Part shown: piece by piece, positions 1 to 55,549 of the stretch
Layout: each line of letters opens with the position of its first letter
Position numbering within the stretch: position 1 is the first letter of the stretch
NCBI GenBank assembly: GCA_025210965.1
Contig: JAOAQY010000103.1
Location: forward strand, 1-55,549
Length of the DNA: 55,549 nt
Direction of reading: 5' to 3'
From: Tissierellales bacterium
GTDB lineage: Bacteria > Bacillota > Clostridia > Tissierellales > JAOAQY01
The notes under the pieces: model-generated
What the model saw: the letters and a program-made list of their open reading frames with translations, nothing else
Databases searched by the model: none
Told to the model about the DNA's origin: nothing
Program-made: the position numbers and the translations under genes

Positions 1-467
1 CCTTCTATTACTGTGTATAATGCCCAAAGAAGTACTGCTGATTGCTGATACATAATGTGTCCAGTAATAAATAATGGACGAACCTTAGTGTACTTTCTAA
101 ATGCAACTAATAAAATGTTCCACGCAAATGCTATAAGCATTACATATCCTACATATTGAAGTGAATTAACTGCATCCAACACTTCTACACCAGATGTCTG
201 TCCAAAGTAAGGGTCTATTACAAATGCTTTAATTCCAAACTTTTCTGTCAATGCATTGATGATTGGCGCAAACGTCTTAACCAATCCACCTGTACCAACC
301 TGTAAAATTTTGAATCCAACAAATGCTTTAATAAATCCTGCAAGTGCCTCGTAAAGCTTCTTCCCCATCAATAGGTAACCGATTAATACAACTGTACCAA
401 GTAACAATGGTGCCTGTCCTAGGAACTTATTAACAAATTCCATAAAAAAGTTCATAAATAAATTCAA
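1..467 (-). CDS. ulaA: PTS ascorbate-type transporter EIIC, N-terminal part
   Basis: Membrane permease (EIIC) of the L-ascorbate/UlaA-SgaT phosphotransferase family, which imports and phosphorylates its sugar acid with separate IIA and IIB proteins. The 155 visible codons are hydrophobic and match the UlaA N-terminus as I know it: an early APLLLG motif, a membrane segment ending in GYLLMGKK, and the conserved TGHIMYQQ motif near residue 138. The gene continues beyond the window start, so the C-terminal two thirds are not seen. I chose the TTG start at 467 because AGGAGG lies seven bases upstream; an ATG four codons later is the alternative. The substrate is inferred from the family; IIA/IIB and a catabolic operon would lie further left. 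Confidence 0.85.
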   Translation of the reverse strand, partial: MNLFMNFFMEFVNKFLGQAPLLLGTVVLIGYLLMGKKLYEALAGFIKAFVGFKILQVGTGGLVKTFAPIINALTEKFGIKAFVIDPYFGQTSGVEVLDAVNSLQYVGYVMLIAFAWNILLVAFRKYTKVRPLFITGHIMYQQSAVLLWALYTVIE

Positions 468-827
468 AATAACTCCTCCTTAACGTTTTCCCCCAAATTT
501 GTCATTATAATAGCGCTATGAAACGGGTTTCCCACTCTCTAAAAAATTTAATTTTGCAAAAACTGTCTTTATTAAATTGCCTAAAGACAGTTTTCCCAGA
601 TGCAAAACTCCATTTCGTTCATAAAAATATTTCAGAATCGACTCATTTGAGTTGTTAATGAGATTATAACACCCAAGTGAACATTTTACCATAGTATTTT
701 ATATTTTTGCACATTTGTGCACGTTTTTTTATTGACAAACATAACTATATTTAATTTCAAAAAAGATAAAAGAACAGACAATGCCTATCTTTCAAAGATT
801 AACAACGTCTGTTCTTAATTAATGCTA
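468..827 (-). promoter_or_regulatory. ulaA leader: extended -10 promoter, small palindrome and 12-bp hairpin
   Basis: This 360-bp gene-free stretch holds the control region of the PTS gene. Reading the minus strand, an extended -10 (TGtTATAAT) lies at 663-671 with no good -35. An ACTCA-TT-TGAGT palindrome (641-652) sits around the predicted start point. A perfect 12-bp inverted repeat (559-570 with 583-594, AAAACTGTCTTT arms) follows in the roughly 190-nt leader and ends in a short U run. It could be an intrinsic terminator/antiterminator or an operator. Co-regulation of this PTS family by PRD-type or DeoR-type regulators is known; which applies here is not visible. Confidence 0.5.
768..819 (-). 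terminator. Terminator after the 828-1400 gene
   Basis: On the minus strand, AAGAACAGAC (808-817) pairs with GTCTGTTCTT (770-779), with a smaller ATCTTT/AAAGAT hairpin in the loop, followed by a T-rich run (TTATCTTTTTT). It lies directly after the stop of the hypothetical gene. Confidence 0.7.
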
Positions 828-1400
828 TTACTCACCTGTATTAGAATCCATATTAGTATCTATTTTCTCTTGCTCATCCATTTTCCAATTTTCTAATTTT
901 TCCATGACCAAATCATAAGTTCTATTCGATAGTTCAGGTAATTCTCCGCCAAAAGCATCTCTCGCCTGCTCAAATCCTTCCTCAATAGCATCTTTTAACA
1001 AATCAAACTTTTCTTTGTCTCCTCCGCTAATAGCTTTTGCAAAATCAACGATTCTATCACTCACAGCCTCTGCGCTATATTCTCCTCCTTCTTCTATCGC
1101 TTCTTTTGCCTTCGCCCTAGTTTCATCATCTATTTTTATTTCTAATTCTTTTTCCTGCTCTAGTCGCTTAAAACTAAGACCTTGCTTTCTAAGTAACTCC
1201 TCAACAATGTTTCGCAAATTTTGATAAGCCCTATCACTCTTCTCTTTTAACTTCTCAATAGTGACTTTGTCGTAAATAACTTTGTCGTCATTGTCCTTAT
1301 CAGTTTTCTTTGAAATCTTATTTCCTGCACGTTTTAATTCATTTCCCATTTTCGAATCAACAGGATTTATTATATTCTTCTCAGGTATTTTAAGTGACAT
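828..1400 (-). CDS. Conserved helical hypothetical protein (190 aa)
   Basis: A soluble, charged, mostly helical protein with no signal peptide or membrane segment. Residues 1-60 look disordered and rich in Lys/Asp; residues 60-100 are helical or coiled. Residues 105-175 form a compact domain with the pattern EYSAEAVSDRIVDFAKAISGGD, then an aromatic/glycine segment (GFEQARDAFGGELPELS). This resembles a domain I recall in small hypothetical proteins of many motile bacteria, sometimes encoded near flagellar genes, but I cannot assign a function. It has its own terminator and is not clearly in an operon. The ATG start has an AGGAGG-like site upstream (1408-1414). Confidence 0.7.
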   Translation of the reverse strand: MSLKIPEKNIINPVDSKMGNELKRAGNKISKKTDKDNDDKVIYDKVTIEKLKEKSDRAYQNLRNIVEELLRKQGLSFKRLEQEKELEIKIDDETRAKAKEAIEEGGEYSAEAVSDRIVDFAKAISGGDKEKFDLLKDAIEEGFEQARDAFGGELPELSNRTYDLVMEKLENWKMDEQEKIDTNMDSNTGE

Positions 1401-1462
1401 ATTGCTCCCTCCTTATACAGTTTATTTACCCAATTATCCCGAATACATCGAAGTAAAATAAA

Positions 1463-1500
1463 AAAAGCTATCAAAATAATAAAATATTTTGATAGCTTTT
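1463..1500 (-). terminator. Terminator after the aminotransferase gene
   Basis: A 16-bp perfect stem (1463-1478 with 1485-1500, AAAAGCTATCAAAATA arms) and a six-base loop are followed on the minus strand by seven T residues. It lies about 100 bases after the aminotransferase stop; the AT-rich stem also has some T on the other side. Confidence 0.85.
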
Positions 1501-1596
1501 CATATCAATATTTACTTTTATATGCATCAGCTTTTTAATAATGTTTTATAAATCAACTCTACAACTTATATTAGACAAAATGTCTAGCATTTTTTT

Positions 1597-2781
1597 CTAT
1601 AAATTATAGTCTTTTGCTAATTCTTCAAACGCCTTCATAGATCTTTCAATCATATCCATTTCCACACAATAAGACATTCTAAAGTATCCAGGGCATCCAA
1701 ATCCACTACCAGGAACTAATAGTAAATTATGTTCTACTGCTTTTTTTATAAATGCTACATCATCATCTTCTAATGCCTTAGGGAATAAGTAAAATGCTCC
1801 TTCTGGTTTTACTATTTCAAATCCCATTTTTGTCAAATTATCATATAAATAATCTCTTCTCTTCTTATACGCTTCTACATCTACTTTAGCATCTACTGCA
1901 TCTCCTACAACTTTTTGGAACAATCCTGGTGCATTAACAAAACCAAGTGTTCTATTGCAAAAGCTAAGTGCAAGCATAAATTTATCTACATCTTTAATTT
2001 GTGGACTAGCTGCAATATAACCTATACGCTCTCCTGCAAGTCCCAATGACTTACTAAATGAATTGATTATGATAGCATTTTCAAAATAATTCATAAGATT
2101 TGGCATTTCTGCATTATCATAAAGTATAGCAGAATATGGCTGGTCTGAAATAACAAATATAGTTATTCCAAGTTCCTTCTCTTTTCTCTCAATAATTTCT
2201 GCCATTTTCTTAAGATCTGAATCACTATATATAACTCCTGTAGGGTTATTTGGTATATTAACTATAACTGCTTTAGTTTTTGAATTAATTCCTGCCTCAA
2301 AAGCTTCTAAATTTGGTCCAAATGTTTCAGTATTAGCTGGCATAACAACTGCTTTTCCACCATGATTTGAAGCATAGAAGTTATATTCAACAAAATATGG
2401 TGCAAATATAATCACTTCTTCATCAGGATTCAGCAATGCTTTCATTGTAACATTTAGTCCTCCTGCAGCACCAACTGTCATAATTACGTTTTCTGATCCT
2501 AACTTAACCTTCGAAGTCTTATTTATATCATCTGCCATTTGTTTTCTAACTTCTGGATATCCTGCATTGTTCATATATCTATGTAAACCTCTATATTCTC
2601 CATCTACATATTTTTTGAGTGCATCCTGTACTTCTTTTGGTGGCTCTGCATATGGATTTCCTAAACTATAGTCGTAAACATTCTCAGCACCGTATTTTTC
2701 TGCTAATTTAGCACCTTGCTCAAACATAGCTCTAATCCATGATGAATGACTTAAACTTTCCATAATTTTTTCTGAAAACAT
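1597..2781 (-). CDS. Class I/II pyridoxal-phosphate aminotransferase (AspC-like)
   Basis: Fold-type I PLP enzyme of the aspartate aminotransferase family, transferring an amino group from an amino acid (probably aspartate or an aromatic) to 2-oxoglutarate. The PLP lysine is in SFSKSLGLAGERIGY, and the NNPTG substrate motif (VNIPNNPTGVIYS) and a C-terminal FRMSYC segment carrying the carboxylate-binding Arg are present. The length (394 aa) is normal. The frame extends six codons upstream to a TTG, but the ATG at 2781 is preferred because GAGGGAG precedes it at proper spacing. The gene is monocistronic, with its own promoter and terminator. The exact substrate cannot be told from sequence. Confidence 0.9.
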   Translation of the reverse strand: MFSEKIMESLSHSSWIRAMFEQGAKLAEKYGAENVYDYSLGNPYAEPPKEVQDALKKYVDGEYRGLHRYMNNAGYPEVRKQMADDINKTSKVKLGSENVIMTVGAAGGLNVTMKALLNPDEEVIIFAPYFVEYNFYASNHGGKAVVMPANTETFGPNLEAFEAGINSKTKAVIVNIPNNPTGVIYSDSDLKKMAEIIERKEKELGITIFVISDQPYSAILYDNAEMPNLMNYFENAIIINSFSKSLGLAGERIGYIAASPQIKDVDKFMLALSFCNRTLGFVNAPGLFQKVVGDAVDAKVDVEAYKKRRDYLYDNLTKMGFEIVKPEGAFYLFPKALEDDDVAFIKKAVEHNLLLVPGSGFGCPGYFRMSYCVEMDMIERSMKAFEELAKDYNL

Positions 2782-2824
2782 AATTCCACTCCCTCTCAAA
2801 TTTTTGTATTAAACCTCTATAACT

Positions 2825-2853
2825 ATTGTACACAACTTTCAACTTTTTTGTAA
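2825..2853 (-). promoter_or_regulatory. Sigma-A promoter for the aminotransferase
   Basis: TTACAA (2848-2853) and TACAAT (2825-2830) are separated by 17 bases on the minus strand, about 45 bases before the chosen start codon. Confidence 0.65.
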
Positions 2854-2930
2854 GCCTTAAATTTTTTTGTAATTATATATACAATTTAGCATACTTCAAT
2901 GATTATTATATACTAAAGCTAATTAATTAG

Positions 2931-3473
2931 CTATTTTTGACAAAATTTTATCTTTCTAATTGGAATATATCTTAGTTCTCCCTCTAATCTTTTACTTTCA
3001 AACACTACTAGATTTCTTACATCTAAAGGCATTTTCAATAGTTCAAACTGCTCGGCCATAACTTCTATATCTTCACTTTTCATTTTTACATTTCGAGCAA
3101 TAGTCATATGAGGTGTATATTCTAATGGGTATTCAAATTTTAAAACGTTTAACTCATTTGCTAAATCAGCATATAATTCTTGTAATTTATTCATTTCATC
3201 TAAAACCTTAATCCAAAGTATCTTTTTGTTTTTCTTTTCAAAGTATCCTAATTTGCCAACATTTATTTCAAATTCAGATTTTTGTTTTGCCACGCTTTGG
3301 CAAACTTCAAATACTTTTTCCAACTTATCATCGTCTATATTCCCTAAAAAATTCAATGTTATATGATAGTTTTCCCTAGGATATACTTTGCCTTCAATAC
3401 TCAATTTCGCTACTGTATTTCCAATGCTATATCTTATATCATTTGTAATTTCTAAGCCAATAAATATTCTCAA
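2931..3473 (-). CDS. thpR: RNA 2',3'-cyclic phosphodiesterase (LigT/ThpR)
   Basis: A 2H phosphoesterase that opens 2',3'-cyclic phosphate ends of RNA and, in some bacteria, joins tRNA halves in vitro. Both catalytic HxT motifs are present: HITL near residue 38 and HMTI near residue 124, about 85 residues apart as expected. The 180-aa length is typical. The N-terminus (MRIFIGLEI) fits the usual first strand. The stop codon lies inside a 16-bp perfect palindrome (2917-2932, AGCTAATT arms), which lacks a U run and so is only a weak terminator candidate. No operon partner. Confidence 0.9.
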   Translation of the reverse strand: MRIFIGLEITNDIRYSIGNTVAKLSIEGKVYPRENYHITLNFLGNIDDDKLEKVFEVCQSVAKQKSEFEINVGKLGYFEKKNKKILWIKVLDEMNKLQELYADLANELNVLKFEYPLEYTPHMTIARNVKMKSEDIEVMAEQFELLKMPLDVRNLVVFESKRLEGELRYIPIRKIKFCQK

Positions 3474-3641
3474 TATTTCACCATCCCTCTTAGCTTTTGT
3501 AATCTACACTAATTATAATCTAAAATCATGATTTTTCCAAATGCATATATCGATAAATTATTTGACTCAAAATCTATTTTTTATAACACAAATAAATAGA
3601 TTTGATATTTTTCAATTTTTCTGTCTTTTTCAACATTTTAC

Positions 3642-3746
3642 TTGTTTTTTCATTTTTTAGAGAGTATACTATAATTGTTAAGAATATAACACTCGTGGTT
3701 ATTTTTAATATTGGGGTTATTTTTCTAGAATTGATGGCCATCAATT
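3642..3746 (+). promoter_or_regulatory. Promoter and 18-bp palindrome upstream of the alanine symporter
   Basis: TTGTTT (3642-3647), 17 bases, then TATACT (3665-3670) make a sigma-A promoter. About 55 bases downstream of the predicted start point lies a perfect 18-bp palindrome, AATTGATGGCCATCAATT (3729-3746), in the untranslated leader. It is probably a repressor or activator site; the protein that binds is unknown. The rest of the 3474-3798 gap is featureless AT-rich sequence. Confidence 0.55.
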
Positions 3747-3798
3747 TACAAGCAATTTTACAAAATTTATATTTCTAGTCATTTAAAGGGGGATTATC

Positions 3799-5184
3799 AT
3801 GGAGTCATTCAAACAATTTTTAGATGTAGCAAATGGTTTTTTATGGGGACCTGTAATGTTGGTTCTTTTACTCGGTACAGGAATTATGTTTACACTCAGA
3901 TTACGATTTATTCAAATTACTAAATTAAAATTAGCTTTTAAAAATATTTTTAAGAAAAGTCATGATAGTGGTGATGAACATGAAGGTGAGGGTTTAAGTC
4001 CATTTCAATCTCTTACCACTGCAATAGCAGCTCAAGTTGGTACTGGTAACTTAGCTGGTGTTGCCACTGCATTGGTATCTGGAGGTCCGGGAGCCGTATT
4101 TTGGATGTGGATTAGTGGATTCTTTGGAATGGGTACTATATGTGCAGAAGCAATTCTTGGTCAATTATTTAGAGAGTCTAAAGATGGAAAAATGGTCGGT
4201 GGACCAGCTTACTACATTAGCAAAGGTTTGAACAATAAATTCTTAGCCGGTTTCTTTTCGATTTCAATAATATTTGCACTAGGTTTTATGGGAAATATAG
4301 TACAATCTAACTCAATAGGGAAAGCGATTTCTACTGTAGCTCCTTCAATACCACCTTTTATAGTAGGTCTCACGCTAGCTTTACTAGCCGCATTGATTTT
4401 ATTCGGTGGTGTATCTAGAATTGGTTCATTTACAGAAAAAGTTGTCCCTGTTATGGCTATAGTTTATATTATAGGAGCTCTTGTGGTTTGCGTTCTAAAT
4501 GCAGATATGATTGGTCCTGCTTTCAAAATGATTTTTGTGGGAGCTTTCAACCCTAGAGCAGCTACTGGTGGTCTCATTGGTGCTACATTTAAAGAAGCTT
4601 TTAGATATGGTATCGCTAGAGGTATTTTCTCAAATGAAGCTGGTATGGGTTCTTCTCCTCATGCACACGCTATCGCTAAAGTAAAACATCCTGTTGACCA
4701 AGGTCTTTTGGCTATACTAGGTGTTATAGTTGATACCGGTATTGTTTGTACATTAACTGCTCTAGTAATACTTACTACTGGACAGCTAGGTTCAGGTTTT
4801 ACAGCTGCTGAATTGACTCAAGCAGGTTTTGCGCAAGGTCTTAGCTCTATAAGCCCAACTGCCGGTTCTTGGGTAATAGCAATTTGCCTATTCTTCTTTG
4901 CATTCTCAACTATAATCAGTTGGTGTTTCTTCGGAGCTCAAAATATAACATACTTATTCGGTTCTGATAAAGTAAAATATTACCATATAGTCGTTCTAGC
5001 TTGTATAGTTGCTGGCCCATTATTCACAGATGTAAATTTGGTTTGGAGTTGTGCCGACTTCTTCAATGCTATAATGGTTATTCCTAACCTTATAGGTTTG
5101 ATAGGTCTTGCCAACTTAGTTGTAAAAGCTGTTAACGAATATGACACTTTACAACATACTCATGACAAAAATGAGACTGCATAG
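3799..5184 (+). CDS. Sodium:alanine/glycine symporter (AGCS family)
   Basis: Cation-coupled amino-acid carrier in the cytoplasmic membrane. About eleven hydrophobic segments span residues 15-440. The family signature lies near residues 75-110 (QVGTGNLAGVATAL followed by GGPGAVFWMW), and a second conserved block, GIFSNEAGMGSSPHAHA, near residues 275-290. The length (461 aa) is normal. The ATG start has AAAGGGGG upstream. It stands alone between a promoter with a palindromic leader site and a terminator. Alanine or glycine is the family substrate; which one is not visible. Confidence 0.93.
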   Translation: MESFKQFLDVANGFLWGPVMLVLLLGTGIMFTLRLRFIQITKLKLAFKNIFKKSHDSGDEHEGEGLSPFQSLTTAIAAQVGTGNLAGVATALVSGGPGAVFWMWISGFFGMGTICAEAILGQLFRESKDGKMVGGPAYYISKGLNNKFLAGFFSISIIFALGFMGNIVQSNSIGKAISTVAPSIPPFIVGLTLALLAALILFGGVSRIGSFTEKVVPVMAIVYIIGALVVCVLNADMIGPAFKMIFVGAFNPRAATGGLIGATFKEAFRYGIARGIFSNEAGMGSSPHAHAIAKVKHPVDQGLLAILGVIVDTGIVCTLTALVILTTGQLGSGFTAAELTQAGFAQGLSSISPTAGSWVIAICLFFFAFSTIISWCFFGAQNITYLFGSDKVKYYHIVVLACIVAGPLFTDVNLVWSCADFFNAIMVIPNLIGLIGLANLVVKAVNEYDTLQHTHDKNETA

Positions 5185-5217
5185 TTTGCATTATAATATT
5201 TAGTATATTCAAACAAC

Positions 5218-5262
5218 AAGAGAGTTACTACAAGTACATTTGTTTTGTAGCAACTCTCTTTA
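5218..5262 (+). terminator. Terminator after the alanine symporter
   Basis: A 16-bp stem with one mismatch (5218-5233 with 5245-5260) is followed by a short T run. It probably also ends transcripts from the convergent thiamine operon, which has only a hairpin without U run at 5356-5383. Confidence 0.75.
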
Positions 5263-5409
5263 TTAGTACAAAATATTATATCAAAAATAAATATTGATAT
5301 TCTCTACTAATTTATAATCATATTTTTATACTCTCAATACTTTTAAACGACTACTAGGCGAAAATCATAGGTATTTTACGCCTTTAAGTTATAAATTATA
5401 GTGTCTATT

Positions 5410-6828
5410 TTATCTGCTAAAGTGATTAAGCGGTCCACTCCCACAGCCTAAATTCATTTGATCTTCAAGCGCTCTTGTTAAATACGACTTTGCTTCTACA
5501 ACACTTTCTTTTACAGTCAATCCTTTAGCTAAACCACTAGCTATAGCTGATGATAGTGTACATCCAGTACCATGCGTATTATTGTTCTTTATACGCCTTC
5601 CTTCAATCCAGTCTATACTTCCATCTTTATACAATAAATCATTAGCATTCTTTTCTAAATGGCCACCTTTTATCAATACATATCCACTATAATAGTTAGA
5701 AATAGCTTTAGCCGCTTCTATCATATCATCTTCACTCAATATGCTTCTACCACTTAATATTTCCGCCTCTGATAGGTTCGGAGTAATTATAGATGCCATA
5801 GGAATGAGATACTTTTTGAGCGCTTCCACAGCTTCATCCCTTAATAGTTTAGAACCACTTGTTGCAACCATAACTGGATCTAATACAATATACTTTGGAT
5901 TATAGATTTCAAGCCCTTTCGCTATAGTTTCTATAATATCAACTGACGAAACCATACCAATTTTGACTGCATCTGGCATAATATCTTCAAAAATACATTT
6001 CATCTGATTAGAAACAAATTCCGCAGAACAATCCTCTATTCCATATACCCCAGTAGTATTTTGAGCTGTAAGTGCCGTGATAACGCTCATAGCATAGCAT
6101 CCACAAGCTGACATTGCCTTTAAATCGGCTTGTATTCCTGCACCGCCACTGCAATCTGAACCCGCTATAGTAAGTGTCTTAGGCACATTATCTTGTAATA
6201 TCTGCTTAGTTCTTATTTTTAAATCCTGTGTTGCTTTTACTATATTCTCTTTTGCTAGTATTGCTGATATGACTGCCACACCAACAAGTCCTAAACCTTG
6301 TAATTCGAGAATATTTTCTTCGTTTATACCACCAATTGCTATAACCGGTATATCCACAGCTTCGCATATTTTCTTTACTTCACTTTGGTCTACTAGTATA
6401 GCATCGCTCTTACTTCCAGTACTAAATACTGCACCTACACCAAGATAATCCGCTCCATCTTGCTCTGCTTTTATAGCTTCTTTCGCTGTTCCAACTGAAA
6501 CTCCTAATATTTTGTCATTTCCTATCCTTTTTCTAACTTCAGATGCAGGTAAATCACCTTGTCCTATATGAATTCCATCAGCATTTGACTCAATTGCTAT
6601 TTCAAGATTATCATTAACTACAAACGGTATATCATACTTTTCAGCTAATTGCTTCATTTCGATAGCTCTCTTCAAAAACAAATCATATTCTATGTTTTTT
6701 TCTCTGATCTGTAGAAATGTAACACCCGCTTTTAGGCTCTCTTCTATTTTCTCTAAAAATGCATTTTCTTCATGCCAGCGTCTATCTGTTACCAAATACA
6801 AATTTAAACTCTTTCTATCTAACATCAT
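5410..6828 (-). CDS. thiE/thiD: Bifunctional thiamine-phosphate synthase / HMP(-P) kinase (ThiE-ThiD fusion)
   Basis: A natural fusion. Residues 1-205 are ThiE, which couples HMP-diphosphate and thiazole phosphate to thiamine phosphate: LYLVTDRRW, LQIREKN, VNDNLEIA, DGIHIGQGD and VIAIGGIN motifs. Residues 215-472 are ThiD, which phosphorylates hydroxymethylpyrimidine twice: TIAGSDCSGGAGIQADLK, VLDPVMVATSG and the NTHGTGCTLSSAIA nucleotide motif. The two enzymes act consecutively, so the fusion joins pyrimidine activation to coupling. The gene overlaps thiM by 14 bases and is the last gene of the TPP-controlled operon. No thiC or thiG is nearby, so the operon looks like salvage rather than complete synthesis. 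Confidence 0.95.
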   Translation of the reverse strand: MMLDRKSLNLYLVTDRRWHEENAFLEKIEESLKAGVTFLQIREKNIEYDLFLKRAIEMKQLAEKYDIPFVVNDNLEIAIESNADGIHIGQGDLPASEVRKRIGNDKILGVSVGTAKEAIKAEQDGADYLGVGAVFSTGSKSDAILVDQSEVKKICEAVDIPVIAIGGINEENILELQGLGLVGVAVISAILAKENIVKATQDLKIRTKQILQDNVPKTLTIAGSDCSGGAGIQADLKAMSACGCYAMSVITALTAQNTTGVYGIEDCSAEFVSNQMKCIFEDIMPDAVKIGMVSSVDIIETIAKGLEIYNPKYIVLDPVMVATSGSKLLRDEAVEALKKYLIPMASIITPNLSEAEILSGRSILSEDDMIEAAKAISNYYSGYVLIKGGHLEKNANDLLYKDGSIDWIEGRRIKNNNTHGTGCTLSSAIASGLAKGLTVKESVVEAKSYLTRALEDQMNLGCGSGPLNHFSR

Positions 6829-7639
6829 AACGACCTCTCTTTTCCAACATAGCTACATCAAATTTACTAACTTCATCTATCAAATATCTCTTAAAGCTAG
6901 CTGTTCCTTCATCGTTTTTCTCTATTTTCTCATTTGCAATTTCACCTGCACAACCCATAGTAACAAGACCCAACATTGCAGATTCAAAATAATTTTTTTC
7001 TGAAACAGCTGCGTATACCCCCATCATGCTTCCCGTCATGCAACCAGTTCCTGTGATTTTAGTCATCATTGAGTGCCCATTTTCTATATACGCCACTCTT
7101 TGTCCATCGCTTACACAATCAACTTCACCAGTTATAGCAATAATAGATTCAAATTGCACAGATGCCTTTTTTGCAAAATCTGCTATATAGCTTAAATCTT
7201 TAGCTTTTAATATATCAGCAGATGTAGCATCAACTCCACCTTCATTTTTACAATCCTCATAAAGAGATTTTACTTCCGAAAAATTCCCCTTTATGATGTC
7301 AAATTTAATATTCTCTACGAGTGTCTTTACAGTTTCACTTCTAAGCTTTGAAGCTCCCATTCCAACAGGATCTAATACAACTGGAATTTCAAGTTTATTG
7401 GCTTTTTGACCTGCTAATATCATTGATTTTATAGTTCGTTTATTAAGTGTTCCTACGTTAATGTATAGAGCACTACTTATACTTACTATATCCTCTACCT
7501 CTTCTAACTCATCGGCCATAAGAGGAGCTCCTCCACTTGCAAGTACTATATTAGCACAATCATTTACTGTAACATAATTTGTTATATTGTGGACTAATGG
7601 TGTTTTTGATTCTAAATTCATCAATATCTTCTTTAGCAT
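6815..7639 (-). CDS. thiM: Hydroxyethylthiazole kinase
   Basis: Ribokinase-fold enzyme that phosphorylates the thiazole alcohol salvaged from thiamine breakdown, feeding ThiE. Key segments: PLVHNITNYVTVNDCAN near residue 15, GGAPLM, VLDPVGMGAS near residue 90, NFSEV, and the catalytic/anion-hole ITGTGCM motif near residue 198. The 274-aa length is normal. It sits 17 bases after tenA and overlaps the following thiE/thiD gene. Confidence 0.95.
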   Translation of the reverse strand: MLKKILMNLESKTPLVHNITNYVTVNDCANIVLASGGAPLMADELEEVEDIVSISSALYINVGTLNKRTIKSMILAGQKANKLEIPVVLDPVGMGASKLRSETVKTLVENIKFDIIKGNFSEVKSLYEDCKNEGGVDATSADILKAKDLSYIADFAKKASVQFESIIAITGEVDCVSDGQRVAYIENGHSMMTKITGTGCMTGSMMGVYAAVSEKNYFESAMLGLVTMGCAGEIANEKIEKNDEGTASFKRYLIDEVSKFDVAMLEKRGRYDVR

Positions 7640-7656
7640 ATATACCGCCTACTCTC

Positions 7657-8322
7657 TTATTTTATTTCAAAACTCATATCCCAAAATCCCATTTCATATT
7701 CACATGCTTTTATATATATGTCAATTAACCTCTCTTGCTCTTCTAAAGAAATATCAGCGCAATATCTATCTATTAACTCACATGACTTAATGCTGAAACT
7801 TTCAAATGATTTGCCTGCATATTCATCTATCCAAGGATCATAATAATGTCTCTTGTCATCATTTAATCTCTCGTACTTCAACTGCTTTCCAATATACTCA
7901 TAAGTTAATGTGCACGCAAGGGCAGCTACAAATATTGATTTCATATCATTTTCCTTTGAAAATCCTAGCATGTAATCCAAATAGTCTCTATTGGCCTTTT
8001 CAATTTCCATATTGTCAATCTCATATACATTCAAACCAAAGTCATTCAAATATTTTATGTGCATATTTGTCTCTTCTGACATAACCACACCTATGCAAGT
8101 ATGCAAGAATTGCAAATCTTCTATTGATTCACCAAGAAGAAATGCATATGCGTACACCTTAGCATAATCCTTTAAATAAAGAGTATCTTGTATAAGATAT
8201 TTTCTAAATTTATTTTTGTCTAAGTTTCCATTAGCTAAACCTCTTACAAATGGATGTCTCATATATGATTCATGATATTTTTGTACCCTTTTATCTTGCT
8301 TCAATATTTCTGAAAATCCCAT
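7657..8322 (-). CDS. tenA: Aminopyrimidine aminohydrolase / thiaminase II
   Basis: Heme-oxygenase-fold salvage enzyme that hydrolyses formylaminopyrimidine-type thiamine breakdown products, or thiamine itself, to give HMP. All-helical, 221 aa. The active-site Cys is in the ALACTLTYEYIG helix, and the C-terminal catalytic Glu is in YEMGFWDMSF. The early FVRGLANGNLDKNKFRKYLIQD segment is typical of the family. It lies between thiT and thiM, so uptake, ring salvage and kinase steps are encoded together. Confidence 0.93.
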   Translation of the reverse strand: MGFSEILKQDKRVQKYHESYMRHPFVRGLANGNLDKNKFRKYLIQDTLYLKDYAKVYAYAFLLGESIEDLQFLHTCIGVVMSEETNMHIKYLNDFGLNVYEIDNMEIEKANRDYLDYMLGFSKENDMKSIFVAALACTLTYEYIGKQLKYERLNDDKRHYYDPWIDEYAGKSFESFSIKSCELIDRYCADISLEEQERLIDIYIKACEYEMGFWDMSFEIK

Positions 8323-8339
8323 AGTAAAAAAATCCTCCT

Positions 8340-8936
8340 CTATGCATATTTAAATTGCTTTCTTATGCTATTTAGTGGCATAAATACAAGCACTATGACA
8401 CTAGCTATTACTTCTACTCCATATCCTGATACGTTGTATATAAATGAATATAACCAAGGATTCATTCCTTCTGGTGCAAACTGACTAAAAAACAACACTC
8501 CTGATAACACACTAAATATCATAGAAACAAATCCAGCACTTATTCCCCCTAGAAATAGCTTAAACTTATCATCTACTCCAAATAATGGTGTAAATGCAAT
8601 CACTAGCATCGCTCCATAATAGTCAAGAGGAATTTGAAGTGGATAATATGGCGGAGCTAATACTAGTTTGAGACTAGCTACTATAATAGCGCAAATCACA
8701 CCTTCTCCAGTACCCCCAACAACTGCCAAAATCATTATTGGCAAAACAGACAACAAACTACAACCTCCGCCCTGTGGAAATGGCACCAATTTTATAAAAT
8801 ATAAAACCATCGTAAGCGCTGCAAATATACTTATTCTTGATATTTTTTTCATATCAAATTTTTCTCTTTTTACAAAATTCACACTTATTGTACTCACCAC
8901 CAAAAATAAAACCATACTACTCATTTGTGCTAACAT
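8340..8936 (-). CDS. thiT: Energy-coupled thiamine transporter S-component
   Basis: Membrane substrate-binding subunit of an ECF transporter, needing a shared EcfAA'T module encoded elsewhere. It has about six membrane segments and 198 aa. The ThiT-like substrate loop is visible as PFPQGGGCSLLSVLPI around residues 50-65, and LDYYGAML resembles the conserved LDY segment. The ATG start has AAAGGAGG six bases upstream. The N-terminus has one extra hydrophobic stretch compared with many ThiT proteins. It is the first gene after the TPP riboswitch, which strongly supports thiamine or a precursor as substrate. Confidence 0.85.
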   Translation of the reverse strand: MLAQMSSMVLFLVVSTISVNFVKREKFDMKKISRISIFAALTMVLYFIKLVPFPQGGGCSLLSVLPIMILAVVGGTGEGVICAIIVASLKLVLAPPYYPLQIPLDYYGAMLVIAFTPLFGVDDKFKLFLGGISAGFVSMIFSVLSGVLFFSQFAPEGMNPWLYSFIYNVSGYGVEVIASVIVLVFMPLNSIRKQFKYA

Positions 8937-9024
8937 AAATTTCCTCCTTTAAATATCTAAATCTAGTATGCAATAAGCGTGAAGCACTCACTAAACTCAT
9001 TTTGTAATGTAAAAAAACTCAAAT

Positions 9025-9052
9025 AAAAAAAGCACGCCTAAATTGGCATGCT
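9025..9052 (-). terminator. TPP-controlled intrinsic terminator
   Basis: AGCATGCC (9045-9052) pairs with GGCGTGCT (9031-9038), with one G-T pair, followed by seven T residues on the minus strand. It lies between the riboswitch and thiT. The P1 3' strand of the riboswitch (AACTCAA) can instead pair with TTGAG at 9051-9055, which overlaps the terminator's 5' arm, giving a plausible antiterminator. Confidence 0.85.
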
Positions 9053-9080
9053 CAATAAATACATCATCTTAACATATACG

Positions 9081-9189
9081 TTGAGTTCATGGTGTATTCC
9101 TACGCTAGCATTACCTAGATCAGGTCTAATGGTCAAAAGATAATACATCTTCTATCTCAGCCGTTTCAAACAGCCCCCATACAACTCAA
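9081..9189 (-). ncRNA. TPP riboswitch (THI element)
   Basis: On the minus strand the conserved core is present: GGGGGCTG, CTGAGA, GACC, ACCTGATCTAGGTAATGCTAGCGTAGGAA. P1 forms from TTGAGTT (complement of 9183-9189) with AACTCAA (complement of 9081-9087). It precedes thiT-tenA-thiM-thiE/D and the terminator at 9025-9052, so thiamine pyrophosphate should switch transcription off. Confidence 0.96.
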
Positions 9190-9217
9190 TTATACGCTTC
9201 AACTATTCTTATTTCAA
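9189..9217 (-). promoter_or_regulatory. Promoter of the thiamine operon
   Basis: TTGAAA (9212-9217), 17 bases, TATAAT (9189-9194): near-consensus sigma-A promoter. The predicted start falls within a few bases of the riboswitch 5' strand. The -35 box abuts the stop codon of the upstream cyclase gene. Confidence 0.8.
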
Positions 9218-9218
9218 G

Positions 9219-10601
9219 CTAATCTCTAAAAATTGTAAGTTTATTCCTTCCGGTTTCCTTTGATTTGTAAAGTGCACTATCTGCTCTAGGTATTGTCTTT
9301 TCAACACCCACACTAGTATCTATTTCAGACAAGCCTAAACTTATTGTAATCTTGATCTTATTATCTTCATGGTCATAAGAAGATGAAGCAATAGTTTTTC
9401 TAAAGTTTTCACAAATCTCCTCCGCTTTAGAAATACCAACGTCCCATAACGCCACCGCAAACTCTTCTCCTCCATATCTACACACCATACCAAGTTCTCC
9501 AAAATGCTTTTCAAGCTGATTTGCAACCTTCTTTAAAACTAAATCTCCTCCATCATGTCCATACCTATCATTAACTTTTTTAAAATGATCGATATCAAGC
9601 ATTATTAGAACTCCATTTCTAGATTTTTCATCTTGTATTTTAGAATATCTAAAAAAACTTCGTCTGTTATTTAAATTTGTAAGAGGATCTTTATTTGCAT
9701 ATCTTTCTAATTCTTTTTCATAAATTTTCGATTTTGTAATATCATGTACTACAGAAAAACAACCAAGATAGTCATCATTAGTCCCATGCATAGCAATTAT
9801 CGAAACATCTAAATAACGTTCCTCTCTATCGTCTTCTGGATTGAAGTGAAACATTACATCAACAAAACCTTTTTCTATAACTATAGCAAATATTTCTACT
9901 ATCTTTTCTTTTTTCACCGAAAAAAGTTCTTCTAAACTTTTCTTTTCAAAATCATATTCTCGGCACTGCAATTGCTTTAAAAGCATATTATTCCAGCGAA
10001 CTAATTTGTGGTATTTCAATAATTCTTCCGCATCATCTCTTCCAAATTTGTCAAAAGGAACTCCTTCATCCAGTAAATAAAAGAAATAACCGTCTTTTGC
10101 ATAATTAAATAGCGAATTTAACTGTTGCTCTTTTTTCGTAAGAGCATTCTTTGTTCGAGCCAAATCAGTAATATTATATCCCATCATTATAAAATACTTT
10201 ATGTCATCTTCTTCATTTTTTATAGGTCTAACCTGAAAATCTATTTCGTACAATTCGCCATCAGGTCTATTATATCCCACTTCAAATCTTACAAGTTCTC
10301 CTCTGTACGCTTTCTCCATAGAAAAAATAAGCTTATTTTGCATAATTTCCGAACCTTTAAACCAAGGTAAATTCCAGTACTCATCTCCAAGAATTTCCTT
10401 CTCTTCAAACCCCGCAAATTCACACAACGATTTATTTGCGCTTATTATTTCTCCGTCGATATTTACTATAGCAATCATTTGCGTTGCTTCTCCATAGGCG
10501 TTCTCAAAATAAGAATCATCTATTTTACTTGTCAGTTTTTTTTGCCAAATAATTACGCCTACTAGAATTCCAAATAATAAAATCACCAATATTATTTCCA
10601 T
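9219..10601 (-). CDS. Membrane-anchored PAS-PAS diguanylate cyclase
   Basis: Makes the second messenger c-di-GMP from two GTP. Residues 4-20 form one N-terminal membrane helix. A PAS/PAC domain spans about 32-147 (YNITDLART end), a second PAS-like domain about 160-292 (HDITKSKIYEKE end), and a GGDEF domain about 298-455. The active-site motif is GGEEF at 377-381, and the metal-binding LDIDHFKKVND is at 335-345, so the enzyme looks active. No RxxD inhibitory site is seen before GGEEF. It lies 128 bases after the hybrid kinase and has its own promoter, so it may be expressed with or apart from the glycan operon. Confidence 0.93.
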   Translation of the reverse strand: MEIILVILLFGILVGVIIWQKKLTSKIDDSYFENAYGEATQMIAIVNIDGEIISANKSLCEFAGFEEKEILGDEYWNLPWFKGSEIMQNKLIFSMEKAYRGELVRFEVGYNRPDGELYEIDFQVRPIKNEEDDIKYFIMMGYNITDLARTKNALTKKEQQLNSLFNYAKDGYFFYLLDEGVPFDKFGRDDAEELLKYHKLVRWNNMLLKQLQCREYDFEKKSLEELFSVKKEKIVEIFAIVIEKGFVDVMFHFNPEDDREERYLDVSIIAMHGTNDDYLGCFSVVHDITKSKIYEKELERYANKDPLTNLNNRRSFFRYSKIQDEKSRNGVLIMLDIDHFKKVNDRYGHDGGDLVLKKVANQLEKHFGELGMVCRYGGEEFAVALWDVGISKAEEICENFRKTIASSSYDHEDNKIKITISLGLSEIDTSVGVEKTIPRADSALYKSKETGRNKLTIFRD

Positions 10602-10633
10602 ACACTTCTCTCCTGTCTAACCCTTAAGCACTT

Positions 10634-10661
10634 ATATTATTTCCATAATACCCCATTTCAA
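10634..10661 (-). promoter_or_regulatory. Promoter for the diguanylate cyclase
   Basis: TTGAAA (10656-10661), 16 bases, TAATAT (10634-10639) on the minus strand, about 30 bases before the cyclase start. No strong terminator separates it from the upstream kinase gene. Confidence 0.55.
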
Positions 10662-10729
10662 AGTACTCTAAACCCTATTCTTGTCATGACTATACTATCG
10701 CTTTTTTAAATTTTACACAATACTCAGAA

Positions 10730-12658
10730 CTAATTTTCGTGATTTTTTTTATATTTTGATAATCTCATTTCCTTTATCATCTGTTTTAATTTATTTTTAC
10801 TTATTGGTTTTGACATAAAATCGTCACAACCTAGCTCTATATATTTTTCTCGATATTCATTCGATGCATTTGCGGTTAGTGCTATAACCTTAAGCCCGCT
10901 TATAGGATTCTCTTCTAGTTCACTAAGTACTCCTTCTCCATCTAATACTGGCATCTGCATATCTAATAATAATAAATCATACTTACTATTTCTCAAAGCA
11001 ACAAGTGCCTCGTGACCATTGTCTACAAAATTCAATTCAATATTTTTCTCTCTCTTTAGCATTGCCTTCAACAATGTCTGATTATCTTCTAAATCTTCTG
11101 CAACAAGTATTCTATATACTTCTTCAACTTCAAATTGCTCTTTTCTTTTGCTCGCTTGTAATATAACGTCTATATTAGATTTATTGTCGTATGGCAAAGG
11201 TAATTCAACAGAAAACCTTGTTCCTTCACTTACAATACTTTCAACTATTATGTGCCCCTTCATTAATTCTATAAGTTGTTTCGATATGGACAATCCCAAT
11301 CCCGTACCTCCAAATTTTCTTGTTGTGGATTCATCCGATTGTTTGAATGCATCAAATATTATCCCAAAATTTTCTTTTGGAATTCCAATCCCTGAATCCT
11401 CTATTATTATAAATAGCTTTCCATTATTCAATTCTAATTCCATTTTGACAAAACCACTTTGGGTAAATTTGAAAGCATTACTTAATATATTTATCATAAT
11501 TTGACGTATTCTAAATACATCCCCAACAAAATACCTCGGCAAATCCTCTTCTATCAAAATATTAAACTTCAATTTTTTCTCTTTTGCTTTTGGATCAAAC
11601 ATCTCATATATTAAATATACTTCTTCTCTAATGTCGAATTTAATCTCTTCTAATACTATGCTTTCATTTTCTATTTTTGAAAAATCTAATATGTCATTTA
11701 TCACTGAAAGTAAATGTTTACCTGATCTTTTAACTATTCTTAGTTGTTCTTTTTTCTCTAAATTTTTCTCATCTTCTTCTAGTATTTCAGTAAAACCGAT
11801 AACTGTATTCAGAGGTGTTCTTATTTCATGGCTCATCCTAGCTAAAAATTTTAGTCTCTCTTTACCTGCTATTTCTGCCTTTTCTTTCTCCATCTTCAAA
11901 TCGCTTGTATATTTCTTTATATCAGATACCATATCATTAAAAAAAGATGACATAAGTTGAAACTCTTTGCTATTGCTAATATCTATAGACACATCGTAGT
12001 CTCTATTGTATACAGAATGAATTCCATCGCTTATTTTTTTTATTGGTATACCTACATATCTAAATATAACGGCTAGGATTGTTACTATAAATACTATATT
12101 TACAAACAAGAATATAGCTTGAAATTTGTATTTTAAATTTTGCTGTAAATTGCCAATGTACCCAGTGTCAACCGAAACAAACAATACATACTTTATGTCA
12201 GTTCCCTTAATCGTATCAAATGATGTACTTCTCACTGGAATTGCCATTTTGAAACTAACATCTCTTCTATCTTTATATATCTCTTTCAGTTTTCTATCCC
12301 TCAATACTGCAACAACACAATCATTTGCATCTATCTCACCAAGTTTTTCCCTGTCATTAGTGAATATAATTTTGTATGACTCATCATATATGCTAACGTG
12401 TTCTATTATAGAATTACTTCCAATTTGTTCTACTATTCTCTGAACATTTTGCACATTATTTTGCTCTAATAGAGGAGCAACTGCCCAATCTAAACTTTTT
12501 AATACAAGAGTGACCTCTTCCTCAATATATCGTTCTACATAATCCTGTATATCTTTGTTTATAAGGAATATAGAAAATATATTTATCACTATAGTTAAAA
12601 CTAATAAATTCATTGCGATTTTTGCTATTAAACTTTGCTTTCTATTTTTAGTCTTCAT
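10730..12658 (-). CDS. Hybrid sensor histidine kinase
   Basis: Membrane kinase with a fused receiver. Membrane helices at about 12-33 and 180-203 flank an extracytoplasmic sensor of about 145 residues. A HAMP-like linker follows, then HisKA with the phospho-acceptor His277 (MSHEIRTPLN), HATPase with N394, DSGIGIP (421-427) and GGTGLGLSI (450-458), and a receiver at 515-635 with the acceptor Asp566 (LLLLDMQMP) and Lys618. Hybrid kinases normally need an HPt protein; the HPt gene at 20341 in the same operon is the obvious partner. It overlaps the binding-protein lipoprotein gene by 11 bases, suggesting that the lipoprotein presents the ligand to this kinase. Confidence 0.93.
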   Translation of the reverse strand: MKTKNRKQSLIAKIAMNLLVLTIVINIFSIFLINKDIQDYVERYIEEEVTLVLKSLDWAVAPLLEQNNVQNVQRIVEQIGSNSIIEHVSIYDESYKIIFTNDREKLGEIDANDCVVAVLRDRKLKEIYKDRRDVSFKMAIPVRSTSFDTIKGTDIKYVLFVSVDTGYIGNLQQNLKYKFQAIFLFVNIVFIVTILAVIFRYVGIPIKKISDGIHSVYNRDYDVSIDISNSKEFQLMSSFFNDMVSDIKKYTSDLKMEKEKAEIAGKERLKFLARMSHEIRTPLNTVIGFTEILEEDEKNLEKKEQLRIVKRSGKHLLSVINDILDFSKIENESIVLEEIKFDIREEVYLIYEMFDPKAKEKKLKFNILIEEDLPRYFVGDVFRIRQIMINILSNAFKFTQSGFVKMELELNNGKLFIIIEDSGIGIPKENFGIIFDAFKQSDESTTRKFGGTGLGLSISKQLIELMKGHIIVESIVSEGTRFSVELPLPYDNKSNIDVILQASKRKEQFEVEEVYRILVAEDLEDNQTLLKAMLKREKNIELNFVDNGHEALVALRNSKYDLLLLDMQMPVLDGEGVLSELEENPISGLKVIALTANASNEYREKYIELGCDDFMSKPISKNKLKQMIKEMRLSKYKKNHEN

Positions 12659-13610
12659 ATCTTATTCCCTCTAAAACTTTGACATCTAATAGTTCTTTAA
12701 CATCTACTTTTTCATTTATCAAATGATATTTTTCACAAAATTCATTCATTGAATTCAATAGCTTTTCTAGCTCACTTGATTCAAGTTGCTTATTAGCCTC
12801 TTCTTTACTATAAAATTTAAATTCACTATAAAATTTTCCAAACACTTCTGGATCCATATTTTCATTTTTTGCCATTATCTCAAAGCTCTCCTTAGGATTT
12901 TTTTCTATATACTCTAGTGCTTTATACCAGGCTTCAACGATTATTTTATAATCATCCTTTCTATCATTTAATGAACTTTCTCTTGCCACGAGCACGTTAA
13001 CCCTATGATTTGGAAGCTCTTTTGTTGTAAAAAGTATATTACCACCGTATTCATTTGCTCCTTTACTCAAGTAAGGTTCATAAGTAAATGCACCACTAAC
13101 TTCTCCACCATTTAGTAATTCTATTGATTCTTTCGATGTGCTAGATATTAGCTCAACATCTTCAAGCGTTAAATTTGCACTTTCTAAACTTTTTGATAAT
13201 AAGAAATGTTCATCTGTTCCTATTTCCACTGCAATCTTCTTTCCCTTCAGCTCAGATATATCATCTATATCACCTGATACGACTAATCCATCTCCTCCTA
13301 CTATTGTATCAATTGGCATGAGTAATTTAGCCCTTTCGCCTTTATCTGACAAATATATAGAATTAAAGTACGTTGCATAAGTTATATCAGTAGTACCAAA
13401 ATACATTGAATTCATATTATCAGACCAATTTGTAAATCTCACAATTTCAACATCAATGCCACTAAAATAACCATTTTGCTGAGCTATAGTCCACACTTCA
13501 CATGGTGGCCAATCATTCACCCCTATTTTTATTGGCCCTTTTTGCGTTCTAGCACACCCTGACATTATTGAGCTTACAGCTACTATAATTACCAAAAATT
13601 TTAATTTCAC
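12648..13610 (-). CDS. Solute-binding lipoprotein, NMT1/SsuA-like
   Basis: Periplasmic-binding-protein fold of the nitrate/sulfonate/THI5 type, anchored outside the membrane. The signal peptide ends in a lipobox (SSIMSGC, Cys18). The mature part starts with KIGVNDWPPCEVWTIAQQNGYF; the ELKGKKIAVEIGTDEHFLLSKSL segment (about 120-140) is the typical first hinge. No ABC permease or ATPase is nearby. It lies between a response regulator (4-bp GTGA overlap upstream) and a hybrid kinase (11-bp overlap), so it is probably a sensory co-receptor rather than a transport protein. Related proteins bind pyrimidine precursors of thiamine, sulfonates or nitrate; the ligand here is unknown. GTG start with GGAGG upstream. 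Confidence 0.85.
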   Translation of the reverse strand: MKLKFLVIIVAVSSIMSGCARTQKGPIKIGVNDWPPCEVWTIAQQNGYFSGIDVEIVRFTNWSDNMNSMYFGTTDITYATYFNSIYLSDKGERAKLLMPIDTIVGGDGLVVSGDIDDISELKGKKIAVEIGTDEHFLLSKSLESANLTLEDVELISSTSKESIELLNGGEVSGAFTYEPYLSKGANEYGGNILFTTKELPNHRVNVLVARESSLNDRKDDYKIIVEAWYKALEYIEKNPKESFEIMAKNENMDPEVFGKFYSEFKFYSKEEANKQLESSELEKLLNSMNEFCEKYHLINEKVDVKELLDVKVLEGIRYED

Positions 13611-14305
13611 AATAGTCCCTCCATGTTGTTAAATCTATATCCATATCCTCTAATAGTCTTAATGTACTTGGGCTTTGCCGGGTCGTCTTCAAGTTTATTC
13701 CTCAAATTGCTTATGTGAACATCTATTGTACGCGTAGTGTATGCAACCTCATCAGACCAGAGAATATCTAGTAATTCTGATCTAGTAAATACTTTTTGAG
13801 GATATTTACTTAGTACAGCTAAAAGTTCAAATTCTGTAGGGGTTAAATCTAAAATTTCTCCACGCTTCAATATAATATGATTTTCAATATTTATCTCAAA
13901 ATTTTTAGCTGCATAAATACTACTAGAATAGTTCATTCTACGAAAAATAGCTCCAAGGCGAGAATTCAATTCTCTCTTACTATAGGGTTTATACATATAA
14001 TCATCAGCACCCATTTCTAACCCTAATATCAAATCAATCTCTTCTCTTTTCTCTGACAGCAATAATACTGGGATTTTCATAGTGCTATGTGCCATACGTA
14101 TCTCTTTTAAAAAATCTATTCCTCCGCTATTCTCTATAAAACCATCTAATATTATTCCATCTATATCGCTTCTATTTAGACATTTTTTTGCGTTTTCAAT
14201 AGATGCTGCAGTTTTAACCTCATAATTGTAAGATTTTAAAGCTTTTTTTATATCTTCAAGAACTTCAACATTGTCGTCTACAACTAGTATTTTTCTTTTT
14301 GTCAT
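13607..14305 (-). CDS. OmpR/PhoB-family response regulator
   Basis: DNA-binding regulator of 232 aa. The receiver (1-120) has the acidic pair Asp10-Asp11, phospho-acceptor Asp54 (IILDGF) and the KPY lysine. The winged-helix DNA-binding domain (135-232) has the PTEFELLAVLSKYPQKVFTR and RTIDVHISNLRNKLEDDP motifs. The start at 14305 is chosen because AGGGGAGG precedes it and its ATG overlaps the upstream stop as ATGA; the open frame extends 22 codons further without a good site. It probably works with the downstream hybrid kinase and may control this operon or other surface genes. Confidence 0.92.
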   Translation of the reverse strand: MTKRKILVVDDNVEVLEDIKKALKSYNYEVKTAASIENAKKCLNRSDIDGIILDGFIENSGGIDFLKEIRMAHSTMKIPVLLLSEKREEIDLILGLEMGADDYMYKPYSKRELNSRLGAIFRRMNYSSSIYAAKNFEINIENHIILKRGEILDLTPTEFELLAVLSKYPQKVFTRSELLDILWSDEVAYTTRTIDVHISNLRNKLEDDPAKPKYIKTIRGYGYRFNNMEGLL

Positions 14306-17300
14306 CTTGAACCTCCCCTTTTGTAAACAAAAAATACTCCTATTATAGTTATCATATGCATCGCTAAACAAATATAGTATATTTTTCTAAGCTTCATCTC
14401 TACGCTAAATTCACTATTTAAACCAAGTGCATATCCACTTGTAACTGCATTAAATGAAATATCCGCCTCTATTGATGGTGTAATTCTCCATGCTGGACTA
14501 AAAGATCTATAAAAATTTATATATGAATTCTCACTAGTTTTAGATAATTTTAAATTATATTTCATTTCATCTATTCTTTTCACAACTGGATCGTCTATGT
14601 CGTAATCAACAAACCAATTCGCTATATTGTCTTCTCCATATGCGAATTGATCAAAAATTATCATCCTATCGTATTCATATATTTCAAAATCTCTTACTTC
14701 TATAAATCCTTTTTTACTACCACCTCTAGCTTTTATCTGAATACCAGCTTTAACTGCATTTTTTGGAACCTTTACAATTTGCTCATATTCATTCATATCA
14801 CTTTTTTTTCTTTCTTCAACTTCATTTATATATGTGGTTTTTATCCACTTATTATTTCTATCAACAAATATTATTTCTTCATGTCTTTTTTTAACTATCT
14901 CTGATCGCGCCTTGAACTTTACAACAAGTTCTTCACCCTCATTCACATTAAGTAGTGGGGATGCATACGTATACCAATCAATAGATTCTGTAGGTTCAAA
15001 TTCATACCTATATCCTCCAGCAATTTTAAATCTCTTCATCATGTCTTCATTTATTTCTCCACATCCGAATTCCAATTCTTCAATGTACGGACTATTATGC
15101 TCTGGAAACTCAAGCTTATTAAGTGCATTCTTACCAAACTCTGACAAATCAACTAATGTATCTAATTCACTATCTACTTCAAACACGACTCTATAACTTC
15201 CCTCTTTTAAAAATACCGACGGTGTTTCAATACTTCTATAATCTAACCTCAAGTAATTTGCCTGTTCTAGCTGTCTTGGATACTCTCTGTTGAACTCATC
15301 AAATTCAATAACTTTAGGTAGAAATTTTTCACTCTTTCCTTTGTCATCTAAATTAAACTTATACTCTAATTCACCTTTATCATTATAAATTTGCATTTGC
15401 ACTTTTCCTAAATGAGATCCATATTTTAATTTTGTATTAAAAACATAATCTCCTGTTTTTAATATATCTATATCATAATTTAAATTTCCTTTGTTTATTG
15501 AGATCCCTCTACCTAAACTTAAGCCTAGGTAATTTCGCTTTGTCTGCAATGTATCAGTGTAGTTAAAATCTTGTTCGAATTCTACTATATTAAATAATTT
15601 TGCTCTTTTAATCAAATATTTGAGTCTTTCATTGTACTCATTTAATTTTTGCAAACTAATTATTGATATAGAATTTACTGCATTAAAACCTTTTTTATTA
15701 TCTAATTTTATTTCATGAGCTCCTTTTTCAAGATATATTTCACCTAAATTTACCCATTCAAATCTAGATATTTGATTGTTCTTTGTAAGTATCTCATGTT
15801 TCTCATCATTAATATCTAACTCTATACTTCCACCTTTTTTAGATTTAAATACTCTAGCAAAAACCTTGTATTTCCCATCAATATCAGTGTTATAAATACC
15901 TTTTATGACATTATCATTTTTATATTTAGTCAAATCAAATAATGAAATGTCATGAATCCACCAATATATTTTTTGATCTGGTCTTTGAAATGTAAGCAAA
16001 TCAAGTCTCATAAACTCAGTTTCAGGAGGTGTAACATATTCTCCAATAAAATTTATCCCTTTAAAATCACTTGTTTCTTCTGGAGCTACTACATAAGCCA
16101 CTCCTATCTCTTGTTGATTTTTATCAAAAAATCTTGCCTTTACATGCAATTGGTTCGTCCCTCTCCCAGAAACTACCAAATTGAATTGATACGGTGTATT
16201 TTCCTTTGCTTTAAGATAACCTGATTTAGCAACCTGCCAAATGTTCTTTGGTTCACCTTTTTGTATAACTCCTCTAAGTGTTGGTAAATCATTATAATCA
16301 GAATAAGGATTTGCAACTACCGAAAAAAGTGTTGGATTATCTGGTACAAAAAACTTATCTAGTCTAAGCATAGTGTCAAAATCTGCCACCAATTTTCCTT
16401 CTATATATTTCTTATTTTGTGGCAATACATCTAATGCCGCTGATGCAAACGTCACTGCTACTCCCTTATTTAAATCAAAATCATATTGAGATATATCTAA
16501 GTTCATCGTCTTCATATACCATTTCCAATCACCTAAACTAAGATATGTCTTGGACCATTTAACAAATGGATTTACTTCATCTATCCAATCAAACGGAAAG
16601 AGCATTTCACTTTTATCTAACATTGACATAAGCAATTCTGTTTTGTCATCGACTTCAATATAATCATCTTTTTTTAAATGCTCCTCTAACACTCCAAAGC
16701 CATTATTTATAAAAATCACTGGATAATTGTCTAACACATTCGCTCTAAATGATATTAACTGATCCATTGTTTCTAACCCACTAGTGCTAAAAATTTTATG
16801 TCTTACTATTTCAGCTTTTTTAGCCTTTTTCTCTAATTCGTAAATATATATATAATCAATCTCATGTTCTTTAATCAAATTATTCTGCAAATCCAATATA
16901 TCTCTATTGAGCTTTTGTCTATGTTCTTGTGTCAAGTAATCAGAATGATATATTAGTCTATCCACTCCAAAACACGATATCAAATTCCCTATATTCATTG
17001 ACCTTCCTTCATCTAATAAAAACTGAATAAAATTAATGTAGTAGCCTATATTCGGATCGCTCCCTTCATGATGAAATATCGTATCATTCATCGAACTGTA
17101 GATTTGAATATCACCAGTTGCCTTGTAATTCATGCCGCTTTGGTCTTCTAAGTTCCAAAACGGTGTAGATACTTTTCCTTCTCTATGAAGCATTTGATCT
17201 GCAATAGGAAAATACAAGCTCCTTCTAGGATTTTTTTCCTGATAGTCCAATAAATCTGTATATGCGTTTGGAATCTTTATTGGATTTAAAAACTTATCTA

Positions 17301-18723
17301 CATACAATGTTTTCATGGGTTCTAAATAAAGTGTCAACCCAATAAGCATAAAAACTATCATCCCACCTTTTATGATTTTATGATATCTTGAATTTCCAAG
17401 GTTTGTATTCACCCACTCAAATCCAAAAATAATAAAAATAGAATAAAGTAGTGTAACGATTCCAATTAACTTATTTGGATCTCTAAACATATTTCCTATT
17501 ATAGGTAATTTATTTAATATCAAAAAATAAGGAGTTATCTGCGGAATATTGACCCCAGTAGATATTAATATAGTTAAGAACAATAGCAAGCTAAAAAATG
17601 TAAGTATGTGTTTCTTTACACCTTGTGAAATTAGTCCTAGCCCTACAAAAGCAAGTAGTATACTGCCTCCAATATAAAACGAACTCCCGAATTTAGAAAA
17701 ATCAAACATTGGCCACCAATAGCTAATCAAAAATAATATAGATTTTATATCACTATGCCTACTAAATTGGACAAAAGTGTCTAAAGCATTTATATTATGC
17801 TGGCTAGCTTGAATTCCAAAAACTATGCTTAAAACATACATGATTAGCCAGTAAGCACTAAGACCAATAAAAAATATTGAAAAAACCACAGCTTTTTTCA
17901 TGAATATATAGTAGATTTTCTTAAGCCTAGCAATTCCATATTTCCTATATTTCAGTGTATACTTCAAAAGTAAGAGAATACTGAGTATTACAAAAAATCC
18001 AACAGTATAAAAAAAATAATGAATAGCTGCTGAGCCTATTGTGACTATATACGCCAATAAAAATATATCTAGTATATTTTGTTTATATAATTTTTTCTCA
18101 TAAGGTGAGTATGCCGCAATTATTTGCCTTTGGAATTTAATATCAAATACTTTGAAATAAAACAACAAAATAAGTGGAAAAACACTATAACCACACAACA
18201 AATATATATGCTGTATCCTAAATATTACCCATGGATTTATAGCATATAATAAGCTACCAGTTATAAGACTAAATACTTTTATAAAGTTAAAATGCGCTCC
18301 CATATAAACGCTTACTAATCTTTTAGCAAATATATATAAACTAAGTGCCGAAGTGATTACTATTTGAAACAAAAAAAACTTAAAAAAAACCTCTCCACTA
18401 CCCCCAAATGCTAGACTTAGAAAATATGACGGTAGCACATAAATCAACCTAGGTAAATTTAAAGTAGTAGGCGTACTCCACCTTTCATTCCAAAGGCCAA
18501 ATATCTCTTCTAAATATCTCTTAGAGTTAAATGGAAAATCTATATCACTAAATACGATATGACCACTTTGGAGTAATGTCCTAAGATAATATAATATAAA
18601 TATAATCATTACTCCAAATGCAAAGAAATCGTATCGATAAATATACATAAAATTTCCAAACTTCTCTAATCTACTTTTTTCTATTTTTTTTGAAATATTT
18701 CGAGATAATAAATTTTTTATCAT
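14302..18723 (-). CDS. Giant GT-C-type membrane glycosyltransferase with large extracytoplasmic region
   Basis: A 1473-aa protein. Residues 25-470 contain about a dozen membrane helices, with an acidic SDIDFPFN motif in the first outer loop, as in GT-C enzymes that use polyprenyl-phosphate sugars. Residues 500-1440 are extracytoplasmic, with several beta-rich stretches resembling carbohydrate-binding/F5-8 modules. One final membrane helix lies near 1447-1465. This architecture recalls AftD-like (DUF3367) arabinofuranosyltransferases and YfhO-like proteins; sugar and acceptor are unknown. The start at 18723 has AGAGG six bases upstream; 18729 is also possible. It overlaps the Cache sensor gene by about 50 bases and the next regulator by 4, so it belongs to the operon. 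Confidence 0.75.
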   Translation of the reverse strand: MIKNLLSRNISKKIEKSRLEKFGNFMYIYRYDFFAFGVMIIFILYYLRTLLQSGHIVFSDIDFPFNSKRYLEEIFGLWNERWSTPTTLNLPRLIYVLPSYFLSLAFGGSGEVFFKFFLFQIVITSALSLYIFAKRLVSVYMGAHFNFIKVFSLITGSLLYAINPWVIFRIQHIYLLCGYSVFPLILLFYFKVFDIKFQRQIIAAYSPYEKKLYKQNILDIFLLAYIVTIGSAAIHYFFYTVGFFVILSILLLLKYTLKYRKYGIARLKKIYYIFMKKAVVFSIFFIGLSAYWLIMYVLSIVFGIQASQHNINALDTFVQFSRHSDIKSILFLISYWWPMFDFSKFGSSFYIGGSILLAFVGLGLISQGVKKHILTFFSLLLFLTILISTGVNIPQITPYFLILNKLPIIGNMFRDPNKLIGIVTLLYSIFIIFGFEWVNTNLGNSRYHKIIKGGMIVFMLIGLTLYLEPMKTLYVDKFLNPIKIPNAYTDLLDYQEKNPRRSLYFPIADQMLHREGKVSTPFWNLEDQSGMNYKATGDIQIYSSMNDTIFHHEGSDPNIGYYINFIQFLLDEGRSMNIGNLISCFGVDRLIYHSDYLTQEHRQKLNRDILDLQNNLIKEHEIDYIYIYELEKKAKKAEIVRHKIFSTSGLETMDQLISFRANVLDNYPVIFINNGFGVLEEHLKKDDYIEVDDKTELLMSMLDKSEMLFPFDWIDEVNPFVKWSKTYLSLGDWKWYMKTMNLDISQYDFDLNKGVAVTFASAALDVLPQNKKYIEGKLVADFDTMLRLDKFFVPDNPTLFSVVANPYSDYNDLPTLRGVIQKGEPKNIWQVAKSGYLKAKENTPYQFNLVVSGRGTNQLHVKARFFDKNQQEIGVAYVVAPEETSDFKGINFIGEYVTPPETEFMRLDLLTFQRPDQKIYWWIHDISLFDLTKYKNDNVIKGIYNTDIDGKYKVFARVFKSKKGGSIELDINDEKHEILTKNNQISRFEWVNLGEIYLEKGAHEIKLDNKKGFNAVNSISIISLQKLNEYNERLKYLIKRAKLFNIVEFEQDFNYTDTLQTKRNYLGLSLGRGISINKGNLNYDIDILKTGDYVFNTKLKYGSHLGKVQMQIYNDKGELEYKFNLDDKGKSEKFLPKVIEFDEFNREYPRQLEQANYLRLDYRSIETPSVFLKEGSYRVVFEVDSELDTLVDLSEFGKNALNKLEFPEHNSPYIEELEFGCGEINEDMMKRFKIAGGYRYEFEPTESIDWYTYASPLLNVNEGEELVVKFKARSEIVKKRHEEIIFVDRNNKWIKTTYINEVEERKKSDMNEYEQIVKVPKNAVKAGIQIKARGGSKKGFIEVRDFEIYEYDRMIIFDQFAYGEDNIANWFVDYDIDDPVVKRIDEMKYNLKLSKTSENSYINFYRSFSPAWRITPSIEADISFNAVTSGYALGLNSEFSVEMKLRKIYYICLAMHMITIIGVFFVYKRGGSR

Positions 18724-19753
18724 GAACATCCTCTTCCTTTGGTAATTCGTTATTTATCTCTATTAACTCATCTTTTAATCTATTTAGCTCATCATAATGT
18801 AATACAACATCGTCTATCCATTCTATTGCTTCATTTAATTTAGATGACAAATGTAGAAACTCATGATTTTTATAGGCATCTTTTAATAGAAGCTCAACCA
18901 TTTTTTTATCAATAAATCTCAATACACGCCAAGCAAAAAGCATAGTAAGCATGATCAAAAATACTGCCACCGCTCCAAATTTGTACAAGGTCTGTTTTGC
19001 TCCATCGCTAACACCTTCCATAGAATCACTAATTAATATATACAAATTTGTATCTAAATAATCAATATGACCGTACGAAGTCAAATTTCCATCGGCTTCA
19101 CCAATACCAGTTTCTCCGTCTATCATTTTTTTTGTTATTTCGTTAACTTCACTTTCCAATACATTCAATCCCTTATTGCTATATACTCTCTGATAATTTT
19201 CATCAAAAATCTGTATATCTTTAAGTTCTAGTTTAAGTTTGTAGTCAAGAAATTCGTTCATATTAATCTCAACTGCTATGTAACCAATAAATGATTTTTC
19301 ATCATACTTTCTCTTTATCAATATATACCTTGGATATTCAGATTGCTCTACATCTATTCTAAAAAGCTGTACGGGCAAAACCAATAATTTTGATTCAATC
19401 AAATTTTTTATCTCTCGCATATGCCCTATATCGCCTGTGTTTATATACTCCTCACCATTACTTTTTATAACTACTACATCCTCTACTCCAGCTATATTTG
19501 ATATGCTTGAATCAATATATTGACTCAAACCACTATTCTCAATATCCAACCGTTCAACTTCAAAAAATAATCTATCTAAATGAGAAACTATAATTTTTTG
19601 TTTATCTCTAAACTCAAACTCTATCTCTTTTTCTGCGCTTAAAAACACCTTAGCTCTTATATCCGAATATGCTAAATAAGTTAAACTAAATATTGGTATC
19701 ATCAAAAAAGCAATAAGCATTGTTAAAATCTGAAGCTCAAATTTTCTTTTCAT
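18671..19753 (-). CDS. Membrane Cache-type sensor without output domain
   Basis: Residues 8-30 and about 255-278 are membrane helices. The 220 residues between look like an extracytoplasmic Cache/PAS-like sensor (GVEDVVVIKSNGEEYINTGD, then GYIAVEINMNEFLDYKL and a further VYSNKG strand). The cytoplasmic tail (about 80 residues) is helical and probably coiled coil; no HAMP, kinase, GGDEF or methyl-accepting domain is recognisable. It starts directly at the stop of the receiver gene (0 bp gap) and overlaps the GT-C gene. It may transmit a signal to the adjacent regulator or directly to the glycosyltransferase. Function is inferred only. Confidence 0.75.
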   Translation of the reverse strand: MKRKFELQILTMLIAFLMIPIFSLTYLAYSDIRAKVFLSAEKEIEFEFRDKQKIIVSHLDRLFFEVERLDIENSGLSQYIDSSISNIAGVEDVVVIKSNGEEYINTGDIGHMREIKNLIESKLLVLPVQLFRIDVEQSEYPRYILIKRKYDEKSFIGYIAVEINMNEFLDYKLKLELKDIQIFDENYQRVYSNKGLNVLESEVNEITKKMIDGETGIGEADGNLTSYGHIDYLDTNLYILISDSMEGVSDGAKQTLYKFGAVAVFLIMLTMLFAWRVLRFIDKKMVELLLKDAYKNHEFLHLSSKLNEAIEWIDDVVLHYDELNRLKDELIEINNELPKEEDVHDKKFIISKYFKKNRKK

Positions 19754-20332
19754 TTAGCTCTCCTCTTTATACCTAATTCTAATATCTCCACCAATGCTGT
19801 CAATTTTTCTTTCCTGATAATCTTCTACTCCCAAGCCTGTGTCTTTCAAAATCGACCTTCCATCGTAATCAATCAATTCCCATTCAGAGTATTTTCTCAA
19901 ATTATTCAATTCCTTTATATTTATATATATTTCATTCTTTAAATTGTTTTTAATCTTTCTAATTCCAGCCTCTTCAACAGCTTTCGATAGTATTTCTATT
20001 GCATCTTCATCTATTTTCCAAGGTTTTATTATATATCTATATACATGTCCCTCATTAATTGCATCAATTATAGAACTCACTTGAGCATTGCCCGATAATA
20101 CAATTTTCACCAATTCCGGGTACATTTTTTGAGTTTCATCTATTAAATCCAAACCATTCATGCCGTGCATCATTATATCTGTTACCAATACATCTATATC
20201 TGATTTCATCAATTTTTCAAGAGCTTCACTTCCTGATGAAGCAAATTCAACTTCAAAAGAAGTTTTCTGCATTTTTTTTCTAAGCAATTCAAGTATTTCG
20301 TTTTGATCATCAACAAATAAAATTTTGCCCAT
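19754..20332 (-). CDS. Response regulator with receiver and short helical C-terminus
   Basis: The receiver domain spans residues 1-120, with Asp8-Asp9, phospho-acceptor Asp52 (VLVTDIMM), Ser in LSGNAQ and the KPW lysine near residue 103 in an RYIIKPW context, typical of RpfG/CheY-like receivers. The remaining 70 residues are helical with a YSEWELIDYDGRSIL patch I do not recognise; there is no HTH or enzymatic domain. It lies 8 bases after the HPt gene and touches the Cache sensor gene, suggesting it is a relay or adaptor acting by protein contact. Confidence 0.88.
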   Translation of the reverse strand: MGKILFVDDQNEILELLRKKMQKTSFEVEFASSGSEALEKLMKSDIDVLVTDIMMHGMNGLDLIDETQKMYPELVKIVLSGNAQVSSIIDAINEGHVYRYIIKPWKIDEDAIEILSKAVEEAGIRKIKNNLKNEIYINIKELNNLRKYSEWELIDYDGRSILKDTGLGVEDYQERKIDSIGGDIRIRYKEES

Positions 20333-20340
20333 ATGTCCTC

Positions 20341-20640
20341 CTAGTTCTCAATAAATTCTATATCGATATTTTCTATATAATTTTCAATATCACTAGCTAT
20401 TTCCTTGATTTTCAAATCATTTTTTACACTAACAACTTCTTCTAGCTTCTTTCCTAAATCACCAATTACATCGAAACCGTAATTATAACCTACGCCCTTT
20501 ATGCTATGTCCAAGTTTTCTCATTTCTTCATAGTCTCTTTTCTCTAATAATTTTCTTAAATACACACAATCTTTTCTTCGATTTTCGAGAAATGTTGGTA
20601 TAAGTTCTTCAAAATCAATATCAATTTTCACCTTATTCAC
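20341..20640 (-). CDS. Stand-alone HPt phosphotransfer protein
   Basis: A 99-aa four-helix Hpt domain. The phospho-acceptor is His45 in LGHSIKGVGYNYGFD, with the conserved HxxKG pattern, and a helix (IGDLGKKLEEVV) follows as in Hpt proteins. It is small and cytoplasmic, 2 bases after the receiver-glycosyltransferase gene and 8 bases before the response-regulator gene. It should shuttle phosphate between the hybrid kinase receiver encoded downstream and the receivers encoded on either side. Confidence 0.9.
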   Translation of the reverse strand: MNKVKIDIDFEELIPTFLENRRKDCVYLRKLLEKRDYEEMRKLGHSIKGVGYNYGFDVIGDLGKKLEEVVSVKNDLKIKEIASDIENYIENIDIEFIEN

Positions 20641-20642
20641 AT

Positions 20643-21752
20643 TTATCCCCCCAACGATATTTTTATAATCGACTTTATAAAATTTACAGAATCTCTAATT
20701 ATTTCAACATGAGAGCCTTCCTGTTCTTCAAATTTAACTGGAATTTGAAGAACTCTAAACTTTTTCTTTTTAACTATATTCATTATTTTCAAATCGATAG
20801 CTAGTCCATAATCAATACTCAAATCTGACAATATGGCATCTACTACTGTCAATTTCATAGCTTTTAAACCTGTTTGTGAATCCGTTATACCATGCGGAAC
20901 AAATGGTTTTATCAATACTCTTTTCGCAAAACTCATTATTTTTCTTATCAGCGGTCTATTTGGATCAGACTTGTCTTTAGTCCCTATAACCATGTCATAG
21001 TAGCCTTGATTCAATATATTTATCATTTTTCCAATATCCTCTATGCTAAAAGAGTTATCTGCATCAACATATACTAAGATATCAGAATCTATAGTAGTAA
21101 ATGCATCTATATAAGTCCCCGCCTTTTTAGTATTTACGCTCAATTGCCTAAATTTAAACATTTCCTTGTACATGATCCATTCTTCACTATCTAATTCCTC
21201 TTCCAAAAAATTTTCTACCAGCTTTGAAGTATTATCTTTGCTACCATCATTCAACAAATAAATTGATAAATTACAATATCCATTCATTTGCATTTTCCTA
21301 AGTTCTTTAAAAAAAACTTTAACCAGCTCTAGTCTCAACTCCTCATTGTATAGCGGCATTACTATAGCTATTTCCTCTCTTTCAGATGGCATCTCTGGAT
21401 ATAACAACGAATGCAATTTACGCTGTATTAGTCTTTGAGTTTTTTTGTGATAATATACAATTTCACATCGTCCATACCCTCCGAATTCAGAAACAATCTT
21501 TTGAGTAAAATCATATTCTCTCTGGCTCAGTACTAGTAATATTGGCATCTCCGGACTGGTCTTTCTTACATACCTAATACATTCTAATCTTTCTTTTGCA
21601 TCCTGAATATCAACAACTATAGAATCAAATCTTTCTATTTCATTCTCAATTTTCAAAATATCAGCATGCTTTGAAAATCTATAAAGATTGAGTACTTCAT
21701 CATAGTTTATTCGTCTATTTGAATTTGATACAACAAGTATATTTTTGCGCAT
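20643..21752 (-). CDS. Glycosyltransferase family 2 with N-terminal degenerate receiver domain
   Basis: A 369-aa fusion. Residues 1-112 have the alternating pattern of a CheY-like receiver: ILVVSNSN, the strand DSIVVD, ILLVLS, then IVYYHKK. The usual acidic pair is replaced by SNSN, so phosphorylation may be weakened or absent. Residues 125-340 are a GT2 domain of the dolichyl-phosphate mannose synthase type: IVMPLYNEE, LLNDGSKDNTS, the nucleotide-binding VDADNSF (DxD) and DSQTGLKAM. It probably transfers a sugar from a nucleotide donor to a polyprenyl carrier at the membrane. Lying next to an HPt and a receiver gene, it is a candidate for direct control by a phosphorelay. Confidence 0.87.
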   Translation of the reverse strand: MRKNILVVSNSNRRINYDEVLNLYRFSKHADILKIENEIERFDSIVVDIQDAKERLECIRYVRKTSPEMPILLVLSQREYDFTQKIVSEFGGYGRCEIVYYHKKTQRLIQRKLHSLLYPEMPSEREEIAIVMPLYNEELRLELVKVFFKELRKMQMNGYCNLSIYLLNDGSKDNTSKLVENFLEEELDSEEWIMYKEMFKFRQLSVNTKKAGTYIDAFTTIDSDILVYVDADNSFSIEDIGKMINILNQGYYDMVIGTKDKSDPNRPLIRKIMSFAKRVLIKPFVPHGITDSQTGLKAMKLTVVDAILSDLSIDYGLAIDLKIMNIVKKKKFRVLQIPVKFEEQEGSHVEIIRDSVNFIKSIIKISLGG

Positions 21753-21768
21753 AGTCCTCTCCTATTTC

Positions 21769-22689
21769 TTATGCCGTCTTTTTCTTTTCATTGCTAGTAT
21801 TTAACGCTCTTGTCTTTAAAAGCGCTATAACCGCAGTAATTGTCAACAAAATATACATCCAAATCATTCCTAAAAATAAAAGTGGATGTCTTAAATATTT
21901 TTTTAGATTGTCCTTTCTGTACAAAACTGGTCTAAAAAAATACCATCTCTTAAATGCCTTTTTGTCGCCACTTTCTTCGGCCTTCAATGTCTTATTCATC
22001 TGTTTAAAATAATAATATTTCTTCTTCAAAATTGAATGAAGTGTGACGTGTTTTTCGTCATGAAACAGTCCAGTGCCTATAAGTCTCATTACTTTTCCAC
22101 CTTTTTCTCTGTACCTTATAGTTGGCTGTATTTCCTCAAATGCAATTTGATTTGGATCAATTCCACCTGAAATATCATACGCAGCTCTACTCCAAAATCT
22201 TGCCGCTTCTATTGAACTCTCATCTAAAGTTTCACCAGCATCATTCAAAACTTGTCTCTCAAATATTTTTACTTTTGTATAAAAATTATTGGAGTTTGAA
22301 TAAGGTATTTCAGGTACTACAAAAGACTCGATCTTGTTTTCTACAGATCGCCTTATAGCAGTAGAGATCAGGTCTTCTTTTAATTTCATATCTGAATCAA
22401 TAATAACTAAATAATCAAATTTCCCTTCATAGGCTTTCTTAAACGCATATGCTCTAGCTATACCTCGTTCCCCATGCTCTATTCTATGAAGCTCAACAGA
22501 TTTTTCCTCTCTATATGTCGATTCAATTTCTTCAAAACTCCCATTGTCAGAACCATCGTCAACTACCACAATTCTTATATCTATGCCTACTATGTTTTTT
22601 TGATTCAGACACGAATTTATAGCAAGCTTTGCATGACTAGCATCATTGTACATGCTCATTATTACGACTGCTGATTTTGTTTGTCTCAC
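21769..22689 (-). CDS. Glycosyltransferase family 2
   Basis: Membrane-associated GT-A enzyme adding a sugar during surface polymer synthesis. The N-terminal Rossmann-like strand and acidic motifs are VVIMSMYND, IVVVDDGSDNGS and the DxD in IIDSDMKLK. A C-terminal membrane segment (about 268-292) follows a basic stretch. The GTG start at 22689 has AAGGAG upstream; the frame overlaps the previous gene by 47 bases, so translational coupling is likely. The later ATG at codon 11 is an alternative. Donor and acceptor unknown. Confidence 0.85.
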   Translation of the reverse strand: MRQTKSAVVIMSMYNDASHAKLAINSCLNQKNIVGIDIRIVVVDDGSDNGSFEEIESTYREEKSVELHRIEHGERGIARAYAFKKAYEGKFDYLVIIDSDMKLKEDLISTAIRRSVENKIESFVVPEIPYSNSNNFYTKVKIFERQVLNDAGETLDESSIEAARFWSRAAYDISGGIDPNQIAFEEIQPTIRYREKGGKVMRLIGTGLFHDEKHVTLHSILKKKYYYFKQMNKTLKAEESGDKKAFKRWYFFRPVLYRKDNLKKYLRHPLLFLGMIWMYILLTITAVIALLKTRALNTSNEKKKTA

Positions 22690-25066
22690 GGTCTCCTTCC
22701 TCCCTCACAAATCGAATCATATTTTCAAATTCACGCGCTGTATTATCCCAATTGAATTTACTAGCAAAATCGTATGATTCCGACCTTCTTTTGACATATG
22801 TTTCTCTATTCTCAATAGAAAATTCCATTATTCTCTTTATTTCTTCAGATGTATTTATACTAGTTATATAACCTGCCTTTCCTCTATTCACAGCATCTCT
22901 AAGTCCTGGTGAATCATAAACAATACTTGGTGTTCCAACTGCAGCAGCTTCCGTTACAGTAAGCCCCCACCCCTCTCTTAGTGATGGAAAAACTAAAGCA
23001 TGAGCTCTACTCATAAGCTCTAATTTTTTCTCATCTGTGACAAATCCCCAAAATATAACGTCTGCACCCTCTTCTTCATCTCCAAATGTCAATTGATACT
23101 TGTTCATTATCGGCTTTAATTCCTCTGATACATATTTTTCTTTTTTCTTACCAACTACCCAAAATTTCATATCTTTTCTTGTTGCCTTAAGCTTTCCAAA
23201 TGCTTCTATAGCATCGTTAATCCCCTTATAAGCAGCAAATCTGCCTACATATATAAATGTTGGATTCTTTTCTTTTTCTTTGAATTCTTCTTTCGCCCAC
23301 GGCTTGAAATCAATTCCTTCTGGAAGTATTTTTATCAGATTGTTTTTAAATCCCAGTCTAAGCAAATCATCTTTAGTAGACTCTGAAACCGTCATAGTAT
23401 AATTTTTTCTATATATTTTTGTCATCCAATTTTCTAAGTAATATCCAATATAGCTCATGGGAAACTTCATATGTCTAAACCAAATTTCTCTAGTAAATTG
23501 ATGTATGAAAAATATTCTCTTTTCTCTATTCACCCAAAACGGTGTAAAAAATCTATGAGTATTGGCTTGATCGACTACAAACTCTATGTTTTCTCTATTT
23601 TTTTTATAATACTTGTGCGCATGATAGATAACACTAAATGGACCACCTTTTCTAATATAGAGTACATTGTCTATTTCTTCTTTAGGCTTTGCCCCTTCAA
23701 ATAAAGGTGAAAAATGTACAAATTTGACTCCATCTATACTTGTTCTTTTAAGCATTTCATGAGTAAATACCTCTGCCCCTCCTTTTTTAGGTGCTTTTAT
23801 ATCCCTCCAAGATAAAAACAATACAATTCTCTCTTTACTATTTCCCATAACATCCTCCTTTTTCAAAAACTTAATTATAAGTGCTATGAACAAATACAAA
23901 TATGCTACGCCTTGTACAACTATTATTTCATTAATATTTTCATGCTTAATTAACATTCCTAAGGTTAAAATTAGACCTGTAATTAACAAATCGTTTAAAT
24001 ATTTCTTGTGATCTAAAACCATCTCCACCACTAATAAGAAATAAGCATTCATTAAAATCACATTCGCAATTGCATCTTTGAATACATAATCAACTGCACT
24101 ACTATACTCATTGCTAAATACAACAACTACAAACCAAGGTGTGAAATAATACACTAAAATTAATCCAATTACAGATAGTATTAAAAACATTAATATAAAT
24201 TTTTTAACAATTCTTCTAAAAATCTCTGTATTATCTTTTTCTCTAGATATAAATGGCAATATTACAGTAATTAGACTAAATCCTATTTTAATTGACAGCT
24301 GACTGATTTTTGTTGTTATCCCGTAAATCCCTGACAAACTAACTAAATAATAGTTAACTATTATCATTCCCAGTGAAGTAAAGTAATAAAGATAAAAATT
24401 TGCTATAAAAATTTTTGCTATTTTTCCGATTTCATCCTTATACAAATTTCTCCTATAATAATCTTTTTTTATACTTCCTTCTTTTAAAAACCGCCTGCCA
24501 TACAAAAAGCTAAATATCATGCCACACAATATAGCAATCAATGCCATATTATAATGTCTATAAACTTTCATCCCTATATATGTAAGCATTAACCTAATTG
24601 TCACTTCTATGTAAAAACTCATGTTGAGATGTAAGAATTTCTTTTTCCCTTGCATAACCCCACGTTCTATACTCGTCATTAAATTGAATGCAAATATTAA
24701 TCCAACTATAATAATTGCAATATAATCACTTCTAAGCAAGTTTTTTATCCAAATCCCTGCAATAACTAATGTAATTAATGCTAGCAACGATATTTTCTCA
24801 CCAAGTTTTATAGTTGATTGTAATTTTTCACTTTCATAATTTTTAGTAGCAACTTTATCTGCAACATAAATCTGAAAAGATATTCCAAAAACCATCAGTA
24901 TTGCCAAAAATGCTAATAATGCACTAAGCACACCATAGTCTTCACTAAATAAATACCAGCTTAGAAATATATGTATCAAATAATTGATTACATTTAGAGA
25001 AACATCTAAAAACGGAAACAACAATGCCTGTCTTTTTAAAATAAATTTTTTTAAATTTTCCATCAC
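22643..25066 (-). CDS. Flippase-like membrane domain fused to GT4 glycosyltransferase
   Basis: An 807-aa fusion. Residues 1-405 have about twelve membrane helices in the pattern of Wzx/MOP-type polysaccharide flippases (early FPFLDVSLNVINYLIHIFLSW; GVMQGKKKF near 135). Residues 415-795 are a GT4 enzyme: RIVLFLSWRDIKAPKKGGAE, ILPEGIDFKPW, FIYVGRFAAYKGI and the EGWGLTVTEA (E-x7-E) donor motif. The two halves are normally separate proteins, so linking sugar addition with lipid-linked sugar export is notable. It is the first gene of the minus-strand operon, with a good promoter upstream. A misread stop between the halves cannot be excluded without reads, but the linker is clean. Confidence 0.85.
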   Translation of the reverse strand: MMENLKKFILKRQALLFPFLDVSLNVINYLIHIFLSWYLFSEDYGVLSALLAFLAILMVFGISFQIYVADKVATKNYESEKLQSTIKLGEKISLLALITLVIAGIWIKNLLRSDYIAIIIVGLIFAFNLMTSIERGVMQGKKKFLHLNMSFYIEVTIRLMLTYIGMKVYRHYNMALIAILCGMIFSFLYGRRFLKEGSIKKDYYRRNLYKDEIGKIAKIFIANFYLYYFTSLGMIIVNYYLVSLSGIYGITTKISQLSIKIGFSLITVILPFISREKDNTEIFRRIVKKFILMFLILSVIGLILVYYFTPWFVVVVFSNEYSSAVDYVFKDAIANVILMNAYFLLVVEMVLDHKKYLNDLLITGLILTLGMLIKHENINEIIVVQGVAYLYLFIALIIKFLKKEDVMGNSKERIVLFLSWRDIKAPKKGGAEVFTHEMLKRTSIDGVKFVHFSPLFEGAKPKEEIDNVLYIRKGGPFSVIYHAHKYYKKNRENIEFVVDQANTHRFFTPFWVNREKRIFFIHQFTREIWFRHMKFPMSYIGYYLENWMTKIYRKNYTMTVSESTKDDLLRLGFKNNLIKILPEGIDFKPWAKEEFKEKEKNPTFIYVGRFAAYKGINDAIEAFGKLKATRKDMKFWVVGKKKEKYVSEELKPIMNKYQLTFGDEEEGADVIFWGFVTDEKKLELMSRAHALVFPSLREGWGLTVTEAAAVGTPSIVYDSPGLRDAVNRGKAGYITSINTSEEIKRIMEFSIENRETYVKRRSESYDFASKFNWDNTAREFENMIRFVREEGDRETNKISSRNNEHVQ

Positions 25067-25083
25067 CCTTCCTCCTCAAGAAC

Positions 25084-25111
25084 ACTATACCCATATTTGA
25101 CATTATTTCAA
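25084..25111 (-). promoter_or_regulatory. Promoter of the glycan/signalling operon
   Basis: TTGAAA (25106-25111), 16 bases, TATAGT (25084-25089) on the minus strand, about 20 bases before the flippase-GT4 start. An ATTGTT-C-AACAAT palindrome (25127-25139) sits just upstream, between this promoter and the divergent manC gene, and could be an operator for both. Confidence 0.6.
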
Positions 25112-25215
25112 CAGTTTTAATATGTCATTGTTCAACAATCTTTACACTGTCTTTACATTCACCATTAATTCCTTTACCAAAATAAATTAGAATATCAAAA
25201 AAGGAGGTATTATAT

Positions 25216-26286
25216 ATGAAAAATTTAAAAAGAATAGGCCTTATAATGGCTGGTGGAAATGGTACCCGCTTCTGGCCTTCTAGTAGACAGACTTTTCCAA
25301 AACAATTTTTAAAGCTAACTCACGGAGACACACTTTTAAACGAAACTCTATATAGAGTAAATAAAATAATAGATTGGGATGATTTATATATAGTTGCAAA
25401 TATAAATCATAAAGACTTACTTAAAGAGACGTTACCTTCCGATTTTAGATTAGAAAACATAATATACGAACCTCTTTCAAGAAATACAGCACCATGTATA
25501 ATTTATTCAGCATTTCATTTAAGAAAAATATATGAAAATGCGATAATGTGTGTATTTCCAGCTGATCACCATATAATGGACAATCAAAGTTTTTCTCAGA
25601 CTTTGATAAAGGGGATATGCCAAGCTGAACAAAGCAATCACTTCGTAACACTTGGCATAACACCTAGTTTCCCTGCCACTGGATATGGATATATGGATGC
25701 TAACGTTTCAGAAAACAAACCCATATACTCTGTAAATAAATTTGTCGAAAAACCAGATTCTGAAACTGCAAAAATATATTTTGACTCTCCAAATTATTTT
25801 TGGAATAGCGGTATTTTCATATGGTCTATTGATACAATATTAAAAGCCGCTGAAAGAGAAACTCCACTCATCTATTCAGCGACTAATAAACTTTTTAATT
25901 CATTTCCATTTGATTATGATTCATTAAAAGAAACTTACTCTAATTTCCAAAAAATATCAATTGACTATGCAATATTAGAAAAAGATTTTCCAATAGATAT
26001 GGTTCCATTAGAAGCTTCTTGGAGCGATGTAGGTTCTTGGGATGCCATATATGATCTTAATTCTCGTGATAATTTAGGAAATGTTTCAGATAAAAATACA
26101 ATTTCTATTGATAGCAAAAATAACCTAATTATGAGTTCCAAAAAAGTTGTAGCAGCCATTGATGTCAATGATTTAATATTGGTCGAAACTAATGATGCCA
26201 TACTTCTATGCTCTAACAAGTCAGCTCAAAGAGTTAAAGAAATAGTTGATATATTAAAGAAAGATGGTAAGGAACATCTAGTTTAA
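25216..26286 (+). CDS. manC: Mannose-1-phosphate guanylyltransferase
   Basis: Makes GDP-mannose from mannose-1-phosphate and GTP. The nucleotidyltransferase signature is complete: GGNGTRFWPSSRQTFPKQF near residues 13-31, FPADHHI near 112, FVEKP near 172 and WNSGIFIW near 195. At 356 aa it has the catalytic domain and short beta region but no C-terminal isomerase domain. AAGGAGG precedes the ATG. It is divergent from the glycan operon and convergent with the next GT4 gene (9-base overlap at the stops). It probably supplies the donor for mannose-type glycosyltransferases in the neighbourhood. Confidence 0.93.
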   Translation: MKNLKRIGLIMAGGNGTRFWPSSRQTFPKQFLKLTHGDTLLNETLYRVNKIIDWDDLYIVANINHKDLLKETLPSDFRLENIIYEPLSRNTAPCIIYSAFHLRKIYENAIMCVFPADHHIMDNQSFSQTLIKGICQAEQSNHFVTLGITPSFPATGYGYMDANVSENKPIYSVNKFVEKPDSETAKIYFDSPNYFWNSGIFIWSIDTILKAAERETPLIYSATNKLFNSFPFDYDSLKETYSNFQKISIDYAILEKDFPIDMVPLEASWSDVGSWDAIYDLNSRDNLGNVSDKNTISIDSKNNLIMSSKKVVAAIDVNDLILVETNDAILLCSNKSAQRVKEIVDILKKDGKEHLV

Positions 26287-27810
26287 TCTCTGATATAAAC
26301 TAATTATATTTTGAGCAGTCTGACTCCATGAGAAGTTTTCTTCACAAATTGTTCGCAATTCACTTTTTAATTCAAATCGCCACTTTTCATCAGACTGCTC
26401 ATATGCATCCAACACAATCAAAATTTTATCTAACAAATCCATGACAAAATCTTCACTTAATTTAAGTCTCTTTACAGCTTTCAATTCAGTTCTACTTTCA
26501 TAAGCTGATTGATACACATCTATAACACTGCTAAAACCTGAATGATCAGCTTGAATTGGCAATATTCCACTAGCTAAAGCTTCTATACCCACCAAACCAA
26601 AAGCTTCGGGATATATTGATGGTGCAATAGCAATATCTGCGCACGATAAAATTGGCGCCAATTTTTCATGCGGTAAAAAATCTAGCAACAAAATTTGATT
26701 CTTTATATTTCCCTTGCACAATCCAATATATGATTTTCTCCACTCGTCATTTGATATTAATTTTCTAAATCCCTTCAAAGTATATAGTGTAGTCTCTTCC
26801 ACATTATCTTGATATTTTTGTGGATTATCTATTAACTCAATTAAGTATTTTTCATCCCCTTGATTCATAGCATCAATGAGTTTTTCCATATAATTCTTTG
26901 CACTTCCAAAACCGACAAGTATCAATTTAGCATCGGGATGAAATTTGTTAACTATAGGTTGTGTGAGTATCAAATACTGCATTCCTTTAGTCCATAAATA
27001 TTTACCATAATACATAATTGTATTATCATTTTTCCAATCTATTTTATTTTTCAAACTATCCAATGCATTTTTTCCGTCGCCATTTTGAATATAATTTTCT
27101 ATAAAATACATTTTTTCATTTTCTTCTTTTAGAGGCTTAAATAAATTTAAATCAACCCCACCAGAGATTATCTCTGTATTGATTTCACCTTTGAACTCTC
27201 TAAAATATCTCAAAAAATCTTTTTCCGAACTCGTTGTTAAAAAAATTATTCCATTAGAAGCCTTTATTGATTCTATCGCTAATTTTTTCAAATAATCACT
27301 TTTCCTTACAGAGAAATTAAATGCACTTCCATGGACTATTATAAAATGTTTTATGCTACCCTGAACCGCTCTAGATACACAAGTCGGTTGTAATATTAAA
27401 TGATTGCTGATTACAACATCAGGTTTATCCTCATTTAAAATATATCTTATCGCACTAACATTTTTCCCGATGTAATCTTCTATATTATTTTTCCCCCATT
27501 TAACAACATCTTTGGCTTCAAATTTTTCATAATAATCCTCAACATATACAGGCAAATATTTCCCTATTTTAGGTAGATATACTTTACAACTTCCATTATA
27601 TTTTGTCTGCTTCCATACACTCTCCATGACGTCTCCATCATTACTAAATGTCACTACTTGATTTACAAAATCATAATCACTAGCGCTATGGTCTTGACAG
27701 CATAGTAAAACATCATTGCCTAAATCACAAAAAGCTCTTGCTAAATTTTGAACATAAAGATTACTACCCGTTCCACTTAACAAGTAGCCATGAACAATCA
27801 ATATCTTCAA
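26278..27810 (-). CDS. GT4-family glycosyltransferase
   Basis: A cytosolic or membrane-peripheral GT-B enzyme of 510 aa. The N-terminal half starts KILIVHGYLLSGTGSNLYVQNLARAF, as in GT4 enzymes. The C-terminal donor domain has IMYYGKYLWTKGM, LILVGFGS and the PEAFGLVGIEALASGILPI block (E-x7-E). An acidic insert around residues 300-345 makes it somewhat longer than usual. The start is TTG at 27810 with GGAGGG upstream. It follows the phosphohexomutase gene by 50 bases and is probably co-transcribed with it. Donor unknown; GDP-mannose is plausible from context. Confidence 0.85.
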   Translation of the reverse strand: MKILIVHGYLLSGTGSNLYVQNLARAFCDLGNDVLLCCQDHSASDYDFVNQVVTFSNDGDVMESVWKQTKYNGSCKVYLPKIGKYLPVYVEDYYEKFEAKDVVKWGKNNIEDYIGKNVSAIRYILNEDKPDVVISNHLILQPTCVSRAVQGSIKHFIIVHGSAFNFSVRKSDYLKKLAIESIKASNGIIFLTTSSEKDFLRYFREFKGEINTEIISGGVDLNLFKPLKEENEKMYFIENYIQNGDGKNALDSLKNKIDWKNDNTIMYYGKYLWTKGMQYLILTQPIVNKFHPDAKLILVGFGSAKNYMEKLIDAMNQGDEKYLIELIDNPQKYQDNVEETTLYTLKGFRKLISNDEWRKSYIGLCKGNIKNQILLLDFLPHEKLAPILSCADIAIAPSIYPEAFGLVGIEALASGILPIQADHSGFSSVIDVYQSAYESRTELKAVKRLKLSEDFVMDLLDKILIVLDAYEQSDEKWRFELKSELRTICEENFSWSQTAQNIISLYQRLN

Positions 27811-27860
27811 GTCCTATCCCTCCAATGTGTATCTATATTTAAAATCAAACTCAAACAAAT

Positions 27861-29579
27861 TTATCCTAAAACGGAATTTATAAAAGCATTGCACTTAGTC
27901 TTCAATGCTTCTAATTTCTTCTCACTTGCAATTTCATCGTTTTCACAAACACCTATATATATTTTTAGTTTTGGCTCTGTACCTGAAGGTCTAAGTGCAA
28001 ACCATGAATTATCCTTTAAATTAAATTTCAACACATTCGATTTAGGTAAATTCAAATATTCTACATTTCCTTTCTCATATAATTTTTTACCAATTTCATA
28101 GTCTTCAATATAATTTATATCTTTCCATTTGACTATTTTTTCTGGTTTATTTCTAATTTCATCTAGTATAAATTTTATCTTTTCAGACCCTTCTTTTCCC
28201 TCTAACTTAAATGAAATTAGTTCCTCTTTGTAATATCCATAATGTTCATATAAACTTTGTAGTTTTTCATATGGAGTATACCCCATCTTCTTATAATTGC
28301 TTGCCATTTCTGAAAATAGTATAGCCGATTGAATCGCATCTTTATCTCTAACAAAATCTCCTATTAAATAGCCATAACTTTCTTCATATCCAAATAAAAA
28401 CTTTCGATTTCCATTAGATTCATACTCTGCAATTTTTTCTCCAATATATTTAAATCCTGTAAGTGTAGAATCTGTCTCAATACCATGACTTCTTCCAATT
28501 GCAGCTCCAAAATCAGATGTCACTATTGTATTTATTATTCTAAAATCAGAATCTAATTTATTTTCTTTATCCCTCTCCGCTATTATATAATCTATCAATA
28601 ATGCTCCAACTTGGTTTCCTGTTAGTAATTTGTAATCTCCTAATTTGTTCAGCACTGCTATTCCCATCCTATCTGCATCTGGATCAGTAGCTATTACCAA
28701 GTCAGCCTTAACTTTTGTCGCTAATTTTAAAGCTAAATTAAATGCCTCTTTATTTTCTGGATTTGGTAAATCCACTGTGCTAAAATTTCCATCTGGTATT
28801 ATCTGATTTGGCTCAAAATAAACATCTTTATAATCAAATGTTTCAAATGACCTTCTCATGGGTTCATAACCAGCTCCGTGAAGAGGAGTATATACTATTT
28901 TTATTTTTTCTAGATTATTTCTATTTTCTGTAGTCAATGCCTCGATTCTTTCTATGTACTTCCTATCTATTTCATTCCCTATTAGTTTTACTCTGCCCAG
29001 TTTTACCAATTCTTCAATTGGCAAACATTCAATTGAAAAAGAATCCTCTATTGAAATTATGTTGTCTATGATTGGTTTTATTTGACTTGGCACTAGTTGA
29101 CAACCTTTTGAATCATATAACTTATATCCATTGTACTTTGGAGGATTGTGGCTTGCCGTAATTACTATTCCCATAAATGCATTTAGCTCCCTAACTGCAA
29201 AAGATAATTCTGGAGTTGGCCTAAGTTCTTCAAACAAGTAAACATTTATACCTCGTGTTGCTAGAACAGCACCTGCTATTTGAGCAAATTTTTTGGAATT
29301 CAATCTACAATCATATGCTATTGCAACACCTCTATCCATTGCAGCCTCTCCTTGCGATTCAATCCATTTACTAACTCCTTTGGTTGCTTTTCTTATCGTG
29401 TATGTATTTATTCTATTCGTACCAGCTCCCATTATTCCTCTCATGCCACCAGTTCCAAAACTTATTTCTCTATAGAACGCATCTTCAATTTGTTTTTCAT
29501 CCATATTATTTAGCTCTTCTTTTAGCTCACACTCAAGTTCGTCATATTCAAGCCATTTTTCATAATTTTTATTGTTCAT
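27861..29579 (-). CDS. Phosphoglucomutase/phosphomannomutase
   Basis: Alpha-D-phosphohexomutase interconverting hexose 6- and 1-phosphates, which supplies mannose-1-P or glucose-1-P for sugar nucleotides. The active serine loop TASHNPPKYNGYK lies near residues 142-154, the metal loop DPDADRMG near 300, the GYEESYG sugar-binding loop near 400 and RPSGTEPKLK near 530. At 572 aa it is the long PgcA-like type. The context with manC and glycosyltransferases suggests a role in surface glycan supply; which sugar is preferred cannot be read from the sequence. Confidence 0.93.
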   Translation of the reverse strand: MNNKNYEKWLEYDELECELKEELNNMDEKQIEDAFYREISFGTGGMRGIMGAGTNRINTYTIRKATKGVSKWIESQGEAAMDRGVAIAYDCRLNSKKFAQIAGAVLATRGINVYLFEELRPTPELSFAVRELNAFMGIVITASHNPPKYNGYKLYDSKGCQLVPSQIKPIIDNIISIEDSFSIECLPIEELVKLGRVKLIGNEIDRKYIERIEALTTENRNNLEKIKIVYTPLHGAGYEPMRRSFETFDYKDVYFEPNQIIPDGNFSTVDLPNPENKEAFNLALKLATKVKADLVIATDPDADRMGIAVLNKLGDYKLLTGNQVGALLIDYIIAERDKENKLDSDFRIINTIVTSDFGAAIGRSHGIETDSTLTGFKYIGEKIAEYESNGNRKFLFGYEESYGYLIGDFVRDKDAIQSAILFSEMASNYKKMGYTPYEKLQSLYEHYGYYKEELISFKLEGKEGSEKIKFILDEIRNKPEKIVKWKDINYIEDYEIGKKLYEKGNVEYLNLPKSNVLKFNLKDNSWFALRPSGTEPKLKIYIGVCENDEIASEKKLEALKTKCNAFINSVLG

Positions 29580-29694
29580 ACCAACTCACTCCAATCTATT
29601 TTTATTTACACAATCACTTTATACCCATCAATTTTTAATATTTCTATTTTATTTACAATTCATCATTCAATACTACTTTCTATATTAAATAAAA

Positions 29695-29736
29695 AAATTG
29701 CCCCAAAATAGATTTGCTAATCTACTTTGAGGCAAT
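29695..29736 (-). terminator. Terminator after the GH13 lipoprotein gene
   Basis: A long imperfect stem (AATTGCC...GGCAATT outer, TAGATT/AATCTA inner, loop AGC) is followed by seven T residues on the minus strand, directly after the stop codon at 29739. It separates this gene from the phosphohexomutase gene. Confidence 0.85.
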
Positions 29737-29738
29737 TA

Positions 29739-31079
29739 CTAATTTTCATATATTTTAAATTCCCATGGACCTAATTCCATTTCATTGTTTTTGCCAAAAG
29801 TTTTGTGCTCATCGCTAAAAACATCTTTAACATCATAGTCTACATCAATTTTTTCTAGTTCAAATATTTTTGTTGTAGCACTAAAGTTTCCAATAAAAAT
29901 AACTCTGTCATCTCCACTATACCTTTCAAAAGCTATTATCGGTCTAGAACTTGCTTTCAATAATTTTAGTTTACCGCCACCTTTACCATGCCACAACGCT
30001 TTATTATCATTTTTCAAATGAATTAATTTTTTGTGAAATTCAAACATATCATTTGAATAGTCCCATTCAATATTATCTTTCTCAAAAAACTTCAATCTCT
30101 TATCTAGACCTATTTCTTGTCCTGAGTATACAAGTGGCATCCCCGGTATGGTAAATGTGTATGCAATCATAAGCTTCTTCGAATCCCCAAACCTCTCATC
30201 TACACTTCCATGCCAAGTATTTTCATCATGATTTGTAACAAAATTGAGAGGGAAATCTCCATTTTTATATCTTGACTCACTATTTTTAAGAGACATCCTC
30301 ATCTGACTTGAATTTATAGTGTTTTTAGCAGCTTTTTGCATATCATTTAATAATGCCCAATTATAATTTGAATCAAATGCCTTATCCAACAACTCTTGTT
30401 TTGAACCATCTTCCGCTAACAAAAATATATCTCTGTCATTATTTTCAATCTCCACACTCAATTCTTCCCAAAAGCTAGTTGGTACGCTCCAAGCGGCATC
30501 GCATCTAAATCCATCAATACCAACTTCATCTATCCAATATTTCATATCTTCTATCATAGCTTTTTTCATATCATCATTTCTAAAATCCAAATCCGCTACA
30601 TCTGTCCAATCTGTGCCCTCTGGACTTATTATCTTACCATTTTTTGATAAATACCAATCTGGATGTAGTTCTATCCAAGGATGATCCCAACCAGTGTGAC
30701 CAGCCACCCAATCTAATATTACATCGAATCCATTTTCGTGGCATATATTAACCAAATTTATAAACTCATCTATTGTTCCAAATTCAGAATTTATCTCCCT
30801 ATAGTTGCTTACCGCATACACCGAACCTAATTCTCCCTTACGCTTTGTTTCTGAAACAGGGTGCACTGGCATAAACCAAAGTGTTTTGATTCCCAATTCT
30901 TTTATTCTTGGTAGTTTTTCTAAAAATGCAGCTATAGTACCTTCTTCTGTATACTGTCTTAAATTCACTTCATAAAGCGTTGCTGATGAGTCCCATGAAT
31001 TTTTTTTATCATTTCTGCATCCAACTTGAATAAGAGTAGCTATTATCAAAAATACAATAAATATTTTCCGTCCTTTCAA
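29739..31079 (-). CDS. GH13 alpha-amylase-family lipoprotein
   Basis: An exported, lipid-anchored glycoside hydrolase that would cut or transfer alpha-glucans at the cell surface. The signal peptide ends in lipobox IQVGC (Cys21). The TIM-barrel motifs are DVILDWVAGHTG, GFRCDAAW with the nucleophile Asp, LLAEDG with the acid/base Glu, and FVTNHDEN with the third Asp. A C-terminal beta domain follows. The 446-aa length is normal for a small GH13. TTG start with AGGAGGAG upstream; it lies 12 bases after uppP and is likely co-transcribed with it. Confidence 0.92.
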   Translation of the reverse strand: MKGRKIFIVFLIIATLIQVGCRNDKKNSWDSSATLYEVNLRQYTEEGTIAAFLEKLPRIKELGIKTLWFMPVHPVSETKRKGELGSVYAVSNYREINSEFGTIDEFINLVNICHENGFDVILDWVAGHTGWDHPWIELHPDWYLSKNGKIISPEGTDWTDVADLDFRNDDMKKAMIEDMKYWIDEVGIDGFRCDAAWSVPTSFWEELSVEIENNDRDIFLLAEDGSKQELLDKAFDSNYNWALLNDMQKAAKNTINSSQMRMSLKNSESRYKNGDFPLNFVTNHDENTWHGSVDERFGDSKKLMIAYTFTIPGMPLVYSGQEIGLDKRLKFFEKDNIEWDYSNDMFEFHKKLIHLKNDNKALWHGKGGGKLKLLKASSRPIIAFERYSGDDRVIFIGNFSATTKIFELEKIDVDYDVKDVFSDEHKTFGKNNEMELGPWEFKIYEN

Positions 31080-31091
31080 TAAATTCTCCTC

Positions 31092-31916
31092 CTAATTTAA
31101 TAAGAAATATCCAAGTACAATTACACCCAATACAATTCTGTACCAGCCAAACACCTTAAAATCATGTTTTTTAATATATCCCATTAAAAACTTAATAGCT
31201 AATATAGATACTATAAATGCTACTATCATACCCAATACCAATATTATTATCTCATTTGTTGTAAAGATCAAACCAAATTTAATTAATTTAACTAAACTTG
31301 CACCAAACATAACTGGTATTGCCAAAAAGAAAGTAAATTCAGCTGCAATAACTCTACTAGAGCCAAGTAACATCGCACCAATAATAGTTGCTCCCGAACG
31401 TGATGTCCCAGGTATCAATGCTAAAAGCTGAAATACACCTATTGCTAAAGCTAATTTATAACTTATCTCATTTAAGTTATCGACTCTAGGAGTAATATCT
31501 TTATTTCTCTTCTCAAGCCATATGAATACAATTCCATAAAATATCAGCATAATACTTACAGTTTGATAGTTGTAAAAAAGCTCATCAAGAATGTCATCAA
31601 AGGCTAAACCTATAACTGCTGCTGGTAAACATGCCACAACTATTTTGAACCATAAATTCATGGTTTCTTTTTTTATAAATTGTTCTTCTTTTTTAAATGA
31701 AAATGGAAAAAGTTTTCCAAAATACAACACTACAACTGCTAATATTGCTCCCAATTGTATAACTACAAAAAACATCTCTCTAAACTCATCCGTTATATTC
31801 ATGTGCATAAATTCATTTACTAAAATCATATGACCAGTACTACTAATTGGTAACCACTCTGTTATTCCTTCTACAATCCCCAATATTATTACCTTAATTA
31901 ATTCAATCCACTCCAT
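31092..31916 (-). CDS. uppP: Undecaprenyl-diphosphatase
   Basis: Integral membrane phosphatase (BacA/UppP) that recycles undecaprenyl pyrophosphate for cell-wall and surface-polymer synthesis, and gives bacitracin tolerance. The two catalytic regions are present: [17 protein letters not shown] near residue 18 and [13 protein letters not shown] near residue 165. About eight membrane helices. The start at 31916 is chosen because GGAGG lies five bases upstream; the frame opens four codons earlier. It sits beside genes for glycan assembly, which use the same carrier. Confidence 0.95.
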
Positions 31917-31970
31917 GATGTCCTCCATATCTAAATTTATTATTCAAAAACCCATATTACATTATATCAG

Positions 31971-31979
31971 TTTTCAATC
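31971..31979 (-). promoter_or_regulatory. Extended -10 promoter for uppP-GH13
   Basis: TGaTATAAT on the minus strand, with no convincing -35, about 55 bases before the uppP start. Confidence 0.5.
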
Positions 31980-32084
31980 AAAACTCTAGCCTCTATAGCA
32001 TTTTAATAAGAATTTCACATGAAATCAATCGTATAATCTTTCAATCACTTATAAAACTCTTACGAATTTGTAATCCCAAAAGTA

Positions 32085-32147
32085 TTGACCATTTAATTAG
32101 TGACTACTATAATAACTATTATATAGTAGTTACTAATGTGGTCACTA
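32085..32147 (+). promoter_or_regulatory. azlC promoter with nested inverted repeats
   Basis: TTGACC (32085-32090), 17 bases, TATAAT (32108-32113). The -10 is embedded in inverted repeats: ACTACTATA (32103-32111) with TATAGTAGT (32122-32130), and an outer TAGTGAC (32098-32104) with GTCACTA (32141-32147). A repressor bound here would block the promoter; the TrmB-type protein encoded by the third gene of the operon is the natural candidate. Confidence 0.7.
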
Positions 32148-32157
32148 GGAGGTTATT

Positions 32158-32868
32158 ATGTCAAAATATACTTGTAACGAGATTAAAGATGGTTGGATTA
32201 GTAGTGTCCCTTTAATTCTCGGATTCATACCAGTCGCTATGACTTTTGGAATTCTTGCAAAAAATGCTGATTTTAGTATATGGACTTGTCTTGGTTTTTC
32301 AATGTTTGTATATGCTGGAGCTAGCCAATTCATAGCACTAAATCTACTACTACTAGACGCTGGTTTTAGTGAAATAATTTTAACAACTTTGCTTGTGAAT
32401 TTTCGTCACTTTCTAATGAGTGCTTCACTTGCTCCTCAATTACCAAATCAAACTAAAAAATGGAGCCCTTTAATTGCATTTGGAATAACAGATGAAATTT
32501 TTTCTGTAGCTTCATTTAGAAAGAAACAACTATCAGCAGCATACATGATTACTCTCGAAGGAGTTGGTTATTTAGCATGGGTTTTTGGTACATTTTTGGG
32601 ATTTGTTTTGGGAAGTGTTCTTCCCGCAGTATTACAAGATAGTATGGGAATAGCTCTTTATGCAATGTTCGTTGCCATATTGATTCCTGAAGTAAAACGC
32701 TCATCTAAAGCATTTGTTTTAGCAATTTTATCTGGACTAATAAATATTGTTTGTACATATGCTTTTCATCTACCACAAGGTTGGAGCATTATTTTATCGG
32801 TTCTAATAGCATCATTATTTGGTACTTATTGGTCTACTAAAGGAGGTGTAGTAAAATATGAGTCATGA
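32158..32868 (+). CDS. azlC: AzlC-family branched-chain amino-acid exporter subunit
   Basis: Large subunit of the AzlCD-type exporter (LIV-E family), which pumps out branched-chain amino acids or analogues. It is 236 aa with about seven membrane helices. GWISSVPLILGFIPVAMTFG at the N-terminus and FVYAGASQFIAL near 55-67 are typical, as is VNFRHFLMSASLAP. The ATG start has AGGAGG upstream. Its last 11 bases overlap azlD. Confidence 0.92.
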   Translation: MSKYTCNEIKDGWISSVPLILGFIPVAMTFGILAKNADFSIWTCLGFSMFVYAGASQFIALNLLLLDAGFSEIILTTLLVNFRHFLMSASLAPQLPNQTKKWSPLIAFGITDEIFSVASFRKKQLSAAYMITLEGVGYLAWVFGTFLGFVLGSVLPAVLQDSMGIALYAMFVAILIPEVKRSSKAFVLAILSGLINIVCTYAFHLPQGWSIILSVLIASLFGTYWSTKGGVVKYES

Positions 32869-33181
32869 TAATTTATTTTTTCTAATATTGGGTATGACTG
32901 CCGTTACTTATATCCCTAGACTCTTACCTTTCTTTATAATAAGAAATCAAAAGTTATCTGATAGATTAGAAACTTTTTTAAATTATATCCCCTACACAGC
33001 TCTTGGTGCTTTAATTTTTCCTGGAGTGTTTTCTGCTACACCTAGCTTTCCACCTGCCGCAATCTGTGGTTTAGGTTTCGCTATTTTCTGTAGCTGGAAA
33101 AAAGATAATTTGATTTTAACTGTACTCGGTTCAATAGTTGTTTGCTTTTTAGTTATCTTTGGTCATCAGATAATGGTATAA
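32858..33181 (+). CDS. azlD: AzlD-family small exporter subunit
   Basis: Small membrane partner of AzlC, 107 aa with about three helices. The TYIPRLLPFFII motif near the N-terminus and YIPYTALGALIFPG in the middle are characteristic. Start overlaps azlC, with AAAGGAGG located inside the azlC end, so translation is coupled. Confidence 0.92.
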   Translation: MSHDNLFFLILGMTAVTYIPRLLPFFIIRNQKLSDRLETFLNYIPYTALGALIFPGVFSATPSFPPAAICGLGFAIFCSWKKDNLILTVLGSIVVCFLVIFGHQIMV

Positions 33182-33213
33182 TAATTGATATACTTTGTTT
33201 TAAGGAGGATATC

Positions 33214-34020
33214 ATGCCAAATACCCATTTAATTATTGAAAATATGAAACAGCTAGGTTTAAGCGAATATGAAGCAAAAGCTTATCTAAATCTTTTAGAA
33301 AACTATCCTGTCAATGGATATTCTCTAAGTAAGAAATCTGGCATTCCAAGGTCTAGGATTTATGAGATTTTGGAATCTTTGAAAACCAAACAAATAGTAT
33401 TTGAAGAACTTGGTGAAAAATCCAAAATGTATTATCCTCTTGATCCAAAATTATTAGTGAATAGATTGAAGCAGGATTTCAACACCATATTAAACCAAGT
33501 TGATTCTTATACTCAAAAAGTTTATGATAAAACAGTCACTGATAATAAATTGGTTGTTATAAAGGGACGCTCCCCTATAATAGAATTTTTGACTACTTTA
33601 ATTTTGAATTCTAAAAAACGAATAGCTATCTCAATGTGGGAAGAAGAAGTTCTAGCACTTTGCCCAGCTCTTGATGATGCTAAATCTAGAGGAGTTGTTC
33701 TTCGCGGTATTTATTTTGGTAAAAATAATCCCTATGATGAAGTAATAACTCATAGGCGACTTGATAGGTACTTTTTAGAAAAAAACGAACGTTATATGAC
33801 TATAATAATAGATGATATTCATGTTGTTTCTGGAATAGTCTCTAGGGGCGAAAATAGCCAAGTTACATGGACTAAAGATCCTGGCTTTGTAGCAATAAGT
33901 GAAGACTACATAGCCCATGATCTTATGGTTAATCTATATGCCTTACAATTAAGTGAAGTAGAACAGAAACATTATGAAGATTATCTAGACAAGATTAGAG
34001 AAGATTATTTTGAATTATAG
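33214..34020 (+). CDS. TrmB-type transcriptional regulator
   Basis: A 268-aa DNA-binding protein. The N-terminal helix-turn-helix is LGLSEYEAKAYLNLLENYPVNGYSLSKKSGIPRSRIYEILESL (read in parts), the classic TrmB/Sugar-specific regulator start. The C-terminal 170 residues form a ligand-binding phospholipase-D-like region (VVIKGRSPIIEFL, IIIDDIHVVSGIV). The ATG at 33214 has AAGGAGGA upstream; an earlier in-frame start is unlikely. It lies 32 bases after azlD and probably controls the azlCD operon through the inverted repeats at the promoter. Effector unknown. Confidence 0.88.
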   Translation: MPNTHLIIENMKQLGLSEYEAKAYLNLLENYPVNGYSLSKKSGIPRSRIYEILESLKTKQIVFEELGEKSKMYYPLDPKLLVNRLKQDFNTILNQVDSYTQKVYDKTVTDNKLVVIKGRSPIIEFLTTLILNSKKRIAISMWEEEVLALCPALDDAKSRGVVLRGIYFGKNNPYDEVITHRRLDRYFLEKNERYMTIIIDDIHVVSGIVSRGENSQVTWTKDPGFVAISEDYIAHDLMVNLYALQLSEVEQKHYEDYLDKIREDYFEL

Positions 34021-34031
34021 ATTAATTAGAA

Positions 34032-34067
34032 AAAACTGGCTTAAAAATTAAGCCAGTTTTTTTATTT
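34032..34067. terminator. Bidirectional terminator between the TrmB gene and feoB
   Basis: A 13-bp perfect stem (34032-34044 with 34048-34060, AAAACTGGCTTAA arms), three-base loop, and seven-T run on the plus side; A run on the other side serves feoB. Confidence 0.9.
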
Positions 34068-36105
34068 AATATTTTTGTATCTTCTTTTTACTATAGTACA
34101 ATATCAAAACTATCAATATTATTAAAAAACTAACAGCCAGATATGAAATCATGATGCCAAACATATTTGCTAAATTGTAAACTACAAAACTAAAAAACCA
34201 AGCAACAGCAATTTGATATACCATGATTATTGCAGTCCACTTCCACGAATTCATCTCTTTTTTTATAACTCCTAATGTGGCGATACATGGAGTGTATAAA
34301 AGCGCAAATATCATAAATGAGTATCCACTAGCTGGTGTAAATGCACCACCTATAGCCGTAGCAGCTGCACTTAAGGATTCTCCTGCACCATAAAAAATAT
34401 TCATGTTAGAAACAACTATCTCCTTTGCTACAAGACCTGTAATCAGAGATAGTGAAGCCTGCCAATTACCAAATCCAAGTGGCTTAAAAAATGGCGATAT
34501 AAACACTCCTAAGTGATATCCGATACTCTCTGTAATTTCAGACATTCCTGAAATATTGAAATTAAGTATAAACCATACTATGACCGATGCTGCAAAAATA
34601 ACCGTTCCTGCCTTTGTTACGTATTCCTTAATTCTTTCTAGCACCGAAACACCCGTTCCTTTGAACGTAGGCATTCTGTAATCAGGTAGTTCCATTATAT
34701 AAGGCATGTCGTCACCTTTAAACAAGCTTAATTTTAGTATCATTCCCATCAAAATTGCTACCAATATTCCAAATATATACAGTGAAAACGTAACTAATGT
34801 CTCGTATCCTTCAAAAAATATAGATGAAAATAGTACGTATATTGGCATTCTTGCTCCACAAGACATAAATGGAATTATAAATATAGCTGTTTTTCTATCT
34901 GCATCATCTTCCATTATCCTAGTCGCCATAATTGCCGGCACACTACATCCAAATCCCATTATAAGTGGAATAAACGCCTTACCACTAAGACCTATTTTCT
35001 GCATATAATAATCCATTAAAAATGCTGCCCTAGTCATATATCCACTTTCCTCTAATAGTGACAATGCCAAAAATAAAATCATTATGTTGGGTAAGAACGT
35101 AAGTATACCTCCAACTCCATTTATTACACCATCTACAATTAGCGATACAAACCAAGGTGGCATAGCTTCTAAAGCAACTCGAACCCAATCTCCAAACTGT
35201 TCAATCCCTAACTCAAGTGGACCCTTTAACCAATCTCCTAATGTAAATGTAAGGGCAAAAACCAGATACATCATTACCCCAAATATAAAAAGACCAATTT
35301 TCGGATGTGTTACATATTTGTCTACTGTATCTGCTATAGAATCACTTTCTAGACCAGCTTCTATTACTATGTCTTGTTTCAGTTCTTCTATTTTTTGAAA
35401 TCTAGCACTTTTTATAAGCGAAGGATTTTTCTCTACTTTTACATTATAATAACCTAAGTGATTTAATGTCCCGTCATCTGATTCTAATGCCTTTATGCTA
35501 AGCCATCGTTTATATTTCTTGTTAGTTTCTTTTTCAAATAAACTCTCTGACTCTAGTATTATACTTTCAATTTCATCTGAATATTTAATAATATTTGGCT
35601 TTGATTCAGTTTCAAGTGCTTTCGATACTTCATCAAAAACATCTGAAATTCCATGCCCTTTACTTGCAGATATTGGGATTACTTCGATACCCAAAATGGT
35701 TTTCATTTTTTCAATGTCAACTTTAAGGCCTCTCTTTTCAGCAATATCCATCATGTTTAGTACACAAATAACTTTCACATTCATTTCAATCAATTGCAAT
35801 GTTAAATTCAAACTTCGCTCTAAGTTTGACACATCCAATATATTGATTACAATATCTGCTTTGTGGTCTATTATAAAATTACTCGTTATTGTCTCTTCAA
35901 GTGAATAGGGTACCATACTATATGTTCCAGGCAAATCTATGATTTTTATATCTTTTTTATCATAGTTAGCCATACCCTCTTTTCTTTCAACTGTTACTCC
36001 TGGCCAATTTCCAACCGTGTGTCTTGAACCTGTTAATTCATTAAATAATGTTGTCTTTCCGCAATTTGGGTTCCCCAATAATGCTACACTATATTCTTTT
36101 CGCAA
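34066..36105 (-). CDS. feoB: Ferrous iron transport protein B
   Basis: Fe(II) importer with cytosolic GTPase. G1 is GNPNCGKTTLFNELTG (11-26), G3 DLPGTYS (56-62), G4 NMMD. A GDI helical domain follows, then a membrane region of about ten helices with the two gate motifs (SGYMTRAAFLMDYYMQKIG and related). 679 aa is normal. No FeoA or FeoC is encoded on either side, so FeoA is elsewhere or absent. The start is TTG at 36105; GGGGG lies upstream inside a hairpin loop. Confidence 0.95.
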   Translation of the reverse strand: MRKEYSVALLGNPNCGKTTLFNELTGSRHTVGNWPGVTVERKEGMANYDKKDIKIIDLPGTYSMVPYSLEETITSNFIIDHKADIVINILDVSNLERSLNLTLQLIEMNVKVICVLNMMDIAEKRGLKVDIEKMKTILGIEVIPISASKGHGISDVFDEVSKALETESKPNIIKYSDEIESIILESESLFEKETNKKYKRWLSIKALESDDGTLNHLGYYNVKVEKNPSLIKSARFQKIEELKQDIVIEAGLESDSIADTVDKYVTHPKIGLFIFGVMMYLVFALTFTLGDWLKGPLELGIEQFGDWVRVALEAMPPWFVSLIVDGVINGVGGILTFLPNIMILFLALSLLEESGYMTRAAFLMDYYMQKIGLSGKAFIPLIMGFGCSVPAIMATRIMEDDADRKTAIFIIPFMSCGARMPIYVLFSSIFFEGYETLVTFSLYIFGILVAILMGMILKLSLFKGDDMPYIMELPDYRMPTFKGTGVSVLERIKEYVTKAGTVIFAASVIVWFILNFNISGMSEITESIGYHLGVFISPFFKPLGFGNWQASLSLITGLVAKEIVVSNMNIFYGAGESLSAAATAIGGAFTPASGYSFMIFALLYTPCIATLGVIKKEMNSWKWTAIIMVYQIAVAWFFSFVVYNLANMFGIMISYLAVSFLIILIVLILYYSKKKIQKY

Positions 36106-36166
36106 CGTCAGTGCCCCCTTCTATTTTCTGACGTTCTTAGTATATCATACGGTACGCTAATTGCAA
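36106..36166 (-). promoter_or_regulatory. feoB promoter and start-region hairpin
   Basis: TTGCAA (36161-36166), 16 bases, then an extended -10 TGaTATACT (TATACT at 36139-36144). In the leader, CGTCAG and CTGACG (36106-36111 with 36128-36133) can form a six-base stem that places the GGGGG ribosome-binding bases in its loop and ends at the start codon. Confidence 0.5.
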
Positions 36167-36179
36167 AGAATAATCATTA

Positions 36180-36914
36180 CTATCTCATCTCGACAAGATT
36201 TTTCCAATATTTCTTTGGCATATATCCTTGCTGACACTTTTCATTTTTTCTATTCTCTATTGCTATTTCTTTAAAATACATTTTCCAAAGTTTTTCATAT
36301 GTTCCGTTATCCTGTTCATCATACTTAAAATAATTTTCATCTAATCCATCAACTATTTTTACTTCTTTTTTATAACCTACCAACGCTTTTTTTCGCTTTG
36401 AATCAACTATAACCCATTTTTCATTTGGTAATCTCTCTTTAAAGTGTTCTGCTATCAATATCAATATATCGTAATCGGGCTCTATTTTAGACACCAAATA
36501 TCCCTCTATATCTTTAAATCTTACAAATCCTTTAAATCTCATTGATTCAAACGCTACACGTCTAGCTGCTTGATTCACTTTTAGTATATGTTTGTTTTTA
36601 AGGTCATGTTCTATCTGATACCCTCTTTTTAGAGCCTCTCTTAAATAATTTATTATGGACAGATCTACACCTTCTACTTCCGACAAATAAGCTCTATATG
36701 CTTGTTGTAATATATGTTTAGAACTCTTCTGACCAATTTTCATGCAAACTTTTTCATATATTTCAAAATCTGTATTTATAATTTCATCTTCAAATATTAA
36801 TCCCTGAGTAGCCTGATTTTCTTTACAAACCCATTCAGGAATTCCTCTATAATATGATTGATATAAAATAGTCATCAAACCTTCAAAACTTCCATCATAA
36901 ATATACCTTTTCAT
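36180..36914 (-). CDS. DUF4130-family DNA-metabolism protein (TIGR03915 type)
   Basis: A 244-aa cytosolic protein of the family described as a putative DNA metabolism partner of a SAM-radical protein. It starts YIYDGSFEGLMTILYQSYY and has the family pattern VNQAARRVAFESMRFKGFVRFKDIEG, YDILILIAEHFKERLPNEKWVIVDSKRKKALVGY and a C-terminal WKNLVEM. The start lies five bases after the radical SAM stop, so the two form an operon. In many genomes these two families are encoded side by side. Their biochemical reaction is not established; a base-repair or uracil-type role has been proposed because the fold resembles uracil-DNA glycosylase partners. Confidence 0.87.
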   Translation of the reverse strand: MKRYIYDGSFEGLMTILYQSYYRGIPEWVCKENQATQGLIFEDEIINTDFEIYEKVCMKIGQKSSKHILQQAYRAYLSEVEGVDLSIINYLREALKRGYQIEHDLKNKHILKVNQAARRVAFESMRFKGFVRFKDIEGYLVSKIEPDYDILILIAEHFKERLPNEKWVIVDSKRKKALVGYKKEVKIVDGLDENYFKYDEQDNGTYEKLWKMYFKEIAIENRKNEKCQQGYMPKKYWKNLVEMR

Positions 36915-36919
36915 AACAT

Positions 36920-38173
36920 TTAGCTCCTCCTATCTATTTGATCAAAAAAATTCAATTGTTGAAATTTCATATAAGTTTGCTTATCCACAAGGTTCATTCG
37001 AATCCATTCTCTTTGCATTTTATAATCCCCCAAAAATTTCCCCTTACAAGTTATAAAATACTTAGCTCTTTTCAAAACCACATGCATTCGCTTTAAATCA
37101 TCATAATCTAAGTAATGAACTCGTCTCGATTTTATAATTTTCAGAGCTGATTTCGGACCTATTCCCGGTATCTTTAAAAGAATTTCATAAGATGCTTGAT
37201 TTATTTCAATAGGAAATTTATCCAAGTGATTGAGAGCCCAATTTGCTTTTGGATCAATCTCTAAATCCAAATTTGGACTGGATTCTGTCAATATTTCATT
37301 TGCCTTAAATCCATAAAATCTAAGTAACCAATCCGCTTGATACAATCTATGCTCCCTTAAAAGTGGTGGGCCTCCTAAAGCTGGTAGCAATGGATCTTTA
37401 TTAATCGGCATATAAGCAGAATAATACACTCTTTTGAGATTTTCCGTTTTATAAAGATTCTCTGAAAGCGAAACTATATGTCTATCCGATTCTAAACTTG
37501 CTCCTACTATCATCTGTGTACTTTGTCCTCCAGGTACAAACCTAGGTGTCGACTTATATTTTTTTCTTTCAATTCCATTTTGAACCAATGCCTTTCCAAT
37601 CCACTGCATAGGTTGTATTAATTCTCGCATTTCCTTTTGAGGTGCCAGCAAATTCAAACTCTCTTGCGAAGGTAATTCTATATTTGAGCTCATTCTATCT
37701 GCTAAAAAACCAGCTCTCCTAATTAACTCTACTTTTGCTCCTGGTATAGCTTTTATATGTATATATCCATTGAAATTTTCAATTTTTCTAAGTCTTTCAA
37801 CCACAGAAACCATTCTCTCCATTGTATAATCTGGTGATACCTCCACACCAGAACTCAGAAATAAACCCTCTATATAGTTTCTTTTGTAAAAATTCATAGT
37901 CAATTTAACTATTTCATCAACTTCAAAACTAGCTCTAGCAGTTTCATTCGACGCTCTATTTACACAATACTTGCAATCGTATATGCATTTATTACTGAGA
38001 AGAATCTTCAAAAGAGAAATGCATCTACCATCTGCAGCAAAAGAATGGCAAATGCCATGTGAAACCGCATTTCCCAAACCTCCATCATTTTTCCTATTTG
38101 ATCCACTAGAAGAGCAAGAAACATCGTATTTTGCCGCATTTGCCAAAATTTTTAATTTATCAAAAATATCCAT
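36920..38173 (-). CDS. Radical SAM protein with HhH DNA-binding tail (TIGR03916 type)
   Basis: A 417-aa radical SAM enzyme. The iron-sulfur cluster motif CIYDCKYC (CxxxCxxC) lies near residue 58 of this start. Family features include GICHSFAADGRCISLLKILLSNKC before it, the SSGVEVSPDYTMERM segment, and a helix-hairpin-helix near residue 345 (KIPGIGPKSALKIIKSRR) that suggests DNA binding. I set the start at the ATG 38173 because GGGGGTGA precedes it and a promoter lies just upstream; the frame continues open further into the preceding gene, but that is not a real fusion. It forms an operon with the DUF4130 gene, and the promoter has two LexA-like boxes. Confidence 0.88.
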   Translation of the reverse strand: MDIFDKLKILANAAKYDVSCSSSGSNRKNDGGLGNAVSHGICHSFAADGRCISLLKILLSNKCIYDCKYCVNRASNETARASFEVDEIVKLTMNFYKRNYIEGLFLSSGVEVSPDYTMERMVSVVERLRKIENFNGYIHIKAIPGAKVELIRRAGFLADRMSSNIELPSQESLNLLAPQKEMRELIQPMQWIGKALVQNGIERKKYKSTPRFVPGGQSTQMIVGASLESDRHIVSLSENLYKTENLKRVYYSAYMPINKDPLLPALGGPPLLREHRLYQADWLLRFYGFKANEILTESSPNLDLEIDPKANWALNHLDKFPIEINQASYEILLKIPGIGPKSALKIIKSRRVHYLDYDDLKRMHVVLKRAKYFITCKGKFLGDYKMQREWIRMNLVDKQTYMKFQQLNFFDQIDRRS

Positions 38174-38183
38174 AGTCACCCCC

Positions 38184-38233
38184 GAACGTTTGTTCTTTAT
38201 TTTTATATTATCATATCGAACAAATGTTTGCAA
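38184..38233 (-). promoter_or_regulatory. SOS-type promoter with two LexA/DinR-like boxes
   Basis: TTGCAA (38228-38233), 17 bases, TAATAT (38205-38210) with a preceding TG. Box 1, CGAAC-AAAT-GTTTG (38217-38230), covers the -35 and spacer and matches 13 of 14 positions of the Gram-positive LexA consensus CGAACRNRYGTTYC. Box 2, GAAC-GTTT-GTTC (38184-38195), lies just after the start point. LexA bound at these sites would repress the radical SAM-DUF4130 operon. Confidence 0.78.
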
Positions 38234-38234
38234 G

Positions 38235-38267
38235 AAAAAAACAACTTCACAATATGAAGTTGTTTTG
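38235..38267 (-). terminator. Terminator after the transglycosylase gene
   Basis: ACAACTTCA (complement of 38255-38263) pairs with TGAAGTTGT (complement of 38241-38249), extended by A-T pairs, followed by seven T. It lies inside the continuous frame of the transglycosylase but exactly where its transcript should end, just before the SOS-type promoter. Confidence 0.85.
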
Positions 38268-38271
38268 ATTG

Positions 38272-38956
38272 CTATAGGTTCTTTTTTTAGTTTGTCTAAT
38301 TCTATATTTGTAATATGTCCATTTTTCGCCATGAGCTCTAATACCTTGTTCCTTCTTTTGATAGCTAATTTATAATTTTTAATTGGATTATATCTATTAG
38401 GACTTTTAGGTAGTCCGGCCAAAATTGCACATTCTGATATATTTAATTCACTTAGATTTTTTCCGAAGTATTTAATTGCTGCATTTTTTATCCCCGTCGC
38501 TCCATTTCCGTAATATATAACATTACTATACATTTCTAATATGTCTTCTTTTGTATAGTTTAGTTCTAACCTCACTGATATAAGAACCTCTTTCAATTTT
38601 CTTTCTATTTTCTTTTGCGGATTCAAAAATAGATTTTTAGAAAGCTGTTGAGTGATGGTACTTCCTCCTAGCACAAATTTCTTCTTTTTTATATCTACAT
38701 AAATTGCATTTCCTATAGCTATAGGATCAAATCCTGGATGATACCAAAATCTCTTATCCTCAGCAGATGTGATTGCTTGTACAAACCTTTCAGGAAGTTC
38801 TTCATAGCTAGCATATTCTTTTACTTCTTCTTTTATTTGATATTTTAAATTCTGATTTATATCGTAAACATCTTTCTCATTCAATAAATAATCAGGACAA
38901 GCTACGATTGCTACAAGTATGCTCACAATAAAAAATCTAAGTAGTTTGTATCGCAT
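38272..38956 (-). CDS. Monofunctional peptidoglycan glycosyltransferase (GT51), frame problem at 3' end
   Basis: Polymerises lipid II into glycan strands; MtgA/Class A PBP transglycosylase domain without a transpeptidase. Residues 5-22 form a membrane anchor. Motifs: SAEDKRFWYHPGFD with the catalytic Glu, GGSTITQQLSKNLFL, a third MYSNVIYYGNGATGI and ILAGLPKSPNRYNP. The frame does not stop: it runs through a terminator and promoter into the radical SAM gene. One base less in the A7 tract at 38282-38288 would give a stop TAG (38272-38274), eight bases before the terminator, as drawn here. This may be a sequencing indel, a phase-variable tract, or a real read-on. Its ATG start (38956) follows a GAGGCG site. 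Confidence 0.75.
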
Positions 38957-39057
38957 GACTTTCGCCTCACTTTCTACTTAGATTTTATAAAATTAACTAT
39001 TTAACTGCCATCTTTTCACATAACAATTCTATCTTTATAACTTACATTATTGTAACT

Positions 39058-39225
39058 CTACTTTTTAACCATTTCTACAAACGCCATTTTAGGCTGATTG
39101 CAAGTCGGACATTTCCAATCATCTGGTAAATCTTCAAACGATGTCCCCTCTGGAATATCTCCTATTCTATCTCCTCGTTCTGGTCTGTAGATATATCCAC
39201 ACACAGTACACTTGTATTTATCCAC
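39058..39225 (-). CDS. Rubredoxin
   Basis: A 55-aa electron-transfer protein with one iron bound by four cysteines: C6-T-V-C9-G-Y and C39-P-T-C42-N. The aromatic core residues Y4, Y11, Y13, F30, W37 and F49 are at the usual places, as is the DLPDDW turn. It donates electrons to peroxide/superoxide detoxifying enzymes in anaerobes. GTG start with GAGGTGG upstream. The gene is too short for standard ORF cut-offs. It stands alone, minus strand, beside the transglycosylase. Confidence 0.95.
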   Translation of the reverse strand: MDKYKCTVCGYIYRPERGDRIGDIPEGTSFEDLPDDWKCPTCNQPKMAFVEMVKK

Positions 39226-39279
39226 TTTTACCACCTCTTTCTGGAACTTTAAATATTTCTTTTCGTCTAATATAATATA

Positions 39280-39350
39280 GAATTTGATTTGAAACCCTCT
39301 CGGTTATATACCCTTTTCAAATTTATTTAATCGTGTTTCGAATCAAATTC
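39280..39350 (-). repeat. 16-bp inverted repeat upstream of rubredoxin
   Basis: GAATTTGATTTGAAAC (39280-39295) and GTTTCGAATCAAATTC (39335-39350) are inverted copies with one mismatch, separated by 39 bases. They lie 55-125 bases upstream of the rubredoxin start and could form a leader hairpin or two operator half sites. The rest of the 39226-39549 gap, apart from the promoter at 39438-39472, shows nothing else. Confidence 0.6.
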
Positions 39351-39437
39351 TTATTAGTTTTAATAATCAAAACCTAGAAACATTCATCATCTAACCATTG
39401 TATAAAGAGATAGTTTTTCAAAACAATTCGGATAAAA

Positions 39438-39472
39438 AGTGTTATAATATAGCTAGGAAATATTATAACACT
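39438..39472 (+). promoter_or_regulatory. Promoter -10 inside a 12-bp inverted repeat, upstream of the RluA gene
   Basis: An extended -10 (TGtTATAAT, TATAAT at 39443-39448) lies in the left arm of a perfect inverted repeat: AGTGTTATAATA (39438-39449) with TATTATAACACT (39461-39472), 11-base spacer. The half sites resemble TTATAAT/ATTATAA motifs known for Fur/PerR-type regulators but their spacing differs. Confidence 0.6.
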
Positions 39473-39549
39473 ACAATTTAAAATACATAAGAAATTTAAG
39501 TGTTAAGTAGTTCAAAATAGTTATTAATTATATGAAAAGGAGCACTTTA

Positions 39550-40245
39550 ATGCAAATACCAATTATTTACGAAGATAAACATATTGTTATCGTCAATAAA
39601 CCCATAAATATGCCCACACAATCTGATCCTAGTGGGGATGTTGACTTATTCTCTGCACTAAAAAAACAATATTCTAAAAATCAATACATAGGGCTGCATC
39701 ATAGACTTGATCGTCCTGTTGGCGGTTGTGTTTTATTTACAAAAACGAAAGAAGTCAATAAGAGTATCGCAAAACAAATACAAAATCACAGCATTCGGAA
39801 ATATTATCTTTGTATAGTTTGTGGGTGCCCAGATGAATCTAAGGGCAGTATAAAACAATACCTTAAAAAATTAAATACTAAAAATAAGAGTACAATCACC
39901 ACTGAATCAGACACACAAGGTAAACTTGCTATGTTAGATTATGAAGTTATTGAAACTATTTCAACTAGCTCCTATGGCACATTGTCACTTCTAAAAATCC
40001 ATTTAAAAACTGGTCGCCATCATCAAATTAGAGTTCAGCTATCTAGCGTGAATCTTCCAATTTTAGGCGATAATAAATATAATTCTATTTTAAAAACCCA
40101 AAATACTATTTGTCTTTTTTCACATGCGCTGTCTGTATACCATCCATTCAAAAAAGACTTTATAAGTGCCAAGACTATACCAGATACATTAGCTACTCCT
40201 TGGAACTTATTTTCTGATAGTTTAAAAAAACAGATTGACTCCTAA
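39550..40245 (+). CDS. RluA-family pseudouridine synthase
   Basis: Isomerises uridine to pseudouridine in rRNA or tRNA. The catalytic Asp is in GLHHRLDRPVGGCVLFTKT (near residue 50), and the C-terminal GRHHQIRVQL motif binds RNA. At 231 aa it lacks an N-terminal S4 domain, so it is the short RluA/YlyB-like or RluC/D-minimal type. ATG at 39550 with AAGGAG seven bases upstream; the frame opens six codons earlier. It ends convergently with bioY, overlapping by 4 bases at a shared terminator. Confidence 0.9.
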   Translation: MQIPIIYEDKHIVIVNKPINMPTQSDPSGDVDLFSALKKQYSKNQYIGLHHRLDRPVGGCVLFTKTKEVNKSIAKQIQNHSIRKYYLCIVCGCPDESKGSIKQYLKKLNTKNKSTITTESDTQGKLAMLDYEVIETISTSSYGTLSLLKIHLKTGRHHQIRVQLSSVNLPILGDNKYNSILKTQNTICLFSHALSVYHPFKKDFISAKTIPDTLATPWNLFSDSLKKQIDS

Positions 40246-40264
40246 ATAGAGCCAATCTGTTTTT
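40228..40264. terminator. Bidirectional terminator between RluA gene and bioY
   Basis: CAGATTGACTC (40231-40241) pairs with GAGCCAATCTG (40249-40259) with one mismatch, flanked by A7 and T5 runs. The hairpin contains both stop codons. Confidence 0.85.
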
Positions 40265-40769
40265 CTATTCTATTTACTATGATTATTGCCACAACTATTT
40301 TAGCAATATCACCAATTAAAAATGGATATACTCCAACTAACAAAGCCTTATCTAGAGACATCTTAGCAACAATCATAAGCCCAGCAGCACCCATAGCATA
40401 TATTATTAGTATTCCACCTATAAAACACGCTATAGCATAATTTAGTATACTCTTATTTAAGTTCTTAATGTGACTTATAGCGACAGCACCTATTAAAAAT
40501 CCCCATATGTAGCCACCAGTAGGTCCAAATAATATCCCTAATCCACTACTACCATTCGAGTAAACAGGTAATCCTATAGCACCGAGCAATATATATATAC
40601 CAACTGTTACTCCAGCTTCTTTGGGATTTAACATTAATCCCACAATCATTATAACTAAAGTCTGAGCCGAAATCGGAACCGTTCCAATAGAAAAGCTAAT
40701 ATAACTTGATACACAAATAAGCGCCGCTAATAAAGACATTCTAACCATTGACTTTAACTCAAATTTCAT
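40242..40769 (-). CDS. bioY: Biotin transporter S-component
   Basis: Integral membrane biotin-binding protein, either acting alone or with an ECF EcfAA'T module. 175 aa with six membrane helices. VPISAQTLVIMIVGLMLNPKEA (30-52) and GPTGGYIWGF near 85 are the family signature. No biotin biosynthesis genes nearby, so this looks like biotin uptake in an auxotroph or salvager. It has a good promoter with an inverted repeat over the -35. Confidence 0.93.
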   Translation of the reverse strand: MKFELKSMVRMSLLAALICVSSYISFSIGTVPISAQTLVIMIVGLMLNPKEAGVTVGIYILLGAIGLPVYSNGSSGLGILFGPTGGYIWGFLIGAVAISHIKNLNKSILNYAIACFIGGILIIYAMGAAGLMIVAKMSLDKALLVGVYPFLIGDIAKIVVAIIIVNRIEKQIGSI

Positions 40770-40803
40770 ATATTTTCCACCCCCATCAATTAATCTTATA
40801 TAT

Positions 40804-40853
40804 ACTATATAGAACTATCTCCAATTAGTCAACCTTTTATACAAAAGGTGACT
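40804..40853 (-). promoter_or_regulatory. bioY promoter with operator-like inverted repeat
   Basis: TTGACT (40827-40832), 17 bases, TATAGT (40804-40809). The repeat ACCTTTT-ATAC-AAAAGGT (40832-40849), extended by AGTCA/TGACT, overlaps the -35. The arms do not match the BirA half-site I know (TTGTTAACC-type), so the regulator is unknown. Confidence 0.6.
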
Positions 40854-40876
40854 CATCTATTAATTTTTATTTACAC

Positions 40877-40908
40877 AAAACTCATATAATCTAGATTATA
40901 TAAGTTTT
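40877..40908. repeat. 32-bp near-perfect palindrome
   Basis: AAAACTCATATAATCT and its reverse copy AGATTATATAAGTTTT meet at CTAG; only one base pair mismatches (40883 against 40902). It lies in the gap between divergent bioY and the 41034 gene, so it is not a terminator of either; a regulator site or a cruciform-prone element is more likely. Confidence 0.7.
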
Positions 40909-41033
40909 ACGTATAAAATTTTAATAGTATTCTATAATCTTTTTTAAGTTTAATTCACACTTACAATCTGCTATTGACTTCTCTATAGGTTTAAAATACT
41001 ATTATATATAACTTTTATTGGAGGTGATGTAAT

Positions 41034-41504
41034 ATGATTTGTTTTATAGACGAGCAAAGACTAAAATCAACATATAGTGCTCTTTTCTTCTTCTTATTCT
41101 TACTATTTTTGCTTATTGATGGAGTAACTCTTTTACTTCATCCATTTTCGATATATAATAATTCTATTTTGCTTTTCTGTTTGGGACTCACTATAATATC
41201 TTTTCTGTTGCATTACTTATCTAAGCAATTCTACTTTAGGATTAAATTGGACGAGTCTGGACTACATTATGATTACAAAATCTTAAATACAAAATGTCAA
41301 ACAATAGGTTACGATGAAATCGAATCTTATAATTGTGCTACAGCTTCAACTCGTTTTATACACCTTAGTCAAAAAAGAAGTAGCAAGTTATTTATAGTAG
41401 ATGGAAACGATTTAGTTACTTTGACTTTAAAAAATAATGAAAAAATTTCTCTAAGCACAAAAAATATAGATTTTCTAATAGATACGCTAGAGCATTACCT
41501 CTAG
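41034..41504 (+). CDS. Membrane hypothetical protein with PH-like C-terminus
   Basis: 156 aa. Two membrane helices (about 15-37 and 43-62), then a cytosolic beta-rich region (FYFRIKLDESGLHYDYKIL, QTIGYDEIESYNC, LFIVDGNDLVTLTL) that looks like a bacterial PH domain. It is followed by a strong terminator. No functional neighbour. GGAGGTGA precedes the ATG. Confidence 0.7.
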   Translation: MICFIDEQRLKSTYSALFFFLFLLFLLIDGVTLLLHPFSIYNNSILLFCLGLTIISFLLHYLSKQFYFRIKLDESGLHYDYKILNTKCQTIGYDEIESYNCATASTRFIHLSQKRSSKLFIVDGNDLVTLTLKNNEKISLSTKNIDFLIDTLEHYL

Positions 41505-41507
41505 CAC

Positions 41508-41569
41508 ATTTAGTAAACTCCTCGGCAGTGAATTACCGAGGATTCCCGCTCGGTTTACTAAATTTTTTT
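41508..41569 (+). terminator. Nested hairpin terminator with alternative pairing
   Basis: An outer stem ATTTAGTAAAC (41508-41518) with GTTTACTAAAT (41553-41563) encloses an inner hairpin TCCTCGG (41519-41525) with CCGAGGA (41536-41542), followed by seven T. A second CTCGG copy (41549-41553) can pair with the same CCGAG, so two folds compete. The inner part resembles hairpins at the ends of IS200/IS605-type elements. Confidence 0.7.
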
Positions 41570-41587
41570 ATTTGTATCAATTTGTTA

Positions 41588-41631
41588 GATTTCACAATGA
41601 GTTTAGTTAGCATTGAAACTCATTCAAAATC
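41588..41631. repeat. Imperfect 44-base hairpin between two terminators
   Basis: AGATTT...AATGAGTTT (41588-41604) pairs with AAACTCATT...AAATCT (41616-41631), with a three-against-two base internal loop. No U run follows. Purpose unknown; it could be part of a decayed mobile element or a small RNA. Confidence 0.45.
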
Positions 41632-41650
41632 TGATTAATTAGCAAAAATA

Positions 41651-41690
41651 AAAACTCCTCTTAAGCCGTATAGGTCAAGAGGAGTTTTTT
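41651..41690. terminator. Bidirectional terminator before the ParB-like gene end
   Basis: A 12-bp perfect stem (41651-41662 with 41677-41688, AAAACTCCTCTT arms) with A and T runs on both sides, directly after the stop codon of the minus-strand gene. Confidence 0.85.
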
Positions 41691-41692
41691 AT

Positions 41693-42067
41693 TTACCTTT
41701 TCATCTCATATTTTTCATTCATATCTAATTGTAACTCCTTACAGACATCACTCTCATAGCAATGTTTGTTTAAGTCTAAAACAGTATGAATTCCTTTACT
41801 CTGGCAATATTCAACACAATGCTTATAATATGAAACATCATCAATATCTTGCGACCAACAAACTTCAATTTGCTTTTGATTTTTAAGCATGGCTAAATAA
41901 ACCTTTTCATGCCCTTTAATCAGCACAAGTTCACCATCAATAATTTTTACCTCAATAGAACTTTGATTCTCTATGTTCTCTTTATCGCGGTGATGAATCA
42001 ATTCTGAATCTACATAAGGCTGAGTCGGTTGCATTTCCTCGAGATACAGTATAAATTCCTTCTTCAT
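41693..42067 (-). CDS. ParB/Srx-fold-like conserved hypothetical
   Basis: 124 aa, cytosolic. The order FILYLEEMQPTQPYVDSELI, then SIEVKIIDGELVLIKGHEKVYLAML and IEVCWSQDIDDVSYYKHCVEYCQSKGIHTVLDL resembles a widespread clostridial family in which the central motif is DGHTR within a ParB-like fold. Here that motif is KGHEK, so any nuclease or partition activity is doubtful. It is not part of a partition operon. Function unknown. Confidence 0.6.
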   Translation of the reverse strand: MKKEFILYLEEMQPTQPYVDSELIHHRDKENIENQSSIEVKIIDGELVLIKGHEKVYLAMLKNQKQIEVCWSQDIDDVSYYKHCVEYCQSKGIHTVLDLNKHCYESDVCKELQLDMNEKYEMKR

Positions 42068-42192
42068 TAATAATCACCCTCATCTGTCAATCTAGAAAAA
42101 ATATTTTAACAAATATTTTTCATCAATATACCTTCCCTATTATACCATATTCGAGTTGTAAACAAAGAAATTTTCAAAATTTAAGGTTAAAA

Positions 42193-42591
42193 TCAATCTA
42201 GATTTTTGGAATACATGTAAACACTGTCTTGCCTCTCAAAACCTTTTCTCACCCAATATCGCCTATTTAATGTATCACTACCATCTATTAATACGTGACA
42301 ATTTTTTATACCTTTTTGCATCAAGCTTTTAACTGCACAATCCAGTAATTTTTCACCTACACCATTTTTTCTATAAGATTCTTCAACCTGTATGTGATGA
42401 ATGTATCCGTTTAATCCATCATGTCCAGCCAATATTCCAGCTATTGTCTTTTCACCATCTTCAACCAAGAAACTTGTTTCACCATGATTCTTTATATACG
42501 TTTCCAGCTCTTCAATAGAATAATTGTCTTTTTCAGTCCAGCCCTCATAAAGTTTTGGCACATCTTTTTCTACTATGTTCCTAAATATCAT
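42193..42591 (-). CDS. GNAT-family N-acetyltransferase
   Basis: 132 aa. The acetyl-CoA-binding core is IHHIQVEESYRKNGVGEKLLDCAVKSL (Q/RxxGxG/A motif as RKNGVG), preceded by TIAGILAGHDG and followed by the C-terminal NRRYWVRKGFERQDSVYMYSK with the aromatic substrate side. Substrate unknown. ATG at 42591 is chosen as GAGGG lies six bases upstream. Single gene. Confidence 0.88.
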   Translation of the reverse strand: MIFRNIVEKDVPKLYEGWTEKDNYSIEELETYIKNHGETSFLVEDGEKTIAGILAGHDGLNGYIHHIQVEESYRKNGVGEKLLDCAVKSLMQKGIKNCHVLIDGSDTLNRRYWVRKGFERQDSVYMYSKNLD

Positions 42592-42708
42592 ATTCATCCC
42601 TCACTTTATAAAATCTATAATTTCCCAGGAAAACCTTTTCTCTAACTATAGAATCACTTATATAATCAGTTTTGTCAACACTAAGCAATAAATATTTCAA
42701 AAAATTAA

Positions 42709-42737
42709 AAATAGGGACATTTAAAGTCCCTATTTCT
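42709..42737 (-). terminator. Terminator after the DegV gene
   Basis: AAATAGGGAC (42709-42718) pairs with GTCCCTATTT (42726-42735); a T-rich run follows on the minus strand. Confidence 0.85.
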
Positions 42738-42739
42738 AA

Positions 42740-43612
42740 TTATCGTCTTTCTCCCAAAAAAGCTACTGCTAGCATATTTGGACCCACATGAGACGCTATT
42801 GTAGCAGATAATTCTGTTATCCATATATTTGCATCCGGACACAATTTTTCTATATGTGCCTTTAATTTTTCAGCCTCTTCTAAACACTGACCATGTCCTA
42901 CAATAATCTCACTGCTATCATTCAATATCCATTGTTCTCCTGCTTTCTGAGCCAAAAACATAATTGATTTTTTTCGGCCTCTGACATTTGAATGAGCTCC
43001 GAGCTTTCCCTCAGAATCAACTGTAAGTATAGGCTTCACATTTAACATAGTTCCAACAGCTGCTTTCGTTCCTGAAATTCTTCCACCTTTTTTCAAATAC
43101 ATTAGGTCATCGACTGCAAACCAGTGCTGTGCGCACATTTTATTTTTATTCATCCATTCAATTATTTCTTCAAATGAAGCTCCACATTCAATTAATCTAA
43201 CTGCTTCACGTACTAATAGTCCTTCTCCTATTGACGCCGCTTTTGTATCTACTATTTCTATTTTTGCATTCGGATTTTTCTCCATAATATTTTGCTTGGC
43301 CATAAAAGCATTTTGACATGTTCCACTAAGTCCTGACGAGAATCCTAGATAAATAACGTTTTCTCCATCTTCTAATAATTCTTCAAATTTTTTTTCAAAT
43401 CTATAAGTGTTTATTTGAGCTGTATTTGGAAACTCTCCATTTCTTAAATCATCAAAAAAAGTATCATTTGAATAGTTCTTTCCAAATTCATCTAAAAATT
43501 CTATTGATTTAATTTCAACAGGCATCCCAATTAATTCTAAATGCTTTCGATGTTCTTTATAATATTTTTGGGACAAATCACTACATGAATCTATGACAAG
43601 TCTCGTTTTCAT
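42740..43612 (-). CDS. DegV-family fatty-acid-binding protein
   Basis: Fatty acid-binding/kinase-system subunit (FakB-like), 290 aa. It starts TRLVIDSCSDLSQ with the fatty-acid-contacting start motif and has VIYLGFSSGLSGTCQNAF near residue 95 and the RISGTKAAVGTMLNVKPIL segment near 180. The C-terminus has the HxG loop (IASHVGPNMLAVAFLG). ATG 43612 chosen; a TTG four codons upstream is the alternative. Its kinase partner (FakA) is not in the window. Confidence 0.92.
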   Translation of the reverse strand: MKTRLVIDSCSDLSQKYYKEHRKHLELIGMPVEIKSIEFLDEFGKNYSNDTFFDDLRNGEFPNTAQINTYRFEKKFEELLEDGENVIYLGFSSGLSGTCQNAFMAKQNIMEKNPNAKIEIVDTKAASIGEGLLVREAVRLIECGASFEEIIEWMNKNKMCAQHWFAVDDLMYLKKGGRISGTKAAVGTMLNVKPILTVDSEGKLGAHSNVRGRKKSIMFLAQKAGEQWILNDSSEIIVGHGQCLEEAEKLKAHIEKLCPDANIWITELSATIASHVGPNMLAVAFLGERR

Positions 43613-43774
43613 AAATTTACCCAACCTCTCTAAACTTTATTTCAGACTTTAATTTTATATTGCAATTCTTAAAATCTCCTTAATATTAGCCTATTACTAT
43701 TGTAAATAAGTTTTGTACAATTTTCTATTGCAAACATAAAAATTTATTTTTTTTCCATCTTTAATATTTTTTCG

Positions 43775-43803
43775 TTGCTTTATTTTCAAAAAATGTGTAT
43801 AAT
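43775..43803 (+). promoter_or_regulatory. typA promoter
   Basis: TTGCTT (43775-43780), 17 bases, TATAAT (43798-43803). Confidence 0.65.
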
Positions 43804-43859
43804 AACGAGGTTATGATTTTTATGTAGATGAGCGTGAATAATTAGAAAGAAGGTAGTTT

Positions 43860-45671
43860 ATGAACCGTAAAGATATTATTAATTTAGCCGTAATCGCCCA
43901 TGTCGATGCCGGTAAATCAACACTTGTAGATGCTTTACTATCTCAGAGTGGAGTATTTAGAGAAAATGAAGCTGTTGTAGATTGTATTATGGATAGCAAT
44001 GATTTAGAGCGTGAAAGAGGAATTACAATTTACTCAAAAAACTGTGCAATTGAGCACAACGGTATGAAAATCAATATAGTTGATACTCCAGGACATGCCG
44101 ACTTCTCATCAGAAGTTGAGCGTATTATGAAAACTGTTGATACTGCTATTTTGTTAGTTGACTCAAGTGAAGGACCAATGCCTCAAACTAGATTTGTTTT
44201 GGAGAAATCACTTGAAAAAGGATTAAAACCAATTTTATTTATTAATAAGATAGATAAAAAAGATCAAAGAGCTGAAGAAGTTGTTGATATGGTTTTTGAT
44301 TTATTTGTTGACTTAAATGCTACAGATGAACAATTAGAATTCCCTATTGTTTATGGTATAGCAAAAGAAGGTATAGCAAAAGTTAGTTTGGACGATGATA
44401 GTACAGATTTATCTCCATTATTTGATATAATAAAAGATCACGTTGAAACTTATCCAAATAGAGACGCAGAACCTGCTCAGTTACAGATATCTGCTCTTGG
44501 TTATGACGACTACATCGGACGTTTGGGAATTGGTCGTGTAAATCGTGGTGTATTGAAGAAAAATCAAACAGTTACTATTTGTAAACGTGACGGTAGCACT
44601 GCTTCTGGTAGAATACTTAAGATATTCGTTAACGAAGGCTTAAATAGAATTGAAGTTGATGAAGCTCAAAGTGGTGAAATTGTAACAATTGCAGGGATTA
44701 GCGATATTTCTATTGGTGAAACACTTTGTGATCCTTCAAATGTTGAAGCCCTTGAGATGATTGAAATAGAAGAGCCAACTCTTGCTATGAACTTCTACGT
44801 TAATGATTCACCATTCTGTGGACAAAGTGGTAAGTTCTTGACATCTAGACATATTTTAGATCGTTTAGATCGTGAGCTTGAAACAAATGTTGGTCTAAAA
44901 GTTGAAATTCTTCCAGGAAATGAAGGTTTCAAAGTTTCTGGTCGTGGTGAACTTCATTTATCTATATTGCTTGAAAATATGAGACGTGAAGGTTATGAAA
45001 TCAGTGTTTCAAAACCAGAGGTATTGATGAAAAAAGTTGATGGCAAACTACATGAGCCTTATGAAAAAGTTATAGCAACTATGCCAGATGAATATTCAGG
45101 TGGAATAATAGCTGCACTTAATCAGAGAAAAGGTATAATGGAAGGTTTGAGCTCAGATGTTGGTTATACTAAAGTAACTTACTTAGTTCCAACACGTGGA
45201 TTATTGGGATATAGAAGTGAATTTATAAATGAAACTAGAGGTGAAGGTACTCTTGTTCGTTCATTCGATTCATTCAAACCACATTGTGGAGATTTACCAG
45301 GTAGATTGAGAGGAGTATTGATTTCTCAACAAGCAGGTGCTTCAATGGCTTATTCTCTTTATAACTTAAGTGAACGTGCTACTATGCTTATAAATCCTGC
45401 TGTAGATGTTTACGAAGGAATGATAGTCGGTATAAATAGTCGTAAAGAAGATATGGTTGTTAATGTTTGTAAAAATAAGAAACTTACAAATGTTCGTGCT
45501 TCTGGATCTGATGATGCTATCAAATTAAATGGTGCTAAAGAATTCACTTTAGAGGAAGCTCTTGAATTCATAGAGTGGGATGAACTTGTAGAAATCACTC
45601 CTGATTCTTTAAGAATTAGAAAGAGAATCTTGAATGAAAAAGACAGAGTAAAAGCTTATAAAAATAGATAA
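43860..45671 (+). CDS. typA: Ribosome-associated GTPase TypA/BipA
   Basis: Translational GTPase that aids 50S assembly and stress responses on the ribosome. G1 [15 protein letters not shown] (13-27), G2 [11 protein letters not shown]3 [14 protein letters not shown] (77-90) and G4 NKIDKKD (131-137) are intact, followed by EF-G-like domains II, III and V and the BipA-specific C-terminal domain ([18 protein letters not shown]). 603 aa is normal. Single gene with a promoter and terminator. Signals upstream: GAAGG before the ATG. Confidence 0.97.
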
Positions 45672-45678
45672 TAAAAAG

Positions 45679-45700
45679 AGATGCCATTCGGCATCTTTTT
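45679..45700. terminator. Bidirectional terminator after typA
   Basis: AGATGCC (45679-45685) pairs with GGCATCT (45690-45696) over ATTC loop; A5 upstream and T7 downstream serve both convergent genes. Confidence 0.88.
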
Positions 45701-46375
45701 TTATTTGTCAGCTATGGCTTCTACTACTTCAATACCATTAGATTTCATGTCATAAAGTGCCATGTAATTTTTGAGAACTGCATGGTGATATATTGCTTTT
45801 GCATCGTAAGTATCAACACAATTTTTAGGAACTATTATTCTAATTGGCATATTCCATTCATTAAATACCGTTTTAAGAGTTAGAGCAAATTGACTAATAC
45901 ATATATCAGTGCAATCTCCTACTATTACTATACTCTCTAAATCATCTAAATTCTCATCTAACCAGACTTGAAAAGCTTCTGCATGATATCCATTCGTAGA
46001 ATTTTTGGTTATCACAGAAGCATTTTTAGCAGTATATGGCTTAAGTTCTGATACTATCTCACTCTCACGACTTCCAATCATACAATGCTCTGGGTAAGTT
46101 TTCAATTCTTCTGATTCTGGTGTATGCTCATCTAAAAAAAACAACTTTTTCGCACCTACAAGGTTATCTAGTAACATTTTTATATTCGGTATAATCCTAG
46201 AAATAGATTTATCTGCTAAACTACCTTCGTTTATAAAACCATTCACCACATCAACTACTATAATAGCCGTTTTATCTATTTCCAATTCGTCAATACCAAT
46301 AATTTTAAGATTATTGAGTTCTTGTTCTATGCCTCTAATAGATTCTAGTATCTCTATTTCCAATTGTTTTTCCAT
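45701..46375 (-). CDS. Isochorismatase-family cysteine hydrolase (nicotinamidase-like)
   Basis: Hydrolase fold with a Cys-Asp-Lys triad. Asp in IIVVDVVNGF, Lys in SVITKNSTNGYH, and the nucleophile Cys in VIVGDCTDICISQFAL. The YPEHCMIGSRESEIVSEL segment resembles the nicotinamidase TPGHCxxGT region. 224 aa is slightly long. Nicotinamidase or related amide hydrolysis is likely; exact substrate uncertain. It lies 18 bases after an HD-domain gene and is co-transcribed with it. Confidence 0.82.
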   Translation of the reverse strand: MEKQLEIEILESIRGIEQELNNLKIIGIDELEIDKTAIIVVDVVNGFINEGSLADKSISRIIPNIKMLLDNLVGAKKLFFLDEHTPESEELKTYPEHCMIGSRESEIVSELKPYTAKNASVITKNSTNGYHAEAFQVWLDENLDDLESIVIVGDCTDICISQFALTLKTVFNEWNMPIRIIVPKNCVDTYDAKAIYHHAVLKNYMALYDMKSNGIEVVEAIADK

Positions 46376-46393
46376 AATTTCAAATCCCCCTCA

Positions 46394-47071
46394 TTAGATT
46401 TCGCCATTCATTTCCGTTTCTAATCTAGTGAAAAATTCATTCATATACTCAACTCTCTTTTGTCCAATTTGCTTTGCACTTTCAGTGTACAATTTTTGAG
46501 GTATTTTCTTTAACTTAAATTCATATTCCATAAATGGAGTATGCTTTGATAAATCCTTGATTCTTCCATTCTCCGAAAGATTCTCTCTGCCATAAGCCTC
46601 TATATCATCTATAGCTCTTAGAGCCTGTCCTGATTTACCTGATATCATGAAACATCGAGCTATTCCAATAGCTCCAATGGCATCTAGCTTATCTGCATCA
46701 AATAGTATTTTTGCCTCAATAGATTCTGGAGTATGCCCAGTTCTATATCTATGTGCCAGTATACAATGCTTTATCTTTTCTATATTGTTTGAATCAAAAT
46801 CAAGATCTTGTAATATCTGCTCTGCCATTTCACTTCCCAAGAGTGCATGATCTGTACTCCCACTTTTATCTTCGCTTTCTTTCACTCTAGCTATATCATG
46901 TAATAATACTGCTGGTATTAACACATCCATATCAACATTTAATTCATCAGTAGCTATTGTCTTGCATAAATCATATACTCTCATTACATGGTCTATATTG
47001 TGTGCAGAACAAGACAATTCTCTTTCCATAATTTGTTTTATTTTTAAATGCTCTTTTTTCACTTTATGCAC
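46394..47071 (-). CDS. HD-domain phosphohydrolase
   Basis: 225 aa metal-dependent HD protein of the YedJ-like type. Metal residues: His in AHNIDHVMRV, HD in LLHDIAR, a further His in LLGSEMAE/AHRYR, and Asp in LFDADKLDAIGAIGIAR. These fit nucleotide or small phosphate ester hydrolysis. It precedes the isochorismatase-like gene in the same operon. Confidence 0.9.
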   Translation of the reverse strand: MHKVKKEHLKIKQIMERELSCSAHNIDHVMRVYDLCKTIATDELNVDMDVLIPAVLLHDIARVKESEDKSGSTDHALLGSEMAEQILQDLDFDSNNIEKIKHCILAHRYRTGHTPESIEAKILFDADKLDAIGAIGIARCFMISGKSGQALRAIDDIEAYGRENLSENGRIKDLSKHTPFMEYEFKLKKIPQKLYTESAKQIGQKRVEYMNEFFTRLETEMNGEI

Positions 47072-47142
47072 CCCTTATTTTTATCTTATATCTATTATAA
47101 CTCGAATTTCTGCTTTAGAAATATATTTTTATTATATTGATA

Positions 47143-47176
47143 AAAACGCTGCTCCTTAAACTCTAGAAACAGCGTT
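47143..47176 (-). terminator. Terminator after the 47186-47830 gene
   Basis: AACGCTG (complement of 47170-47176) pairs with CAGCGTT (complement of 47145-47151), with an AT loop, then T4. Confidence 0.75.
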
Positions 47177-47185
47177 CTTTCAAAG

Positions 47186-47830
47186 TTATTCTTTTATAAC
47201 GAAATTAAAATGGGCCCATTTGTAAAAATTTGTTACTTCTCGTCCATTCTTTAAACGTTCTCTTGCCTTCACTTCATCTATGCCATCTTTATCCTCATCT
47301 TCAAATTCAACATTCATCAACTCATTGATATTAAAGTACGAACCTGTCCATTTCCTAGTCAATTTTTTGCCATCCCAATTGAAAAAAAATGGTCTTTTAG
47401 CTAGTGGATACACTTTAGTATTTTTATAAACCCCAACAAATACGTCATCTCTGTCATCATCATCTATATGACCAACATCTATCATCCAAGGTCTAACCCT
47501 TGTAAAATCATTTTCATACACCAGTTTGACCTTACCTTCTTTGTATTCGTAAAATCTAATCCAGTTTCCAACTTCCAAGCCCTCATAAATTTGATTAGGT
47601 CTATCAGTCTCTATTACTAGCAATGTTTCTCCTATTCCCTTCAAATCAGCATATTTAAAATCCAATACATTCTCTATGAGAATGGTCTTTCTCCCCAAAT
47701 AATCTTTCTCATACAATTTGTACTCTTCTAAAACAAATTTTTCATTGTTTGACTCTAATATCACCATAATTGTACTAATCACAATTAAAATTATTGCAAT
47801 TGCAGTTATTTTTTTTATTCTACTCTTCAT
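47186..47830 (-). CDS. Exported FG-GAP-like hypothetical protein
   Basis: 214 aa with an N-terminal membrane/signal segment (8-25). The rest has repeating acidic calcium-binding-like segments, VGHIDDDDRDDVFVGV and VEFEDEDKDGIDEVKA, as in FG-GAP/VCBS beta-propeller repeats. It overlaps the preceding DUF3160 lipoprotein gene by 11 bases, and such pairs recur in Clostridia as I recall. Role unknown, probably extracellular. Confidence 0.75.
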   Translation of the reverse strand: MKSRIKKITAIAIILIVISTIMVILESNNEKFVLEEYKLYEKDYLGRKTILIENVLDFKYADLKGIGETLLVIETDRPNQIYEGLEVGNWIRFYEYKEGKVKLVYENDFTRVRPWMIDVGHIDDDDRDDVFVGVYKNTKVYPLAKRPFFFNWDGKKLTRKWTGSYFNINELMNVEFEDEDKDGIDEVKARERLKNGREVTNFYKWAHFNFVIKE

Positions 47831-50129
47831 ATGGTTCCCACTCTATTTCTGGTTCTTCTATATCTATATTAGAATTTTCATCAGAAACATATGATTTCAT
47901 CCATGGCATTACGTCTAATAATTCTATTTCTGGTTCTCCATATGTGTAATCACCATAATTGTCGTCTGGTTTTCTAAGCCCTATCATATTGTGCCATTTT
48001 TCATCCGTCAATCGCTCATCTGATACAAATTCATATGGACTATACACAGCTCCTCTAGTTAGGTAAAGTCTTCCATCTATTGGACATATAACATAGATTT
48101 GATGTGGTAGTCCTGTCCCAAGTTCTAGATAACCGCCCTCGCTAAATTCATTTGGCAATATAGTAGCTATATCCGATATAATAGCTGATGTTTTTTCATC
48201 TATTCCATTTGGCGTATTAGTAGCATCTGCTATCTTGAATTTATAATCCTCTGATATATAGTCAATCAAGCCTCCAATTCCACCCATTGTAGCATACTCT
48301 TTTTGAGTTATTTCCTTGCCTTCAAGTTCTTTTATAGATGCTGACTGCATGAGTCCTATCATATCAATCATAGAATTTAATATATTAGTTACACCTTCAT
48401 CCAACTCTGTGCAATTTTCCAAATTTGCCTTCGTATATTTGCTAAGCCATAGAAGTCTTGTGTACAACTCTACATTTGGTTCGACATAGTGATATTCTTT
48501 ATAATCTACTCCACCACCACATTCTGCTACTGGTTGCTTTGAATAGAGTACATTATCATGTTTTAACTCTGCATAACTTCCCAATGCGCTTGCAATTGCT
48601 TTGTCACTCCAAGCTTCTGTTTGCATAAATGGAGGCATGTTTTCATCATCTTCAAAACTCTGTGCAGCTGCATCTATAGACCATAGCCAGCCTGTATACA
48701 AATCTTTCTGCCAATCCTCAACACTTCGAGATGCAATTTTTTCTTGCAGTAATTTAAGCTTTTCATTGTAACCCGACCAAATTTGATCTGTTACATTGTA
48801 TTCCCTATTAATTTTTTCTGCCCTTTTATGTCCAAATACACTTAATACGTCTAAAGAACTTGGCAGTGGTCTTGATCCTGGAACTGTCAATTGAGATATT
48901 ATATCTGAATCCAAAGTATATCTCTGTCCCATAAGTCTAAACTGTCTTCCCTTCGGAATATTTACTTCGCTAAACTCTGAAGCTATCTTTGTCTCTATTT
49001 TTGGTTTTTCAAGGTTTAGTACAGCTTCTTTTAGTTTTGATTCATATTTATCATCTCTAAATACTTCCAAATCAGGTGCAGTTCCATACACGTCCTTTAT
49101 AAGTTTTACTAATTGTACCACGCCTATATCATCCGATTGTCCGCTAAAGAGTGATGTCATATTGTATAGTTTTAGATAGTTTTGATAATCATCTTTATTC
49201 TCGGATAATAATATAGTCGTAAACATCAAACTTCTAACACTTTCATCTAGTTTAAATGTTTCTTTATCACTATTTATAGTAGTCATCTGAAAACCAGATT
49301 GACCAAGCCACATCATAGTCTTAAAATATTTTTTTAGCTCCTCAGCTCTAGTGTAGTGTCCTCTAACTGTATACTGAGTATAATCTACATCTATTCCAAA
49401 TATATCAGATTTTTTAACTCCTTGTGCATTTTCTATATTTTCAATTTCTTTTGCTACCATTGCTTCTATATCTTTTGGAAGTGTTCGTTCTTTCCCCATA
49501 AGCCTATCAGCTACATTTATATATGCACAAACGTATTTTAAATCTTCTTTTATATCAGTTTCTGCTCTTTCATACGCTCTCAAGCTCTTATCTGATACAC
49601 TGCCTACAAGTTGCTCTAATTTATCGCCCCAATCTGTCAATTCCATGTATTTCATTGTTTCTGAGTAAAATATATGATACATGTACAAAAGTTCATCTGA
49701 TGTTATAAAGTATGGATCTTTTAAATAATCAAACCACTCATATGGATAATTCATTTTATAGTACGGATGCTCTCCCTTTATCACTACAAAGCCATTCTTC
49801 TCTAGCATCTCTTTTTGGTTTTCTGTAAATCCCTCAATTTTATTTTCTACAGAATCTAAATCAAACTTGTAGCTCTGTTTTTGTGGACTATACTTTGGTA
49901 TTTCATACGGTATATGTATTCTAACTTGCTCATCTTCTAAATTCCATGAAAGTGTATTTTGTGTCTTGCTTAAATTTTCATTTTCTCCTTCATCTTTTTT
50001 TACTGCAACTACTTCAGTATTCTTTTGATTTTCAACTTCTTTTTTCTCACTGTTCGTATTTGTATTGTTTCCACATCCAGTTATTGTAATTCCTATAACT
50101 ATTGCCAAAAATATTGCTATTTTTTTCAA
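47820..50129 (-). CDS. DUF3160-family lipoprotein
   Basis: 769 aa, exported and lipid-anchored: signal peptide KKIAIFLAIVIGITITGC with lipobox Cys. A Ser/Lys/Glu-rich linker follows, then the DUF3160 body (GFVVIKGEHPYYKMNYPYEWFDYLKDPYFITSDELLYMYHIFYS near residue 115, DIFGIDVDYTQYTVRGHYT, VPGSRPLPSSLDVLSVFG near 415, and AECGGGVDYKEYHYVEPN). Function unknown; surface protein. The frame starts earlier, but TTG at 50129 follows AGGAGG and begins the signal peptide. Confidence 0.85.
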   Translation of the reverse strand: MKKIAIFLAIVIGITITGCGNNTNTNSEKKEVENQKNTEVVAVKKDEGENENLSKTQNTLSWNLEDEQVRIHIPYEIPKYSPQKQSYKFDLDSVENKIEGFTENQKEMLEKNGFVVIKGEHPYYKMNYPYEWFDYLKDPYFITSDELLYMYHIFYSETMKYMELTDWGDKLEQLVGSVSDKSLRAYERAETDIKEDLKYVCAYINVADRLMGKERTLPKDIEAMVAKEIENIENAQGVKKSDIFGIDVDYTQYTVRGHYTRAEELKKYFKTMMWLGQSGFQMTTINSDKETFKLDESVRSLMFTTILLSENKDDYQNYLKLYNMTSLFSGQSDDIGVVQLVKLIKDVYGTAPDLEVFRDDKYESKLKEAVLNLEKPKIETKIASEFSEVNIPKGRQFRLMGQRYTLDSDIISQLTVPGSRPLPSSLDVLSVFGHKRAEKINREYNVTDQIWSGYNEKLKLLQEKIASRSVEDWQKDLYTGWLWSIDAAAQSFEDDENMPPFMQTEAWSDKAIASALGSYAELKHDNVLYSKQPVAECGGGVDYKEYHYVEPNVELYTRLLWLSKYTKANLENCTELDEGVTNILNSMIDMIGLMQSASIKELEGKEITQKEYATMGGIGGLIDYISEDYKFKIADATNTPNGIDEKTSAIISDIATILPNEFSEGGYLELGTGLPHQIYVICPIDGRLYLTRGAVYSPYEFVSDERLTDEKWHNMIGLRKPDDNYGDYTYGEPEIELLDVMPWMKSYVSDENSNIDIEEPEIEWEPYEE

Positions 50130-50287
50130 CTGAATACGCCTCCTTATTTTTATATCAAAATCTGCTTCTATCAAAATTAGTTTAAACCTTTTTAAACATC
50201 ATGTACAGTTGTTTCAATTAATTGTCATTTTCTATTCACAATTTGTAAACCATTTGTAAACTAGTTTTGTTTTTTCTATATAAAAAA

Positions 50288-50316
50288 ATAACCATCTAGC
50301 TAAAACTAGACGGTTA
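50288..50316 (-). terminator. Terminator after the ABC-F gene
   Basis: AACCGTCTAG (complement of 50306-50315) pairs with CTAGATGGTT (complement of 50290-50299), followed by ATTTTTTT. Confidence 0.87.
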
Positions 50317-50324
50317 CTTCCATT

Positions 50325-51944
50325 TTATTTTTCATACATAGTGTTTATTTGCTTCTTTATCTGCTCATCTTCTAAAAACTCATCAAAATCTATTTCTTTG
50401 TCAAACACACCATTTGGCGTTAATTCAATAACTCTAGTTGCAATAGTTTTAACAAATTTATGGTCATGTGAAGTAAATAATAATGTGCCTTTGAATGATT
50501 GTAATCCATTATTTACCGCTTGAATAGATTCTAGATCTAAATGGTTTGTAGGATCATCTAACAACATTACATTAGCTCCTGATAGCATAAGTCTTGAAAA
50601 CATACATCTAACTTTTTCTCCACCAGATAATACATTAGACTGCTTCTTAGCTTCTTCACCAGCAAAAAGCATTTTTCCCAAGAAACCTCTGATAAATGTT
50701 TCATCCTTTTCAGTAGAATATTGTCTAAGCCAATCTATTAAATTAAGTTCTTTATTATTGAAATAATTTCCATTATCTTTTGGCAAATAGCCCTGTGAAG
50801 TAGTTACACCCCATTTAAATGATCCTTCATCTGGCTCTAATTCTTCCATTAATATTTTAAATAAAACTGTAATTGCTTGTTCGTTTCTACTTAAAAATAC
50901 TATTTTATCTCCCTTGTTGATTGTAAATGATATATTATCAAGAATCTTAACTCCATCTATAGTCTTGCTTAAATTCTCAACAAACAATATATCCTTTCCA
51001 GCTTCTCTCTCAGGAGTAAATCCAACAAATGGATAACGTCTTGTAGATGGTTCTATATCATCTATTGTAATTTTATCAAGTAATTTTTTTCTAGAAGTCG
51101 CTTGCTTTGCTTTAGATGCATTAGAACTAAATCTAGCAATAAACTTCTCCAATTCCTTTACTTTCTCTTCTTTTTTCTTATTTTGCTCTCTCATCAACTG
51201 AAGCGCTAATTGACTAGATTCATACCAGAAATCATAATTTCCAACAAACATTTTAATTTTTCCAAAATCAATATCAACCATATGTGTACAAACCATATTT
51301 AAAAAGTGACGGTCATGGGACACAACTATTACTGTATTTTGATAATTAATCAAAAATTCTTCAAGCCAGCTAATAGATTCAAAATCTAAATGGTTTGTAG
51401 GCTCATCTAATAGTAATATATCTGGCGAACCAAATAATGCCTGTGCTAAAAGTACCTTTACCTTTTCGCTACCCTTCAGTTCTCTCATATACTTATCATG
51501 TTGGTCTTTCATTATCCCAAGACCTATAAGTAGCTTCTCTGCATTTGTCTCTGCATCCCATCCATCCATTTCTGCAAATTCACTCTCTAATTCAGCCGCT
51601 TTCATTCCATCTTCTTCTGAAAAATCAGCTTTAGCATAAAGTGCATCTTTTTCTTTCATAACTTCCATCAAGCGCTCATGCCCCAGCATTACAGTTTCTA
51701 ATACTTTTTCATCATCATATGCAAAGTGATCCTGCTTTAATACTGCCAAGCGCTCTCCTGGTGTAATATTTATATCTCCTTTATTAGGTTCTACTTCTCC
51801 CGACAAAACTTTAAGGAAAGTAGATTTTCCCGCTCCATTTGCACCAATTACACCATAACAATTTCCCTTTGTAAATTTCAAATTTACATTTTCAAATAAT
51901 TTTTTGTCTCCAAATCTAAGTGAGACTCCATTAACTCCTATCAT
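50325..51944 (-). CDS. ABC-F family ATP-binding protein
   Basis: Soluble translation factor with two ATPase domains, acting on the ribosome. Domain 1: Walker A GANGAGKST (36-44), LLDEPTNHLDFES; domain 2: the P-loop is degenerate (LSRNEQAITVL instead of a canonical GxxGxGKST), with LSGGEKVRCMFSRLML and LLDDPTNHLDLES. The long helical linker between domains is about 60 residues. 539 aa; YkpA/YbiT-like type rather than a known antibiotic resistance type. The altered second P-loop is typical of the Firmicutes YkpA group as I remember, but should be checked. Confidence 0.9.
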   Translation of the reverse strand: MIGVNGVSLRFGDKKLFENVNLKFTKGNCYGVIGANGAGKSTFLKVLSGEVEPNKGDINITPGERLAVLKQDHFAYDDEKVLETVMLGHERLMEVMKEKDALYAKADFSEEDGMKAAELESEFAEMDGWDAETNAEKLLIGLGIMKDQHDKYMRELKGSEKVKVLLAQALFGSPDILLLDEPTNHLDFESISWLEEFLINYQNTVIVVSHDRHFLNMVCTHMVDIDFGKIKMFVGNYDFWYESSQLALQLMREQNKKKEEKVKELEKFIARFSSNASKAKQATSRKKLLDKITIDDIEPSTRRYPFVGFTPEREAGKDILFVENLSKTIDGVKILDNISFTINKGDKIVFLSRNEQAITVLFKILMEELEPDEGSFKWGVTTSQGYLPKDNGNYFNNKELNLIDWLRQYSTEKDETFIRGFLGKMLFAGEEAKKQSNVLSGGEKVRCMFSRLMLSGANVMLLDDPTNHLDLESIQAVNNGLQSFKGTLLFTSHDHKFVKTIATRVIELTPNGVFDKEIDFDEFLEDEQIKKQINTMYEK

Positions 51945-52112
51945 AACAACTACCTTTCTATATCTTATTTTCTAATTTTAATCACTCCTATACATATTAT
52001 ACTATTGTGGGACAAAAAGAAATATTTTTGTACAAACTTTTCCTAAACAAAATTTATTTTAATTATTTTCCAGTGCTTTTTGATTAGAACGAGTAATATT
52101 TGGGCATTTTTG

Positions 52113-52121
52113 TGTTATACT
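52113..52121 (+). promoter_or_regulatory. Extended -10 promoter for the HlyD exporter operon
   Basis: TGtTATACT (52113-52121), with no clear -35, about 40 bases before the lipoprotein start. Confidence 0.5.
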
Positions 52122-52160
52122 TTACATGCTTTACCAATAAATATTTGGAGGTAGTTTACA

Positions 52161-53171
52161 TTGAAATTTAATAAAATATTTGCATTATATATTTCATTTT
52201 TGTTTTTACTAACAGCTTGTTCTTCTACTTCATCTGAGTCAGCAATGACATATACTGGTAGTGTAGAAGCTGATGAAATAATTATAAATAGCGAAGTAAG
52301 TGGCACTATTGAAAATATAATCATAAATGAAGGAGATTTTGTAAAAGCAAACACTCTTCTTTTATCTATTAATCATGAAGATTTGGATCTTGAGCTAAAA
52401 CAACTCGAAAATAAAAAAGCAATAGCCTCTTTAGAAATGACACAGCTCCTAGAAGGCTCTAGAAATGAAGAATTAGCAAGGGCTCGTGCTAATCTTAAAA
52501 ATATTTCTGCCCAGTTATCTGGAGCTGTATCAGCTTACAACTATGCCCTAAAGGTATACGATGATTCTAAATCTCTCTTTGAATCAGGTGCAATAACTAA
52601 TCAAACTCTCGATTTAAAGAAAACAGAATTAGATCAAAGTGCCTCTAGAAAAAATAGCTTACAAAAGCAATATGATTCTTACAATGCTGAGTTATCTAAA
52701 CTTTTAAATGGTGCTAGAGATTCTGATATAAGGAAAAGTCAGCTAAAAATTGATGGGATAGATCTTGAAATTGAAAGACTTGAACTCCTTATTTCCAAAT
52801 CTAATTTATATGCTCCTATTGGAGGTTTGATACAATCAATTAACTTTCACAAGGGTGAATTTATACTTCCTCAAAAATCTCTTATCAGTATAATAGATGC
52901 TGACAATCTTTGGGTAAAAATCTATATTTCTGATTTAAACTTATCAAATATCAAAATTGACTCTACAGCAAATCTTTACGGTTCTGATGGAAACCTCAAA
53001 GGTACTGGCGTAGTAAACTTCATATCTAATAAAGCTGAATTTACTCCTCAAAATATTGAGTCAAAAGAAAACAGAGCTGAAACAGTGTTTGAAGTGAATT
53101 TAGATATAGATAATTCAAATGGAGATTTAAAACCTGGTATGCTAGTAGATGTAATTTTTCAGGAGGAGTAA
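52161..53171 (+). CDS. HlyD-type membrane-fusion lipoprotein
   Basis: Adaptor of an ABC exporter. Signal peptide with lipobox LLTACSS (Cys20), biotinyl-lipoyl-like beta segments (GSVEADEIIINSEVSGTIENIIINEGDFV and LYAPIGGLIQSINFHKGEFI), and a coiled-coil hairpin at about 85-210. It is 336 aa. TTG start with GGAGG upstream. It is followed two bases later by the ATPase gene. Resembles YbhG-type adaptors. Confidence 0.9.
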   Translation: MKFNKIFALYISFLFLLTACSSTSSESAMTYTGSVEADEIIINSEVSGTIENIIINEGDFVKANTLLLSINHEDLDLELKQLENKKAIASLEMTQLLEGSRNEELARARANLKNISAQLSGAVSAYNYALKVYDDSKSLFESGAITNQTLDLKKTELDQSASRKNSLQKQYDSYNAELSKLLNGARDSDIRKSQLKIDGIDLEIERLELLISKSNLYAPIGGLIQSINFHKGEFILPQKSLISIIDADNLWVKIYISDLNLSNIKIDSTANLYGSDGNLKGTGVVNFISNKAEFTPQNIESKENRAETVFEVNLDIDNSNGDLKPGMLVDVIFQEE

Positions 53172-53173
53172 AA

Positions 53174-53938
53174 ATGGATTGGATTATAGAAATTAATAAT
53201 TTAAAAAAATCTTTTGGCGATCACATAGCCGTAAACGATGTTTCTCTAAAAATTCCATCAGGAAAAATATTTGGATTATTGGGCCCTAACGGTGCTGGTA
53301 AATCAACAACAATAAGAATGCTTTGCGGAGTAATTTCTCCTAGTTCTGGCTTTGGAACTGTTTTAGGCTTCGATTTAACTCAAAGCGATTCAATAAAACA
53401 AAATATAGGATATATGTCTCAAAAATTTAGTCTATATACCGATTTAACTGTGATTGAAAATCTTCGCTTTTACGCTGATATTTATTCTTTAAAATCAGAT
53501 GATAAGAAAAATAGAATAAGCGAATTACTGAAATTAACTGGTCTTGAAGATAGACAGAATTTTTTAGCAGAACATTTATCAGGAGGCTGGAAGCAACGTC
53601 TAGCTCTTAGCTGTGCTCTTCTTCATAATCCTAAACTACTTATCTTAGATGAGCCTACTGCTGGTGTAGATCCCGTCTCCCGCAGAATATTTTGGGAAAC
53701 CATAAGGCAATTAGCTAAAGATGGAATTAGCATATTAATAACAACCCACTATATGGATGAAGCTGAGAGCTGCGATGAAGTCGGCTTTATTTTTGATGGT
53801 AAATTATTGGTTAAAAGTACTCCTTCTGAGCTCATAAAGGAACATAATTGCACTAGTCTAGAAGATGTATTTATAAAATACGTTGAAATGCAATCTGGAA
53901 TAGTAGTTTCAAAATCTTTCTTAAAATCTGATGATTAA
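53174..53938 (+). CDS. ABC transporter ATPase
   Basis: 254 aa nucleotide-binding subunit. Walker A GPNGAGKSTT (37-46), Q-loop YMSQKFSLY, signature LSGGWKQRLAL, Walker B LLILDEPTAGVDP and H-loop ITTHYMDEAE. Similar to YbhF/DrrA-type exporter ATPases. Between the HlyD gene and the permease. Confidence 0.95.
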   Translation: MDWIIEINNLKKSFGDHIAVNDVSLKIPSGKIFGLLGPNGAGKSTTIRMLCGVISPSSGFGTVLGFDLTQSDSIKQNIGYMSQKFSLYTDLTVIENLRFYADIYSLKSDDKKNRISELLKLTGLEDRQNFLAEHLSGGWKQRLALSCALLHNPKLLILDEPTAGVDPVSRRIFWETIRQLAKDGISILITTHYMDEAESCDEVGFIFDGKLLVKSTPSELIKEHNCTSLEDVFIKYVEMQSGIVVSKSFLKSDD

Positions 53939-53951
53939 AATGGAGGCCCTC

Positions 53952-55058
53952 ATGAGTATACAAAGATTGTTTTCAATAGTAAGAAAAGAATTTATACATA
54001 TAAAACGGGATAAAGCTAGCCTTATAATGGCTCTAATAATGCCCATTCTCTTTATATTAATTTTCGGATACGCTGTAAATACCGATGTGGAAAATATAAA
54101 ATTAGCAGTATTCGATTACGATAAAACTGAAATCAGTAGAGATTTTATAGGTAAGTTTTCTGCTTCTAATTACTTTAATGTCTCTAATTACACAGACAAT
54201 TTAAAAGACATTGATAATTTAATAAAGGAAGATAAAATAAAAGCTGCACTGATACTTCCATCAGGTTTCTCAAAGAACATCAAAAGAGGCGTGTCTTCTT
54301 CCGCTCAATTTATAATAGATGGTTCTGATCCAACTATAGCAAGAACTGCTCTCCAAAGCAGTATATTGCTATCAAAAGCATATTCTCTTAAATATCAGGG
54401 CACAAATTATAATCCCATAATAGATTTTCGAACAAAGGTATGGTTCAATCCTGCTCTTGAAAGTACTAGATTCACAATTCCAGCTCTTATCGGACTTATA
54501 ATGCAAAATATAACTATTTTACTTACAGCCTTCACATTAGTAAGAGAAAAGGAGCGAGGAACCCTTGAACAGCTTCAAGTAACTCCAATTCGTTCTAGTG
54601 AACTAATACTTGGCAAAATGATTCCATATATATTAATTGGTTCTGTAGATTTTCTAATAGCTTTGTTTTTTGGAACTTTTTGGTTTGGTGTTCCTATACA
54701 AGGAAATGTACTGCTTCTCATCATACTTGGTTTTGGTTTTGTAATATGTGCTCTTGCAATGGGAATGTTAGTATCTAGTATAGCAAGTAATCAGCTTCAA
54801 GCTATGCAAATGAGCTTGCTATTACTGCTTCCAAGTGTCCTATTGTCTGGTTTTATATTTCCTAGAGATGCAATGCCTTTTCCTATAAATCAAGTGGGTA
54901 ATATAATACCCCTAACATATTTTATAAATATTTTAAGGGGCATTATATTAAAAGGAGTAAGCCTTCATTACCTATATTCAGATGTTTTGATATTAGGACT
55001 TCTAGGTGTAATACTTTTAGCTTTAGCAATATTTAGATTTAAGAAAATTCTTGATTAA
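53952..55058 (+). CDS. ABC-2 type permease
   Basis: 368 aa. An N-terminal membrane helix (KEFIHIKRDKASLIMALIMPILFILIFGYAV), an extracytoplasmic loop of about 150 residues, then five C-terminal helices, as in YbhS/YhhJ. The PALIGLIMQNITILLTAFTLVREKERGTLEQL segment is the family hallmark. ATG at 53952 with GGAGG five bases upstream; it overlaps nothing when that start is used. Only one permease is encoded, so it likely works as a homodimer or with a second one elsewhere. Confidence 0.93.
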   Translation: MSIQRLFSIVRKEFIHIKRDKASLIMALIMPILFILIFGYAVNTDVENIKLAVFDYDKTEISRDFIGKFSASNYFNVSNYTDNLKDIDNLIKEDKIKAALILPSGFSKNIKRGVSSSAQFIIDGSDPTIARTALQSSILLSKAYSLKYQGTNYNPIIDFRTKVWFNPALESTRFTIPALIGLIMQNITILLTAFTLVREKERGTLEQLQVTPIRSSELILGKMIPYILIGSVDFLIALFFGTFWFGVPIQGNVLLLIILGFGFVICALAMGMLVSSIASNQLQAMQMSLLLLLPSVLLSGFIFPRDAMPFPINQVGNIIPLTYFINILRGIILKGVSLHYLYSDVLILGLLGVILLALAIFRFKKILD

Positions 55059-55120
55059 TAAATTTTTTCTAGCTGCTTTATTTAGTCATTTTATTTAATA
55101 GCTTTATATAGCAAATTTAA

Positions 55121-55549
55121 CTAGATAACTTTGAATAAATTAACCATTTCTATAGCTGTATTAGCAGCATCAAAGCCTTTATTTCCAGCTTTCGTTCCAG
55201 CTCGTTCTATAGCTTGTTCTATAGTATCTGTAGTGAGAACCCCAAAGCTAATAGGTACTCCAGTTTCTATCGAAATATTTGCAATTCCCTTAGATACCTC
55301 ATTTGCAACATAATCAAAATGAGGTGTCGCTCCTCTAATTACCGCACCTAAACAGATTATCGCATCGTAATTACCACTTACAGCCAATCTCTTAGCTGCA
55401 AGTGGTATTTCAAATGCTCCAGGCACCCAAATCAATGAAATATCATTTTCATCTACACCATGTCTCTTTAATGCATCTATTGCTCCATCTAGTAATTTTC
55501 CTCCGATAAATTCATTGAATCTTCCAACTATAATGGCATACTTTCCTTC
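55121..55549 (-). CDS. ribH: 6,7-dimethyl-8-ribityllumazine synthase, partial
   Basis: Second-last step of riboflavin synthesis. The visible 142 residues begin inside the N-terminus ([17 protein letters not shown]), with the conserved [30 protein letters not shown] and [24 protein letters not shown]. The catalytic His is in PHFDYV. About 12 N-terminal residues lie beyond the window end. Other rib genes are probably to the right. Confidence 0.95.

Follow-up and report, generated by a model that had tools for sequence, protein, structure and literature searches.

We identify an array of genes in a Tissierellales bacterium in which a glycan-assembly machine is interleaved with the components of a phosphorelay, and a related block in two further genera. 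We propose, with a probability of about 0.5, that this cluster joins a machine for glycan assembly across the membrane to a phosphorelay dedicated to it, and that transcription is not the older output of this relay. Throughout, the window denotes the whole stretch of DNA analyzed, 55,549 nucleotides of contig JAOAQY010000103.1 (assembly GCA_025210965.1).

A ten-gene array and its limits

An earlier note on this DNA had described ten minus-strand genes in tight succession. All ten open reading frames were found again, running from 25,066 to 10,730, and every junction is either an overlap or a gap of 16 bp or less. From 5' to 3' they encode a flippase-GT4 fusion, a GT2 glycosyltransferase, a receiver-like GT2, an HPt protein, a single-domain receiver (REC), a two-TM protein, a giant GT, an OmpR regulator, a lipoprotein, and a hybrid kinase. 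Measured from starts supported by ribosome-binding sites, the first junction is an overlap of 47 bp, the next four are gaps of 16, 2, 8, and 0 bp, and the last four are overlaps of 59, 4, 4, and 11 bp; a TTG start at 14,371 for the OmpR gene was dropped, the RBS-supported start being the ATG at 14,305. The gene content stands with two corrections to its labels: the receiver of the GT2 is recognized by fold only and is missing most of its catalytic residues, and "Cache", as applied to the two-TM protein, is a guess from topology, because this protein matches no Pfam family at cut-off and has two TM segments that flank an outside domain.

A promoter-like site ahead of the flippase-GT4 gene (TTGAAA-16-TATAGT, 25084..25111, minus strand) is weak evidence for the start of the unit, as sites of this kind are not enriched over shuffles. 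At the other end, a gap of 128 bp separates the hybrid kinase from a PAS-GGDEF diguanylate cyclase gene (9219..10601, minus strand; PF00990, E=3.4e-37). Terminator prediction gave no terminator-like site in this gap, so the transcription unit may exceed ten genes and extend into this possible eleventh member. A terminator at 9053-9030 was rejected as the end of the unit because it lies downstream of the TPP riboswitch of thiamine genes.

Conservation in relatives

Judged from the window genome alone, clustering beyond chance was not established: with 66 receiver places in 3.6 Mb, three receivers within 14 kb are unsurprising somewhere in the genome. The block is kept in two further genera, and the arrangement is therefore non-random. 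Peptoclostridium litorale and Clostridiales UBA4039 each cluster the receiver-like GT2, hybrid kinase, HPt, REC, two-TM protein, and giant GT, together with a flippase, a GT4, and a GT2, placing HPt, receiver-GT2, and GT-C in synteny in both, the arrangement that the earlier note had suggested looking for. The order shared by the three genera is receiver-GT2, (kinase), HPt, and REC, with the two-TM protein and the giant GT as a further pair, and it is partly rearranged. The interleaving of relay and glycan genes is thus conserved among proteins that are only about 39% identical (range 32-39%). Between the receiver-GT2 and HPt, the relatives carry a soluble GAF/PAS kinase that is missing in the window.

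Only three relay-bearing clusters are known. The glycan machine also occurs without the relay in some Bacillales and one other Bacillota genus. Nine homologues were placed in a tree of the giant GT, in one clade of which the pseudo-receiver is present in four of four members and the relay in three. Searches with the receiver-GT2 (sampled genome contigs), with the giant GT as a single protein (249 genomes of the order and 391 of the class), and with the flippase-GT4 (within the order) matched the window alone; the sampled genomes did not include the key species, making absence there weak evidence, and it was a profile of the giant GT built from its g427 homologues that uncovered the named relatives missed by single proteins. 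No relatives were found in the viral contigs and plasmids searched. A Halobellus ramosii plasmid has a partial match to the giant GT (20%).

A putative transmembrane glycan-assembly machine

The first gene (22643..25066, minus strand) fuses a putative flippase of many TM segments (N-terminal ~400 aa) to a GT4 (residues 413-789; PF00534, E=1.1e-31). In P. litorale and UBA4039, flippase and GT4 are encoded by two separate genes, and both match the fusion. PF01943 is matched by the flippase orthologues of P. litorale and Paenibacillus, and not by the window flippase. The adjoining GT2, with C-terminal TM segments (21769..22689, minus strand; PF00535, E=5.7e-12), has syntenic orthologues at every locus read. 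The receiver-like GT2 (20643..21752, minus strand; PF00535, E=4.1e-17) joins a pseudo-receiver to a DPM/ArnC-like GT2. Its closest PDB sequences are ArnC, its nearest families are ArnC, PpgS, and AglJ, all below their family cut-offs, and its orthologues are 35-39% identical; it is likely a polyprenyl-phosphate-sugar synthase.

The giant GT-C-like membrane glycosyltransferase (14302..18729, minus strand) matches no Pfam family at cut-off and is assigned from its motif and homologues. It has an N-terminal TM region, an outside domain of ~970 aa, and a single C-terminal TM segment. The FSDxDF that follows TM1 does not vary among homologues, and its SDxDF, invariant in four of them, agrees with the GT-C-type motif of PMC8035078. 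The two-TM protein (18671..19753, minus strand; TM at 9-27 and 260-278) contains no kinase or output domain; its homologue in P. litorale (8e-10) likewise lies directly upstream of the giant GT.

A divergent neighbor encodes a ManC-like mannose-1-phosphate guanylyltransferase (25216..26286, plus strand; TIGR01479, E=1.9e-96, below cut-off) that likely supplies GDP-mannose. ManC-like genes also adjoin the glycan machine in Paenibacillus, Lysinibacillus, and Ureibacillus, and the transmembrane glycosylation machine probably depends on this nucleotide sugar. Pfam scans of the cluster genes revealed neither a monotopic phosphoglycosyl transferase nor a STAS domain (SypA-like effector).

In the pathway that we propose, the neighboring ManC-like and phosphomutase genes would, judging from their families, provide GDP-mannose, from which the receiver-like GT2 would form a polyprenyl-phosphate sugar. 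The flippase would export lipid-linked sugars, from which the giant GT-C-like enzyme would transfer sugar to a surface polymer, and the GT4 and second GT2 would perform cytoplasmic steps.

A phosphorelay complete in its residues

The earlier note's claim of a complete phosphorelay holds at the level of residues. The hybrid histidine kinase (10730..12658, minus strand; two TM segments; HisKA-HATPase-receiver, PF00512, PF02518, and PF00072) has its phospho-His and receiver Asp motif residues. The standalone HPt (20341..20640, minus strand; PF01627, E=1.8e-5) carries His45 in HSIKG, and H45-x-x-K-G is invariant in all three orthologues, which are 32-37% identical. REC (19754..20332, minus strand; PF00072, E=1.5e-20) presents the full active site, Asp8/Asp9/Asp52/Ser80/Lys103, in three of three orthologues, followed by a C-terminal tail that is variable and poorly conserved among them, a weak point of the favored model. 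From this complete His-Asp-His-Asp chain we infer phosphotransfer, in which phosphate would pass from the kinase's own receiver to HPt and on to REC.

Two observations favor a dedicated relay: in the window and in P. litorale the cluster kinase has no HPt domain of its own, and in each of the three genomes the cluster HPt is the sole standalone HPt. The window genome, with this single standalone HPt, also encodes several further hybrid kinases, as would be expected if HPt and REC formed a hub for several HPt-less hybrid kinases, in a Spo0F-like or c-di-GMP circuit, and lay in the glycan cluster for historical reasons. REC is similar to the receiver found in NosR-type c-di-GMP regulators, and the GGDEF gene downstream of the operon points the same way. 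Against a hub, HPt and REC stay linked to the receiver-GT2 and giant GT across three genera at 32-39% identity despite partial rearrangement of the order, and the Bacillales genomes that have the machine without the relay contain no standalone HPt. We consider the hub unlikely.

The window kinase is at most a candidate for a displaced orthologue of the kinases in the relatives' clusters: the cores are 40-44% identical, no more than with other hybrid kinases of its own genome. This lack of any special closeness counts against the favored model.

A possible transcriptional branch specific to the window

The OmpR/PhoB-type response regulator (13607..14305, minus strand; PF00072 and PF00486) and the solute-binding, NMT1/SsuA-like lipoprotein (12648..13610, minus strand; PF13379, E=1.2e-18; TIGR01728, E=1.1e-36, below that family's cut-off) are found in the window only and are absent from the P. 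litorale and UBA4039 clusters. A lipoprotein-kinase pair as a known, conserved module found no support, none of the solute-binding homologues read in the order having a similar kinase within 1.5 kb. At two GT2-homologue loci (L027 and L035), an OmpR regulator and a MASE3 kinase lie nearby with a flavin-reductase gene between; these were not counted as precedent for clustering of glycan and two-component genes.

With an OmpR regulator present, part of the output in the window may be ordinary transcription. The cluster might even be an ordinary autoregulated operon, a common design, in which the relay ends at OmpR switching cluster transcription, with HPt and REC serving as phosphate sinks or lying on side branches. 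The regulator is intact and its gene overlaps those of the giant GT and the lipoprotein by 4 bp each, yet in P. litorale and UBA4039 the clusters combine kinase, HPt, and REC with the glycan genes and contain no DNA-binding regulator, and we think this explanation improbable. The earlier note had proposed a dual output, both transcriptional and post-translational. Because two clusters do without a DNA-binding regulator, the post-translational output is favored; the OmpR branch narrows to a feature of the window. In this lineage, the membrane kinase, lipoprotein, and OmpR regulator would bring in a signal from outside and a transcriptional arm.

A pseudo-receiver on the receiver-like GT2

Residues 1-127 of the receiver-like GT2 (21372..21752, minus strand) were not recognized as a receiver in a PF00072 search. 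AlphaFold modeled this domain with its orthologues at pLDDT 85.5 (AF2; pTM 0.83), and the entire protein from a single sequence at pLDDT 40. Compared with the PDB, the domain model has receivers as its top matches (VIA; Z up to 13.6, with an rmsd of 2.1 across 112 residues).

The earlier note had taken this domain to be phosphorylated, a claim that fares poorly at the residue level. Direct phosphorylation by HPt, switching the enzyme, would accord with the receiver fold and with Asp48, invariant in four of four orthologues. The complete phosphorylation quintet, however, occurs in none of the four, with pocket positions assigned from sequence alignment and strand ends: they have S/S/S/T at the first acidic position and N/N/D/D at the second, with no conservation of the Lys. 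In receivers, metal-ion binding falls to the acidic pair and contact with the phosphoryl group to the Lys (PMC12632262). We therefore judge the domain to be a pseudo-receiver, for which docking is a likelier role than accepting phosphate, and direct phosphorylation to be very improbable.

Our favored model thus places post-translational control of the machine in phosphorylated REC, whose likeliest partner would be either the GT2 pseudo-receiver or the giant GT's two-TM partner protein. More tentatively, and with considerable doubt, the pseudo-receiver might be a dedicated dock for phosphorylated REC, the receiver/pseudo-receiver pair gating lipid-carrier flow into one glycan. Paenibacillus keeps the pseudo-receiver GT2 with neither HPt nor REC nearby, and a pseudo-receiver can therefore work without this relay.

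Discussion

The exact gene order is undescribed, as the earlier note had supposed, but there are precedents for its mode of control: in Vibrio fischeri syp (PMC12369376) and Myxococcus xanthus eps (PMC12802240), response regulators act on glycan synthesis below transcription. In eps, the single-domain regulator EpsW, to which the cluster REC is comparable, activates the lipid-carrier-using EpsZ post-translationally (PMC12802240). EpsW, however, receives its phosphate from the chemosensory kinase DifE, with no HPt protein involved (PMC12802240), and its target EpsZ is a large monotopic PGT, whereas the likely target here bears a pseudo-receiver. The syp locus likewise combines a hybrid kinase, an HPt step, and response regulators (SypF, SypG, and SypE) at a polysaccharide locus, with one output transcriptional and one below transcription (PMC12369376). 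It differs in that SypF carries the HPt within itself as a domain, SypE works via SypA, no equivalent of which turned up in the cluster, and the glycan machine is another one, with no REC-like GT2.

Multi-component transmembrane glycosylation systems of Gram-positive bacteria combine a GT-A-type carrier-sugar synthase, a GtrA/Wzx-type flippase, and a GT-C with an outside DxD-type motif (PMC8035078), and large outside domains are known in GT-C enzymes such as AftD (PMC8035078). Beside putative counterparts of these parts, the cluster has in addition a built-in phosphorelay, the pseudo-receiver, a GT4, and a GT2, and its giant GT is putative, with no Pfam match. REC-GT2 fusions occur in methanogens (PMC5847659); by domain content, the MTH_548-type proteins of Methanobacteriaceae resemble the window protein in fusing receiver domain(s) to a GT2-type glycosyltransferase, but theirs is BcsA-like (PF13641), whereas the window protein joins a pseudo-receiver to a DPM/ArnC-like GT2.

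How bacteria share the scarce lipid carrier between competing glycan pathways is an open question (PMC12802240), and the switching mechanisms of pseudo-receivers have been called a mystery (PMC12632262). The cluster joins these questions, placing a receiver-fold domain that is probably not normally phosphorylatable on a putative carrier-using enzyme, beside a complete relay, in three genera. P. litorale DSM 5388 offers a type strain as a source of the cluster proteins. If our proposal is correct, Clostridia would join myxobacteria and Vibrio as bacteria whose response regulators control glycan synthesis post-translationally; if the docking reading also holds, the conserved output of this phosphorelay would be the activity of a membrane enzyme, not transcription.

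Gene layout and putative transcription unit

The earlier note had described a run of ten minus-strand genes, from 25066 to 10730, and all ten are present where it placed them. Their order is flippase-GT4 fusion, GT2, receiver-GT2 (20643..21752), HPt (20341..20640, PF01627), a single-domain receiver, REC (19754..20332, PF00072 alone), a two-TM protein (18671..19753), a giant GT-C-like glycosyltransferase (giant GT, 14302..18729), an OmpR regulator (PF00072 and PF00486), an NMT1/SsuA-like lipoprotein and a hybrid kinase. Both GT2 proteins match PF00535, the flippase-GT4 fusion matches PF00534, and neither the giant GT nor the two-TM protein has a Pfam match at cut-off. The kinase, a membrane protein beside the lipoprotein, carries HisKA, HATPase and one receiver and no HPt domain.

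With RBS-supported starts, the junctions from first to last are a 47 bp overlap, gaps of 16, 2, 8, and 0 bp, and overlaps of 59, 4, 4, and 11 bp. None of the predicted terminator-like sites falls at a junction, and the only internal minus-strand match (18311-18294) lies within the giant GT gene. A promoter-like site lies upstream of the first gene, but such sites are no more frequent than in shuffled DNA and give no ground for either asserting or dismissing internal promoters. A PAS-GGDEF diguanylate cyclase gene (9219-10601, minus strand) follows 128 bp past the kinase with no predicted terminator in the gap and, judged from sequence, could possibly form a c-di-GMP branch of the unit. Directly after it, a TPP riboswitch (9079-9190, minus strand) precedes thiamine transport and salvage genes (5410-8936, minus strand); any read-through out of the glycan operon would cross this riboswitch. 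Elsewhere in the window, a 678-aa ORF (36920-38956, minus strand) joins an N-terminal peptidoglycan transglycosylase (PF00912) to radical SAM and helix-hairpin-helix domains, with a DUF4130 gene adjoining, an unusual combination or a possible fusion.

Conservation of the cluster

The window genome was the sole member of its family met in our searches. The receiver-GT2 fusion was absent from 60 relatives and from the 398 phylum genomes searched, and the giant GT was not found in 249 genomes of the order and 391 of the class. These first negative searches suggested an orphan cluster, a reading overturned by later homologues of the giant GT. A further phylum sample yielded three, all from the Bacillota genus g427 (~30% identity), in the order GT2, 386-aa membrane protein (no Pfam match), GT4, GT2, giant GT, with no signalling genes adjoining. 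A profile of these three and the window sequence then identified six named loci, in P. litorale DSM 5388, Clostridiales UBA4039, Paenibacillus sp. HW567, an Epulonipiscium MAG, Lysinibacillus antri, and Ureibacillus xyleni.

The UBA4039 genes run on a single strand as flippase, GT4, GT2, receiver-GT2, hybrid kinase, HPt, REC, two-TM protein, giant GT. P. litorale has two-TM protein, giant GT, receiver-GT2, hybrid kinase, HPt, and REC in a single orientation, and flippase, GT4, and GT2 converge on that block. The window shares with both the sub-blocks [two-TM protein, giant GT] and [receiver-GT2, (kinase), HPt, REC], and junctions are tight in the relatives too. With this conserved interleaving, the significance of the ten-gene observation is better supported than the earlier note, which had taken the two-TM protein for a Cache sensor, could have known. 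For the window's two-TM protein, P. litorale has a recognisable homologue (8e-10), and the UBA4039 counterpart resembles it in place and topology only. The kinases of both relatives lack TM segments and carry GAF or PAS/GAF domains, and neither cluster contains a DNA-binding regulator. Near the UBA4039 cluster (locus L092, 14511-16535, plus strand) lies a 674-aa protein with an iron-only hydrogenase domain and a chemotaxis-receptor signalling domain.

Paenibacillus has receiver-GT2, flippase, GT4, GT2, and giant GT, with no HPt or REC at that locus; Lysinibacillus and Ureibacillus have plain GT2, giant GT, flippase, GT4, and GT2, without the relay. The giant-GT tree resolves two well-supported clades. 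Receiver-like GT2 occurs in all four members of the first (window, UBA4039, P. litorale, Paenibacillus) and was not found in the second, although the short Epulonipiscium contig does not allow a decision for that genome. Three of the four first-clade members have the relay and no second-clade member does, a distribution that spans few independent lineages and is not statistically firm. In another Bacillota family, two loci (L066, 4488-8789, minus strand; L067, 3913-8192, plus strand) share the order MASE3 kinase, OmpR regulator, flavin-reductase/rubredoxin gene, DPM-like GT2.

Probable glycan chemistry

ArnC, PpgS, and AglJ, to which the receiver-like GT2 is most similar, take part in polyprenyl-phosphate-sugar synthesis. 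The giant GT has FSDxDF immediately after TM1, both Asp residues invariant, a motif consistent with the DxD rule that PMC8035078 gives for the GT-C members of multi-component transmembrane glycosylation systems. GDP-mannose is most likely the donor, because the glycan machine has a ManC-like neighbour in Paenibacillus, Lysinibacillus, Ureibacillus, and the window, where a phosphomutase gene is also close by; no such gene was seen in the partly scanned flanks of the P. litorale and UBA4039 clusters. Two methyltransferase genes flank the Lysinibacillus giant GT (L095, 9212-9967 and 14342-15073, plus strand), with similar-sized genes in Ureibacillus, which suggests a methylated glycan in Lysinibacillus. 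A Halobellus ramosii plasmid protein annotated as a transporter matches giant GT residues 670-1036, within its outside domain, at 20% identity.

Predicted phosphorelay and pseudo-receiver

The HPt His with its K-G is invariant in the three orthologues, as are all five REC residues. None of the three genomes (window, UBA4039, P. litorale) has a standalone HPt other than that of the cluster; across 130 genomes of the order, HPt matches lie mostly within long frames of CheA size. The UBA4039 and P. litorale cluster RECs are the best matches within their own genomes.

PF00072 fails to detect the N-terminus of the receiver-like GT2. Four orthologues gave a confident model of this domain (pLDDT 85.5, pTM 0.83), and its PDB matches, by Foldseek and by VIA (Z 13.6, rmsd 2.1 over 112 residues), are overwhelmingly receivers. 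Across the four, Asp48 is invariant, the acidic pair reads S/S/S/T at its first position and N/N/D/D at its second, and there is no conserved Lys, with positions set from sequence alignment and strand ends rather than superposed side chains. By the definition quoted from PMC12632262, the domain is a pseudo-receiver. Direct phosphorylation is unlikely, and the proposal that the relay acts through this receiver is probably wrong as stated. The pseudo-receiver could instead serve as a docking site for a partner or stabilise a conformation, and docking offers a testable replacement for that route.

Proposed mechanism

The sequences establish the gene content, the interleaving and its conservation, the intact residues of the phosphorelay, and the pseudo-receiver fold. 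Beyond this, we propose that phosphate would pass from hybrid kinase to HPt to REC, and that phosphorylated REC may act on the glycan machine. The lack of a DNA-binding regulator in two of the three clusters argues for a non-transcriptional relay output, although such a regulator could be encoded outside the clusters. Such an output is of a known kind: in M. xanthus, phosphorylated EpsW raises EPS synthesis post-translationally via EpsZ (PMC12802240), and V. fischeri SypE acts below transcription (PMC12369376). REC-GT2 fusions are known from methanogens (PMC5847659). The OmpR regulator and lipoprotein of the window look like an addition, one that would supply an external input and a branch to transcription.
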